From: Ptychodera flava
Lineage: Eukaryota > Hemichordata > Enteropneusta > Ptychoderidae
Direction: 5' to 3'
Assembly (NCBI RefSeq): GCF_041260155.1
Contig: NC_091935.1
Span: 39,517,303 to 39,581,302, forward strand
DNA length: 64,000 bases
A program made the position numbers and the translations under genes. Shown piece by piece: positions 1 to 64,000 of this stretch. The notes below the pieces were generated by a model. It saw nothing but the letters and a program-made list of their open reading frames with translations. It did no database searches and was not told where the DNA came from. Positions within the stretch are counted from its first letter, which is position 1; the number at the start of each line of letters is the position of its first letter.

Positions 1-146
1 TTCATGAACTTTTAGAATTAATCGGCGGTGAATATTGTTCATTATACTGATCATGTTACTTTCAATGAAGTTGCAAACATGTGGCAAAGGTTCAAATTTA
101 CATATAATGCAATATATAATGAAACACGTGAGCATTTTCAGTTCAT
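1..146 (-). mobile_element. Right-hand end of a Helentron-like element (copy A0, cut by window edge)
   Basis: This stretch matches the last ~150 bp of the three other long copies downstream, including the ACACGTGAGCA subterminal repeat at 124-134. It runs into the next copy at about 145-150 without the usual hairpin. Only the end is present because the window starts inside the element. The strand is given for the orientation in which the hairpin lies at the 3' end, as in known Helentron-derived elements. Confidence 0.6.
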
Positions 147-180
147 GTCGCAGCGATGTCTGTCTGTCTGTCCGTCTGTG

Positions 181-227
<47 letters not shown>

Positions 228-1668
228 TGGTCCATTATCTCAAAAACGGCTTATCAGATCAGAATCAAATCTGGTACATATATTCAGTTAGCAAATGGCA
301 AGAACTGATTAGTTTTTGGTGGGTGTGGCTTGCACAGTTTTTGCTCATTTGCATAATTAATGATTTTAGAAAAAATGGATATATATTAAAAACAACTGCA
401 CACTATTTTATGAGATTTGCTACAAATGTTGATCACACCAAGATATATCAGCGGTGGGAACCATGAAGGGTGACATGAAAGATAAATGCTAATTTGCATA
501 TTTAATGAACTTTCCTAACCAGGGATATATGTCTGATTTGACTCGATCAAAATTAACCAAACTTGGTATGTATATTAAAGATACTATGATTTAACATTAT
601 TGAAAGTCATTAAGCGTTTTAATTTCAGCCAATTCCTAATTTGCATATTTCATGAACTTTGTTAATTAGGAATATATATTTGAAATGACTGGACCAAAGT
701 TGATGAAACTTGCTACATGTATTGAAGCCACTATGATACAACAATTTTTAAAGTCATTAAACATTTTTACTTCAGCCAATTCTGAATTTGCATATTTAAT
801 GAACTTTCCCAATAGGGATATATATCTGAATTAACTTGATTGTAGTTATTGAAACTTACTATATACATCAAAGATACTGTGATATAACATTATTGAAAGT
901 CAAAAGATATTTTTACTTCAGCCAAACCTAATTTTAATATGAATTTTCATAATTAGGGATATATATCTGAATGGACTTGATCAAAATTGATGAAACTTGC
1001 TATGTACATTAAAGACACTATAATACAATATTATTGAAAGTCATCAAGCATTTTCTCTTCAGCCAATTCCTAATTTGCATATTTAATGAACTTTCCTAAT
1101 TAGAGATATATGTCTGAATTGACTTGACCAATGTTGACAAAATTTGCTACACATATTGCAGATACCATGATACAACATTACTGACAATCACTAAGCATTT
1201 TCACCAAAGCCACTTCCTAATTTACATATTTAATTAACTTTGCTTATTAGGTATATATACCGGGATTTACTTGATCAAAGTTGGCAAAACATGCTATGTA
1301 CATTGATGATTATACCAGGTACTAGGTCAAAACAATATCGAAAGTCATTTTAAATTTTCATGTCAGCTAATTTATAATTTGCATATCTAATGAGCTTTCA
1401 CAGCTGGGCGTATATGGCTTGAAGGACTTGGCCAACGGTAATTACACTTTCTAGATAAAGTGGTGATACAATAAGAGCAGTCAAATAACTTTAATATTTT
1501 TATTTCAGCTAATTATATATTTGTATACTTCATGACCTAATCGGCGGTGATTATTGTTCATTATGTTGATCATAATAATTTCAATGAAGTTGCAAACATG
1601 TGGCAAAGGTTCAAATTTACACATAACTTCAATATATACTGAAACACGTGAGCATTTACAGTTCATAT
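147..1668 (-). mobile_element. Helentron-like non-autonomous element, copy A
   Basis: A (TCTG)n block at 157-227 is followed by a conserved head (CTCAAAAACGGCT) and about seven units of ~147 bp, starting near 490, 638, 786, 930, 1070, 1218 and 1374. Each unit opens with a TAATTTGCATATTTAATGAA-like motif. The far end carries ACACGTGAGCA near 1644-1654 and finishes at a shared CAGTTCATATCT. Read in reverse, the order is subterminal repeat, tandem core, CAGA microsatellite. That order is known for Helentron-associated elements such as bivalve pearl and fly INE-1/DINE-1 types. There is no coding capacity: the two open frames over the microsatellite are repeat artefacts. The left hairpin is missing, replaced by fusion to copy A0. 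Confidence 0.7.
157..227. repeat. (TCTG)n microsatellite in copy A
   Basis: About 17 TCTG repeats with two interruptions (TCCG, TGTG). The same microsatellite sits at the same place in the other copies at roughly 2609-2644, 4290-4362 and 6117-6139, with different lengths, so it is part of the element and not a chance insertion. Confidence 0.9.
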
Positions 1669-2570
1669 CTTGTATTTTGATGAATGCCACCAAAAGTTGC
1701 TCTCATTATAAATATCTTAAAAGATGACTTTTATAGTTGTCACGTTCTGCAAGCACATTCTTGTAAATTAGAGTTTCACTTGAGGCTAAACTTTAGGCTT
1801 GAGTTTATGTCCTTCTGCCAACAATTTACATCACATAGCTTTTACACGTACATTACGCACGTTCTAGAAATGGTCTCAAATATGTGTGTGCCGAAATAGC
1901 TTTCAAAGATTTATTCACTTTTCACATAAATCAGGAATTGCTGTAAAAACATCACGCTCATGTACTTTTGTGGTTACAGCATACGGCAAAAATAATTTTT
2001 TAATTCACAAATTTATCCAGGCCATAATAATGATACTTCTTACATACACATGAATGATTCAGTAAAATATTTACAATATTTTAGAACTCACTTTTTACAG
2101 AGCAATAATTGTTTTAGCCAATTATGAAACCACATTGTAAAAGATACATAGCTATGTAAATTCTGCATTTTCTATCATATATAATCTATCATTCAGCTAA
2201 TGAGATTAAGATTACAGATTAAGATGAATAAAATAAGATTTAGATTACGATTAAGATGTACTTTCTTCTTTAACTTTGACAGCTTGTACACAACATGAAG
2301 AAAAAGGCCCTCTGAGTTCTGAGAACATCTCTCCCTAAAACACTGCAATGGGATGGTACTTTTGATGAAGACATTTGAAATGTACATGTTGTAGGTTAGT
2401 ATGGAATGGAAATTTAGAAAATGCAAGAGCATAACATGATGTTGTGGTTCAGACATGGATTTGAGCAAAAGTAACTTCTGCAATGTTGCCTCACATGTTG
2501 CAGCTTGGAAATAACACAAGCAGAAAGAGTAGTGGTTCATATCAGTTTATATGCACTAAAAGCCATTTTT
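1669..2570. other. Spacer between copies A and B, no gene seen
   Basis: AT-rich sequence with no splice-bounded open frame, no RNA gene and no recognised repeat. Open frames of 60-115 codons here have low-complexity or non-protein-like composition. Confidence 0.5.
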
Positions 2571-2609
2571 TGCTCACGTGTTTACACACGTGGGCATATG
2601 TCGCAGCGA

Positions 2610-2644
<35 letters not shown>

Positions 2645-4062
2645 TGGTCCATTATCTCAAAAACGGCTGATCAGATCAGAATCAAATCCGGTACATATAT
2701 TCAGTTAGCAAATGGCAAGAACTGATTAGTTTTGGGTGGGTGTGGCTTGCATAGTTTTTGCTCATTTGCAAAATTAATGATTTTAGAAAAAATGGATATA
2801 TATTAAAAACGATTACACACAATTTGATGAGATTTGCTACAAATGTTGATCACACCAAGATATATCAGCAGTGGGAACCATTAAGGGTGACATGAAAGAT
2901 AAATGCTAATTTGCATATTTAATGAACTTTCCTAACTAGGGATATATGTCTTATTTGACTCGATCAAAATTAACCAAACTTGGTATGTATATTAAAGATA
3001 CTATGATTTAACATTATTGAAAGTCATTAAGCGTTTTAATTTCAGCCAATTCCTAATTTGCATAATTCATGAACTTTGTTAATTAGGAAATGACTGGACC
3101 AAAGTTGATGAAACTTGCTACATGTATTGAAGCCACTATGATACAACATTTTTGAAAGTCATTAAACATTTTTACTTCAGCCAATTCCGAATTTGCATAT
3201 TTAATGAACTTTCCCAATTAGGGATATATATCTGAATTAACTTGATTGTAGTTATTGAAACTTACTATATACATCAAAGATACTGTGATATAACATTATT
3301 GAAAGTCAAAAGATATTTTTACTTCAGCCAAAACCTAATTTTAATATTAAATGAATTTTCATAATTAGGGATATTTATCTGAATGGACTTGATCAAAATT
3401 GATGAAACTTACTATGTTCATTAAAGACTCTATAATACAATATTATTGAAAGTCATCAAGCATTTTCTCTTCAGCCGATTCCTAATTAGAGATATATGTC
3501 TGAATTGACTTGACCAAAGTTGACAAAATTTGCTACACATATTGCAGATACCATGATACAACATTACTGACAATCACTAAGCATTTTTACTAAAGCCACT
3601 TCCTAATTTACATATTTAATTAACTTTGCTTATTAGGGATATATACCGGGATTTACTTGATCAAAGTTGGCAAAACATGCTATGTACATTGATGATTATA
3701 TCAGGTACTAGGTCAAAACAATATCGAAAGTCATTTCAAATTTTCATGTCAGCTAATTTATAATTTGCATATCTAATGAGCTTTCACAGCTCGGCGTATA
3801 TGCTTGAAGGACTTGGCCAACGGTACCTACACTTGCTAGATAAAGTGATGATACAATGAGAGCAGTAAAATAACTTTAATATTTTTATTTCAGCTAATGA
3901 CATATTTGTATACTTCATGACCTTTTAGAATTAATCAGCGGTGATTATTGTTCATTATGTTGATCATAATAATTTCAATGAAGTTGCAAACATGTGGCAA
4001 AGGTTCAAATTTACACATAACTTGAATATATAATGAAACACGTGAGCATTTACAGTTCATAT
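2571..4062 (-). mobile_element. Helentron-like non-autonomous element, copy B (full length)
   Basis: This is the clearest full copy, at about 1.49 kb. The left end is a hairpin at 2571-2596 (TGCTCACGTG, six-base loop, CACGTGGGCA). It is followed by GTCGCAGCGATG, a (TCTG)n block, the conserved head, and the ~147-bp unit array. The right end carries ACACGTGAGCA at 4038-4048 and the shared CAGTTCATATCT terminus. TGCTCACGTGTTT of the left end is inverted at the right end about 14 bases inside the terminus. It aligns with copy A along nearly its whole length with small indels, so the copies diverged recently. Confidence 0.75.
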
Positions 4063-4251
4063 CTGGTTTGTCAGAGAAAGCATATGTTTCAAAATGTGTT
4101 CCCTGTACAACCGTTTGACTCCTCTTTGCAAATGTCATAAAATTTTTCATCATGATGTTTAACACCACTGACCAAAGGTCAATTGTGTTTTTTGTGATTG
4201 GGTTGAGTTCATGTCAGACAGTAAAAATTTTCAGTAAGGGAGGAGGTCATT
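4063..4251. other. Spacer between copies B and C
   Basis: 189 bp of non-repetitive sequence between two element copies. Nothing else is recognised in it. Confidence 0.5.
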
Positions 4252-4322
4252 TGCTCACGTGTTTACACACGTGAGCATATATTGCAGCAATGTCTGTCTG
4301 TCTGTCTGTCTGTCTGTCCGTG

Positions 4323-4361
<39 letters not shown>

Positions 4362-6072
4362 TGGTTCGATATCTCAAAAACGGCTTATCAGATCAGAATC
4401 AAATCTGGTACATAGATTCAGTTAGCAAATGGCAAGAACTGATTAGTTTTTGGTGGGTGTGGCTTGCATACTTTTTGCTTATTTGCATAATTAATGATTT
4501 TAGAAAAAACGGATATTCATTAAAAACGACTACACACAATTTGATGAGATTTGCTACAAATGTTGATCACACCAAGATATATCAGCAGTGGGAACCATTA
4601 AGGGGTGGCATGAAAGAGAGTTACTAATTTGCATATTAATGAACTTTCCTAATTAGCGATATATGTCTGATTTAACTCGATCAAAATCGACCAAACTTGG
4701 TATGTATATTAAAGATACTATGATTTAACATTATTGAAAGTCATTAAGTGTTTTAACTGCAGCCAATTCTAATTTACATATTTAATGAACTTTGCTAATT
4801 AGAGATACCGGTATATATTTAAATTGACTGGACCAAAGTTGATGAAACTTGCTACATGTATTGAAGCTACTATGATACAACATTTTTGAAAGTCACTAAA
4901 GATTTTTACTTCAGCCAATTACGAATTTGCATATTTAATAAACTTTCCCAATTACGGATATATATCTGAATTAACTTGATTGTAGTTGTTGAAACTTGCT
5001 ATATACATCATAGACACTGTGATATAATATTATTGAAAATCAAAAAACATTTTTACTTCAACCAATTCTAATTTGCATATGAAATGAATTTTCATAATTA
5101 GGGATATTTATCTGAATTGACTTGATCAAAATTGATGAAACTTGCTATGTACATTAAAGACACTATAATACAATATTTTTTTTTTTTTTTTTTTATTTTT
5201 TTATTTTTTTTTTTTTTTTATTTAGTCCATCATCCAACGGGCGCTAGCCCATTTACAGGATTAGGTACCCATAACCCACTACCCCAATGGAGCACTTAGG
5301 AGTAAAGTGCCTTGCTCAAGGGCACAACACCGAGCTAGAGTCTCGAATTCACCGTCCTCCGACAGTGAATCCGCTACTCTGGATCTACCGGGACTTGAAC
5401 CGGGTCTCGAACCCACCATCCTCCAATAGTGAGTCCGTTACCCTAACCACTAGTCCACGGTGCCTCCGCTATTGAAAGTCATGAAGCATTTTCTCTTCAG
5501 CCAATTCCTAATTTGCATATTAATCAACTGAATCAACTGAACCAACTTGACCAAAGTTGACAAAACTTGCTACATATATTACAGATACCATGATACAACA
5601 TTGTTGAAAATCATTAAGCATTTTTACTTAAGCCAATTCCTAATTTACATATTTAATGACCTTTGCTTATTAGGGATATATACTGGATTTACTTGATCAA
5701 AGTTGGCAAAACATGCTATTTACATTGAAACAATATCAAAAGTCATTTCACATTTTCATGTCAGCTAATTTATAATTTGCATGTCTAATGAGCTTTCACA
5801 GCTCGGCATATATGGCTTGAAGGACTTGGCCAACGGTAATTACACTTGCTATATAAAGTGGTGATACAATGACAGCAGTAAAAGAACTTTGATATTTTTA
5901 TTTCAGCTAATTACATATTTGTATACTTCATGACCTAATCAGCGGTGATTATTGTTCATTATGTTGATCATAATATTTTCAGTGAAGTTGCAAACATGTG
6001 GCAAAGGTTAAAATTTACACATAACTGCAATATATAATGAAACACGTGAGCATTTTCAGTTCATATCTGGTT
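4252..6072 (-). mobile_element. Helentron-like element, copy C, carrying a SINE
   Basis: The hairpin TGCTCACGTG...CACGTGAGCA is perfect at 4252-4277. It is followed by the (TCTG)n block, the conserved head and the ~147-bp array. ACACGTGAGCA lies at 6042-6052 and the end is followed directly by the hairpin of copy D, giving a head-to-tail pair. A ~294-bp SINE (5176-5469) splits the fifth core unit. Without the SINE the length is about 1.53 kb, like copy B. Confidence 0.75.
5176..5469 (-). mobile_element. tRNA-derived SINE inserted in copy C
   Basis: On the minus strand the element starts GCGGAGGCACCGTGG, with a Pol III A box TGGACTAGTGG (5448-5458). B-box candidates are GGGTTCGAGAC (5403-5413) and GGTTCAAGTCCC (5390-5401). 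A central domain with CCCTTGAGCAAGGCACTTTA follows, then an A-rich tail (long T run at 5176-5221 on the plus strand). The central block resembles the conserved cores shared by several deuterostome SINE families, but I cannot name the family. Comparing with copies A and B, the insertion site is in ACAATATTATTGAAAG. No clear target-site duplication remains because the site is AT-only. Confidence 0.8.
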
Positions 6073-6735
6073 TGCTCACGTGTTTACACACGTTAGCATG
6101 CATATGTCGCAGCGATGTCTGTCTGTCTGTCTGTCTGTTGGTCCGATATCTCAAAAACGGCTGGTCAGATCAGAATCAAATCTGGTACATATATTCAGTT
6201 AGCAAATGGCAAGAACTGATTAGTTTTTGGTGGGTGTGGCTTGCATACTTTTTACTCATTTGCATAATTAATGATTTTAGAAAAAAACGGATATACATTA
6301 AAAACGACTACACAAAATTTGATGAGATGAGATTTGACTGGGATTTACTTGATCAAAGTTGGCAAAACATGCTATGTACATTGATGATTATACCTGATTA
6401 AAACAATATCGAAAGTCATTTCACATTTTCATGTCAGCTAATTTATAATTTGCATGCCTAATGAGCTTTCACAGCTCGGCATATATGGCTTGAAGGACTT
6501 GGCCAACGGTAATTACACTTGCTATATAAAATGGTGATACAATGACAGCAGTCAAAGAACTTTACTATTTTTATTTCAGCTTGTATACTTCATGACCTTT
6601 TAGAATTAATCAGCGGTGATTATTGTTCATTATGTTGATCATAATAATTTCAATGAAGTTGCAAACATGTGGCAAAGGTTCAAATTTACACATAACCGGT
6701 ATAAAATGAAACACGTGAGCATTTTCAGTTCATAT
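6073..6735 (-). mobile_element. Helentron-like element, copy D (internally deleted, ~0.66 kb)
   Basis: The hairpin at 6073-6098 (TGCTCACGTG...CACGTTAGCA) is followed by a short (TCTG)5 and the conserved head to about 6325. It then jumps to GACTGGGATTTACTTGATCA, which in full copies lies ~0.9-1 kb further on. The right end has ACACGTGAGCA at 6711-6721 and the CAGTTCATATCT terminus. This is a deletion derivative of the same family, formed between related core units. Confidence 0.7.
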
Positions 6736-7460
6736 CTAGTTTTATAGTAAGTAGGCCTATTCGTTTTACTTGAAATAATTGTCTGTTTAGTGGTTAGAAT
6801 ATGCAATGTTTCAAAGTATGATTTATAACGGAACATATTGCCGATTGGTCACGTGACTTGGCTCATATCTTAAGATGTGCCCGAATTTCGTTCCTTCGAA
6901 CGTTCCAACTTTCTTGAAATTGCTTACTTACGTACCTACCATGTTACTAGCGCCATGCCATGACATACATACATGAAACAGAGATAGAGAGACATACAGA
7001 GAGATAGAGGTGGGGTAGGGGTGGAAGATTAACCAGTAAACAAAAGTGATTATGTTTTTGATTTTTTTTACTTGACAAAAAGTCATCATGGTAGAAAGAA
7101 TACATTGATGTTTTGGTGACAGTGTCAACTGACACAATCTTTTTGAAACCTTTTTCTCTGGGCATTATACTAGCTCGTGACTATATTGAGCTTGCCAATT
7201 ACCATCTTCACGTGTTGAAAAACATATACATCTGAGAAATGTCGTCAACCTGAGAAAGAAATGTATATAGGCAACAAATTACATTTGGCACTACCTCATT
7301 GGCCCTTGAAATACTAATCCATTAGTTTGATTCAAATCTAATCAAAAATAGAAGCGTAAATCTTGAAAAGAGTAAACTCAGTACACTGGCTTTGAGATGA
7401 GGGTGGTTATAAAGGCAGTCAATTTGAAACTACGGTGACCATTATCAACATAAACATTGA
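6736..7460. other. No gene seen; spacer
   Basis: Non-repetitive sequence apart from a short AGAGAGACATACAGAGAGATAG purine tract near 6982-7009. No exon of the neighbouring minus-strand gene could be recognised here. Confidence 0.4.
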
Positions 7461-7584
7461 CAATCTGATTAAAATCAGATTGTAGAGTACGGCGACGTCT
7501 TTACTTATGCCGTAGTGAGAGGCGACAGCAAGAGAATACCGCGTAAGACGTTGCCGTACTCTACATCTGATTTTAATCAGATTG
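7461..7584. mobile_element. Foldback MITE, 124 bp, arms ~44 bp
   Basis: The left arm starts CAATCTGATTAAAATCAGAT and continues GTAGAGTACGGCGACGTCTT. The right arm is its inverted copy ending ATCTGATTTTAATCAGATTG, with a few mismatches and one indel. The outer 20 bases of each arm are themselves near-palindromic. No clear target duplication is visible. A non-autonomous DNA transposon remnant is the simplest reading. Confidence 0.75.
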
Positions 7585-7817
7585 AACACTGACTGTCCCT
7601 TCCAAGAGCAAAAAAAATATTGGTACAAGTCAAGTTACTTGTAAAGCACGAAGAGCTATCACTCAGGAGAACATAATGGGCTGGTAGTAGACTTTGGCTG
7701 TAGACACTTAATTCACAATGCGACGAGTATGACAAAGTATCACGTATATGCATTTTACATGAGTGATGAATGTATCTGAACATCCATCAATCCATCCATT
7801 AATCAATCGATCAATTA

Positions 7818-7868
7818 GGATAGATAGATAGATAGATAGATAGATAGAATAGATAGTATTAGATAGAT
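7818..7868. repeat. (GATA)n microsatellite
   Basis: A run of GATA/TAGA repeats, interrupted once near 7849. Confidence 0.9.
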
Positions 7869-7913
7869 ATTTGACATACATATTACATGGTATGACAATC
7901 AACGCAAGTATAC

Positions 7914-8183
7914 CTGTTCAGGGAACGATTGATGACCGCGGCATCACAGATCCTTGTGGCAGCGACAATAGCAACCACGGACACGTGAACAGTCAGGCGT
8001 ACACACTCTGTTACGGTCGTCTCTACTTCCGCTGGGCAAGTGTCAATGCCAAGTTCAGCCAGCCAGCATGGATACAGCATTCCAATCAACAGCGTTTTCA
8101 GATAGAAAAATGCCACTGAGGCGTGGTCATTAGGCATGAGGTATCTGTCAAACAATGATACGTTACAATAGCATCCCCAGTGT

Positions 8184-8229
<46 letters not shown>

Positions 8230-8284
8230 AAAAAGCAGGGGAGCTCTTATTATATTTTACTTGAAGTGGCAGTAATAGTATTAG

Positions 8285-8339
<55 letters not shown>

Positions 8340-8580
8340 ATTTCATTGCCGTTATTGTCGGTCATTTGGTCATTACACCATAATAATTCTGAATCGCTTA
8401 CCTGCCAAGCAAGGCTTTCCCGATGATATACAGGATGGGAGAAATAATTCCTACAAAGTTTAATACAACTTGCTTTCTACGCAGCGAAAGTTTAAATCCG
8501 TTCTGATATCGGTGGTTTTCTGTGAGTAAGGAAGGAAGATAACATCGTAACAACACAAACCACATTGATTTGTGTGTGTG

Positions 8581-8627
<47 letters not shown>

Positions 8628-10481
8628 TAGAAAGACAGAAAGACAGGCAGACTGACAGACTGAGAAGGGGACAGAGAGAGGGCCAGTAGGTAGGGAGAGA
8701 GAGGGATCACAGACAGAGTGACAAGCAGGGACAGAGACCACGGCGACGGACTGAAATACTACCCGCTTACCCTGATGATTAATTGTTGCCAGCATTTGTT
8801 CAAACACCATCCAGTAATGAATGACTGACAGGCAACTTACCGAGAGTCGTTATTTTCTTGGCGATGAAATGAGTAGTTGCCATAAGAGACATTTGAAGCA
8901 ACGAGTACAATGGAATCACACCTAGCATTCCAACAACTGGGTCTTCGTCTGAATCGAAGGCGAAAAAGTCTTCGTACATTCGGACGTATACCAAAAAAGT
9001 CATGGCCATAGTCATCTATTTGGTACAAACGGAAATACACTTTTATAATAATAATAATAATTTATTGTCATATATATACGCTATTGCACATACAATGAAA
9101 TACATCTACATTCAATACACTTTTAGTGAATCTATCCCAGCATTCACTCTCACAGTACATGGATATGGTAAGCAGTAAACACAGAATTGAATGATATTTT
9201 CGATAAAGTGCTGAATGTTACATTAAATAATACATCATCATGATAACATTACACGTAACGGTACATATAGTCATAATTACCACACTTTGAATGAATAACA
9301 GAAGTAGCTTTTCGGCATTTGAGTAAAATATGGTCAAAGAGAAGATTGCTTTGGAAAACAAACCTAGTGAGAAATTGTGTAAAGTGATAAGAAATCTTAA
9401 ATTTGTTATTTGCCCCTTGTTATATTTATTCTTATGGATAAGTTAACAGATTACTTTACATGCACAAAATATACCAAATGACCAAATGCACAAAATATAA
9501 ATGCGTTGTTAGGACTTACCATCATCACGAAGAAGGAGAAAGTTCCCCACATCGGAGTAGAGAGGATATCGGTCCAAGGATGTTCAGCGGACAAACTTGT
9601 GTGAACCGGGTTGTCTATGGCACTACCACCGTGTGATTGGACGTCTAACAGATTACCAGGGTGTTTGATCAATTTCCATTTAGGTTTGAAACCTTGTTTC
9701 CAGATGTTATGGACGGAATACTGTGAACGAGCACGGCGGACCATCATGGCTGGATAAGAATCAAATTTATTTACGATACCAGTGTGTGCAGGTTTGGTGA
9801 TCAGGGCCACTTTTGCCAGGAGATCGTTCAATCCGTCCGAAAATTCAGTTTTCTGTTCCGTTGTAAACCTGCCGATCGGAGGACGGTTCGGAAATGGGGG
9901 CCGAAGCCTTGGATTCTCTCTGGGTCGTCCACTCCCTGCCGGCGTTTGACGGGAGAACGCAACACTGGCTCCCCGAATACTCAAGCAGAAGGTACTTCGT
10001 CGTTGTGACTCTAGCGCCGCATTTTCTAGGTGAAGTTTCACGGCCGATCGTCGGTCTACGGGACATTCGGGTTCTACATCTAATATCAGAAAAAAATGTG
10101 AAATTAGTAAAAAATTGCGTTTGCAATGTAGGGACTCCGTTCAGAACGAGTGACCGTGAATTGTTGTATTAATTTAAGGGGTAAGCGGCACTTGTGAGCA
10201 TCGTACTTGTAACATGTCTCCAGGTTTGTGGGCATAAGAAATATGCATCAGAAATTGTTATTTCACTACTGTCTTTGATAGACATTATTTGGGTTTCTCT
10301 GATAGACAATGACACGATCAGAGAGCGTCAGAGGCGTACTACTGTTAGAGCTGACACTTGTAGATAGAGAAGTAACACATATAGATGGAGTTTTGCACTT
10401 ACAGCGTTTTTTCGGCCAAGGCCGTCCGGTTGTCCGATAGAATACGAAGGTGAGGAAAGTAATTAAGCTAAAGAGGGCCAT
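7914..10481 (-). CDS. Divergent anoctamin/TMEM16-like membrane protein, partial (5 exons)
   Basis: Five minus-strand exons join with matching phases at all four junctions: 10403-10481, 9520-10079, 8841-9015, 8402-8519 and 7914-8144. Each has a GT donor and an AG acceptor. The translation begins with a hydrophobic segment (MALFSLITFLTFVFY) ending in basic residues. A ~186-residue hydrophilic exon follows, then hydrophobic helices around TPMWGTFSFFVMM-MTMAMTFLVYV, then GVIPLYSLLQMSL leading to KKITTLENHRYQNGF and VLNFVGIISPILYIIGKALLGR. This order (two helices, an ENHR-like turn, then a helix before a GRF-like motif) matches the anoctamin domain around TM2-TM5. Anoctamins are Ca2+-activated chloride channels or lipid scramblases. 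The match is by eye and distant: the Ca2+-binding TM6-TM8 region is absent and no further exons were found below 7914. The first exon may start at ATG 10481, or an acceptor (TTTAG) just inside it may join an unseen upstream exon. Confidence 0.55.
8185..8226. repeat. (GA)n microsatellite
   Basis: About 21 GA repeats, in an intron of the anoctamin-like gene. Confidence 0.95.
8285..8336. repeat. (GTT)n microsatellite
   Basis: About 17 GTT repeats in the same intron. The long polyvaline and polyglutamine frames here are artefacts of it. Confidence 0.95.
8580..8660. repeat. (GACA)n microsatellite
   Basis: About 14 GACA repeats decaying into related purine-rich sequence, in an intron of the anoctamin-like gene. 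Confidence 0.9.
9041..9445 (-). mobile_element. 3' end of an L2/CR1-type retroelement in an intron
   Basis: On the minus strand the sequence ends with GACAATAAATTATTATTATT and a (TAA)n-like tail. This is the typical 3' terminus of L2/CR1-clade LINEs or SINEs that borrow their tails. It fills most of the 504-bp intron between two anoctamin-like exons. The inner boundary is approximate and no coding sequence remains. Confidence 0.5.
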
Positions 10482-10822
10482 GTGTATCAATAAAATCCAT
10501 GATTAACATGAGAATTTATGCAACACGAACTTTGTTGTGTGATAACACAGAGAACAATGTTCGAGTTCTGCTATCACTAACCAAATAAGAACAATCATAG
10601 TGACGTCAACACGCAGAATAGTAAGCTTACGCGTGCGCGCTTTTGCACACAATCCGAACTTCCAGGGAGTTTGACCCTCAGTTTTCCATTTTCCGTAAAG
10701 TGTTCGATGGAGCACTTTGACGCTCACGTTGTCAAGGATGAGGATCCTGGATGTTGTGATAAGTGAAAATGTACCTTACAGCTTTACAACAAAGAACTAG
10801 ATCACGCTGTGACAGATGCTCC

Positions 10823-10834
10823 CAAGATGGCGGT
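10823..10834 (+). promoter_or_regulatory. YY1-type motif CAAGATGGCGGT
   Basis: A full match to the AAGATGGCGG core bound by YY1 in animal promoters, ~340 bp upstream of the first anoctamin-like exon seen. A second copy in reverse orientation (ACCGCCATCTTGG) is at 14964-14976. Single motifs can occur by chance. Confidence 0.3.
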
Positions 10835-10889
10835 GGGATATCTGTCGGAATGACGAATGGGTTCAACCAAGAACATCAGGCCAAAGAAG

Positions 10890-11163
10890 GTACCTAAGTT
10901 GGTGGAGTCATGAATTGCCACAAAAGCCTGGAAATCTGCATCAGTGCCTCGTTTTCGTCCGATTGCAAAGTATATGCGTCAGACCAAACCATTCTTTAAA
11001 ATATTTTCTAAGAAAGTGTAATGGAGAGAGATTGATCAAAGGTGCTGATAGTATGGCAAATGCACTGTTGGAGAACGATCACACGAATTTCTGGGCAGCT
11101 GTTGATAATGTAAATATCAAAGAGGTTCCTTTAGCAATGCATGTAAATAATAGTGTGTTATAT
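10890..11163 (+). pseudogene. Non-LTR retrotransposon scrap (linker before the reverse transcriptase)
   Basis: The open frame contains KYFLRKCNGERLIK, then DSMANALLENDHTNFWAAVD and IKEVPLAMHVNN. The D..A..LL.ND...FW..V pattern followed by a PLA/PLP motif is the usual linker between endonuclease and reverse transcriptase in CR1/L2-like LINEs. Neither of those domains is present on either side, so this is an isolated relic. Confidence 0.5.
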
Positions 11164-11933
11164 TGACACACTCATGTGTTGAATACAACATTCAGTGTTG
11201 TTTACGGAGCACAAAGTGTGTTAAATGTATTTGTATTCTGATTATTGGACATCAAATGATGGTGCAACCAGAAATATGAGAGGATTATCACCAACATCGA
11301 ATAAGAATCTGAATTTGTCATGAGCAACCAGGAAATGATTAAAGTAGATTATCAATATAGACATGTTCACCTTTTTAATGTTCATATAATGTTGGTAACT
11401 TTGTTGGTATAATGCACTATATCTTACAGGTAAATGATGATTTGAATGAGATGATTGACGATGCAGGTATTCCAGGACCACTGACATTTGTAGTGTTGGA
11501 TTACAATGGGAAAATCACTTAAGCCATACTGGTAGCAGAAAAACGCAAAATGAAACAAAACTGGGCAACAGTGTGTCAATGATTGATGTCATCTTGATAC
11601 TGCTAGCATGCTACTATGTGTATTAGGTACCTTTATGTTATCCAACAAAAAATTCCAATGATTTCGCTATTTGATGATATCCTACTGAAAAAGCAGTCAA
11701 ACAGAAAAAAAACAAAGTTTCGTCGGTATGTAAAGAATATTTTGAGCAAATTTCATAGAAGTGGGCATGCGGTTACAAGTACATGTAGTTGTAGGAAGTC
11801 TGTGGTAGCTGTAGAGAGAAATGATTGTAAAACTATTTGGGTGTCGCAGGTCCTTGCTTAGTGTTTTTTACTGGATCAAAACTAGAAAAAACAGCAGGAA
11901 ACTAGTCACGCCGGACACTTCACAGCAGATAGA

Positions 11934-12036
11934 AACAGCTTCTCTGAACACTTTTTCTGGATGTCCATTCCAAAGTAGCAACACATCGTACTCCATGTTG
12001 GCCAATACTACTTTTCCTGCAACATGGTCAGCCTAG
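11934..12036 (+). pseudogene. Disintegrin-like scrap, copy 1 (weak)
   Basis: The stretch reads ETASLNTFSGCPFQSSN. At the DNA level it is similar to 13531-13620 (TCCATTCCAAA..., then TCCATGTTGG). The LPG-like and PFQ spacing loosely recalls the start of ADAMTS disintegrin-like domains, but too little is left to be sure. Confidence 0.2.
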
Positions 12037-12449
12037 ATACAATGTTTGAGAAAAAATGGTGTTGTGACTACAAACTTTACCGGCAAACTGTTATTTCTAA
12101 CAATATTATATATTTTTAATTCTTCAGCTTTCATTAAAAAGAATTCAGTTTGACCAAATTACAGTGGTCAATGAACAGAACAAATTTAACTTCATGTGAC
12201 AATAAATGGCTTCTGTACGTTGCAGAATCAGAATTGGAACAAAAACAACAGGGAATTAGAAAGCATTTGCAAGCAAAAGCGAAGTTCCAGAGACCAGAGC
12301 AGCGGAAGAAACAAGAGAATGTGTGACAAGGATAGGCGCAGAATGAAAGAGTGCTTTGGATTTTAATATTCAAGCACGTACATAGTTAGGGCTGCTAGCA
12401 GTAAACACCATATAGGCCTACAACTAAAAGCAAGGCGGTCCACAGATTA

Positions 12450-13140
12450 CAAATGCCTACATGTACGGTAAAAACGCAACAGATACATACGGGGGCGACA
12501 ACGCACGGAAATGTATATCAGACGACATTCTCGTGAGCCAGAGCAATAATTTTCGCTTCGCTGACCTACGCAAAAATCAATCGCTTGACGGGTAGCGCTG
12601 AGTTGTTGCCGTAAAGAGGCGTGTGGTTTACGACGATGATCACACGAGAGGAAACATCGGACCTCGGCCGTTGAAATTGAAAACCGAGGCCACATGCATT
12701 TTCATTTGATTAAAAGCACAGACTAAAAAAATTTCATTGCAATGTCGCTGTTTTCACGAGATACTGACCGTTTGATCTTGGAAAGTTGAGCTGCTTTAAC
12801 GTGCAGCCAACGCATGCCGGCGCCGGTGCGGTGACAGGGCTGTGTGTTATCGGCGTTAAACGGCCTCGCAGACTGATATAGGAAAAACCGCTGGTGGCTC
12901 CTCAGAAATACGGCGGGCAGTTTCTCCGCCAAAACAGCCGATTTTGAATCCAAATTTTGCATTGACCTTCGTTTTCGAGCACACCCACCTCGCAAAGGTA
13001 CACGATGTACCCAGCCGCGCTTGTAAACTTAGGGAAAGCCTAATTTTTTGTCTCTATGCGAGCGAAGCCATCTTATGCGCCGCCATTGTTACATTCGGGC
13101 GAAACAGTATAGCGCCACGTACGGCGAGTATTTAGAGAAA
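12450..13140. other. CpG-rich stretch without an identified gene
   Basis: This block is clearly richer in GC and CpG than its surroundings, with many CG dinucleotides and GCCGCCATTG near 13079-13090. Open frames on both strands end quickly and have no recognised domain. It may be a promoter-associated CpG patch. Confidence 0.35.
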
Positions 13141-13289
13141 TATAAATCAAAAAGCAAAACAAAAAACAAAGCGAAAGAAAGCTAGAATTATTAATAGCTG
13201 AACGCAATATGATAGTCGAGCAATGCAGAATAAAAAATAAATAAATAAGCACACAAGAAATGCCCGTAAAACCCGTCCGAGCTGAGCGA

Positions 13290-13327
13290 TGACGTCATAA
13301 GCGTGTCGCAATGCATTCTGGGTAATT
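13290..13327. promoter_or_regulatory. Promoter-like pair: CRE plus ZNF143-like site
   Basis: A full cAMP-response element TGACGTCA lies at 13290-13297. GCATTCTGGGTAATT (13313-13327) resembles the GCATTCTGGGAATTGTAGT consensus of ZNF143-type sites. Both lie at the edge of the CpG-rich block, in a spacing seen in TATA-less promoters. No transcript start can be fixed from sequence. Confidence 0.35.
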
Positions 13328-13377
13328 AAGGTAAAATTTGTGTATAGCATGTTCTATGATAGTAATACCGGAAATAG

Positions 13378-13455
13378 AGAAAGAAAGAAAGAAAGAAAGA
13401 AGAAAGTAATACCGGAAATAGAGAAGAAAGAAGAAAGAAAGAAAGAAAGAAAGGA
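13378..13455. repeat. (GAAA)n microsatellite with a local duplication
   Basis: GAAA/AGAA repeats occur in two blocks. Each is preceded by GTAATACCGGAAATAGAGAA, so the segment has been duplicated locally. Confidence 0.9.
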
Positions 13456-13521
13456 AAGTGAGCAAAAACTAACAGTTCCAGAGCTGGTCTCTGGAACTAA
13501 TTAGTCGTATTGTACACAGTT

Positions 13522-13714
13522 ACTGCTAGTGGAAACTGCTCCACCCAGTACTCTTCCTGGTTATCCATTCCAAATATCTGACAAATGTTCAGCTACATAT
13601 AGTCCTCCATGTTGGTCAACACATGTCAAGTCAGCTTTACGCCCATTGGTTATAGATACCGGATTGCATGAAAGGACGCTCATTATGCAAAGAGACGCCG
13701 TGCGAGTAGCTTGA
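13522..13714 (+). pseudogene. Disintegrin-like exon scrap, copy 2
   Basis: After an AG acceptor (CTGCTAG, 13526) the frame reads ETAPPSTLPGYPFQISDKC, then SATYSPPCWS. The LPGY...C...C spacing resembles the first part of ADAMTS disintegrin-like domains (LPG.....QC..). It lacks the expected glycine after the first cysteine and runs on into non-matching sequence. Its partner at 11934-12036 suggests a duplicated, decayed exon. Confidence 0.25.
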
Positions 13715-14364
13715 ACTAAGAGCTCCACAGATTGCGGTTTTTGGGGTTTTTTAAATGAAAATTTATGAAATGGGAATGCTCTACAGCAGGGTAAATACCT
13801 GATCAATACATAACGACTCCATATTTTTTAAACCGATAAGTTTTCGGGACAATTTTAGTGAGTAATCGTGCGTGGCCAGTGAGAACGTCGACCCATAGGA
13901 CGCCGATTTGAATTTGAATACCACTGTCAATCAAACCTTGTGCAAAGTAAGACACGATTCAGCTGGATGTGTACCTAATGTCGATTAGCATTCGCCTTAT
14001 CTGCTAATGGTGACTAAAATAAATAAAATATGTGTCAAGATTTCCAGTGTCGAAAGACGTGCGCAATAGTTTCTTCACAGTTCTCTAACTTTTGTACATA
14101 CCCGCCGCATTTCTGGGGATAAAAAACGTGATCAGAGGATATTCAAGTCGATTACATCTTGGTAACCGTAGAATGGTCCCTCCACAAAACGTGCCGTGAA
14201 GAAGAAAATGTATTATCGGGTTCTCTCGTATTGGAACGTTTGGTGCCCTGAAAAGAGCCATTTGGTTTGATTTTGTGGCTTCTACCGTACACCCAACGAT
14301 GACAAATGTGTGTAGTAAGCCAGGCAAATTTGGATATAACGATCGGACAACAAAAGTCACGCAA

Positions 14365-14550
14365 AATGGCATATCAATTTTCTTCTTTTGACGAGTACGT
14401 CATCGGCCTGCATCAGATGCTGTTTTCGGGCCAAAAATCGCTCATCACGCCAAGCGTGTGTCCGGTCAAGGATATCCCAATACTTCCGACAGAGTCGGAG
14501 TCAGATAGACGCGTTTTCATTGCCAAACTAATGATGCTAAACTCAGAATG
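14365..14550 (+). CDS. Small hypothetical ORF (61 codons)
   Basis: The frame starts at an ATG in a good Kozak context (A at -3, G at +4), begins MAYQFSSFDEYVIGLHQMLF and ends with a stop after LMMLNSE. No domain is recognised. There is no proven exon boundary, and a frame of this length can arise by chance. Confidence 0.2.
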
Positions 14551-15689
14551 ACAAATCAAGAAATGTTCCATACCCTGGCATAGAGGTGTGAAGCGGTACG
14601 GTATCCGTGTATAGTTTCCCATGGAGTGTCGTTTGTACCGCCACGAGTCTACTAATAAACCAAATGTTTATTTGACCATGGAGCAAAAAAGGATGATTTG
14701 ACTTCCACTGTTTCGTTCCGCCGTCACTTCGATCGTACGTACCCACGTGAGCAAGTGCCATCTTATCGATAACCGACGCGATGCAGTTCCGCTGCATATC
14801 GATCAAAATTCATTACGTCTGAGAAATTTACGAGATTTCCTGTCCGAATTTTCGAAATGCATCTGATTTTTGTACTTTTTTGGTTCCAATGCAAACGAAG
14901 TCTCGCAACACAAATAAGCAAATAATGTATTACACGATGATCTGCACTTGTTTTCTGACTTCCGACCGCCATCTTGGCCTCATAAAAGTTTTATGTTGGC
15001 TGGTTGAGTACGTCGGGATCACGGTTCAATCTTCAGAAAATACTCATTTTATATTATTTCGACACCGATGTTTCCAAATTTAATAAAACATTAGGTCTAA
15101 AAATTTGAGAGATTCGAACGATGCAGATCGTGTTTTTTGCATACCAGTATATTGACTTGTAATTTTGTGGATCGAGGCATAGACAGTAGAGGGGAGGGGG
15201 GGGAGATGGTCGAGGACACTGTGCGCATCCGGCGCCAAGCGACACACTGTTGGAATCGGTGAAATCTGTGACTTGAACGCACCAAGTATGGTGAAAACAC
15301 CACATGCCAAAATGTACGTACTCCGACGTGCTCATCGACGTTCGACGTGAATTTATGTTTGTAAATCTATATATATAGCGGCATTTGACGCAAAACAATG
15401 AAAACGATACTATGTTGACAGGGTGGAGTACCCACTAATGCGCGAACCTGGGATTGAGAACGGCGGCTAGATGTTTTAAGCTCTTACAGGCCACTTTTTG
15501 AAGGATTTAAGAAAAAAAGTGTTATTTCCAACTTTTCTGAAATCACTTCGCCAAGTATGTTTTTCTAGGGGATTCACGTGTCATTCAATGAGTATTCAAC
15601 GGTGTTGACGATCTCCTACATTTCGGACACCATTTCTGTCATAAAAACTGCCAACCAAGCCATTACAGGTATTGTTGAGTACATTTGTT

Positions 15690-16544
15690 GTCCAGAAAAA
15701 TCTTGCTGGCAGAACAGAGTCGAAATGTCTTCCGCCCGGCAAAAGAGCTCAAAAGATATACCACCTACAGCGGCAGCGAGTCCGATATGTTTTTATTAGA
15801 AGACAAAGAGATACTACGTGGCATATGGTCACGGATGGCAGTGCCGGACACGTCGTCAACAAAAGTCGACCGTGCCTTGACAAGATTGGAAAACGTGGAA
15901 AAGAGAGTTAAAGTATTAAAGACCACTAGTACTGGTTTTATAATGCTGCCAGTTTTATCGAGGAATCGGTGGAAGGTCTAAAAGACGACTTGACTGAAGC
16001 GAAACAGAGTTTGGCGACGGCCGACCTTGTGAAGAAACTACGTTCAGAAATTGTTGAGCTGTCTAACCGCAGCAGAAGGAACAATGTTGTGTTGTATAAC
16101 ATTCCTGAAAAGGCGGAAGGAAATCGTGTTCTCGACTGCTCTGATTTTGTCAAAGAGTTATTCAAAGATAAACTAAATTTAAATAAGGACTATGAAATTG
16201 AGAGAGTTCATCGATTGCCAATCACTGCCAACCCTCGTATTGGGCATCCTCCGTGTCCCACCCGTAAAGTTTCTACGATTTAAAGACAGAGAAGAAATAC
16301 TTTGATAAGGAGCGAAAGCTTTCAGAAAGGACGAGCACAAGATACGAATCTCAGACGATGTCCATGAAGAAACCAGAAAGCAGCATAGACAATTGCTTCC
16401 AAAAATGCATGAGCTATGTCAAAACGGGAACTTTGCTTTTATTCCGTGGTCGGTACCTAGGGTCATTAAATACACAGACGAACCATTGGTGGCATGTCGA
16501 AGACGGAGTCTTAAAGTCATTCGCCTGGAAGACTTAAAGAAATG
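15690..16544 (+). pseudogene. L1/Tx1-type LINE ORF1, broken
   Basis: The sequence is spread over three frames. It contains a coiled-coil-like stretch (KVDRALTRLENVEKRVK, then EGLKDDLTEAKQSLATADLV). Then comes SRRNNVVLYNIPEKAEGNRV, the RRM-type core typical of L1-like ORF1 proteins, followed by SDFVKELFKDKL and IERVHRLP. After a further frame change it has DEHKIRISDDVHEETRKQ, LLPKMHEL and FAFIPWSVPRVIKY, ending at a stop at 16542-16544. ORF1 proteins of this class bind the element RNA. At least two frame changes show it is dead. Confidence 0.75.
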
Positions 16545-16810
16545 AACGTTTCATCGGACGGTAACGGTTGTCCTAAATATGTGAGTTTTCAAAATGATGA
16601 ATGCTTCTTTCCGTTTTCCTTCGTCTCTGTATGTTTTCTTCTCTTTTCCAAATCCCAGATTTTCACAAAGTTTTTGTAATGTTTTCATTCAGGAATCTTT
16701 ATCTCCAAACTTTCCTTTTCTACGAAATGTTGATGGAGTTGCAATGTTTTTTGTGGCAAATTTACTTATTGCTTATGCGGGTAGAAGTATTTTTCAGATT
16801 TTTTTTTATT

Positions 16811-17150
16811 ATGAGCGAGTTAAGCATCTGTTCGTTGAATGTACCAGGATGTATAGACACCAAGAAAAGACGTCAGATTTTCTTGTGGTTCAGAGAAAAA
16901 GCTTTCCATATTTATTTCTAACAAGAAACACTCGTTGAGTGACTGTGAATTTGTCTGGAAAAGCGAATGGGGTTACAAAGTTTTGTTTAGTCACGGGTCG
17001 TCTTCACCAAGAGGAGTCGCTATTTGTTTAAAAATAACTTTCCCTTTGTTATTCATAAAATGTGGCGTGTGATAATGTCAGGTGTATTATTTGCGAGGTC
17101 ACACAATGACTGCAGATTGTGTTATGTAACATATGTACCAAATGACGAAT
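16811..17150 (+). pseudogene. L1/Tx1-type LINE ORF2, start of endonuclease domain
   Basis: The frame begins MSELSICSLNVPGCIDTKKR and continues to FLWFREKAFHIYF. After a break, QETLVE, FVWKSEWGYKVLFSHGSSS and RGVAICLK follow. This is the N-terminal part of an apurinic-like endonuclease (SLNVPG..D..KR, the QE motif, W...WG, GSS..RGV). It lies ~270 bp after ORF1 in the same orientation. Sequence resembling the next endonuclease strand (YVTYVPND) ends near 17150, and the rest of the domain appears at 25400. Confidence 0.7.
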
Positions 17151-19480
17151 GGTAAGACTATGCAGATGTGAAAAAGCCACGCTACGGGTAAGACACACTC
17201 GATTTGCTCCGAGATTTCCAGAAATTCGACGGGTGAATGGCGTTAATTTCCGTCCAATCTCATACATGACACCTGTGAATGTATAGCGACTGCCTTAATG
17301 TCGAAAAAACGTTGAAAAACAATGTTATTTAATACAGAGAACGCATATTTTCACAAAGTGTGGGTCCAGAATGTCCATTTGACCTCTGTTCTAAATGTTA
17401 ATGTATGCTGCCAATCATGATTACTCAAATTCAAATTGCGGCCTAGGCGATCTTGATCCCTGCCGAGCACAACAAACAAAGCGTACTGACTTATCACTAA
17501 AATCACCGTTATGTACGTACCTAAACACACGCATACACAACCACATACAACGTAAACGATACGACACATGTAATGAACACGCAAGAAACGGCATTTTCTT
17601 TTTGGAGTGATTGGTGGTCTTGAAAAAAAAACGTTTTGTATGTGTTCCTGTAAAAAGTTATGAACATTGAGAGTCTTCACACGTCGTTTTGAAGGCAATC
17701 ACAGTTTCATTTTTTCCTTCAGGCATCGAAACTGAATCTTTGGCTCACATTTTGAGGAAGTACCTTTAGCATTGTGACAAGTTTGGTCATGTTTATATCA
17801 GTTGATTCAATTCAGTTGAGCTGAGTGGAATTGAAATTTCAGTGTCGATTACATCGTTGCCACTATTGCGTTGTAGATCGATCATCCATGATCATCCATA
17901 CTCGAGTACTCATCGACGACGACCACGGCCCTGCACAGCTGTCCTGGGGGACTCATCAGCGTCATTTACTTTCTTTACCAATGTATTTCAAAATATTTGG
18001 CTGACCATTGTCACAGATTACTAGTAGTTTCCTTTTGTTGAAGATTCTGGCTTACATATCGGAACAGCAAGCAGCGTATGTATAGTATGCAAATATGCAG
18101 GCTCATCTATGGAACTACGGCAACTTTTCCACAACGTCTCAGTCACATGTCATTTGCATATTACGAACGGTCGTCGATGTTTTCCGAGGTTCCGAGGTAA
18201 CCGGATATGCAATCTGCGCTCACTATACTTCGGGTCATGCATACCAAACTCTAAACTGGGGGTCGTAACGTTTTAAATCAGTTTTACTCAAAATTTCTTC
18301 ACCCTTTCCTCTGATTTGTTCGAAATGCCAAAATTACACGGAAAATAAGCTTACGAATGGGTGAAGATTTGTTTTTCAAATTCACAAGTTTTTTTCCCGT
18401 TGCAAGCTGCGTGTAACCCGGCCGTGCGAAGTACCAGTGACCGGCTATTATCTACATCACTGCCAACCAAAAAAGCCATAAAGCTACAAACAGTAGAAGG
18501 TTCTAACTTACGATTGCTTACGATCACAATCTACTACCGTCCTTAGAGACTATCATCTATTTGCTAGACTTCCCTATTTTTTATATGTCTAGTTTGCGCG
18601 CTTGTACCAAACATGAGATGTTCGGGGCTAGATTTAAACTCAATACAGTGCCCGAGGAAATTCTCTCCTGAACTAAGTCAAGACCTTCGTTTTCTATCTT
18701 CCTTCCGAAACTCTTAATATCTGTCCATTTCAACTACTGGCTTCAATCACAGCGCCTTCACATTCAAATCACCCGCTGCTGTTGTGAGAAAGTATCCGTT
18801 CCGTGTTGATGAAAGCCGGGGTTGAAACCAGGGGGTTGAAAACCGGGTCCCATTTGAAATCGCAACGGAATATGCACACATCTACATAGACGCAAAAAGG
18901 TTAGCAGAAATTCAGAGATGTATTGAAAGCCATACATCGTTGCTGTTTATTGAGCAAATTGTATGATGGAAATTCGTCTCCGAACTCGGCGATACATGAG
19001 CGGCCATTCTGTTTCATAACTTCCTATACATGTATTTCTATTGCATACCACAGCGGTCATCGCATCGCTGTCTATCGAACCGCAAAACGACTGTGATTTG
19101 AATTCAGTAAATTTTGATTGGATTCGAACTCACAACGTACGGCATACAGTCACCTTAGTAGCGAAGAAATCACAGTCAAGGAAGGTCTCAGGCTGTCGAC
19201 CAGACCACAGCCCCTCGACCAGTAGGCCTACTCCACCCTAGTTATAATGTAGTCTCGAATTGTGTGAACCCATGGATGTAAAAATCCATGGTGAACCTAC
19301 ACACTCCGTAATATTCAGGCAGAGGTGATAATCGGTAGTTCCTGGTGTAAAAGATAGTTTATGTTTCTCTGATAAGCCAACGACTAAGCAAGTGTTTAAC
19401 CATCCCGCCCAGTGTTTGCCATCAACCGACGTCACTACGACGTTGCCTATTGTGCGCCCACGGCGCTGGACTTTCCTCTT
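17151..19480. other. Inserted DNA of unknown nature between LINE halves
   Basis: 2.3 kb lies between the broken LINE endonuclease and the left end of the satellite-bearing element. No protein domain is recognised. Two octamer-type motifs (ATGCAAAT near 18089 and ATTTGCAT near 18154) are present. A Pol III-like pair at 19116-19222 is listed separately. Confidence 0.4.
19110..19225 (-). mobile_element. Possible tRNA-like SINE fragment
   Basis: On the minus strand a good A box (TGGTCGAGGGG, ~19207-19217) is followed ~90 bp later by a near-perfect B box (GAGTTCGAATCC, ~19115-19126). The spacing is too long for a normal tRNA without an intron, so a SINE relic is more likely than a tRNA gene. Confidence 0.3.
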
Positions 19481-19689
19481 TAAGGTGCGGAATTGTGTTT
19501 ATCGTTTTTAGAAAGTTTAGCTTGAAGTTTAGAAAGCTAGTTTAGATTTGTCTACATCTACATCTAAATTTTCTAAATTAGCAGAAAGTTTAGAAAGCTA
19601 ATTTTGGTTCGTCTACATCTACATCTAAATGTACTAAATTAGCCTAACTATCCGATATTTAGCCGAGCTAAAAATCGTTCTAAACTTTC

Positions 19690-20160
19690 TAAATTAGCTC
19701 ACATGTAGCCGGAGTTTAGATCGGACTTCCCCAGCCAAACTTTTACTCGGTGATATATCCGATATTTAGCCGAACTGAACTGTACTATCAAAATTGGCCC
19801 AAATAGAAAGCTTTTATGGGCTTTCTGGCAGACTAAGAAAAACATTTTGGGGTGATATATCCGATATTTAGCGCGATAATTATCGTTCTAAACTTTATAA
19901 ATTTGATGCTATTTAGCTCGGGCTTTCTGGCAGAGCAAGGAAAACATTTTGGGGTGATATATCCGATATTTAGCGCGATAATTATCGTTCTAAACTTTAT
20001 AAATTTGATGCTATTTAGCTCGGGTGTTCTGGCAGACCGAGAAATAATTTCGGGTGATATATCCGATATTTAGCGCGATAATTATCGTTCTAAACTTTAT
20101 AAATTTGATGCTATTTAGCTCGGGCTTTCTGGCCGACCAAGTGACGCGATAAAGATCGGA
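19690..20160 (-). repeat. 102-bp satellite, short inverted array (~4 units)
   Basis: Units carry GGTGATATATCCGATATTTA, GCGCGATAATTATCGTTCTA, AACTTTATAAATTTGATGCT and ATTTAGCTCGGGCTTTCTGG. This is the reverse complement of the long array to the right. Units at the left edge are decayed and merge into AGAAAGTTTAG-type short repeats. Confidence 0.85.
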
Positions 20161-20249
20161 TATATCATCCCAGAACATTTTTCTAGGTCCACTAGAAAGC
20201 TCGAGCTGAAGAGCGGCAAATTCACGGAGTTTAGAACGATAATTAAATG

Positions 20250-21685
20250 CCAGACTTCATCTTTTACTGTGAGCACGCGTCTGGGGGTGGCAGTCTGGCC
20301 GGCAACACGTTTGATAAGGCTATTAACATTAACATAATCCGCACAAATGGACGCGATCGTCGTGGAACTAAGATTATCTCAACACACCTTGGCCATTTGA
20401 AATGTAGCTGTATGGTTACATTGTTTTACATTCGTCTCCACTCCGCGTATCTGGTTTATTTGTCATAAACACTAGCGGCGGCTATTTGACAGTCTTTGTT
20501 TTGACACGCAAATAAAATTCACAATTTTTCGTCAGCTTACTCACTGTCACATTCTTCTGGACCTTCTTAGTGACATTCAACTTCTGGCCTACGTGTGAAC
20601 TGGATGACGTCGCATTTGCATCCTCAACTTCTGGCTTATTCCAATTGTCAATTATATACGAGGTACTATTCAGTGAGGTCTATGGGACAAGTCGATTTTG
20701 AGCTTTGATTTTTCAAACATACCTCTTTGGGAAACAAATAGTACTTTCCTGGTTCTACAAGACTGCTCCTACAAGCTCAAACGTTTTACTCTAAACACGT
20801 GGGAAATAAAGATAACAACAAAAATGATGTAACGACGTTCAGTCCGATATTTTCCGGAAAAAAAGTTTTCACTTAAGGCCTGACTTTCTAAACTACAGCT
20901 AATTTCTAAATCTACAACGCTATTTTGAAAGCGATAATTATCTTTTTTGATCCTATCACGGTCCCTGATCCTATATATCCTTGGAAAACGTTTTTCACCC
21001 AAGGCTCGACTTTCAAAATTACTACATCTTACTGACAGCACTTGCCGCGGCTCACGCGCACCTTGGAGGTGGCAGCTTGGCCGGCAACACGTTTGATAAG
21101 GCTATTAGCGTTAATTTGCACCGTTTAATCTGCACCAAATGGACGCGATCGTCCTGGAAATAAGATTATCTCAACACACCTTGGTCATTTGAAATGTGGC
21201 AGTATGGTTACATTTATTTATATTCGTCTTCACTTTGCATATCTGGTTTATTTGTCACGGACACCAGCGGTAACTATTTGACAGTCTTTGTTTTAGACGC
21301 GCAAAAACAAATTGACAATTTTTCTTCAACAAGATCGTTTCAATGCTTACATACTTACTGCCACTGTTCTCTACTTCCCGACATTCAACTTCTTGCCAGT
21401 TGCAATGATCAATCATATAGGAGGTACTATTTACGGAAGTCTGGGGAAAAAGTAACATTGAGATTTGGATTCTAAGACTTTCCTCTTATAAATTAACAAC
21501 GTCAAGCCCATTCCAACTTCTGGCCTATTCAAGTTGTCAATTATATACGAGGTACTGTTCAATGAGATCTATGGGACAAGTCACTTTTGAGCTTTGAATT
21601 TTCAAACATGCCTCTTGGGGAAACAAATAGTACTTTCCTGGTTCTACAAGACTGCTCCTACAAGCTCAAACGTTTTTTTTTCGAT
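20250..21685. repeat. Direct duplication inside the satellite element
   Basis: Two segments, ~20250-20790 and ~21030-21680, share long blocks in the same order: GGCCGGCAACACGTTTGATA, ATGGACGCGATCGTC, AAGATTATCTCAACACACCT, TTTGACAGTCTTTGTTTT, and CTACAAGACTGCTCCTACAA. They differ by many substitutions and small indels, so the duplication is not very recent. No protein is encoded. Confidence 0.75.
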
Positions 21686-21689
21686 CAGC

Positions 21690-24600
21690 CAGAGCCCTAT
21701 CTAAATAGCGGCAAATTTATAAACTATAGAACGATAATTAGACGCGCTAAATATCGAACACATCACCCCACTCCCAAATTTTTTCTCGGTCCGCCATAAA
21801 GCCCGAGCTAAATAGCGGCAAATTTATAAAGTTTAGAACGATAATTATCGCGCTAAATATCGGATATATCACCCAAATTTTTTTTACCTGGTCGGCCAGA
21901 ATGCCCGAGCTAAATAGCATCAAATTTATAAAGTTTAGAACGATAATTATAGCGCTATAATTAACGTTTTTCACCCAAGGTTCGACATTCGAAATTACTA
22001 CATCTTACTGTGAGCACTTGCCGCCCTGGAAGATATCCTATAATGCATTGCTGTAAGGCCAACGCCTAAACCGGAAATAGGCTCATTTGGCGTCAAGACA
22101 CCAAAGCGAGCGGATCGGCTTCGCTCATCCAATCTTGCCGCATATGGCAAGCAATTGCGATAATGACGAATGCCTTATTTCCAAAATTAGTAAATAACAT
22201 GCTTTATCCATCCCCACTTCGGTGAGACACGTTTCCTAGTCAGTAAATGACAATGGGGCCGTGGTACCCCAGGCCTCCCAAAAGTATCAGATTGTTGTAG
22301 CGAATTCGAAGCAAGTAGCTTTTCTCACAGAAACAAGTTGAATATTAATGTACTCAGTAAAACGTTGTCAGGTACATGTAACATGAACAGTGACTGAGGT
22401 CGAAGTGACTAAAGGCACCGGAATTGATTTGACCACAAACAAGCCCGAGCTAAATAGCATCAAATTTATAAAGTTTAGAACGATAATTATCGCGCTAAAT
22501 ATCGGATATATCACCCCAAAAGTTTTTTCTTGGTCGGCCAGAAAGCCCCAGCTACATAGCATCAAATCTATAAAGTTTAGAACGATAATTATCGCGCTAA
22601 ATATCGGATATATCACCCCAAATTTTTTTTTTCTTGGTCGGCCAGAAAGCACCAGCTAACGATAATTATCGCGCTAAATATCGGATATATAAAACTGTTT
22701 CCTGGTCGGCCAGAAAGACCGAGCTAAATAGCATCAAATTTATAAAGTTTAGAACGATAATTATCGCGCTAAATATCGGATATATCACCCCAAAATTTTT
22801 TTCTTGGTCGGCCACAAAGCCCGAGCTAAATAGCATCAAATTTATAAAGTTCAGAACGATAATTATCGCGCTAAATATCGGATATATCACCCCAAAATTT
22901 TTTTCTTGGTCGGCCAGAAAACCCTAGCTAATTAGCATAAAATCTTTAAAGTTTAGAACGATAATTATTGCGCTAAATATCGGATATATCACCCCAAAAT
23001 TTTTTTCTTGGTCGGCCAGAAAACCCTAGCTAAATAGCATCAAATTTATAAAGTTTAGAACGATAATATCGCGCTAAATATCGGATATATCACCCCAAAT
23101 TTTTTTCGTGGTCGGCCAGAAAGCCCCACCTATATAGCATCAAATCTATAAAGTTTAGAACGATAATTATCGCGCTAAATATCGGATATATCACCCAAAT
23201 TTTTTTTCTTGGTCTGCCAGAAAGCCCCAGCTAAATAGCATCAAATTTATAAAGTTTAGAACGATAATTATCGCGCTAAATATCGGATATATCACCCAAA
23301 ATTTTTTTCTTGGTCGGCCAGAAAACCCAGCTAAATAGCATCAAATTTATAAAGTTTAGAACGATAATTATCGCGCTAAATATCGGATATATCACCCCAA
23401 AATTTTTTTCCTGGTCGGCCAGAAAACCCTAGCTAAATAGCATCAAATTTATAAAGTTTAGAACGATAATTATCGCGCTAAATATCGGATATATCACCCC
23501 AAAATTTTTTTTCTTGGTCGGCCAGAAAGCCCCAGCTAAATAGCATCAAATCTATAAAGTTTAGAACGATAATTATCGCGCTAAATATCGGATATATCGC
23601 CCCAAATTTTTTTTTCTTGGTCGGCCAGAAAGCCCCAGCTAAATAGCATCAAATTTATAAAGTTTAGAACGATAATTATCGCGCTAAATATCGGATATAT
23701 CACCCCAAAATTTTTTTTCTTGGTCGGCCAGAAAGCCCCAGCTAAATAGCATCAAATTTATAAAGTTTAGAACGATAATTATCGCGCTAAATATCGGATA
23801 TATCACCCCAAATTTTTTTCTTGGTCGGCCAGAAAGCCCGAGCTAAATAGCATCAAATTTATAAAGTTTAGAACGATAATTATCGCGCTAAATATCGGAT
23901 ATATCACTCCAAAATTTTTTTCTTGGTCGGCCAGAAAACCCTAGCTAAATAGCATCAAATTTATAAAGTTTAGAACGATAATTATCGCGCTAAATATCGG
24001 ATATATCACCCCAATTTTTTTCCTGGTCGGCCAGAAAGCCCCAGCTACATAGCATCAAATCTATAAAGTTTAGAACGATAATTATCGCGCTAAATATCGG
24101 ATATATCACCCCAATTTTTTTTTTCCTAGTCGGCCAGAAAGCCCCAACTACATAGCATCAAATCTATAATGTTTAGAACGATAATTATCGCGCTAAATAT
24201 CGGATATATCACTCCAAAATTTTTTCTTGGTCGGCCGGAAAGCCCGAGCTAAATAGCATTAAATTATAAAGTTTAGAACGATAATTATCGCGCTAAATAT
24301 CGGATATATCATCCCCAATTTTTTTTCCTGGTCGGCCAGAAAGCCCCAGCTAATAGCATCAAATTTATAAAGTTTAGAACGATAATTATCGCGCTAAATA
24401 TCGGATATATCACCCCAAAATTTTTTTCTTGGTCGGCCAGAAAGCCCCAGCTAAATGGCATCAAATTTATAAAGTTTAGAACGATAATTATCGCGCTAAA
24501 TATCGGATATATCACCCCAATTTTTTTCGGTCGGCCTGGAAGCCCCAGCTAAATAGCATCAAATTTATAAAGTATAGAACGATAATTATCGCGCTAAATA

Positions 24601-25300
24601 TCGGATATATCACCCCAAATTTTTTTCTTGGTCGGCCAGAAAGCCCCAGCTAAATAGCATCAAATTTATAAAGTTTAGAACGATAATTATAACGTTAAAT
24701 ATCGGATATATCACCCCAAAATTTTTTTTCTTGGTCGGCCCGGAAGCCCCAGCTAAATAGCATCAAATTTATAAAGTATAGAACGATAATTATCGCGCTA
24801 AATATCGGATATATCACCCCAAAAATTTTTTTCTGGTCGGCCAGAAAACCCCAGCTAAATAGCATCAAATTTATAAAGTTTAGAACGATAATTATCGCGC
24901 TAAATATCGGATATATCACCCCAAAATTTTTTTCCTGGTCGGCCAGAAAACCCTAGCTAAATAGCATCAAATTTATAAAGTTTAGAACCATAATTATCGC
25001 GCTAAATATCGGATATATCACCCCAATTTTTTTTTTCTTGGTGGGCCACAAAGCCCCAGCTACATAGGATCAAAGAACGATAATTATCGCGCTAAATATC
25101 GGATATATCACCCCAAAATTTTTTTTCTTGGTCGGCCAGAAAGCCCCAGCTAAACAGTGGCTAATTTATAAAGTTTAGAACCATAATTAGACGCGCTTAA
25201 TATCGGATATAACAACCCAAATTTTTTTCTCCGACTGCCAGAACGCCTTAGCTAAATAGCGGCAAATTTATAAAGTTTAGAACGATAGTTTGGTAGTTGT
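21690..25300 (+). repeat. 102-bp satellite, long array (~30 units)
   Basis: Units contain CTAAATAGCATCAAATTTAT, AAAGTTTAGAACGATAATTA, TCGCGCTAAATATCGGATAT, ATCACCCC, a T run of 6-10 and GGTCGGCCAGAAAGCCC. The spacing was counted as 102 bp between 22731, 22833 and 22935. The array has a few units at 21690-21960, a 470-bp break of unrelated DNA, then a continuous run from about 22437. Most units differ by only a few bases, mainly in T-run length. Reverse frames such as IYPIFSAIIIVLNFINLMLF are by-products of the repeat. Confidence 0.9.
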
Positions 25301-25399
25301 TTAGCTGTGTTTAGCCACTTTAGCTACATTAGCTCCCATAGTCAATACATGGAGTTTAGAAACGCATCAGTGTAAAAGACACAATTCCGCACCTTACTC

Positions 25400-25860
25400 T
25401 CTTTTTAGTGAGTCACTTTTTGAAAAAATTCAAAGTAATTTTACAGATGCAGAACTCATCCTAGGAGGGGATTTCAATTTTGTACAGAATGTTCACATTG
25501 ATAAGACTGGCGGAAGGCCATCCGCGCATTTCCGATGTTGACATATTGTCCGTCAAAAATCAGAAATGTTGGATTTAGCTGACGTGTGGAGGGTTTTGAA
25601 TCCGAACACTCGTAGATACACATGGAGGCAAAAGAAGCCTCCTGTATACTGTACATTTGATTTTTTCCTTTTGTCGTTCAATCTCCTGAGTCAAACTGTC
25701 AAAGCAAATATTGGTCCAGGTTTTCCTACAGATAATTCTCTTGTTGCTATTTCTATAACCTTGGACAAGGTTAAATGAGGTTCAGGTTTCTTGAAACTGA
25801 ATTGTTCTCTCTTGTCTGATATGGATTACATGAATCTCATCAATCCAACATGGAGGTAGT
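25400..25860 (+). pseudogene. L1/Tx1-type LINE ORF2, end of endonuclease domain
   Basis: The frame reads SESLFEKIQSNFTDAELILG and continues GGDFNFVQN, the catalytic GDFN motif. After a stop, LDLADVWRVLNPNTRRYTWR and TFDFFLLSFN follow (the S/T-W and DFFL motifs near the endonuclease C-terminus), then DMDYMNLINPTW. It fits as the missing part of the domain that stops at 17150, in the same orientation. In-frame stops show decay. Confidence 0.7.
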
Positions 25861-25867
25861 AGCTCGT

Positions 25868-26028
25868 CTGTGGACGCTGTCACCAGATTATCACCGGATT
25901 AACTTTGACAAAGTCAACAACAAGCGCACCAGCAAGGTATAACTGAAGATTATACCTTGTTGGTGCGCTCGTTGTTGACTTTGTCAAAGTTAATCCGGTG
26001 ATAATCTGGTGACAGCGTCCACAGATTA
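25868..26028. mobile_element. Near-perfect foldback MITE, ~160 bp, inside the LINE
   Basis: The arms start CTGTGGACGCTGTCACCAGA and continue TTATCACCGGATTAACTTTG, ACAAAGTCAACAACAAGCGC and ACCAGCAAGGTATA. The right arm repeats them in reverse complement with one or two mismatches around a short centre. The very high arm identity points to a recent insertion or gene conversion. It separates the endonuclease and reverse-transcriptase parts of the broken LINE. Confidence 0.8.
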
Positions 26029-26032
26029 ATAA

Positions 26033-26150
26033 TTTACCCTTGCTTACTTTGGCAAATTAGGCACTCAAACTCATCAGATAATAGACTAAATTGCCACCTT
26101 GCTTGCTTTGGCGAATTAGGCAATCAAACTGGTCAGATAATAGATGCAGC
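26033..26150. repeat. ~60-bp tandem duplication
   Basis: Two copies of a TTGCTTACTTTGGCAAATTA-type unit with TCAGATAATAGA, diverged by several bases. Confidence 0.6.
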
Positions 26151-26315
26151 ATGATGATAAAACCTTTAAGCAAGATTGTCAAGGGCAGTGCAAGACCAAA
26201 ACACCAAAGTTTGGTAGAATAAACCTTTATTAGCAATATAACAAAACACCTACCCATCCCTGGGGACGGACACATAGGCTATCCCCTATGGACTGATTCA
26301 ACCACAATTTTAAAT

Positions 26316-26815
26316 ATGGAAAAGACCTTTTATAAGAATTTATATTCCACTTGCAACAATTTTAACACCTGTGATACTGCAGTTAATGACGACTTTTTAC
26401 CGGAAGGTGTTGTTATTCCCAAGTTAAGTCTTCGTGAGAGGCAGAGTTGTGAAGGTCGCATAGACAAGAATGAGCTGTTGTTGGCCCTCGAATCAACTGA
26501 TAACGGTCGTTCGCCTGGAACGGATGGCATTCCGGCAGACTTCTACAAAGTCATTTGGAATGCGATCTCTGACAGTTATGTCAATTCCCTGAATTCATTC
26601 ATAGTTGAAAGTCAGTTTTCAATTTCACAACGAAGAGGTGTCATTTCGCTCATTCCCGAAAAAGATAAGAACCGAATGGATGGTATCTTAAAAATTGGAG
26701 ACCAATTTCGCTCTTAAATGCTGACTACAAACTTGCTCCGAAAGCCATTTCATTTCGTATACGTAATGTTCTTCCATCTATCATAAACTCCAATCAGACA
26801 GGTTTCATCTTGGTC
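26316..26815 (+). pseudogene. L1/Tx1-type LINE ORF2, N-terminal reverse transcriptase
   Basis: The frame reads EKTFYKNLYSTCNNF, then LSLRERQSCEGRIDKNELLL and NGRSPGTDGIPADFYKVIW (the SPG.DGI..FYK motif of RT block 0/1), then ISQRRGVISLIPEKDKNR. A frame change leads to LKNWRPISLLNADYKLAPKA and INSNQTGF. NWRPISLLN.DYK is diagnostic for L1-clade reverse transcriptase. The YADD-containing palm is absent: the match ends at ~26815, where a mariner scrap begins. Confidence 0.8.
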
Positions 26816-26821
26816 GTCAAA

Positions 26822-27057
26822 AAATCCTGAACGGAGGATATGACGTCATTATCATGGTCAAAATGCTTTCCAGTTAACTGCGTCTTCATGTTGGGGAAGA
26901 GATGAAAGTCTAAGGGTGCTAGGTGTGGATAGAGTTTGTAGCCGCAGTCACGCACTGTGTCCATCGCAATGACTGACTTGTGGGGTGGAGCATTGTCCTG
27001 ATGGAACAAAATACCTTTTTCCTCAACTTTCCCGTCGTTTTTTATAACCTCCCACAA
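26822..27057 (-). pseudogene. Mariner-type transposase C-terminal scrap
   Basis: On the minus strand the frame reads WEVIKNDG, GILFHQDNAPPHKSVIAMD, TVRDCGYKLYPH, LAPLDFHLFPNMK and GKHFDHDNDVISSVQDFL. The HQDNAP.H motif carries the second catalytic aspartate, and LAP.DFHLFP the third-acid region, of mariner/Tc1 transposases. The usual PPYSPD before LAP is missing by deletion. The N-terminal DNA-binding part is absent. Confidence 0.85.
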
Positions 27058-27059
27058 GT

Positions 27060-28115
27060 CTTGTATCAGCAGTCAAATACACAGCGAACTGAAAATAAAC
27101 CAGTCAGGTAATTAGTCATCTGAAGAGTTGAAACAAATGCAAACCAAGCGTCATTGATCTGGCATCGTTCCTTCAAAGTTAGGCTCAAAACGTTTCATCC
27201 AAACCTCGTATATAGAGTTTGTGAAAGCAATATTTCTTGAAGAGAAATTCTCTGATCATCCCGAAGAACAAACGTTTGGTAACCAATATACCCAGAACGT
27301 GAAATATGCATTCTAACAGGATGATAATTTGATAATAGAAAAAAATCATCATCCATATGCACAAAGTTGAGTGTGTAGCAAACTTAAATCTGGCGTTGGG
27401 AGGGTCTCTGCTGCAAGAAAAACCCCTATGCTAAGTGTTTAAAATCGCTTTAAAAACTAACAAGGTAAAGAGAGAAAACCAGTTGAACCAACATTGCTCG
27501 CAAATTTTTTCAGAAAACAAGTCATTGACAACGACATAGTCCCAGCTTGTAATTGGGAATTTGTCACTGGAAGTGGCTAACTTGAAGTCGATATGATGCG
27601 CATGACAAAAGAAATGCGAGTACCAAAGCCCTGTCTATGAATGTTGTCCATATTGGCTTGGATTGTAAACAAGTACCGTAGCCATTAGTAATAGTATGAA
27701 TGGAGTTATGTCCTTTAATCAAGTTGGACAGAATTAGGTATGTCGTACCCTTGGCTCTTGAAATGTCAAAATTCAATTAATCTCCAAGAAACTGGTCCAG
27801 CGGATGTCTGAGTAATGGCTCTTGACATAAAGAAGTCAGAACGCCAGATGTGAACAAGAATAGCCAAAAATTTTCACCACACTTTTTCAAAAGTCGAAAA
27901 TTTGCTCATTCTCAATAGAGTTAGCCAATATCAAATATCGGAAAATGTCAGGTATTTTGTTTCTCGAGTACCAAATTTGGAATGGTGACCCCAGATTTTT
28001 ATTTTTGTTTTGAAAGAGAATGGTTGAAAGATTCCTTGAAGGAACTTTCAACTGTCTTTCTACCTTAAAATACAAACTTTGCAGGAATGGGTTCATCAAT
28101 ACATCAATTAATTAA
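27060..28115. other. No gene recognised
   Basis: AT-rich DNA between the mariner scrap and the next element. Minus-strand frames of ~70 codons at 27564-27776 and 27887-28099 have no recognisable domain. Confidence 0.4.
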
Positions 28116-28119
28116 TGCA

Positions 28120-29245
28120 TTCTAATGTACACAGCACTTAAGTTAGTCACAGATAGTGAAATGCCTTCCACTGTGGGCGGTGATTACAACATCTGGAATT
28201 ATCCTGGATCCAAATTTCTCATCAGAACTTGTGTGTCTTACATAGAAAAGTTGCAAAAATTGGTCTGCAATGAAAAAAATCACCTCAGCTTTGTTTTCTG
28301 GATCAAATTTTCCTACAAATTGATACCAAATATGACAAAATTATATGTTCACAGCCTTCGAAACTGTCTCACAACATATCCTGGGTAGGTGTAGGTCATT
28401 TAAGGTCACAAACTGAGAAAATTACCTAAAATATACAAATTTGGGGTTTCCCAAGACTTTGAGCAGAAAATTTATCTAATAACATCCCTCAGGACTTTAT
28501 ACCAAATTACACAGCTATCAAACAAGTAATTTTGAGAACAAGTTTTCTTGAGCAAAAATGGCAATATTGTCTTGAAAATACAAATTTTTATATTTCAGGA
28601 CAATTTCCACATATCAAACTATTGTCATCTCTTTACGTCTGTGTACCAAATATAAAAGCTGTCTGTCCGGGGGCTTTAAAAAGAAAATACTGTTTAAAAT
28701 TTCTTGACCAAAAATGACAAAATGGCTCCAAAATAGTAATTTTCCCAATTTTGTCATAATTTCAACAAATTAGAAGACTAACATCCGAGAAAACATCCAA
28801 CCCAAATTTGACAGCGATTGGGCTGGCAGTTTCAGAGAAGAAGAATTTTTACTGAAAATGAGAAAAATCACCAAAAAATTCAGCAAAAACACAAAATTAA
28901 AGATTTCTTCACAATATTCGTAAAACTGTATAAAGTTTACCTAAGGTACTTGCACACAAATTTTCAAAGCAATTAAAACAACGGTTCTTTAGTTATTGAT
29001 TCTTGACCATTTTCACATTTTGTAAGCTAATTTGCATAATTTTGGCAACGCAGACTTCATTTGAACAAAATCCCATCTATAGCCCAGGATGCATCCACAC
29101 ACCAAATACCAAGCTGAAACGTGCAGCGGTTTGCGTGTTTTTGTTGTTGACGGACATACTGTACGTACATACACACATACATACAGACGCCATCGACTTC
29201 AGCTTATACGATAACCTCACATTGGTATAACCAAATGTGAGCTCA
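28120..29245 (+). mobile_element. Second Helentron-like family, copy E
   Basis: The order left to right is: a degenerate core of ~180-bp units (motifs such as CCAAATTTGACAGCGATTGG and AGAATTTTTACTGAAAATGA); a conserved head (ACCAAATACCAAGCTGAAAC, then GTTGACGGAC); a (TACA)n-type microsatellite at ~29153-29186; and a terminal hairpin CTCACATTGG-TATAA-CCAAATGTGAG at 29216-29241. Read in reverse, the head matches the sequence after the microsatellite at 63.57-63.70 kb (GTCCGTC, TATTTGGTGT, TTTGTTCAAATGAA, AAATATGCAAAT). The left end could not be fixed. Confidence 0.6.
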
Positions 29246-31719
29246 CAAAACTAAAACATACTTTATTCACATCGACTTTATCAACAGTGCAAAGCTTTAC
29301 ATTGTCAATTTTGAATGTCCAGTATCTTAGTATCTTCAATTGTATCCAGCTGTCAATGCTTACAGACTTAGTACACCAATGGCAATAATGTTATCTTGCA
29401 TTAAACGATGACATCATCACAAATGTGATATTATACTTCAAAGGTACCAGCAACCAGTGCAGTTGGCTTATATTTCTTTGTTGGTATGATCTAAAACTAC
29501 ACCTTACACACGCGTGTTTCATTACCCGGAAGCTGCGAATTTTAGCGGTGAGGAAAGAAATGAACAAACGAACCCGCGAGACTGTCTCAGCTGTGCGAGA
29601 TTTGGCGCGATTTCTAGCGAGAGTTGAATGTTGAGTTCGCTTTCCCGTAAAAAGTGATCAGAATTCTGGTATGGTCTTTGTTAAACAGTGTAACTGCTTA
29701 CCTACTTGAAGTAGTGTCCCATTCAGTGTCAATCAAAATCCAAGTGCTGTCTTCATTGAAGATCCATGACTACCCCTTCGACAGGTGGACAGGACACCAC
29801 ATGCAGCAACTAACATTGACTCCAGGGACTTCAGCAAACTGTATATTCTAAGTGAAGTTGCTCATTTCCAAGTGATGTTGCTCATTTCCAAGTGAAGTTG
29901 CTCACTTCAAAGTGTTGCCTGAGATTGAAGCAATTGGATGGTCCTCATTTTCACAGTATATCGATAATATCCAGGCATATCACTGCTGGAAAGAATTATC
30001 AACAAAAAAGTCACAAAGATTAGTACATGTATGACAGAATTATAGTATTTTATCTTTAAAGCAAGACAAGGTCTTTTTACTTCTTAATTTGCAATATTGT
30101 TTGTTTCTTCAATCCTCACCAAACTTATAACAAATACTGGTGTAATACTGATTGACACAGTTTTTGAGGAACTCAGTACTCTCAATAATTTACAATGCAG
30201 ACAGTATTTTGATACAGTGATCTGGCAACTCAGGATGATGAAAAGTTAAGTTGATATTGATACAGTTTACAAATTTCATTGGTGTAGAACAGTTTGATTT
30301 GTCTAAAATATTTACTGTAAGAAAGAAGTTTAAGAAAATGATACATTGGATAATATAGTGATAGTTAACAAACAACTAAAATTAAGTTTACAAATAGTAG
30401 CAAGCATTTCAATTTTTTTAACACTCTGTTAAAGTTTTCACAAATTTTTGGTCAGCTCAAAATCAAACAGTGACAGCAACTATAGTTTGTGACTGATTAT
30501 TATTCTTGACAGAGTCAGTTTTATCTCTGACAGGTGTTATGATGAAAAATCAAAGAGCTTTTATTTGAATTGACATTCAGCAAACTGGAAGTACATGAAA
30601 CCTTTAGATGTGCAGTGCCGGTAGCCATTACAAGAACACAGCTAATTACCAAATAAATCTCAAATATTTACTCTCCATAAAAATACAGAAGTTAACATAA
30701 AAACTTTTAATGGTGTCAGTGAAACAGATACTGAAAAGAATTATGAAGTCTACTGTGTGGAATACTGTTTATGGGAATGAAGTCTGATTAGCCGCCGTCA
30801 TGGCCTGTGTATGTCATCAAAATGACTACCATTCTATATTTACATGGAATTCATATACAGACTAATTGAAAATTTCATACAAAATGAACTTCACCAATGT
30901 AAGCATATACTTTTTTATATATCACTGTCATTTTCTACAAATTTACTGACAACCATTAGTATTCAGGGACAGTCTGATTCTGTCAGAATGTACTGAAAAT
31001 TGTCAAAACATTTCATGAATGACAGCTAGCAACTCTGATCGAGCCGCACATGGGAGGGCCTGATAGTACATTGGAAAGCTCTATATACACTATCAAATTA
31101 CAAATTCAGCATTTTCGTTTGGTTTAAAACATCTGAATCTTGTATAAAGGTGGATAGAGCTGTACAGGGAACTATGATATGAATCCACAAGGAAGAAAAT
31201 CATGTGAAAGAATCACATCATTGGCTATTACAGGCTGCAAGATAACAGTTGGACCAGTGGTATGGTTTGATGCAATATAATTCCTCCAAGTTTTCAAAAC
31301 TATGCAGTTACTAGTTGATCTCGGGCTACACTCTGTGTCTGGAAAGAAATCATTCTTTAAGCCCCATTAGATATCTTTTTGCATTTTTTGCTCAATAAGA
31401 TGGTTGAAATAAAATATCAATGATATAAAAGTGCTTGTTGCGGAGTAATTGCATAATAATTTTGGAATAATGACAATGAATTAACTTAGATTTTAAAAAA
31501 AAATTTTGTTTTGAGTTGCAACTCAAATGTGGCTAACACCTATGTGCATGTATAAAGCACCTGAATTAAATCCATCAAATAAATCATCAAGGAATGAATG
31601 ACATTTCAAATGATAATATGGTTTTAATGACAGGAAGTCAAAACAATTTCCATGATTATTGGGATGATATTTTCTATTAAGCAAAATGCAAAAAAGATAC
31701 AGCTAACACTAACCTGGCT
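29246..31719. other. No gene recognised
   Basis: AT-rich, mostly non-repetitive DNA. Three short GAAGTTGCTCATTTCCAAGT-type direct repeats lie at ~29852-29910. Open frames are short and lack domains. It may be intronic or intergenic. Confidence 0.4.
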
Positions 31720-31723
31720 TTAA

Positions 31724-33083
31724 CCAGTCCGGGTTATGTCCATATAGAGGATACTATGATTGACCAATCAGCGAACCTGCCGTCGCAACATCATGAATAA
31801 TTAACCATGCAAACCTAGGCTCGTAGATTGCAACAAGTTCGGTACTTTTCGGCTTGATTTCGCCATTTATTTTTAGCACTCGGTAGTTTTTAGATGTAAA
31901 CGTTACGCACAATGTTTAGTACGGTCGAAATGGTGACCGACACAAGTTGTTAGTACATCAAAAGTTACTTCTTTGGATGATTTTCCTGGCTAGGTACCGC
32001 TCCTAGAAATCAGGATTTAACCCTTGTAAATCTATAGTAAGTTATTTGTCGCCAAATATCGCCTATTTTTGGTCAAATTTCTATTTAACCTTGCAATCTG
32101 TAGTGTAGATTTCAGTTTAGTTTAGTTTATTCATTCATTCATTCATTTCCATAATTACAAGACTGTAATTACATCACAATCTATGATTGCAAGATACAAA
32201 GACTGCTATTCTTATGAGGTATAAAGACCCCACATTATAAACTCTCACTGTGTATTACAAAAGTATATACAACAGTAAATATCTCAGTGTACAAATAAAT
32301 AGAAACAAAAACTTACATATAATTAAATTAGTCAATAAAGAAATGCTGTTACAAAAAAAAGACACACGAGAATTATGAGGAATATATTCTCTTTTATGAA
32401 AGGGAATGAATGTGAATAGGAGCTAGAAAATAGCTAATGCAAAGCTAATGAATGGTGACCGACAATGTTTCAAGTGACATGAATGAATGAATGGTGACCG
32501 ACAATGTTTCATGACCGAGAATGTTTCAAGCTTTGCAACGATGGGTCAACTGTTCCTGTCGGTCATTGGAGCACGATTTTTTCGATCACCATGCATTTCC
32601 CGCTACGATTGACCCTTCGCTCAGAAAAGCGCGCTCCGGATCAATCGCGGAGAAGTCACAGGTGCCTGGGTTGCCGGTGTACATGCATAGAGAGAGATGG
32701 GCTATCTCTAGGCATGTACACCGGCAACCCAGGCACCTGTGGGAGAAGTTAACCAAAAGCTGGAAAAGAGCACGAAAAACGTCCAGTAACTCTTTCTCGA
32801 ACATGGTCAAGGGTAAATAAACCCAGAAAACTATTCCTGAAGAAATCTTACAATTTTTAACACGGCAGAACGTCGACACTTCCGGGTAGCCAACAGTCTC
32901 AGTCGATCGGTGGATCTGTCAAGTCAGATCGCGATGTCAGCAAAACATTTCATAGCGAACCAATGTAACCTTTAACCCGGGTACATATACTGTACGTGAT
33001 TGGTTCTTGCCTAAATCTCATTACATATACGGTACGCCATTGGCTCTTCCAAACTATCCTCTATATGGACATTACCCGGACTG
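31724..33083. mobile_element. piggyBac-type non-autonomous transposon, 1.36 kb, TTAA-flanked
   Basis: The terminal inverted repeats are (C)CAGTCCGGGTTATGTCCAT and on to AGAGGATA at the left (31724-31752). The right end (~33054-33083) is the inverted copy with one mismatch. Both ends are bordered by TTAA (31720-31723 and 33084-33087), the target duplication of the piggyBac superfamily. No transposase is encoded. Inside are a LINE-like 3' tail with (TTCA)n at ~32110-32340, short ATGGTGACCGACAATGTTTC repeats and a long hairpin (32657-32742). Confidence 0.8.
32657..32742. repeat. Hairpin inside the piggyBac-type element
   Basis: Arms of ~36 bp (CACAGGTGCCTGGGTTGCCG, then GTGTACATGC) are separated by a short AGAGATGG-containing loop. 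They are near-perfect inverted copies. This may be a smaller foldback insertion. Confidence 0.8.
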
Positions 33084-33087
33084 TTAA

Positions 33088-33345
33088 GTATCATTATATC
33101 ATAACAGTGTATTGATGGCGCAAATACAGAGATCTGATTGGTCAAAGCATGAAAAGAACTGTGGTATATTCGTGAAATACCATGGCTGGCACACGCTCGA
33201 GCTCTCGGCAAGAGCAAATATCCTTTTTTGACGTCCTATGCCAGAATTTCAATTTGATATGACATAATGACAATCACACCCAGCGATGGTATACCACTCA
33301 GTTTTTACCAGTTTACTTCATATATCGCTCATGCATATAATATAT
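33088..33345 (-). mobile_element. Hairpin-plus-MITE composite, copy 1
   Basis: The order is the reverse of the copies at 50.46 and 62.57 kb. First comes the MITE part (ATTATATCATAACAGTGTAT to CAATTTGATATGACATAATG), then the hairpin part (CACACCCAGCGATGGTATAC, TTTTACCAGTTTACTTCATA). It lies immediately next to the right TTAA of the piggyBac-type element, so part of its end may be shared or lost. The hairpin arm here is incomplete. Confidence 0.6.
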
Positions 33346-33442
33346 GAATGAATGAAACAATGAATTCAGTTGTGCATTTCTCCAGGGTGTTCAAAAAGTC
33401 TTGAAAGCGATGGCAAATTGTTAATGATTAGCAGTACCACAG

Positions 33443-34575
33443 GTCCAGTCACAGGTCCAGTAGGCATAATTTGTGATGATTTTTTTCCTATAATTATCAT
33501 AAAAAATAATTATGAATATTAATAATTATTAATATGAATGTTACAGAATATTAAAACTTTTTTACACACAATGTCGTCTACTTTGTGTAAATGCTGTCTG
33601 GAAACTCCATTGTTGTGATAATTATGATTATTGATAAATTATGATTATGATTATTTACACATTGTAATGTGCCTATGTGAACAACCCCTCTGGAAACCCT
33701 TATATAGTTTCACAATCTATGCCAAAATATACAAGTGACACCATTGCCCTGGTTCAGTCTACGGCGAGAGTTACCATTGCCCAGGTTCAGTCTACGGCGA
33801 GAGTTACTACACAGTGTATTATAATATATACACTGTGTAGTAACTCTCGCCGTAGACTGAACCTGGGCAATGGTAACTCTCGCCGTAGACTGAACCTGGG
33901 CAATGGTGTCACTTGTATATTTTGGCATAGATTGTGAAACTGTATGAGCGTTTCCAGAGGTTGTTCACATAAGCACATTACAATGTGTAAAATATGACTT
34001 TATTAATCATATCATAATTTATTCATAATCATAACTATCAAAACAATGGAGTGTCCAGATGGCATTTACACAAAGTAGACGACATTGTGTGTAAAAAAGT
34101 TTAATATTCTGTAACATTCATATTAATAATTTATTAATATTCATAATTATTTTTATGATAATTATAGGAAAAAATCATCACAAATTATGCCTACTGGACC
34201 TGTGGTCCAGTAGGCATAATTTGTGATGATTTTTTTCTTGTTATTATCATAAAAAATAATTATGAATATTAATAAATTATCAATATGAATGTTACAGAAT
34301 ATTAAAACTTTTTTACACTCAATGTCGTCTACTTTGTGTAAATGCTGTCTGGAAACTCCACTGTTGTGACAATTATGATTATTAATAAATTATGATTATG
34401 ATTAATAAAGTCATATTTTACACATTGTAATGTGCTTATATGAACAACCCTCTGGAAACCCTTATATAGTTTCACAATCCATGCCAAAATATACAAGTGA
34501 CACCATTGCCAAGGTTCAGTCTACGGCGAGAGTTACCATTGCCCAGCTTCAGTCTACGGCGAGAGTTACTACACA
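33443..34575. repeat. Three-armed giant palindrome (arm, inverted arm, arm)
   Basis: One ~370-bp arm occurs three times in alternating orientation: ~33450-33822, inverted ~33827-34202, and direct again ~34203-34575. The centres are the AT-rich ACACAGTGTA...TACACTGTGT near 33824 and CTACTGGACC-TGT-GGTCCAGTAG near 34202. Each arm starts GGTCCAGTAGGCATAATTTG and ends GAGAGTTACTACACA. Each holds a duplicated CAGTCTACGGCGAGAGTTAC motif near the end. The arms are nearly identical. It is probably a foldback transposon (arms 1+2) with an extra half copy. Confidence 0.85.
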
Positions 34576-34665
34576 TACACTGTGTATATACAACTCTGTA
34601 GAGAGGTCCATAAAGTCTTTTTCATAAGGGATAGAAATATACCATGGAAATGTACCAAAACTCAC

Positions 34666-36437
34666 CCTGTATGCATGGTGAATCACGTGTCTCGGTGTCT
34701 TTAAGGAATGAGATGCACTAGGTCTTTGAGCATACAGTGTAACTTCCATATCAACAGGGTCATCTGGGTCACACACACCTGCCTGTAAATCAAGCACACA
34801 CAGTAATTGTTAAGACAAATTACACATAAGATCTAAAACTTAATTGGTTTAATCTGTTGTTTCTATAATTCAGATGACACTTTGTCAAATACCATTACAC
34901 ATTCGAATTGACATTATGGGAAAGTTCCATTAACTTAGGAATACCCCACTTCCCTACTTGGTTATCAGAATGATTAATCTCTATGTCAACATTTGCAAAC
35001 AGATTATCTTGAGTGAGTCTTTTCAGACCTGATGTTCCTGTCATAGCACCAGCTGGATAAGATAAACGTGACAATGGAATATTAACACCTTGGGGGTTAA
35101 AGTCTTCTGTTTGTCACCCAAGTTGGTCAGGCAAGGACCTGGGTTTCAGGTACCATTCAAGTTAATGCAGTCTTTCCCTAATGAACCCTGTACAGACTGT
35201 TCAATTCAATTTACATTTTTGTTTGCATCAAAATCATGAAAATGTTTCCCAGATAAAAAATTCAAAGAAATGGCAAATATTCATGCATCAGACAACCAAT
35301 AAAACAACAGAGAATGCCAATTCCCTCTCAATCTTTAAACATGAACCAAAAAAAAAATAGTATTTCAGCGTACAGTCCATAAAGTTGTAGGATCAGAGTA
35401 ATGGTGGATCTGTACAGAGAGATAAAGTTATTTGTAGTGTAAGCCTCTCAGCCTATCGCACTGTTGAAAGTAACTAAAAAGAGCTTACATGTGATGATCT
35501 GTACGTCACGACAAAAATCACAAATTTCACAAAAATATTCTTATCCCTACTAATATCGGTACACCTACTAATAGATCTGTACATATATACTGATCAATGG
35601 CAAAATAAAAGCCAAGTTTTCGGACATCAGCAGCATTCAGATACAGCATTTAAAACCTACCTGTTGTGTTTACCATTGAATACCAGGAAACTTCACTGTT
35701 GTGTTTACCGTTGAATACCAGGAAACTTCACTGTTGTGTTTACCGTTGAATACCAGGAAACTTCACTGTTGTGTTTACCGTTGAATACCAGGAAACTTCA
35801 CTGTTGTGTTTACCATTGAATACCAGGAAACTTCACTGTTGTGTTTACCGTTGAATACCAGGAAACTTCACTGTTGTGTTTATATGTTGTGATATATCCA
35901 TGGATGACAATATACCCGCCAATTGCTCTCACCAAATCCAGAGGGTCCATCTTCACAGGTCCACCTTTCCATTGACGTAAATTGGTACATTCAGGGTACT
36001 GATTCGTTACTGACACTGTAGGGAAATATAATGGTATTTAATGGCATTCACAACTTAGCACAAGTCCCTGTCTCTTGCTTCCTGGGACAAAATCCACTAA
36101 TATGTATGTAATTACAATCATGCTATTGAAAAAATCAGGGTTTGACTATTGTTTTTTTCGTTTAAAAACAGTTACAAAGAGATGTATACCGGGTACGTGA
36201 ACACTTTTTTAATTAATGGCAAGTTTCTTTCTACATCCTCATTTCTAATTTTGTCATGACAAAATTGATCATACAATAGATGTGTATTGTTCTTGTGTGT
36301 CAGTGGTCATTGATGGTGGTGCCGCCGGCAGTGTGTATTAACTATTCACAGTATACATGACCACACTCACCATTGAAAACAATAGGGTTGGACCACACCA
36401 CAGTGGTATGTCTGGGTGTTATATTTTGCTGCCAGAC
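34666..36437 (-). CDS. Unidentified host gene, three internal exons
   Basis: Three minus-strand exons have matching phases. The first, 36371-36437, reads [20 protein letters not shown] then FN and has a donor GTGAGT. The second, 35933-36015, reads [20 protein letters not shown] then KMDPLDL, with acceptor CCCTACAG and donor GTGAGA. The third, 34666-34782, is exactly 39 codons, reads [20 protein letters not shown] then [19 protein letters not shown], and has donor GTGAGT. The composition is protein-like, with N-linked glycosylation-type NIT and NVS sites and cysteines that suit an extracellular or luminal domain. I do not recognise the family. The upstream end of the first exon sits at the edge of a 78-bp minisatellite whose units carry a copy of the AG-GTCTGGCAG acceptor region. 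The intron after the second exon holds a 35-bp minisatellite. Confidence 0.5.
34876..35117 (-). CDS. Open frame of unknown nature between exons
   Basis: A minus-strand frame runs for ~77 codons ([20 protein letters not shown], then [20 protein letters not shown]) with protein-like composition. Its phase does not fit between the neighbouring exons of the host gene and no strong donor is visible. It could be an alternative exon or an unrelated relic. Confidence 0.2.
35662..35880. repeat. 35-bp minisatellite, ~6 units
   Basis: Units of CTGTTGTGTTTACCGTTGAA plus TACCAGGAAACTTCA are almost identical, differing by CCATT/CCGTT. They lie ~50 bp inside the intron after the KMDPLDL exon. Confidence 0.95.
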
Positions 36438-39400
36438 CTAACATCACAGTTACTGTTCATATTGCAGAGACTTATACAGCCTGGAAGGTCATGAACTTTG
36501 CCACCAGACCTTGGTACATCACAGTTACTGTTGATATTGCAGAGGAGACTTATACAGCCTGGAAGGTCATGAACTTTGCTGCCAGACCTTGGTACATCAC
36601 AGTTACTGTTGATATTGCAGAGGAGACTTATACACCCTGGAAGGTCATGAACTTTCCTGCCAGACCTTGGTACATCACAGTTACTGTTGATATTGCAGAG
36701 GAGACTTATACAGCCTGGAAGGTCATGAACTTTGCTGCCAGACCTTGGTACATCACAGTTACTGTGATATTGAAGAGGAGACTTATACACCCTGGAAGGT
36801 CATGAACTAATTGCTGCCAGACCTTGGTACATCACAGTTACTGTTGATATTGCAGAGGAGACTTATACACCCTGGAAGGTCATGAACTTTGCTGCCAGAC
36901 CTTGGTACATCACAGTTACTGTTGATATTGCAGAGGAGACTTATACACCCTGGAAGGTCATGAACTTTGCTGCCAGACCTTGGTACATCACAGTTACTGT
37001 TGATATTACAGAGGAGACTTATACAGCCTGGAAGGTCATGAACTTTGCTGCCAGACCTTGGTACATCACAGTTACTGTTGATATTGCAGAGGAGACTTAT
37101 ACAGCCTGGAAGGTCATGAACTTTGCTGCCAGACCTTGGTACATCACAGTTACTGTTGATATTGCAGAGGAGACTTATACACCCTGGAAGGTCATGAACT
37201 TTGCTGCCAGACCTTGGTACATCACAGTTACTGTTGATATTGCAGAGGAGACTTATACACCCTGGAAGGTCATGAACTTTGCTGCCAGACCTTGGTACAT
37301 CACAGTTAATGTTGATATTACAGAGGAGACTTATACACCCTGGAAGGTCATGCGAACTTTGCCACCAGACCTTGGTACATCACACTTACTGTTGATATTG
37401 CAGAGGAGACTTATACACCCTGGAAGGTCATGCGAACTTTGCTGCCAGACCTTGGTACATCACAGTTACTGTTAATATTGCAGAGGAGACTTATACACCC
37501 TGGAAGGTCATGAACTTTGCTGCCAGACCTTGGTACATCACAGTTAATGTTGATATTACAGAGGAGACTTATACACCCTGGAAGGTCATGCGAACTTTGC
37601 TGCCAGACCTTGGTACATCACAGTTACTGTTGATATTGCAGAGGAGACTTATACACCCTGGAAGGTCATGCGAACTTTGCTGCCAGACCTTGGTACATCA
37701 CAGTTACTGTTAATATTGCAGAGGAGACTTATACCCTGGAAGGTCATGAACTTTGCTGCCAGACCTTGGTACATCACAGTTACTGTTGATATTGCAGAGG
37801 AGACTTATACACCCTGGAAGGTCATGAACTTTGTTGCCAGACCTTGGTACATCACAGTTACTGTTGATATTGCAGAGGAGACTTATACACCCTGGAAGGT
37901 CATGAACTTTGCTGCCAGACCTTGGTACATCACAGTTACTGTTGATATTGCAGAGGAGACTTATACAGCCTGGAAGGTCATGAACTTTGCTGCCAGACCT
38001 TGGTACATCACAGTTACTGTTGATATTGCAGAGGAGACTTATACAGCCTGGAAGGTCATGAACTTTGCTGCCAGACCTTGGTACATCACAGTTACTGTTG
38101 ATATTGCAGAGGAGACTTATACACCCTGGAAGGTCATGAACTTTGCTGCCAGACCTTGGTACATCACAGTTACTGTTGATATTGCAGAGGAGACTTATAC
38201 AGCCTGGAAGGTCATGAACTTTGCTGCCAGACCTTGGTACATCACAGTTACTGTTGATATTGCAGAGGAGACTTATACAGCCTGGAAGGTCATGAACTTT
38301 GCTGCCAGACCTTGGTACATCACAGTTACTGTTGATATTGCAGAGGAGACTTATACAGCCTGGAAGGTCATGAACTTTGCTGCCAGACCTTGGTACATCA
38401 CAGTTACTGTTCATATTGCAGAGACTTATACAGCCTGGAAGGTCATGAACTTTGCTGCCAGATCTTGGTACATCACAGTTACTGTTGATATTGTAGAGGA
38501 GACTTATACAGCCTGGAAGGTCATGAACTTTGCTGCCAGACCTTGGTACATCACAGTTACTGTTGATATTGCAGAGGAGACTTATATAGCCTGGAAGGTC
38601 ATGAACTTTGCTGCCAGACCTTGGTACATCACAGAGTTACTGTTGATATTGCAGAGGAGACTTATACACCCTGGAAGGTCATGAACTAATTGCTGCCAGA
38701 CCTTGGTACATCACAGTTAATGTTGATATACAGAGGAGACTTATACACCCTGGAAGGTCATGAACTAATTGCTGCCAGACCTTGGTACATCACAGTTAAT
38801 GTTGATATTACAGAGGAGACTTATACACCCTGGAAGGTCATGAACGTTGCTGCCAGACCTTGGTACATCACAGTTAATGTGATATTACAGAGGAGACTTA
38901 TACACCCTTGAAGGTCATGAACTTTGCTGCCAGACCTTGGTACATCACAGTTCCTGTTGATATTGCAGAGGAGACTTATACACCCTTGAAGGTCATGAAC
39001 TTTGCTGCCAGACCTTGGTACATCACAGTTACTGTTGATATTGCAGAGGAGACTTATACACCCTGGAAGGTCATGAACTTTGCTGCCAGACCTTGGTACA
39101 TCACAGTTCCTGTTGATATTACAGAGGTGACTTATACAGCCTGGAGGTCATGAACTTTGCCGCCAGACCTTTGGTACATCACAGTTCCTGTTGATATTAC
39201 AGAGGAGACTTATACACCCTGGAAGGTCATGAACTTTCCTGCCAGACCTTGGTACATCACAGTTCCTGTTGATATTGCAGGGGAGCCTAATACAGCCTGG
39301 AAGGTCATGAACTTTGCTGCCAGACCTTGGTACATCACAGTTACTGTTGATATTGCAGAGGAGACTTATACACCCTGGAAGGTCATGAACTTTGCTGCCA

Positions 39401-39460
39401 GACCTTGGTACATCACAGTTCCTGTTGATATTGCAGAGGAGAATGTGGAGATGTTATCAG
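36425..39460. repeat. 78-bp minisatellite, ~39 units, long stop-free frames on both strands
   Basis: Unit spacing of 78 bp (26 codons) was counted from 36551 to 36629. A plus-strand unit reads TYTAWKVMNFAARPWYITVT then VDIAEE. The minus strand reads CNINSNCDVPRSGSKVHDLP then GCISLL. Frames of 197 and 338 codons (+) and 234 codons (-) stay open only because the unit length is divisible by three. Units with small length changes (CATGCGAACTTT, GAACTAATTGC) break them. Neither side has a start, signal sequence or exon that would make it a gene, so I call it a minisatellite in an intron. Confidence 0.85.
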
Positions 39461-39469
39461 GGACCTGAA

Positions 39470-40360
39470 ATCAAGAGAAGAGCAGTTAGCTGTTAGGAAG
39501 GTTTTTCTACGTTTTTATGGGAAAATGCAATCCCAAATTGAATCTTTATAATTTTGCCATACTTTAATTCCCTGGAAAAATTCAAACTGCTCTTGTTTTA
39601 GATTTAGAATAATATTTAGGGGTTGGCATGCACTGTTCTCTGAAACCACCAAACTGCAAGATAAGACTGACGTCACACAAGGTGTAGTACATCAATGAGT
39701 GATAGGATTTATGAGTAATTTGTCCTGTAGAGAATAGTACCTTGATGAATCTTTTGGATGGTTGAAGTAACTTGTGTCAGTAATGTCACAATCTAAGCAC
39801 CATCAGCTAACCAGTGCTTGTAGCCTTCAAGTTACAGCACAAAAGAAGCAAAAGTAAAGTAAAAATACTTGAAAACTACTCAGAAGCAATGCGCTGGATG
39901 TTACATCAAATTTGAGATGCCTGTTACACTATTTCAAATCGGTATTGAAGTTTGCTGATGAAAGTTTGCGATGAATTGTCACAAAGACCACTCAACTGAC
40001 AAAGCAAAGTGCTCTTTCAGTTATAAATTTCAACAAAACTTTTGGGAGTCAATTTTACTGTGACTGAGAAGGAATGATAGAAGTACATGTAAGTTTTAGT
40101 AAAATCTAATTTTTCATAACTCTGAACACCTTCAAAGAAAGAAGTACTTGGCTGCATACCCATTGGTGTTCAATACTACGTTGGGTAATAGATGGTTGCC
40201 TGGTATTGACTTTTGCTTTACGTTCCAACACAGTAATTCAAAGGCAGTAAACAAACATTGCCTCATGGGATATCCTCCCAATACAGGATGTTGAAATTAG
40301 TATCAAGTAATGAAGTAAATCTAATTTTTCTTACGGGACAATTAAGAAAGAAATGAAGGA
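39470..40360. other. No gene recognised
   Basis: Flank of the minisatellite; AT-rich with only short open frames. Confidence 0.4.
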
Positions 40361-40575
40361 ACCTCTTGAGTCTCACATCTCTTGATAAGACATCTCTGGA
40401 CATGACAATAGCGTCATTCTGCTCAGTCAGATACTCCAACTTTTCAATAATTCTGCTGTGTAAAAGTTCAAATGATCTTCATATTTTCCAAATTTCTCTG
40501 ACAACTGACTCTGCCATAATGGTACTGATTTCTTGCAAAGCTTTGATACCATATGGTCCTGCCATCCTCCTGTGG
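40330..40575 (-). pseudogene. Possible decayed exon, family uncertain
   Basis: After an acceptor TTCATCCACAG the minus frame reads RMAGPYGIKALQEISTIMAE then SVVREIWKI. After one TGA it continues RIIEKLEYLTEQNDAIVMSR and LSRDVRLKRFLHFF. It is protein-like and helix-rich, and recalls NCKAP1/HEM-type sequences around their PYG motif, but only loosely. No donor is evident. The single in-frame stop suggests decay. Confidence 0.25.
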
Positions 40576-40734
40576 ATGAATAGACAATTGCTGATTGGTG
40601 AAAGTAATACTGGCCACAACTACAAATCCCTTGCTTGATTTAATGAACATAGTAAATACAGTCAATATATTTATAAATATCTGGAAACTTAGTGAATCAA
40701 AAAGTATCGGTGTAATTTACATGTACCCTATATG

Positions 40735-41655
40735 TGTTGGACATTCAAGACTGTCCTGGTCCCCTGCAAAAGCAAACTTGACAGCTAAGGGTATGAAATC
40801 TTTATTTTCAATTCAAATAGCAATTAAGAAACTTGGTGGAATGTCTATTGAGAATGCTTTTAAGTTGCTTGATGCAGTCATTGTCCCGATTATTTATTAT
40901 GGTAGCGAGGTTTGGGGTTACGAGTATTCAGAATGTATTGAACGTGTACAAACTAGGTTCTGTAGATTTTTAACAGGTGTGAGTAGTAATGTTAATACTG
41001 CAGCTGTATTGGGAGAATGTGGCAGACATCCATTGTATACTTTAAACGATGTATTTCGTATTGGCTGAAACTGATTTTAATGGATAACAATAGATACCCA
41101 AAGGCATGTTATTTAATGTTAAAAAAACTGGATGCGGCTGGTAGACGTACATGGGCCACTTGTGTTAAAAATCTTCTTTTTAAGTATGGATTTGAAAATG
41201 TTTGGTTGGAACAGCAGGTTGGAAATGTAACTGTATTTTTGAATATTTTTGAACAAAGGGTAAAAGAACAAGAATGTTCTGAACAAGAATGGCATACAGA
41301 TATTGTAAATTCTTCAAGGTTAAGTCTTTATTCTGAATTTAAAACAATGCTTGAGCCAGAAAAGTATTTAAATTATTTGAGCCACGACCGTAAGAGAATA
41401 CTTGCAAACTTTCGCTGCTCTACTCAGAAATTTAGTATTGAAATTGGTCGTCATAGAAACTTGCCAGTCAGACAAAGAATTAGCATGTATTGTAAAAACT
41501 TTGAAAATTTGTCTAAACGAATTTTTTTGCCTGTGTGAAAATGAAGTATTTACAGTGTACCTGAAGTTATGTACCATCTCACGGAATTTTCAAGACTTTG
41601 TATTTCTCTGTTGTGCGATGGGCTGTGGCCCTTAATTGAAATAAAGCACTACATG
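40735..41655 (+). pseudogene. Non-LTR retrotransposon, C-terminal part of ORF2 and 3' end
   Basis: Two overlapping frames carry the post-RT region. The first reads AKANLTAKGMKSLFSIQIAI, VIVPIIYYGSEVWGYE, ECIERVQTRFCRFLTGV and AAVLGECGRHPL. The second continues DVFRIGWLKL, RRTWATCVKNLLFKYGFE, HDRKRILANFRCSTQKFSIE and GRHRNLPVRQR. The YGSEVWG, RVQ..FC and FRCS..K..IE.GRH motifs are typical for the C-terminus of I/CR1-like LINEs. There is one frame change near 41040. The 3' end is GGCTGTGGCCCTTAATTGAA then ATAAA (~41650). The palm domain upstream is missing (5' truncation). Confidence 0.7.
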
Positions 41656-41659
41656 TGCG

Positions 41660-42135
41660 CATGACTACACAGTAACCTTATGAGGGACAGAATGTTTCTC
41701 ATCTCGTCACAAAATATCATGGGGTAGACAGGTAGATGATTTCATTGACAAAACGATAATCTTTTATCGAGCTGAGAATGTGAATAGTCAACGGGATGTA
41801 CATTATCCAGCAACGAATGCTGAATGCTGACACGAAAAGAATCTGTTGCTTAACTATAAACTATGAACTCACAGTCTAGTATTGATAAGTCACATGACCA
41901 TTTGCCTAGACATATACGTAGGCACTATCGTACTTTTATATCGCATTGTTGAAGTTGGATCTCAAGACTTGAAGAGTCAGAACAAGTCAGTGGATTAGGG
42001 TGATCAAATTACTGTCACCAGGTTCGGCATGGTTGAACGGTCATCCTTTCTTCACACTGAATCAAGTACTGTAACTAGCGGAGTAGTCGTCATGGTAACA
42101 CCGCAATGAATCCATCTCAAAGATCTCATGGACTT
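41660..42135. other. No gene recognised
   Basis: Spacer between the LINE 3' end and a foldback element, with no open frame or repeat worth noting. Confidence 0.4.
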
Positions 42136-42656
42136 AAGCAAAAAATCTTAGACTGGAGCGAGAAAGTGACACTTTCTCGCAATTGGTAAGAATCTCGTTA
42201 TCCTCACTGCTCACCAGTGAGAATTAAACAACTCTCAATGGTGAGCAGTGAGAAATTAGACACAGGTGAGAATCAACCGGACTCACAAGTCATTGGTAAG
42301 AATCAGCCAGATTTCTTGTTCAGTTGTGTGAATCGGTCTGGTTAATTCTCACCAGTGAACAATGAGTCTGGTTAATTCTCACCAGTGAACAGATAGTCTG
42401 GTTGATTCTCACCAGTGAATGATGAGTATAATACATTCTCACTGTGAAAATTACCATTCTCACAGTGCTTGGTGAGAATTTCCATTCTCATTGGTGAGAA
42501 TCTGATATCTCACCAAGGAGTGCATTTCTCATTGCTCAGCAGTGAGAATTCAAAAATTCTCACTGTTAGAAGTGAGAATGACAAGAGATCCTCACCAATT
42601 GCGAGAAAGCTAAGCGTCACTTTCTCACTCCAGTCTCGCAATTTTTTCCTATACTG
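42136..42656. mobile_element. Foldback element packed with TTCTCACCAGTGA motifs
   Basis: The ends are ~60-bp inverted repeats, imperfect by small indels. The left has AGACTGGAGCGAGAAAGTGA and TTTCTCGCAATTGGTAAGAA. The right has the complement of GACTGGAGTGAGAAAGTGAC and CTCGCAATTGGTGAGGA. The interior holds about 18 copies of TTCTCAC(CAG)TGA or its complement at 15-40 bp spacing in both orientations. No coding sequence is present. It looks like a non-autonomous DNA transposon with many internal binding-site-like repeats. Confidence 0.75.
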
Positions 42657-42924
42657 ATGCTTAAACTAACATAATGATTATCATGAAGACACCACGGTCT
42701 GCCCATCATACGGATCGTGCATAACAACTAATGGAGCGTTGGTGCCGAGGTGTTGTCATGGCAACATCACATTCCCTTCTTCATACAGACCGCTTTATAA
42801 GTAACAGAGCGTTGGTCTCTGGTTGTTGTCATGGCACAACTAACGGACCGACGGCCAGATTTTTTCTTTCTAGAGCACAAGGTCACACTTAACAAAATCA
42901 TGTAAATGTATTCCAGATATTCGA

Positions 42925-44651
42925 AGAAACCTGAGTTCCATTGATTGCAATCAACAGATCATCAATAGAGAAACCAACTGTACGTCCACATTTCCATCAT
43001 TTGAACCAGCCAAAGCAGAAGACATAAAAACTCTCATCATGCAATCGCCTACCAAACCGTGTTCTCTTGACCCACTTCCTACATCAGTATTGAAACAATG
43101 CCTGGACAATTTACTGCAGTATTTAACCACAACAATCAACTTATCTCTCCGATCTGGACATGTACCTACCACACTTAAATCTGCTCTTGTAACTCCATTA
43201 CTGAAGAAGCAGTCGCTGGATATTAACACTGTTAAGAACTACCGTCCCGTATCCAATTTACCATTCCTCTCGAAAGTCCTGGAAAAAGTTGTTGCAGTTC
43301 AACTTAATGCCTACTTCACTACCAACTCCTTACTAGAGCCACTACAATCTGCATACAGACGATATCACAGTACTGAGACAGCTCTCTTGAAAGTTCACAA
43401 TGATATCTGCCTATCTCTTGATTCCGGTAAGAGTGTTATACTTGTCCTCCTGGATCTATCAGCAGCATTCGACACCATAGATCACACCATACTGTTGAAC
43501 CGGCTGTCTGACCTTGGCGTTACAGCTGTTGCCCATAAATGGCTCGAATCATATCTTATGGACAGGTACCAGTCTGTAGCAATTGCAAATGTTACGAGTA
43601 AACCCCATCTTCTTCAGTTCGGTGTACCTCAAGGGTCAGTCCTCGGTCCACTTTTGTTTAATATATACATCTCTCCACTTGGAAAACTCATTCGTCAACA
43701 TAACTTGGAATTTCACCAGTATGCAGATGACAACCAATTGTACCTGTCTTTCTTTAACAATGACTCACTGTCCGCTGTCAGCTCTATTGAGGCCAGTATC
43801 TGTGACATCAAACTCTGTATGACACAAAACATGCTACAACTCAACGACTCAAAAACAGAGGTCATTCTCATTCGTTCGAAGTTTGACCATTCTCAAAATC
43901 CTGTCAGTCAAATCACCATTGGCTCAAATGTTATTACGCCAGTCAAATCAGCCCGGAATATTGGAGTTATCTTTGACAATACCCATATGTTTCACAAGCA
44001 TATCCAAACAACCTGCCGGTCAATTTATGCCCATCTACGTCGAATCGGATCCATCAGGAAATATCTGAGCAAGGAAACTTGTCAGGTATTAATACATGCT
44101 GTATTGTCGTCAAAATTGGATTACTGTAACTCACTTCTATACGGTCTCCCCAGATCCAATATCGGGCTGCTTCAACGAGCTCAAAATACCGCAGCCAGAA
44201 TCGTCACCCGTTCAAGAAGAACAGATCACATATCGCCAGTACTTCGCAGTCTTCATTGGTTGCCAGTTCAGTACAGACTTGACTACAAAATTCTCCTGCT
44301 AACTTACAAAGCTCTCAAAGGTCTGACCCCAGTCTACATTCAGGATCGGATCAAGCCATATAAACCCCGTCGTTCATTACGCTCCAACTCTAAGAACCTG
44401 CTGTGTGTACTCAACTACAGACTTAAAACGTATGGTGGACGTGCTTTCTCCATCACAGCACCACAACTCTGGAATGCTCTACCTTCTGACATTCGACAGG
44501 CCCAAAGTGTTAACATTTTTAAACAAAAACTCAAGACTCATTTATTTGCCAAAGCGCATGAACACTGATGTTAAAAACTCAGCGCCTTTGAAAATAACAT
44601 GGTTATTGATCCTGGCGCTTTATAAATGTTTTTGATTGATTGATTGATTGA
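42925..44651 (+). mobile_element. L2/CR1-type LINE, 5'-truncated, whole RT reading frame
   Basis: The element ends with GGCGCTTTATAAATGTTTTT and a (GATT)n tail (~44630-44651), the 3' signature of L2/CR1-clade LINEs. It contains the reverse-transcriptase frame at 42972-44567. Endonuclease and ORF1 are missing, as expected from 5' truncation during target-primed reverse transcription. The tail is cut by a hAT-like MITE. The uninterrupted frame shows it is young compared with the other LINE pieces here. Confidence 0.8.
42972..44567 (+). CDS. Reverse transcriptase of the L2/CR1-type LINE (partial ORF2)
   Basis: This enzyme copies LINE RNA into the genome at a nicked site. The frame is open from 42972, just after a stop; the first ATG is at 43039, giving 509 residues. 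From that ATG, RT motifs come in order: NYRPVSNLPFLSKVLEKVV (~74-92), LLDLSAAFDTIDH (~137-149), FGVPQGSVLGPLLFNIYIS (~194-212), and QYADD with the catalytic aspartates at ~230-231. SKTEVILIRSK and the ARNIGVIFD block follow. The C-terminal region has LSSKLDYCNSLLYGLP, RAQNTAARIVTR, LHWLPVQYRLDYKILLLTYK and PQLWNALPSDIR, which is highly typical of the CR1/L2 group. No stop or frame change interrupts it. The upstream endonuclease is absent, so the protein would not be functional alone. Confidence 0.9.
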
Positions 44652-45456
44652 CAGGGCTCGAAATTAGCGGTAGTCCCGCGTCCACAGACTACCAACTTTT
44701 CCCTTGGGCTACCAAAACCCATGAAATGGTAGCCCACACGGACTACCAAAGCCTGGGACACGACATTACTTGGTGGGCAACTTGAGGTTGATCGCTGTGA
44801 GATGACCGACGCTCATAAAGTCAACCAAACTAAAATATCATTATCTGAACTGATTTACTTGGATGACAGGCTCGGGAAATGATGGCCAACGGAAATTCAT
44901 TTTCATAGTTATTTAATCATAATGTATCACTCACAATTAAACACAAAAATTATTCAAACTGCAAAGAAAAAGCTGTCGAGCCATCCACGAGATTATGATG
45001 GAGAAATATGGCCGAAATTGCCACGAAAGTATTAAGAACATGACTGTACCAAGTTGTCATCCTGAAATGAATAGCAAATCTATTTTAGCCATGTTATGTT
45101 TACACGTGCTGAGTGAAAAATCGTTGTCTTGGCGAACATTAAAACTTACGTATAAGTACTGCGTATATGTGAATAGGTCGTCAAACTTTGAGGCGTCACC
45201 GTTGTCCACTACACATGCTATACCGTTCTCCTAAGGCTATGAAATGCAGGTATTGATGTCACATGACTAGAAAATTCACTTCATAGATAGAATCATGCAA
45301 AATAAATCTTTCATTGTCAAGATATAAATAAAAATATCCTTTACAAAAAAAACTCTTCACTCATGCATGGGCTACCAGACCTTGTCACTGGGCTACCAAC
45401 TTTAGAAAATGGTAGCCCATTGGGACTACCATGGAAAAAAGTTAATTTCGAGCCCT
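44652..45456. mobile_element. hAT-like MITE, 805 bp, copy 1
   Basis: The ends are CAGGGCTCGAAATTA (left) and TTAATTTCGAGCCCTG (right), a hAT-style CAGGG terminus. Longer imperfect inverted regions follow, with GGTAGTCC, GGCTACCA and TGGTAGCCCA motifs. It sits in the (GATT)n tail of the LINE, which blurs the 8-bp target duplication. No transposase motif is visible in the internal open frame (44995-45234). Confidence 0.75.
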
Positions 45457-45909
45457 GATTGATATTCCTCTTTTATTGTTATTTTTATGAAGCATCTTCG
45501 ATTATTACAGAAGATAATGTCAATCTCCATTTGACACTATGACTTGTATGTTAGTGTTTGCTGAACAACTGTCTTCATTTTTCACATCGCCAGTTTACAA
45601 GGATATTGAGCTTCACCTCAAACACCTTCGCCTGGTCGAAACTTCAGATAGTTCTCATTACGAAGCATTGTTACTTATTATTTATCATCATTCACTAGTT
45701 ATATGAACGGAAGCTATTTAAATTTGGCATTATGCGTTTGCCCACAGGTGCCTTGAATTGCCAGTGTGGTATACAGAGAGAGAATGTGTGTGCCCTCTAC
45801 ACTCATTCTCAATAATTTACCAGCCACTGAGCAGTCTCTAAAGAGGGCTGATTACCACTGGGCCTGCGTTAAATGTTATTAATGCCTTGACTTGCTAGCT
45901 TACATTTTA

Positions 45910-46204
45910 ACAGATGATGGTCAAAAATACTTATCTCGGACAAAAGACTTATCTAAGAGCTTTTTATGTAAAAATTGTGTCCCTTTCTGGTTTAGAGCAA
46001 GGCATTCCATTCAATGATGTAATGTATAGGGGTTTAATAAGTGGTGTTAAACCAAAAGCTCAAATTCTAAATGTGGAATATTTCATTGCAATCAAAATAT
46101 ATCTTGAGGATATTGTTGCATTGGAAAAACCACAATTTCTTATCTCAAATTTACGACCACATTATCCAAATCAGAAGATTATTCATGATTGTGTCAATTC
46201 TTGA
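45910..46204 (+). CDS. Hypothetical open frame, possible last exon
   Basis: The frame follows an acceptor-like CATTTTAACAG (~45902-45912) and encodes ~96 residues (VKNTYLGQKTYLRAFYVKIV, then YFIAIKIYLEDIVALEKPQF), ending VNS-stop. The composition is protein-like, but no domain is recognised and no partner exon is seen. It could also be a transposon relic. Confidence 0.25.
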
Positions 46205-46209
46205 CATTG

Positions 46210-47099
46210 GAAATCACAATGGAAATATAAATATCATTTCCCTGCAATTTCCTTGAACTTGAAAATCTGTCTTCTCACAAAAGGTGCATTGCATTTGTTC
46301 TCCTTTCATGCTCTAAAATTATGCATTTATAGATGTTGATTTTGTTACCATGGCTACTGCATCTAATTAGCTCAAAGCCCACACCTCATATGTCATCTCC
46401 TTACAAGAGGAAAATGTAATTTCGTCACAGTGAATGGACACTGACAACTTACGTGTGGAAGTCAATTTTATTCATAAGTACAAAACATTGTTATCCAATT
46501 AGGCAACACAAACAACTCCATAAAACTTAACGACTGTTTACAAATTTTTCATAAAGACACTATTCCTAAAAGCAATTTTCAATTATTTCTCTTGGTGTAG
46601 CATTGTTCTGTTGAAACAAACTATATTTAGATTGCCATGATTAGGCATTCGTTCACAGAATAAACTGGAACAATTTTAAATCTGTAGCTTTGGATTTATT
46701 GAAAGGAAAAATACATATCCCTCTTGAAACAATACACAAGATGATTGAATTTGTTGGAATATAGTGGTACTATTCTCATCATGTTGATCTTTTAAATCGA
46801 AATACATCACGTCATTAGTGTGTGAAGTGTGATAGTGAGTGTGAGTGATTCATGAACTCTACAGCGTGTGGAGGAGTCACAGTCAGAAAAAATGAAATAC
46901 CTTAACTTGGTTATTGAAACACAATTAATAATATCAATGAAAACAAAGCTGAATAGCATCACTTACAGTGAAAGACATTGTAGATCAAGGTTGTGAAAAC
47001 CTTCAATAACAAGTATAACAAATCAAGATATTATAATTCTACAATTAGAATCTTCCATATTCCTCCTTAACTAAGGCTATAACTTGAATTCAAACAGCT
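46210..47099. other. No gene recognised
   Basis: AT-rich DNA without repeats or splice-bounded frames that I can support. Confidence 0.4.
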
Positions 47100-47103
47100 T
47101 TAA

Positions 47104-47300
47104 CGCTTTGACTGCCAAAGTCAATTTTGTCACCTTTTTCAAATGTAACCTAGACATTGTTTTGCTGATTTTTCCCAAACTTTTGATCAAAAACTACAAC
47201 TGATGAAAACTAATGTCCGTTTGGTCCAAAATCATCAAGATCATAAAATTTGGTAAAATGTTGCACTAAATTTGGAGGGAAAATAACAGCACTCAAAGTG
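47104..47300. mobile_element. piggyBac-type MITE, 197 bp, copy 1
   Basis: The ends CGCTTTGACTGCC and GGC...GCACTCAAAGTG are inverted (CxCTTTGAGTGC type) and flanked by perfect TTAA on both sides (47100-47103, 47301-47304). The interior has TTTGGTCCAAAATCATCAA and GGTAAAATGTTGCAC, shared with the copy at 55.54 kb. Confidence 0.8.
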
Positions 47301-47472
47301 TTAAATGAGTTAATGTGTTTAATGACGAGATAGCTTCTTCCACATTACCAGACTTTTAGAAAACACAATACAGTGCATAAAACATAAAATGCGAAACTTT
47401 CTTGGTGTTTGTGACGTGAGCTTTGACCTTGTAGAATATGAAGGCAACTTTTCTATATTTCACTAAACTTTT

Positions 47473-47772
47473 ATGAGCATTTTAAAAGCAAAAGTTGCTG
47501 TACCAGTGAAATGGAAAACCCACTTTCAATTGATATGTGAAATAATACTACTATTGCCTTCACTTTTTTGTCTTCATCTACTGCTTGAAAGTACAACAGC
47601 TATATCAACGCTTCACTCTAATCAACATTCAAAATTCAGAATTTATCCAAGACAGTCAGTGTTCAAAGCTTTGCATGACCAATGTTTACAATCTCCAAAA
47701 CTTATGTTAAGACTGCATACGACCGATGTTTATGCAAAAATCTGGTGTGGCATTGCCAAGAAGTCGAAGTGA
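47473..47772 (+). CDS. Hypothetical open frame, 99 codons
   Basis: The frame begins MSILKAKVAVPVKWK, has a hydrophobic stretch (IILLLPSLFCLHLLLES) and ends AKKSK-stop. There is no recognised domain or splice context. It may be a chance frame in AT-rich DNA. Confidence 0.15.
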   Translation: MSILKAKVAVPVKWKTHFQLICEIILLLPSLFCLHLLLESTTAISTLHSNQHSKFRIYPRQSVFKALHDQCLQSPKLMLRLHTTDVYAKIWCGIAKKSK

Positions 47773-48331
47773 CATTCTCTGAGGATTAGGTTAATAATAC
47801 AAGTCTTTAGAGTCCCATTATGGAAAAGTGACAAGTAATCGATTCATTACAAAAAACAAACAAACCGCAAAACAGAACATATAATGAAATGATAATTGTT
47901 CAAAAAGCCTACCATGATAAACGAATGTGCACTGTACTCTGCATTTCACAAACATTTCCATACTAATTAACACAGGAGGTGATGTCTATTGAGTTACCTA
48001 CGGGTACGTACTGTACAAACGTAAACGCACAAATAATTTACGGCGACCTAGCACATCCGCTCGTAAGATTGTCAGATCTCATTCCGTAAGCTCCATGGAC
48101 TGTTATATCCATCAGCGATAAAGAAATAACACGCTTACATATATATAAGGAATATTTGGATAGCATGATTATATTAAAACTATAGAATCTAATTTTTTTC
48201 GGTGAACTGGGTACACATTGCAAAAACATTAAAAGAAACATAACCATGATCATTAGATATTAGACTTGATGAGAGAGGCTTATGTGAATGATATAATTTA
48301 AAATATGACAGTGACTATGTCATAATGGTAA

Positions 48332-48384
48332 AGTAAAGTAGTGAAACAAGCGTTAGCGTAATAACGCTTGTTTCACTACTTTAA
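48332..48384. repeat. Perfect 23-bp hairpin
   Basis: TAAAGTAGTGAAACAAGCGT-TA and its inverted copy are separated by only a few bases (GCG). A second short hairpin (GGTGGGC-TTTTGT-GCCCACC) lies at 48454-48473. Probably the tip of a small foldback transposon. Confidence 0.75.
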
Positions 48385-49025
48385 TGTTTTCTAAAGACTA
48401 AAACACGTTTTACTGTTAACTAAAAAACGCGTTTTGAAGTTCAGTTTAGCTGGGTGGGCTTTTGTGCCCACCTCGTCGCTCGGACATTACCGTATGGTGT
48501 GAGCTCAAATGCTATAACCTGCTTGATTAAAAAGGCATGTTTCTGATTTCCATACGAAGGCTGGGAAGTATTATGGTAAAATTATGTAAAGCTTAATAGA
48601 AATTCTGGATGCCAGAAACTGCTTCAGTGTTTGGTGTCAATGTTCCTTGCAGTAGTGCTCAGTGACGTATACTCTGACTCACTTTGCTGTAATGAAATCA
48701 AGAATAGTTTATTTCGGTGACACTTAAACCTCATCACCTGTTTCGATCAATAAAACTTTACTTACCGACTTAAATGGCAGAGAATGTTATTAAACAACGC
48801 AAGTAAAGACTTAAATAACACATTAATGAAACTATATATGTGCACAATATCAACTTATGAAGTACTGTGCCAGTAACGGTGTGTAAAACCTCACAGAATA
48901 TACAATATTCTTCTTAACGTTGCTAACTCACAGTGGGATGACAATTATTTCCTCAACGCATCAACTGTATGTCCAGTGTTTTGGCTGATATTGGCATTAA
49001 TATGTAGTATACACTAAAGGCTTAC

Positions 49026-52000
49026 CAGTTCCTCAACGAGACCAGTGTACAGTCTTTCCTCATTGTCATTTTGCCTATTCTGATATCTAGGCGTAGTTGT
49101 CAGATCTGTAGACTGTTGAGTTGACACGTTTTCATATGCATACTGATAGTTACCGTCAGGAAACCCCTCCTTTGGCTTATCTTGTTTTTCTTCTGTAACA
49201 AAGCGCATTGTCATTTATGTGAACATTTTTCAATACCACAATGACTTTCAACTTAAAGTAACCTTAAATGCCACAAGAAAGAAATGAATTAACCAACAGA
49301 AGAGAGGGAAATATATTGCTGATTAGCATACTCAATTTCTGCAGAGTAATACCTTTGTTATCCTTTCTCGGTGGTTTGGTGTTCGTTTTGCCGAGTCTAA
49401 CTTCTTCATGTTCGTTCCTTCTTTTTCGTGGGTTTTGCCTGTTGAATTAAGAATTTCACAAATTGCGCAGTTTACAATTTACAATTTACAGGTTCAATAT
49501 TCAATATCATACGAACCTACGTGAAATAGACTCGATAATTAGAATTCTATAAAACACCCTAAGTAAATAATGTTTGACACTCACCGTCTGATAGTGTAAA
49601 CCAGGACAGTTATCAGGCAGAGTATCAATACTAAGGCAATGACGCTTACAATGATAGTCACGGTAGACCAAGAGTGGCACACGTTTCCCTTGACAACAGC
49701 TGTAAACCAAGAGAAAAAAAATCGAATTTAAGTTTCAGTCGTGTACCAGTTTACTTGCCCATTGAAAATTGCTGTAAGACTTTTCAATGTAGCTGTTTTT
49801 TGACAAGCGAAACTGTTACTGATATTACACACTGGGTAACAAGAATTGATCAATACTGAATAATACTTCCTTCTTATCAAGCAATATTACCTTAATTTTC
49901 ACTACCTGACGGTGGCAATATTGTGAGAAAAAAATACTTGTTTCATATGTATTACATACTATTTGACTTTCAAAAGTGTTGACACCTACATAAGGTCATA
50001 CAAGGAAGACGCTCAATACTAAAGAAAAACTTGAAGTTGCTAACCTGTAAAAACTATTGAAGGCTGTTCATCGAAATAATAGAATGGTTCCTACAAGAGA
50101 ATCATAAAAAAAAATAGCAGCATCCTCAAACATCTCAAACTGGACTTAGTTCTAAGTCCAAACGGAAGGGATTACCGTACCACTGACACAGTGGACTGTT
50201 GTAGCCTGAGGGGCAACGAAGATATTGTGCAGAAGTTAATGAGGTGAGATAAGCTACAAAGCACGGTCAAATAAAATATTACATTTTGTTCAGGTTCTCT
50301 GGATCTTAATCCAATTAATCATAGGGGAGAAAATATGGTAAAAAATATATTGCGTTTGTTACGCCCATGCCATAAATTCAGGTTAATCGTTTGAAAAAAG
50401 TTTCAAAAAGTCACTCCCATCAACTTTAATACAACATCCATTATTTAAGCAACAAAGCACACCCAGCGACGGTATACCACGAGATTTTGACCAGTTCACG
50501 ACATATATGCACGAGCAATAGCGAGTGCATATATGAAGTGAACTGGTCAAAATCGAGTGGTATACCTTCGCTTGGTGTGATGATTTATTGCTATTATATC
50601 ATAACAGTATATTGAAATTCTGGTGTGGAACGTCAAAAACAGATTTTTACTCAAGCTGAGAGCTGCAAATTGATCAGCTGTTCACAACAAGTTAAGTAGC
50701 GTAGCATATTCAGCAGGAATAAAGCAAAACTAAAACGAAACAAAAATGTTCAATTTAAGGTGATTTTATTTGGTTTCACTGTTTTTTTGCTGTAGAATGG
50801 CTTGATTACAAGTACTATAGGCCTACATTTGTTGAATTTTGAAGACCTCCCAATCGATCAACTCGCTGAGAATTCTATGCGTCAGCTCTGAAACAAGACG
50901 GTGAATTTTACGGCAAATTCTTCTTGTCTGGTTTGCTAGTATCGATTCATCGCAATATTACAGGTCCCCCATATCAATGAAAAATAAATATCACGCACGA
51001 CAGGGAGTTTCAAGCAGCAATATATGCATTTCCTGGTGTGGTCAAGACCATGAAAAAGATGGCAAAGACCCGACAACGCACAAAGCGCCTATTAGCTGTG
51101 GTGACCTGAAAACTCTGTCGATGTCGCCTGTGTTCTCAATTGCTCACAACATTTGTCTACAACGAAATGTCTGGTTTATTTAATGCTACACTTTGAAGAA
51201 GAGGCCGTGAAGGTCTGAGAAGTTTGACGAAATCATCGTTCGTGATCGAAAGGAACGACATCGGGCAACGATATGTCAAATACAAGCTTACATTCAACGA
51301 AAGTGAAAAACCACGCCGGTGATGCAGACGACTACACTTGTCACGTCACGAACGAATGTATGCCACAAACACAGACTGTTATTCACTGGCATCATTTGAA
51401 AATTATGTCAGCTTAATTCATCCTACCAATACAACATTATTCCAGGGACCAAAGTCTCCATTCAATCCCAAAGAATCGCGTTCGTACAAAGATTACTCTT
51501 GGGGCCATGATGAAGATTTTGTTCAAAGGCTTCGTACTATCGAAAATCTATCAGAGCCACGGCTTGCAAACTCCTAGATGATGCTGAGTTTGACTTAACT
51601 ACGGCATATCATGTACGTCAGTAGCCATATAAACGAGACAGGCGTGAAAAGCTACTCGAACCAGCCATACACAAGCCAGTGCCATCAACCTTCCCGGTAG
51701 CGTGTACGTAAATGACTCCGGAAATGACTAGGTCCAAAGTCAGCTACGGCATACAATCATGATGACCATGGACTCTCCGTTGATCTAACGTCTCGGCTAC
51801 CTATTTCTGATGCACTGTTGTGAATCATCGGTTTCGACAAGTTCCCGACAAACTCTCTCCAGTATGTTAGTCAACAGCGTTGATGTCGATGCTCGTAAAA
51901 ATTCTATCTTTTTTTGTTTGCCTGGCATTTCACATGTTTCAGCTGTTAGAATGATATGATATTGAAAGTTGATGCTTCCAGGTCAATATAGACAGTAAGG

Positions 52001-55000
52001 ATGTTAATACTTTTCTTTTCCTTCGAAAATACATTGTCTTTATTTTTAAACCGATCCATAGATGTACTGCTCATTTCGTACTAATGTGCGTGTACAGTGC
52101 AGTGTGCTGTAGTGTGTGGAAATGTATACAATATACAGATTCAGTGCCGATTATACCGGACAATGTTCACTGACTTCAAACTCAGTTTAAATTTTCTTTT
52201 TTATTAGTTTTCTTCATTTAGGTCCTACACATTTACTGGCATTGCCAAAACTGTAAAATAAAAGCACTGGTGTACCCCCGGGCCCCCGGCCAATAATGGA
52301 CTCAACCAAAGTTTGCTTTCCTCCATTATGGACCGGGGATAGATTATTGTTTTCAAAAAGTTCGCATGACCAAAATACTTACGCCGTTTATTTCACTTTT
52401 CAGGCCGTAGTAGACACTATATTGCCTTCCAAGCGTCAATGGAACATTGGTGTAACCACTATAAATGCCACCATCACCGATGATAAACTTTTGTGGGAGA
52501 CCATAGAGAGGTAGCAATGCTGTAATGTAGTAAGGAGGACCCGTTTCATTGTACGCTCCAAGTCCTGAAGTGCCAGTGTAACGTTTTCTTCTCCTCTTTG
52601 AACTCTGATCATATTCAATCAATATGACGTAATATCTGGAATTGGAGTGGATGTGCTTAAAATGAGGTCTTGCCTAATAAATTCTTCATAGTTTACTAGA
52701 TTTCAGTATTATGATCAGTGTTTGATTACTTTCATGTCAACGAAAAGTCTGCAATTGACTTCAAACTTATTATTTACACGGGCAATGTTTATGTCATCAA
52801 AAACTATCAATGGTCGTTATAATAATTTTCAGTTGTTTTTAGTTCATCCACTGCATTTGTCATTTCATCATCATATTTATTCAGTACTATAAGCAATCGG
52901 CCTTAATGCTAAGTCATGTAAAATGCATATTAAGCATTGATGCAGTTAAATATAGATGGTTTGACAACTAGTAAGTCAGTAGCTTCTAAGTTAAGCACTT
53001 CAGAAAGACGAAACTTTATCACTGCTATCATCTCAGCAATTCGAGAAAGTTATGTGTACACGTATGTCATCCTATTAAATATCTAGCATACCGGGGCATA
53101 TTGTCAAGACAGCAGCACATCTCGTTTATGTTATTTGATGATAAATGTAGACATTAAAATGAACGTACATCAAAGAGGGTTCTTTCGAAATGATTACATC
53201 CTCCGAGGGAATAGGGAGTGACACTAGTGTGATTGATCCGTAGTGGTGTATATCGTTCTTGATGTCTTCTGTCATGGAAAGTGCTGATGAAATATCAACT
53301 GTAATGAAATCAAATCAAATAATAATGTAGGGCTTGAGAATTATCTAAACCCACTTAGTGTTACAATTTTAGAATATTATTTTGATTTTCTTCACATTGA
53401 CAAAATTATAGTGTGAACATTCTGTCTTCAGAGGAATTCAATGTCATAGTCATGATCACAATGCGAGAGCGACTCAAGTTTGTTTTCAATGCCGAATAAA
53501 TGGCATTACAATAAGAGCGGAAAGTAAGCTGTACTGAACAAAGCAATAATTTAAATACTGTTCAAGACATATAAACGAACTTTGAGCCTCTTTAGTCACG
53601 TAACGGTATCGATACAAGCCACAGCTGGAAAATTGGTCACCCCTATTTCTGTAATCAATCGATTCTGGATTGAAAAAAATCGATACAAATTATTTTTCCT
53701 TGAATAGTCTACAAACCCATTAAAATACGCTATATTGCTAGGAGTAAGCGTTGGATGAATCACTATAATTTAATTGTCATGTTTACTTTTAATAGAATAT
53801 TTAATGTGCATTCAGTAATAAGTAGAATGTATCTTCAGTTATTCCATAACTATCATGTTTTCCTATTATTGCATATTCAGGGAATGATGAAAAGGCTCAT
53901 AAGGCTTTTCTAAGGTATACTATAGACATTCCAAATTTATTTACCTGAAGTGCTAGTTGACAAAGCTATAGCTTCTCCAACACCTTCCTGTGTACTTGCA
54001 TTGACCTTGATATTATAAACGGTGCCTGGACTCAAATCTTCCAACGTGTAAATAGTTACATTACCATGGACAAAAAATGATACGAACTGCAGTTCTGTGT
54101 TCTTGAAGACAGAGTCGATTGACTTGTACGATATCTATGACATTACAAAATAAAGCTTTTCAAAAATGTGCCAAAGATACAAAGTCATCAATATCTTTAC
54201 TAGCATTAATACACCTGGAAAGGGTAATAGTGTGTTTTAAACAAATATAATAATTTTAAATCTTGCCATTTCATTTCGCAGAAAAGATCCAGAGAAATAG
54301 TTGAAGGCCATTTTCATAAATTTGATATTACCCGGAGAAATGAAGAAAGCTTTGCTACTTATTTAAGCACGTGTGAGCATACTTTTCGTAAATTCAATGG
54401 TAACCATCCCCGTGTTACCACTATGGGAAACAAATACAGTTTTCGATTTTCGGAAAACTGATAGGGTAATTGCTGTGAAACTCTTTATTACTCTATATGT
54501 TTAATTCTGTACAGACAACGTTCACCATGGAATAATTATATCACTTACTCCATATTGTATGACTTCTCCAACGATAGGGAAAGGTTCTGTCCATGTCAAT
54601 TTAATTTCTGTATCTTTGGTATCCATGACTTCCACAGTCATTGGTTTTTCTGGTCCTGGAGTGCCATGCGGAAGAGGTATCAAAATACCGCAAGGTAACT
54701 AATTTTTATAAGTTAAGTTTTAAATAAAGTTATTTTCAAGATAGTTCCATTATTGTCTCCATATTTGACTCAACATTGTAAAGTGGCATGCCAAAAAGGG
54801 ATGACGTTAAAACTATTTATACTTACGGAAATGGGTCAAAGGTTACGTTCTAAAAGAGGCGATGAATTATATTTGGATAACAGTTAGGTATAAGGGCTTA
54901 AAAAACTTTGGGGGAAATGATTGACAAAAAGGATCAAAATTTTCACTCCATCCCCTCTTATTGAAGTACCCTAAATATCTCTACATCTTCTTCAGCCATC

Positions 55001-57169
55001 CTTATACCCACGTGAAAGGAAAAGTTCATTAAGGGAGATATAGTGGTTTTTTATCAGTAATGCTATATGTTTTTATATAATAACCAAAACCACTACCGGG
55101 GTCGAGCCCAGCATCTTCATCATGTAAAGCAAAACCTATAACCTGTACTCTACGAGAACAAGATACAAGTAAAGGATGCAATAGGTTAAGATGGTAGTGC
55201 TATGCAGGTACTGATTGACTCATAATCTTCAATTGAAAATTATAAATCAATCAGTACCTGCATACTGTAGGGTATGGAAATCCGGTCACGACATGCGACA
55301 TGCGACCTGCGACTTCAAAACTGCGACCTGCGTCCTGCGAGTTTGAAACATGCGACCTGCGATTTCGGCATTTAGACCTACGTATAGTGTAACCTGCGAC
55401 TTCACAACAGCGACCTGCGTCCTGCGTGTTTGTCAAACTGCGACCTGCGACTTCACAACTGCGACATGCGACAACAACACGTAACGTTTCATGGTGTTTT
55501 CCTCAGTATTAGATTGGAGGCGTCTTGCGTGAACTTTAATCCTTTGAGCGTCAAAGTCTATTTTTGTCCCCTTTATATAATAAACCCCTGTCAATTATTC
55601 TCCAATTTTTTCAAAAATTTTTGGAAAATCCTGTAGCCAATGAAATGTGATGTCGATTTGGTCCAAAATTATCAAAAAATTACAGAAAATTCATACAATT
55701 GGTAAAATTTTGCACGAAAATTTTGGTGGGAGAAAATTACAGCGCTCAAAGGGTAAAACGTGGAAAGGAGATTTAATGTTCAACATCGATCAATTAATAA
55801 GCCATTGCTTTCGCTTTGGTAAATCGTTCACCAAGTCTGGCAAAACTCAATTCATGTACACACCAGTTCACTCATTTTCATCTGGAGAGATAATACTATA
55901 ATATGTACATATTATTTTTTGTGTGTATATAATATTTTAGATCATATGGGCAGAAAAGTTCCAGAAACTAATTCTGATGTAGACGTTTAAAACCCTATTG
56001 CTATTGCATTGTTTCAGATCAGTTGGCCTTTCGTAAGAAGGAAAATAAATTTGTGCTTTTCGTTTGTGGAATTCTCTACCGTCACACCTTCGTGCACTTC
56101 TATCGCTGGTTGAATTCTTTCGCTAGGCCGATTTTTGCGTAGGCCAGCGGTGCGAAAATTATGCTCTGGTCGCGAGAATGCGGTAAACCGGCTGTTTTAA
56201 ATACAGTGCAATGGTGTCCCTCGTGTTTTCAGGCTCGTGTTCACAGCAATGGTGCGAACAAATCAAGACTGATGCCGGGGACTGATGTCGCAGTTTGACA
56301 AACACGCAGGACGCAGGTCGCTGTTGTGAAGTCGCAGGTTACACCTTGGTCTAAATGCCGAAGTCGCAGGTCGTATGTTTCAAACTCGCAGGACGCAGGT
56401 CGCAGTTTTGAAGTCGCAGGTCGCAGGTCGCATGTCGTGACCGGATTTCCATAGTAGGGAGACAGCCAGAAACTGTATTTTATATCTTGAAAAACACTAT
56501 CAACAATTGCAGCTTCTGCCCTGTTACTAGGCCCCCTTGTTGGGGTTTCCACAGAATCTCATAAATGAGTATCATACATGTTTAGATTTTTTCTAGATGA
56601 AAGTCATGAAATGTGACAAAATCGTTCTAGATTTTGTTTAATTATTGGTAACATTAGAACAATTGGATGACATTAAATTGTTAAATCGTTTTTTGTGAAC
56701 GCAGCCTAAACAGTAAATTTCTTTGTTAAAGGCACACCACCTTGTATGTGCTTTTATCTGGGAGATTCTAATGTGGCGGTAATAAAATTATCGTCCAAGA
56801 TTTTCTTTTATAATTTGATGTACAGGATAAAAGTCACATTAGGTCTCAGCTGTTACAGTAATTCAATTGAAATGTTAAACCATACAAAGAAAATTATTTT
56901 ATATTTTGATATATCATTTACGTACCATCCTTGGCAGTTCTTGCTTTGTGCACTGAACTCCACGGACTTGGTTCATCTCGGTTGTTGAATGACAGCATCA
57001 ATTCATACTCAGTAAATGCAAGCAACTCAGTAATTGTGAATTCTCTGGAGATGCTATCATTAACTATCGTTTCAATATATTTATCTTGCGTATTTGCTCT
57101 CCTGTACCTCAAATGGAACTTCTCGATGAATCCCGCATCATCGCATTTGATCTTGGATGGATCAGGCAC
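49026..57169 (-). CDS. Fibronectin III receptor, probably receptor-type protein tyrosine phosphatase (partial, 9 exons)
   Basis: Nine minus-strand exons have GT/AG borders and join without a phase conflict: 56926-57169, 54549-54655, 53945-54134, 53169-53298, 52383-52635, 50045-50090, 49585-49699, 49353-49438 and 49026-49192. In order they encode the second half of one FN3 domain (FHLRYRR, then LLAFTEYELMLSF and EPSPWSSVHKART). A full FN3 follows (GPEKPMTVEVMDTKDTEIKL to TLEDLSPGTVYNIKVNA). Next is a membrane-proximal domain (YYITALLPLYGLPQKFIIGD, then GYTNVPLTLGRQYSVYYGLK and SEING) of the kind found in receptor tyrosine phosphatases. Then come a single membrane helix (TVTIIVSVIALVLILCLITV), a basic stop-transfer segment (RRQNPRKRRNEHEE), and a tyrosine-containing cytoplasmic tail ending YTGLVEEL. 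No phosphatase catalytic exon is seen below 49026, so the family call rests on the GYxNxPL...YxVYY...NG region. Further N-terminal exons must lie above 57169. Confidence 0.75.
49585..49699 (-). CDS. Exon encoding the membrane helix of the FN3 receptor
   Basis: The exon starts in phase 1 after acceptor TGGTTTACAG and ends at donor GTGAGT. It encodes AVVKGNVCHSWS, a ~23-residue hydrophobic helix (TIIVSVIALVLILCLITVLV) and YTIRR. One helix with a basic cytoplasmic edge fits a type I receptor. Confidence 0.8.
50458..50664 (+). mobile_element. Hairpin-plus-MITE composite, copy 2 (truncated)
   Basis: A ~120-bp near-perfect hairpin lies at 50458-50577: CACACCCAGCGACGGTATAC, CACGAGATTTTGACCAGTTC, and the inverse ending GGTATACCTTCGCTTGGTGTG. 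It is followed by the MITE start (TATTATATCATAACAGTATA, TTGAAATTCTGGTGTGGAAC), ending near CTGAGAGCT. The right MITE end is lost. It lies in an intron of the FN3 receptor gene. Confidence 0.75.
50940..51590 (+). pseudogene. Immunoglobulin-like exon relic (weak)
   Basis: On the plus strand, frames contain VIERNDIGQRYVKYKLTFNE and, in the next frame, HAGDADDYTCHVTNE. The YKLTF...DA.DYTC.VTN spacing is that of the E to F strands of an Ig domain. Stops and frame changes lie on both sides. It is opposite in strand to the FN3 receptor gene that surrounds it. A later frame (NPKESRSYKDYSWGHDEDFV) is not recognised. Confidence 0.3.
55203..55262. repeat. Hairpin next to the foldback element
   Basis: TGCAGGTACTGATTGA and its exact inverse TCAATCAGTACCTGCA are separated by a ~28-bp AT-rich loop. 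It ends ~10 bp before the foldback element. Confidence 0.75.
55273..56453. mobile_element. Foldback element with ~170-bp arms of GCGACCTGCGAC repeats
   Basis: The left arm (55273-~55446) begins TATGGAAATCCGGTCACGAC and then carries many copies of ATGCGACCTGCGACTTC-like 7-10 bp motifs. The right arm (~56287-56453) is its inverse, with only a few differences, ending CCGGATTTCCATA. The arms include the same non-repeat pieces (TTCGGCATTTAGACC), so one is a copy of the other. The ~840-bp centre holds a small TTAA-type MITE and unrelated DNA. It lies in an intron of the FN3 receptor gene. The architecture is like foldback (FB) transposons. Confidence 0.8.
55540..55752. mobile_element. piggyBac-type MITE, copy 2, inside the foldback element
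   Basis: The ends TCCTTTGAGCG and CGCTCAAAGGG are inverted. TTAA is present on the left (55536-55539) and degenerate (TAAA) on the right. The interior shares TTTGGTCCAAAATTATCAA and GGTAAAATTTTGCAC with the 47.1-kb copy. Nested within the central region of the foldback element. Confidence 0.7.
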
Positions 57170-57223
57170 CTGTCAAGGTATAAATTAAACTAGTAAATAA
57201 TCAATAAGACCAATAGTCCTAGT

Positions 57224-57224
57224 C

Positions 57225-57266
<42 letters not shown>

Positions 57267-57299
57267 CCAGCTACTACTACTACTACTACTACTACTACA
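57224..57299. repeat. (CAA)n and (CTA)n microsatellites
   Basis: About 14 CAA repeats (57224-57265) are followed by about 9 CTA repeats (57271-57298). Confidence 0.95.
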
Positions 57300-57502
57300 G
57301 TGAAGACGTGTATATGAGGTGCTCCGTATCAAGGCAAGATTTTGGTAGACTGAGAAGACATCCCTCGCCAATCTTCACTGATTTGTGTTGTCACCAAGCT
57401 CTACTTTCGGTTAGTTATCATTTTTGTCGTTTTTGGTCGGTTTTGTGGTCGATTTTGTTGGATTCTATCTTTACCGTGGCCAGGCAAGGCCAGTGAGGCA
57501 AG

Positions 57503-57799
57503 ATGGCGTCCGCAAGCCAGGTGTTCAGAGGTCTCACTCGAAAGCATGGTTTGAAATGTTCATCTGTTGAGGGTGTGAGAGTTGATACATACGTAGGAGA
57601 AATTGCAAAAATCACGGGACCTGGAAATATTATCGCTGCGTCTCGTGTTAACGGTGCAGTAATTGTGTCTTTAAGTTCAACTAGTTGGGTTGAAACTGTT
57701 TGTTTAGACGGATTTGAACTAGATGGTTGTTGGGTTTCGACAGAACCCTTGGTAGCAATGCTAACTGACGTTGGGGGCGCTGCAGGGTTGAGGTATTAA
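57503..57799 (+). pseudogene. LINE ORF1, N-terminal part
   Basis: The frame starts MASASQVFRGLTRKHGLKCS and continues VRVDTYVGEIAKITGPGNII, AASRVNGAVIVSLSS and LDGFELDGCWVSTEPL. The sequence SASR.N.A.VVFL....V..L...G....V.V.PL is the typical N-terminal domain of zinc-knuckle ORF1 proteins of L1/Tx1-like LINEs. It ends at a stop at 57797-57799, and the next block of the protein appears only at 58750. Confidence 0.65.
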
Positions 57800-58740
57800 A
57801 GCTGACATAAAACTGACTCTCTTATCAGATTACCAGAACGGCTGTTAGTGCGAAACTGAGAAGGTGTACTGCCATCGTTGGCGACTCAAGTGCTAGCTTT
57901 GATTATCAATTTCATGTACCAATTGTATATTGACTAGGTAAGGAAAGTTCTTCCAATGAGATTAGCAGTTGAAATGTTCATAATGTTATTATAGTTCACA
58001 CGCCATGAGTACGCGTGTTTTGAAATTACACGTGGCATCACCATTACTCGAACAGCTGAACCTAATTTCCGATCCCAAATTCCACCGTGTCATTCCGTAA
58101 AATTCATGAAAAAAGGCTACCTGCCAAAGTTGCAGTGAAACATTCAATAAGTGATAAATTTGTATGAATTATTGAATAACTTATAGTTGCCGCGTAGAAA
58201 GTACCGTGTACAACATATACATAGCCTGGAAAATAACATTGCAAGTACGCGCGCACACGGAGCATGTCATGTGGGTGCAAACCTGTCATAGTGGTGCCAT
58301 TGCGACATACATCCTCTATGGTTACGTCTGTTGTACTAACAAATTATAATTAGTTGTGAAAGTTATGCACAGCGGCATGCATAATTAATTGTGAAATTCA
58401 ATGAAAGGACTTTTTAAAACAGGATGTGATTGGCTAATTTTGACCTTTGACCTTTATCATATTTTTATAGCGTAATTTTGCGTATAATCCAAGTGGATTC
58501 ATCCTCAAAATGGGATTAGACATAGAAATGCTACAAATGCAATGAAATAGCTTCTTTTACACATGAAAAACAAACATGTCATTTTGGGTGTAATGGTGCA
58601 ATTTGTAAACATTGCATGTGGACCCAAAATACAGTGAAAAAATAAAGTCGTGCATAATCAATGTTTGATAGCTGTCATATTTTCACTTTTCAGGTGTAAG
58701 TGACCCAAATTTAACTGACTTTTTTCAGGTATCTCATTAG
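57800..58740. other. DNA inserted within LINE ORF1, nature unknown
   Basis: About 0.94 kb separates two consecutive blocks of ORF1. No terminal repeat pair or known tail could be identified. A minus-strand frame (58104-58289) has no recognised domain. Confidence 0.35.
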
Positions 58741-58747
58741 CATAATA

Positions 58748-59842
58748 ATTGGTTGGCATTGCTACCCTTGGTGAAACCCGCAACAAAGGTCATACTTTCG
58801 GGAGTACCTCCCGTCATTCAAAACCACGTTCTCATAAATGAACTAAACAAGTGTGGTATAGAGTTGTCGGTGGTGTTAAGACCATTCCTTTAGGTTTCAA
58901 GTCGGAAAGATTGAAGCATGTCAAATCTTTCCCACGTCAAATGTATATTTTGCCATCAGTCTCTGATGATGAATTATTGGGATGTTACCATGTTACGTTT
59001 GAGGACAAATCTTATCGTATTTATTTGTCATTTGATGAAGTGAGATGATTTAACTGCCATAAGATTGGTCACATAAAAAGCAATTGTCAGGGGTCAAAGA
59101 CAGTCGTTGATAAGGAAATTGCTACAGATAATCAGGAAAAAAACGAGCGAGAAAGATGATTACAATATCGAAAACGCCACTGATATGGTTGACGAAAATG
59201 AATATGCAACGATGGAAAATATTCAACGCTATGGTACACCTGTTATTGACAATGAAGTAGCCAATAATGACAAAAGTGATGACATAAGCGATAATTGCAC
59301 GATGAGAGGTCGGTCATCACTACTGATAAAAATACTGATGGCAAACGAAACAATACGACACAAAGTGACACAGGTGATAAAGACGACGTTTCAATATTAT
59401 CGACCAATGACAATAGCGAGTCTATCTCAAAAAAAGTGACACATTTAATACCGAAACTTAACAATGGCCACACTTCAACAGAAAATGTTAATAAGATGGA
59501 AACCGACAACAAAGAAAACCCTCGTGCAAACGATAAAAAATCTACTAACGAAAAGGCGCTCCCATCAGAGATTTTGCCTGCCGATAAAGACAACTTCAGT
59601 GTTGAAGAGAGGGTACTAACCCCCTTCTTCACCTTTCCCACCCTCTCCCATATTTTCGCCAGCCTAAGATTACACGACTTCGTCTGATTCTCAACAACCA
59701 ATTTCCGTTCAGCTTTCTGATTCGTCTCTTTCCGGTCCATCAACTCTCTTTAGTGAAGAGGTCAGTATCTCTCAAGATCTTTTTGCTACTCGTCAAGAAG
59801 ACGATCACGATGAAACGACGTCCATGACATCAGAACTATCCG
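58748..59842 (+). pseudogene. LINE ORF1, C-terminal part with zinc knuckle
   Basis: The blocks are VKPATKVILSGVPPVIQNHV, then IPLGFKSERLKHVKSFPRQM, YHVTFEDKSYRIYLSFDEVR, and a CCHC-type knuckle FNCHKIGHIKSNCQ whose first cysteine codon reads TGA. A long polar Asn/Asp/Ser/Lys-rich tail follows (KLNNGHTSTENVNKMETDNK). It continues the protein that stops at 57.8 kb. Frame changes and stops make it non-functional. It is cut off at 59842 by the tail of another retroelement. Confidence 0.65.
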
Positions 59843-60470
59843 ATATAATAATAATAATATTAATAATAATAATAATCTTTATTACCCTTAATCATAATAA
59901 AATTACAATTCAATAATGAATGTACATCTGAGTTGTGCTGTGATAAACGGTAAATGGAAACGGAAAATAGCAAATGCTAGTCTAGTCCGTTCCCAAAGCC
60001 ATTTGATGTTAAAGCAAGAAAACGAAGAAGAAAAAAGAAAACTGAAGTATATCGAGGGTAGTGTACATGAAAGTAGTGGGATTGCAAAGTAACCTAATTG
60101 TAACAAAGTAACTAAGTGAATAGAAGAACAACTACATAAATAAATATATAACTAAATAGATACATTACGAGTAAGTAGAAATGCGTAAAAAAGAAAACGA
60201 TAAGAGAAAAAAAAACGTATATAAAATATATCTATATTTAAATATGATATACATATATGTAAAGTTGAATATAACTCATCATCACTTAAAAACAAAAAAC
60301 AAAAAAACAACAACAAAACATCTAGTGCAATTTCGGAGGTGTAAAGTTCTATGCAAATGAGAACAAGTGTAGCGAAGTGTAGCGACGCTAAATTAACACT
60401 ATACTTGAAAACTTAATGTGTTAGGAGTGTTGGTTTATATTTTATAAAGCATTCTGTAAAATTGTACATT
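59843..60470 (-). mobile_element. 3' end of an L2/CR1-type retroelement
   Basis: On the minus strand the sequence ends with AATAAAGATTATTATTATTA and a (TAA/TAT)n tail at 59843-59880. The body toward 60470 is AT-rich and non-coding. It lies directly against the broken LINE ORF1. The far boundary is approximate. Confidence 0.5.
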
Positions 60471-60519
60471 CAGTTTCTTTGATGTATTGTCAAAATAAAG
60501 CCAAGAGTGGCGTACTTGA

Positions 60520-60720
60520 TTGTTTGTCATGGAAGGATATGCCTGTGTAAAGCGGACCTACTGTCACAAACGCTCGGTGACCCCCGTGACCCGAAGACTG
60601 TACTACGAGGAATGCCCAGGCGGAACTCGCCGAAGTCACTTCATTATGCGGCCCGCGGTCGATCGCGTATGAGTTGCGTTTTGTTACATCGTACTGCAAG
60701 TCTCACCATTGTAGGGTAGC
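60520..60720. other. Short GC- and CpG-rich block
   Basis: This block stands out from AT-rich surroundings (GCGGCCCGCGGTCGATCGCG near 60650). No exon or RNA gene is recognised. A promoter or an old mobile element are both possible. Confidence 0.3.
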
Positions 60721-60844
60721 AGCTGATGATCACGTATTTTCCTCGACTGGCGAAGTCCTTTCTTCCACGTAAGTAACAGTATGCTGCCGCTTAATATAGC
60801 TCTCTGCCTGGCATAGCTCCCGGGGCATAGCTGCAGTACAGTAA

Positions 60845-61040
60845 GTTCGAGGTTTTGCCTGGGTATTTGGGTCGGACAGCAAATCTGGTTTTGTCGTCCA
60901 ACCCAGATACCCAGGCAAAACCTCGAGCTTCTGTACTGCAGCTGTGCGTGGCACTGCTGCATGCTGTAGCAGTGTGTGTAAAACTGCACAGTGGCTCGAG
61001 GTTTTGCCGTCCGACCCAAATACCCAGGCAAAACCTAAAG
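60845..61040. repeat. Three ~35-bp copies in inverted and direct order
   Basis: GAGGTTTTGCCTGGGTATTT-GGGTCGGAC at ~60849-60879 is present inverted at ~60895-60925 and again inverted at ~61007-61036. CTGTACTGCAGCTG-like motifs also recur beside them. The first two form a strong hairpin. Probably part of a small palindromic transposon. Confidence 0.7.
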
Positions 61041-61385
61041 CGCGAGCTGCTGTACTGATACTGCAGCTGGTCAGCCTCAACACGTACAGCATGCCACGCA
61101 GAGTTGCTGTATTGATATTGCAGTGAGATCGCACTGGTTTCGGTGTTTTGTCAATCATCATGTGTTGTTACAACATACAGTCACACGAAACGTACAAACG
61201 TATACTATATTGTCAGTAGACGCCTGCAGAGAAGACCACTAAGCAATAAGCTGAACCGCCGAGAAACGAAAGTTCTGCACGCAGAGGTTTAATAATCACA
61301 GCATGGCTATATCTATAGCTCTGCGTGGCAGGGCGCTGTATGTGTTGCCGGCCTTTTACGGCCGTGTAACGCCGGTAACACACCC

Positions 61386-61690
61386 CAGGGCTCGAAATAA
61401 CTTTTTCTCTTGTAGTCCCATTGCATTGGGCTACCATTTTCTGAAGTTGGTAGCCCAGTGACAAGGTCTGGTAGCCCATGCATGAATGAAGATTTTTTGT
61501 GAAGGATATTTTTATTTATATCTAGACAATGAAAGATTTATTTTTCATGATTCTATTCAGGAAGTGAATTTTCTAGTCATTTGACATCAATACCCGTACC
61601 CGCAGATCATCATAGCCTTAGGAGAACGGTGACGCCTCAAAGTTTGACAACCTATTCACACATACGCAGAGCTTGTATGCAATTTTTGCA
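61386..61690. mobile_element. hAT-like MITE, copy 2 (partial, opposite orientation)
   Basis: It starts CAGGGCTCGAAATAA and matches the right half of the 44.65-45.46 kb element in reverse: TGGTAGCCCA, GACAAGGTCTGGTAGCCCAT, CTTAGGAGAACGGTGACGCC and CCTATTCACA. The match fades near 61690 and the other end is missing. Confidence 0.7.
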
Positions 61691-61699
61691 GTGCTGTGG

Positions 61700-62565
61700 T
61701 GGGATCTGGAGGCTGTGTTTACAAACATCAGGGAAGGTGACAAGCTGCTATTGTAATTTTGAAATTTACTGATGCTACACAGGACTGGAGATTCTCATGA
61801 TTCATTATGATAATTGTACCGCTGTGATTCCCGGGGAAGGCAAAAATATCCCCATGTTTAGACAGATTCACAGACTGTTGTAAAAATTCTGAAAACATGT
61901 TTATAACACCATTCCTCTCTATCCCCATTTTTAAATTAGTTGGAAAATTATGCTTGAGTAAGATTGAGATTATATGTCATGCATATTTATTACCTGACGT
62001 CATATGAATTATTTATCGCTACTGAAACCCTGCACGGTTTACAAGTCAAGTCTGTGGGGAAAAGCATTCACCCCACTATCTGAGCACCAGCCCACCACCT
62101 AGCCTTGCAGTCTGCAGAAGTTTATTCCTTCAATTTATTAATTTTTGATATTTATATGCCCACAGACTTGGAGCAAGTCTACAGAGTGCAAAAATGTAGT
62201 CAGTTTTGTTCCTTGTTCTATTGGCAGCCTTGTATACATGGAGTGCATTTGGGGAAATTCCAAAATTTAATTTCTTGTACATAAATGCCCTTATCACACT
62301 TATGTTAACCATATTAATTAATGATTAATGTAATTAATATTTAGAAATAATGGGTGATGCCCTGACCATTATTATTCATTTATGGCCAAGGGCAAGCGGA
62401 AAGTCAAGAATTAACAAGGCTTGGCGAGCATGCTTATTTTGCTTTCAGTCTTGCCCAAGCGTATAGATAAATGTTAATGGTCGAGGCAGAGTCTTGTATT
62501 TTCATGATATTATCAACAAACCCTAGAAAACCATCAAGATTTACAAAAATTTCCCATGTGAAAAT
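61700..62565. other. No gene recognised
   Basis: AT-rich DNA with no supported exon or repeat. Confidence 0.4.
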
Positions 62566-62567
62566 AA

Positions 62568-62888
62568 AGCACACCTAGCAATGGTATACCACGAGATTTT
62601 GACCAGTTCACGACATATATGCACGAGCGATAGCGAGTGCATATATGAAGTGAACTGGTCAAAATCGAGTGGTATACCGTCGCTGGGTGTGATTTATTGC
62701 TATTATATCATAACAGTATATTGAAATTCTGGTGTGGAACGTCAAAAACGGATTTTTGCTCAAGCTGAGAGCTCGCGCGTATGCCAGCGGTGGTATATCG
62801 CCAATATACCACGGTTCTTTTCGCGTCTCGACCAATCGGATCGCTGTATTTACACCATCAATATACTGGTTTGATATAATATATATTA
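62568..62888 (+). mobile_element. Hairpin-plus-MITE composite, copy 3 (complete)
   Basis: The ~122-bp hairpin lies at 62568-62692 (CACACCTAGCAATGGTATAC to GGTATACCGTCGCTGGGTGTG). Next to it is a ~190-bp MITE with inverted ends TATTATATCATAACAGTATA and ATATACTGGTTTGATATAAT (~62700-62888). The same hairpin and MITE pairing occurs at 33.1 and 50.5 kb, so they move or amplify as one unit. Confidence 0.75.
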
Positions 62889-62889
62889 T

Positions 62890-63002
62890 TGCCTAAATAT
62901 ATGGGTTTATGTGCCCGAGAACAGGTGACAATATGCCTGACGCCAGGAGGGCAAATTGTCTCCTGCTGCGAGGGCACATAAACCCATGTATTCAGGCAAC
63001 AA
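62890..63002. mobile_element. Palindromic MITE, ~113 bp
   Basis: The left arm is TTGCCTAAATATATGGGTTT-ATGTGCCC. The right arm is GGGCACATAAACCCATGTAT-TCAGGCAA, an inverted copy with three mismatches. It directly abuts the composite element on its left. Confidence 0.8.
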
Positions 63003-63431
63003 TATTTTTATTACATGCCTCTTCATGGTTACAAATGCTATATGACATTTACAATGTAGTTATATGCAGGACATTTTCAAACAATTTTACCATTATCGAC
63101 CAACATCAAACGGATTTTAACGAAAGTAAAAAAAAAGTGTGTGCATGTATATTTTACATCTATCATTAAGCGTCTACTTAGATGTAGAAAACATTGAAGT
63201 GCTTCACTGGCCTGGGTCACCATGGAAACCAGTCAGTACATCGTTAACCGACCCACTAACTACCCAGATATTCCTTTTCAAATCAATTCACTGATTTGCA
63301 CTCACATTAAGGCATGTAATAGGCAATGCACGGTCATGCCCACCCTAAAAATTTGGCAAATCTGGAGATTTTTTAAAAAAGTATAATTTGGCCCACAAGT
63401 GCTTCATTTTGTTTTTGTAATTGATTATTAG

Positions 63432-64000
63432 CTCCCATATATGCATATGTATATATGCAAATGGGAGGTATTCTTGTATGGTGGAAAAATTTCGTCTGTA
63501 TGTATGTATGTATGTACGTATGTATGTATGTATGTATGTATGTATGTATGTATGTATGTATGTATGTCCGTCCACGTCAAAAACTCCAAAACCGTAGCAC
63601 CTGCTGTCTTAGTATTTGGTGTACAGGTGCACCTAGGGGTGGAGATGTGAATTTGTTCAAATGAACATGTCAGTGCCAAAAATATGCAAATGAGGGGAAA
63701 AAGGAAAATCCTGCAAATGGCTAAAACTCAGTAAGCATTGGTCAGATTTGGTTGAAACTTGGTATGCAGATTTCTTTAGGTAATTTAAATTATGTGTGCA
63801 AAAATTGGGATTAAATTTGCATGTTTGTATTTTTAGGGTATTTTTTCCGTTTTTAGTAAAAAAATCTTGTTCTCTGAAATCACTCGTCTGATTGCTATGA
63901 AACTTGATATTCATGTTCCTCAGGATGAAATCAGTCACGCTTGTACAAATTGTATTGATATTGTCATATTTGCAATGTTGGGGCAATTTTCCCAATTTTT
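63432..64000 (-). mobile_element. Second Helentron-like family, copy F (runs off window)
   Basis: The order is a terminal hairpin at 63432-63467 (CTCCCATATATGCATA / TATATGCAAATGGGAG), a (GTAT)n block at 63497-63567, the head GTCCGTCCACGTCAAAAACT, and TTAGTATTTGGTGTACAGG. Then come TTTGTTCAAATGAACATG, AAATATGCAAATGAGG and the first core unit (GGTCAGATTTGGTTGAAACT, TGGTATGCAGA). It is the same family as 28.1-29.2 kb, in the opposite orientation, and parallel in plan to the family at 1-6.7 kb. The open frames over the GTAT block are artefacts. Confidence 0.65.
63497..63567. repeat. (GTAT)n microsatellite in copy F
   Basis: About 17 GTAT repeats with one CGTA variant, placed between the terminal hairpin and the conserved head of the element. 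Confidence 0.95.

Follow-up and report, generated by a model that had tools for sequence, protein, structure and literature searches.

This locus raises the question of whether a tandem satellite, arranged in two opposite orientations between a pair of short terminal inverted repeats (TIRs), forms part of a mobile element and, if so, what may have shaped the satellite inside it. The window analysed here, by which we mean the whole 64-kb stretch of DNA (37.8% GC), is eukaryotic in character: it contains LINE fragments with an L1-type endonuclease, a reverse transcriptase (RVT_1 match, E 2.5e-31) and many dispersed and tandem repeats, and an Rfam scan of it returned zero matches at gathering level. 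An earlier note on this DNA had described a 5.9-kb TIR-bounded unit with inverted satellite arrays, and our analysis confirmed that observation, recovering the 18-mer pair, the opposite arrays and the duplicated spacer. The best reading of the locus is that of a satellite-carrying mobile unit bounded by 18-bp TIRs.

Other repeats were seen in the same window. The region 1-6743 contains a recurring sequence, in which a 147-bp tandem array comes after a (TGTC)n run and which we take to be reminiscent of Pearl/Helentron-type elements, and 36425-39442 is occupied by a 78-bp satellite (38.7 copies, 95% matches) with long open frames on both strands. A dense palindromic block at 33450-34590, with 33-bp repeats in opposite orientations, consists of two overlapping palindromes of ~775 bp, each 91.6% self-complementary. 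Another unit, at 55267-56459, likewise has inverted arms made of tandem repeats: these arms, 114-172 bp long and built of roughly 28-bp repeats with CGACCTGCG motifs, lie around a ~840-bp middle; GTAGGG is found immediately outside the ends of this unit (55267-55272 and 56454-56459) as a possible 6-bp target duplication.

Organization of the element

The element measures ~5.9 kb (19481-25396), with its 102-bp satellite reversed at the left and forward further right. Its parts, together with the adjoining right flank, are as follows.

19481-19498, + strand: left TIR, TAAGGTGCGGAATTGTGT (TIR proper 19483-19498 if the target duplication is TA)
19499-19648, unstranded: left end domain, 150 bp, with a 61-bp motif present twice at 19525-19643
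19649-20141, - strand: left satellite block, degenerate outer units followed by three with a perfect 34-nt core
20145-20245, + strand: diverged forward satellite unit, after the head-to-head flip
20246-20787, + strand: spacer module copy 1, boundaries approximate
20987-21676, + strand: spacer module copy 2, interrupted internally by an additional segment (~21340-21513), boundaries approximate
21693-21957, + strand: short forward satellite block, ~2.5 units
21963-22024, + strand: third module copy, truncated to its start, 62 bp, 91.9% to 20987-21048
22025-22432, unstranded: segment of ~400 bp with no BLAST match elsewhere in the window
22433-25290, + strand: main forward satellite array, with edge units in addition to 27 contiguous monomers (22479-25179)
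25291-25378, unstranded: right end domain, 88 bp
25379-25396, - strand: right TIR, perfect, inverted match to the left 18-mer
25397-25775, + strand: right flank, outside the element, decayed L1-type LINE endonuclease fragment (8sp5_A, PF14529)

As had been claimed before, the 102-bp arrays lie in opposite orientations: the satellite is reversed at 19649-20141, its orientation flips head-to-head at ~20142, and the forward blocks lie to the right. The left and right blocks are inverted relative to one another, with the 25 longest of 502 inverted pairs being 87-95% complementary, and the arms are strongly unequal in length. The spacer modules are flanked by satellite blocks. The arrays had also been pictured as facing each other across a spacer that holds a duplicated segment. 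While the duplication is real (20282-20534 against 21064-21328, 84.5%; 20625-20787 against 21514-21676, 93.3%), the layout is asymmetric, with the flip near its left end and three forward blocks.

Terminal inverted repeats and target site

With up to 3 mismatches allowed, the 18-mer TAAGGTGCGGAATTGTGT has exactly two occurrences in the window, and these form a perfect inverted pair. This bears out the earlier claim of perfect 18-bp TIRs (19481-19498 and 25379-25396), and the check that had been proposed for inverted 18-mer pairs, run within the window, returned this single perfect pair. That the 18-mers might have arisen by chance, an option raised at the same time, is contradicted by dinucleotide shuffles of the window, which gave a mean of 0.08 18-mer matches and two matches in 0 of 100, and by a Markov simulation of the 9.9-kb neighbourhood, in which the chance of an inverted 18-mer pair, extrapolated from 14-mers, was ~0.002. 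Pairing between the two ends of the element halts after 18 bp.

The outermost TA of both 18-mers is palindromic, giving a perfect TA flank on each side at a shift of 2. Since TA is its own reverse complement, this outermost TA can be the target duplication, which leaves a 16-bp TIR, AGGTGCGGAATTGTGT. Judged from the letters of the ends, the target duplication is probably TA and the TIR probably this 16-bp sequence, although the TA on both sides sits inside the palindromic end of the repeat and constitutes weak evidence of a duplication because it belongs to the repeat itself. The flanks read TTAA on the left and TTAC on the right, a fit of 3/4 rather than the TTAA on both sides expected of a piggyBac/Kolobok-type element; a TTAA target duplication with one later substitution is possible, and less likely than TA. 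No target duplication of 8-12 bp was found within a cut-off of 2 mismatches, and the 8-10 bp duplication of a Mutator-type foldback element is thus absent from the flanks. The best longer match, a 7-bp duplication (5/7), was taken as not significant.

Tc1/mariner elements target TA, and piggyBac/Kolobok-type elements target TTAA. No superfamily had been evident from the ends in the earlier note, and none is assigned here, but the palindromic TA (or TTAA/TTAC) provides a clue, in that ends of this sequence point to a TA- or TTAA-target superfamily.

Coding capacity and flanking sequence

Stop-to-stop ORFs inside the element reach 110 aa at most, and a Pfam scan of 10 of its 70 ORFs of at least 40 aa, including the longest, found none above the curated cut-off. 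A match to AGMP_C in an element ORF (E 0.042; 14.3 bits, cut-off 28.3) falls mostly in a satellite frame and was taken as chance. Across the window, no transposase match was found among the 15 of 21 ORFs of at least 120 aa that were scanned, the other 6 lying within the 78-bp satellite; the autonomous relative that had been sought was not seen among these ORFs.

To the right of the element, the decayed LINE fragment matches the LINE-1 endonuclease chain 8sp5_A at E 0.0034 and PF14529 at 12.1 bits, under the cut-off of 27.4. The right boundary had earlier been regarded as fixed by a resumed LINE frame. On its own the LINE is not sufficient for this, as detectable L1 similarity begins ~12 codons inside the right flank and the right-flank frame stays open through the TIR back to 25305. 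No family match was found in the left flank among 10 of 17 ORFs of at least 50 aa compared with Pfam, or with a 26-residue end peptide. When left frames were joined to the right flank, one of the three brought PF14529 to 13.0 bits, up from 12.1 and against a cut-off of 27.4, and the match was lost with the other two and with the element's own frame; in the joined peptide, the LINE-1 endonuclease chains align to right-flank residues only. From these comparisons, insertion of the element into a LINE is plausible. As the left flank yielded no LINE, the empty site and the continuity of the LINE are unproven.

Near or within the LINE-derived right flank lies a 160-bp hairpin (25867-26025; 95% self-complementary), possibly a snap-back MITE. 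In the left flank, at 19050-19250, a tRNA-like B-box (reverse complement GTTCGAATCC) can be made out by eye, which suggests a reversed SINE; the region has no Rfam match at gathering level.

A nearly invariant core in the satellite monomer

The 27 contiguous monomers of the main array were aligned, with none dropped. A 34-nt stretch, AACGATAATTATCGCGCTAAATATCGGATATATC, was found to equal the consensus in 22 of the 27, compared with 4-5 of 27 for five windows of equal length in columns 52-101; in these exact-match counts a gap scores as a mismatch, and a few of the monomers are cut short outside the core. With gaps ignored, the core is identical in 23 of 27 monomers and the other windows in 4-7 of 27. 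When the A/T run (columns 41-51) is set aside, 5 of the 34 core columns are variable, compared with 33 of the other 57 (Fisher p=6e-5). The core window was picked after the data had been seen, and the shuffle test takes the best 34-column window: one equally quiet arose in 3 of 10,000 column shuffles, or in 5 of 10,000 without columns 41-51. All of these statistics serve as a guide only, since adjacent columns, like related monomers, are not independent of one another.

The element contains 23 forward and 3 reverse copies of the exact core (26 in total), with 0 copies elsewhere in the window. The core includes the palindromes CGATAATTATCG and GATATATC and carries 4 of the 5 CpGs of the 102-bp unit. 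Diverged units at block edges (20145-20245, 21939 and 25180) are also without the core, and the constraint on it is therefore not general.

Conservation of this kind would fit a repeated protein-binding site, by analogy with that described for the Galileo transposase. A fuller proposal can be built on it, in which the unit is a TA-target foldback-like element whose 26 near-invariant cores make up an expanded transposase-binding array, so that the satellite would have grown and been conserved by selection for transposition instead of being carried as passive cargo; we put this forward tentatively, and think it on balance rather unlikely. For this one step there is an alternative with a real, if less than even, chance of being correct, namely that the core is kept for a host reason (as the site of a host factor, or through local homogenisation by gene conversion) and not for transposase binding. 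The invariance of the core by itself points to no particular binding protein, and monomer identity shows no clear drop with distance along the array (in an array-monomer alignment leaving out 9 of 35 rows), as expected under homogenisation. However, homogenisation would be expected to act across the entire unit, whereas variability in the core is far below that of the remainder; moreover, the core is common to both arms.

Nature and origin of the unit

Taken as a whole, the unit is likely to be a non-autonomous DNA transposon of the cut-and-paste type, functioning in the manner of a foldback element with the satellite arrays as its arms. Its TIRs enclose an internal tandem array, and no coding capacity was seen between them (Pfam scan of 10 of the 70 ORFs of at least 40 aa), as is characteristic of satellite-carrying non-autonomous TIR transposons, and it possesses the inverted arms of tandem repeats that mark foldback elements, though of very unequal lengths. 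Foldback elements also have long continuous TIRs up to their ends, where this element has 18 bp. Because end complementarity stops there and the end domains, 150 bp on the left and 88 bp on the right, are unrelated, we describe the element as foldback-like in its working and do not class it as a foldback. Its perfect 18-bp TIRs also separate it from Helitrons and Helentrons, rolling-circle elements that are not known to end in perfect cut-and-paste TIRs. The unit is probably both real and mobile. The previous reading of a satellite locus as a mobile unit thus survives as the best account of perfect TIRs that hold arrays, with the qualification that, as one copy is in hand within the 64-kb window, we infer its mobility.

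Under the transposon reading, a transposase made elsewhere would act in trans, cutting at the TIRs, and insertion would take place at TA or, less likely, TTAA. Growth of the satellite, chiefly in the right arm, would have taken place inside the element through slippage or unequal exchange, and the spacer module may have been duplicated when satellite blocks recombined with one another. By analogy with Galileo and Tetris, the inverted arms would hold many copies of a putative protein-binding site, the conserved core, most likely for the transposase, and arms bearing the core may have gained a transposition advantage of the kind proposed for those two elements.

It is improbable that a pre-existing genomic satellite array was instead captured or invaded by a short MITE-like element, in which case the TIRs would be mobile and the inverted layout would reflect a local inversion. 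This would be consistent with end domains that are mutually unrelated inside the 18 bp (96/500 shuffles as good) and with a right end domain that has no significant stretch in common with the satellite (207/500 and 65/500 shuffles as good). The left end domain, however, contains a stretch that resembles part of the satellite (score 17.0; 4/500 shuffles as good; best of 8 comparisons), and both arms are built of one unit in mirror orientation. Furthermore, no array lies outside the element within the 64 kb, where no further satellite units were detected by self-BLAST, by the exact core or by a 35-nt anchor with as many as 9 mismatches allowed; 102-bp arrays lacking these ends, which had been named as a possible refutation, were accordingly not found in the window. 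A reverse-strand match to the anchor at 24192 was spurious, the anchor being palindromic. Very improbable is a non-mobile origin, as a rearranged and partly inverted satellite locus with the 18-mers left over from two copies of some unrelated short dispersed repeat: the unit is present as a single copy in the window and the right-hand LINE has no trace in the left flank, so that it may not be a clean insertion, but the 18-mers are perfect and inverted, mark the limits of the repeat block and do not recur in the window.

Comparison with known satellite-carrying elements

Satellites that grow in transposons, and MITEs and foldback elements that carry satellites, form an established class represented by Tetris, Galileo, miDNA4, Xstir and the oyster Helentrons. 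A packaged satellite locus, considered rarely described in the earlier note, has in fact been described repeatedly (Tetris, PMC4079207; Galileo, PMC3688188; Xenopus miDNA4 and Helitron/Helentron, PMC12628747). In the titles and opening abstract lines of the open-licence literature matches listed, neither this element nor one that combines a TA target with satellite arms of opposite orientation is described, and when four end and core pieces were matched against literature text only the 10-mer TAAGGTGCGG matched, in 14 papers, with no title on such a repeat. Exact TIR, 30-nt satellite and spacer pieces (3 patterns) gave 0 matches in the viral collection viral_contigs, as did exact satellite and TIR pieces (2 patterns) in the prokaryotic collection genome_contigs, results that have little bearing on a eukaryote.

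Tetris, a foldback transposon of Drosophila virilis, is described as non-coding, with inverted arms that contain a ~220-bp tandem repeat in variable copy number, a repeat that also forms satellite arrays, and with a middle domain of variable content (PMC4079207). The same source gives TIRs of up to 1,735 bp and target duplications of 8-10 bp, as in the Mutator type proposed for Tetris, and its authors suggest a binding-site advantage for the arms and an origin of the repeat from the outer TIR domain (PMC4079207). By this description, the present element is like Tetris in being non-coding and in having inverted arms of a tandem repeat, and unlike it in that its perfect TIR is 18 bp, its arms are very unequal and its duplication is TA or TTAA at most. 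For Galileo (P superfamily, Drosophila), THAP domains are reported to have their binding sites in the tandem repeats within its long TIRs (PMC3688188), and transposase-coding sequence is described (PMC3688188, PMC3573991). While internally repetitive inverted arms are, by description, common to both, no transposase-coding sequence was seen in the 5.9-kb element (10 of 70 ORFs of at least 40 aa scanned).

In Xenopus tropicalis, miDNA4 is described as a Tc1/mariner-type MITE with an internal satellite present as a monomer or as a variable array (PMC12628747, PMC9659126); Xstir, also from Xenopus, is placed in the satellite-in-transposon class. An internal satellite array is, by description, shared with miDNA4, whereas review accounts of miDNA4 mention no inverted arms such as those of the 5.9-kb element. 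Helentron/Pearl-type elements of oyster and clam are described as having internal satellite-like arrays (PMC7492417, PMC12628747, PMC9659126). These resemble the present case, by their description, in that short satellite arrays are packaged in a mobile element (dispersed in the Helentrons), and differ in that here a perfect TIR bounds the unit.

As a satellite-in-transposon example, the element adds one case to a recognised class. Should the core be the binding site of the mobilising transposase, the element would be a case of a satellite monomer shaped by selection on transposition, and it would offer a direct test of satellite birth and spread from transposon arms. In summary, this is probably a lopsided new example of a satellite-carrying non-autonomous TIR transposon, whose principle is known from Tetris, Galileo and Xenopus miDNA4, and its newly noted feature, which is worth testing, is the nearly invariant 34-nt core.
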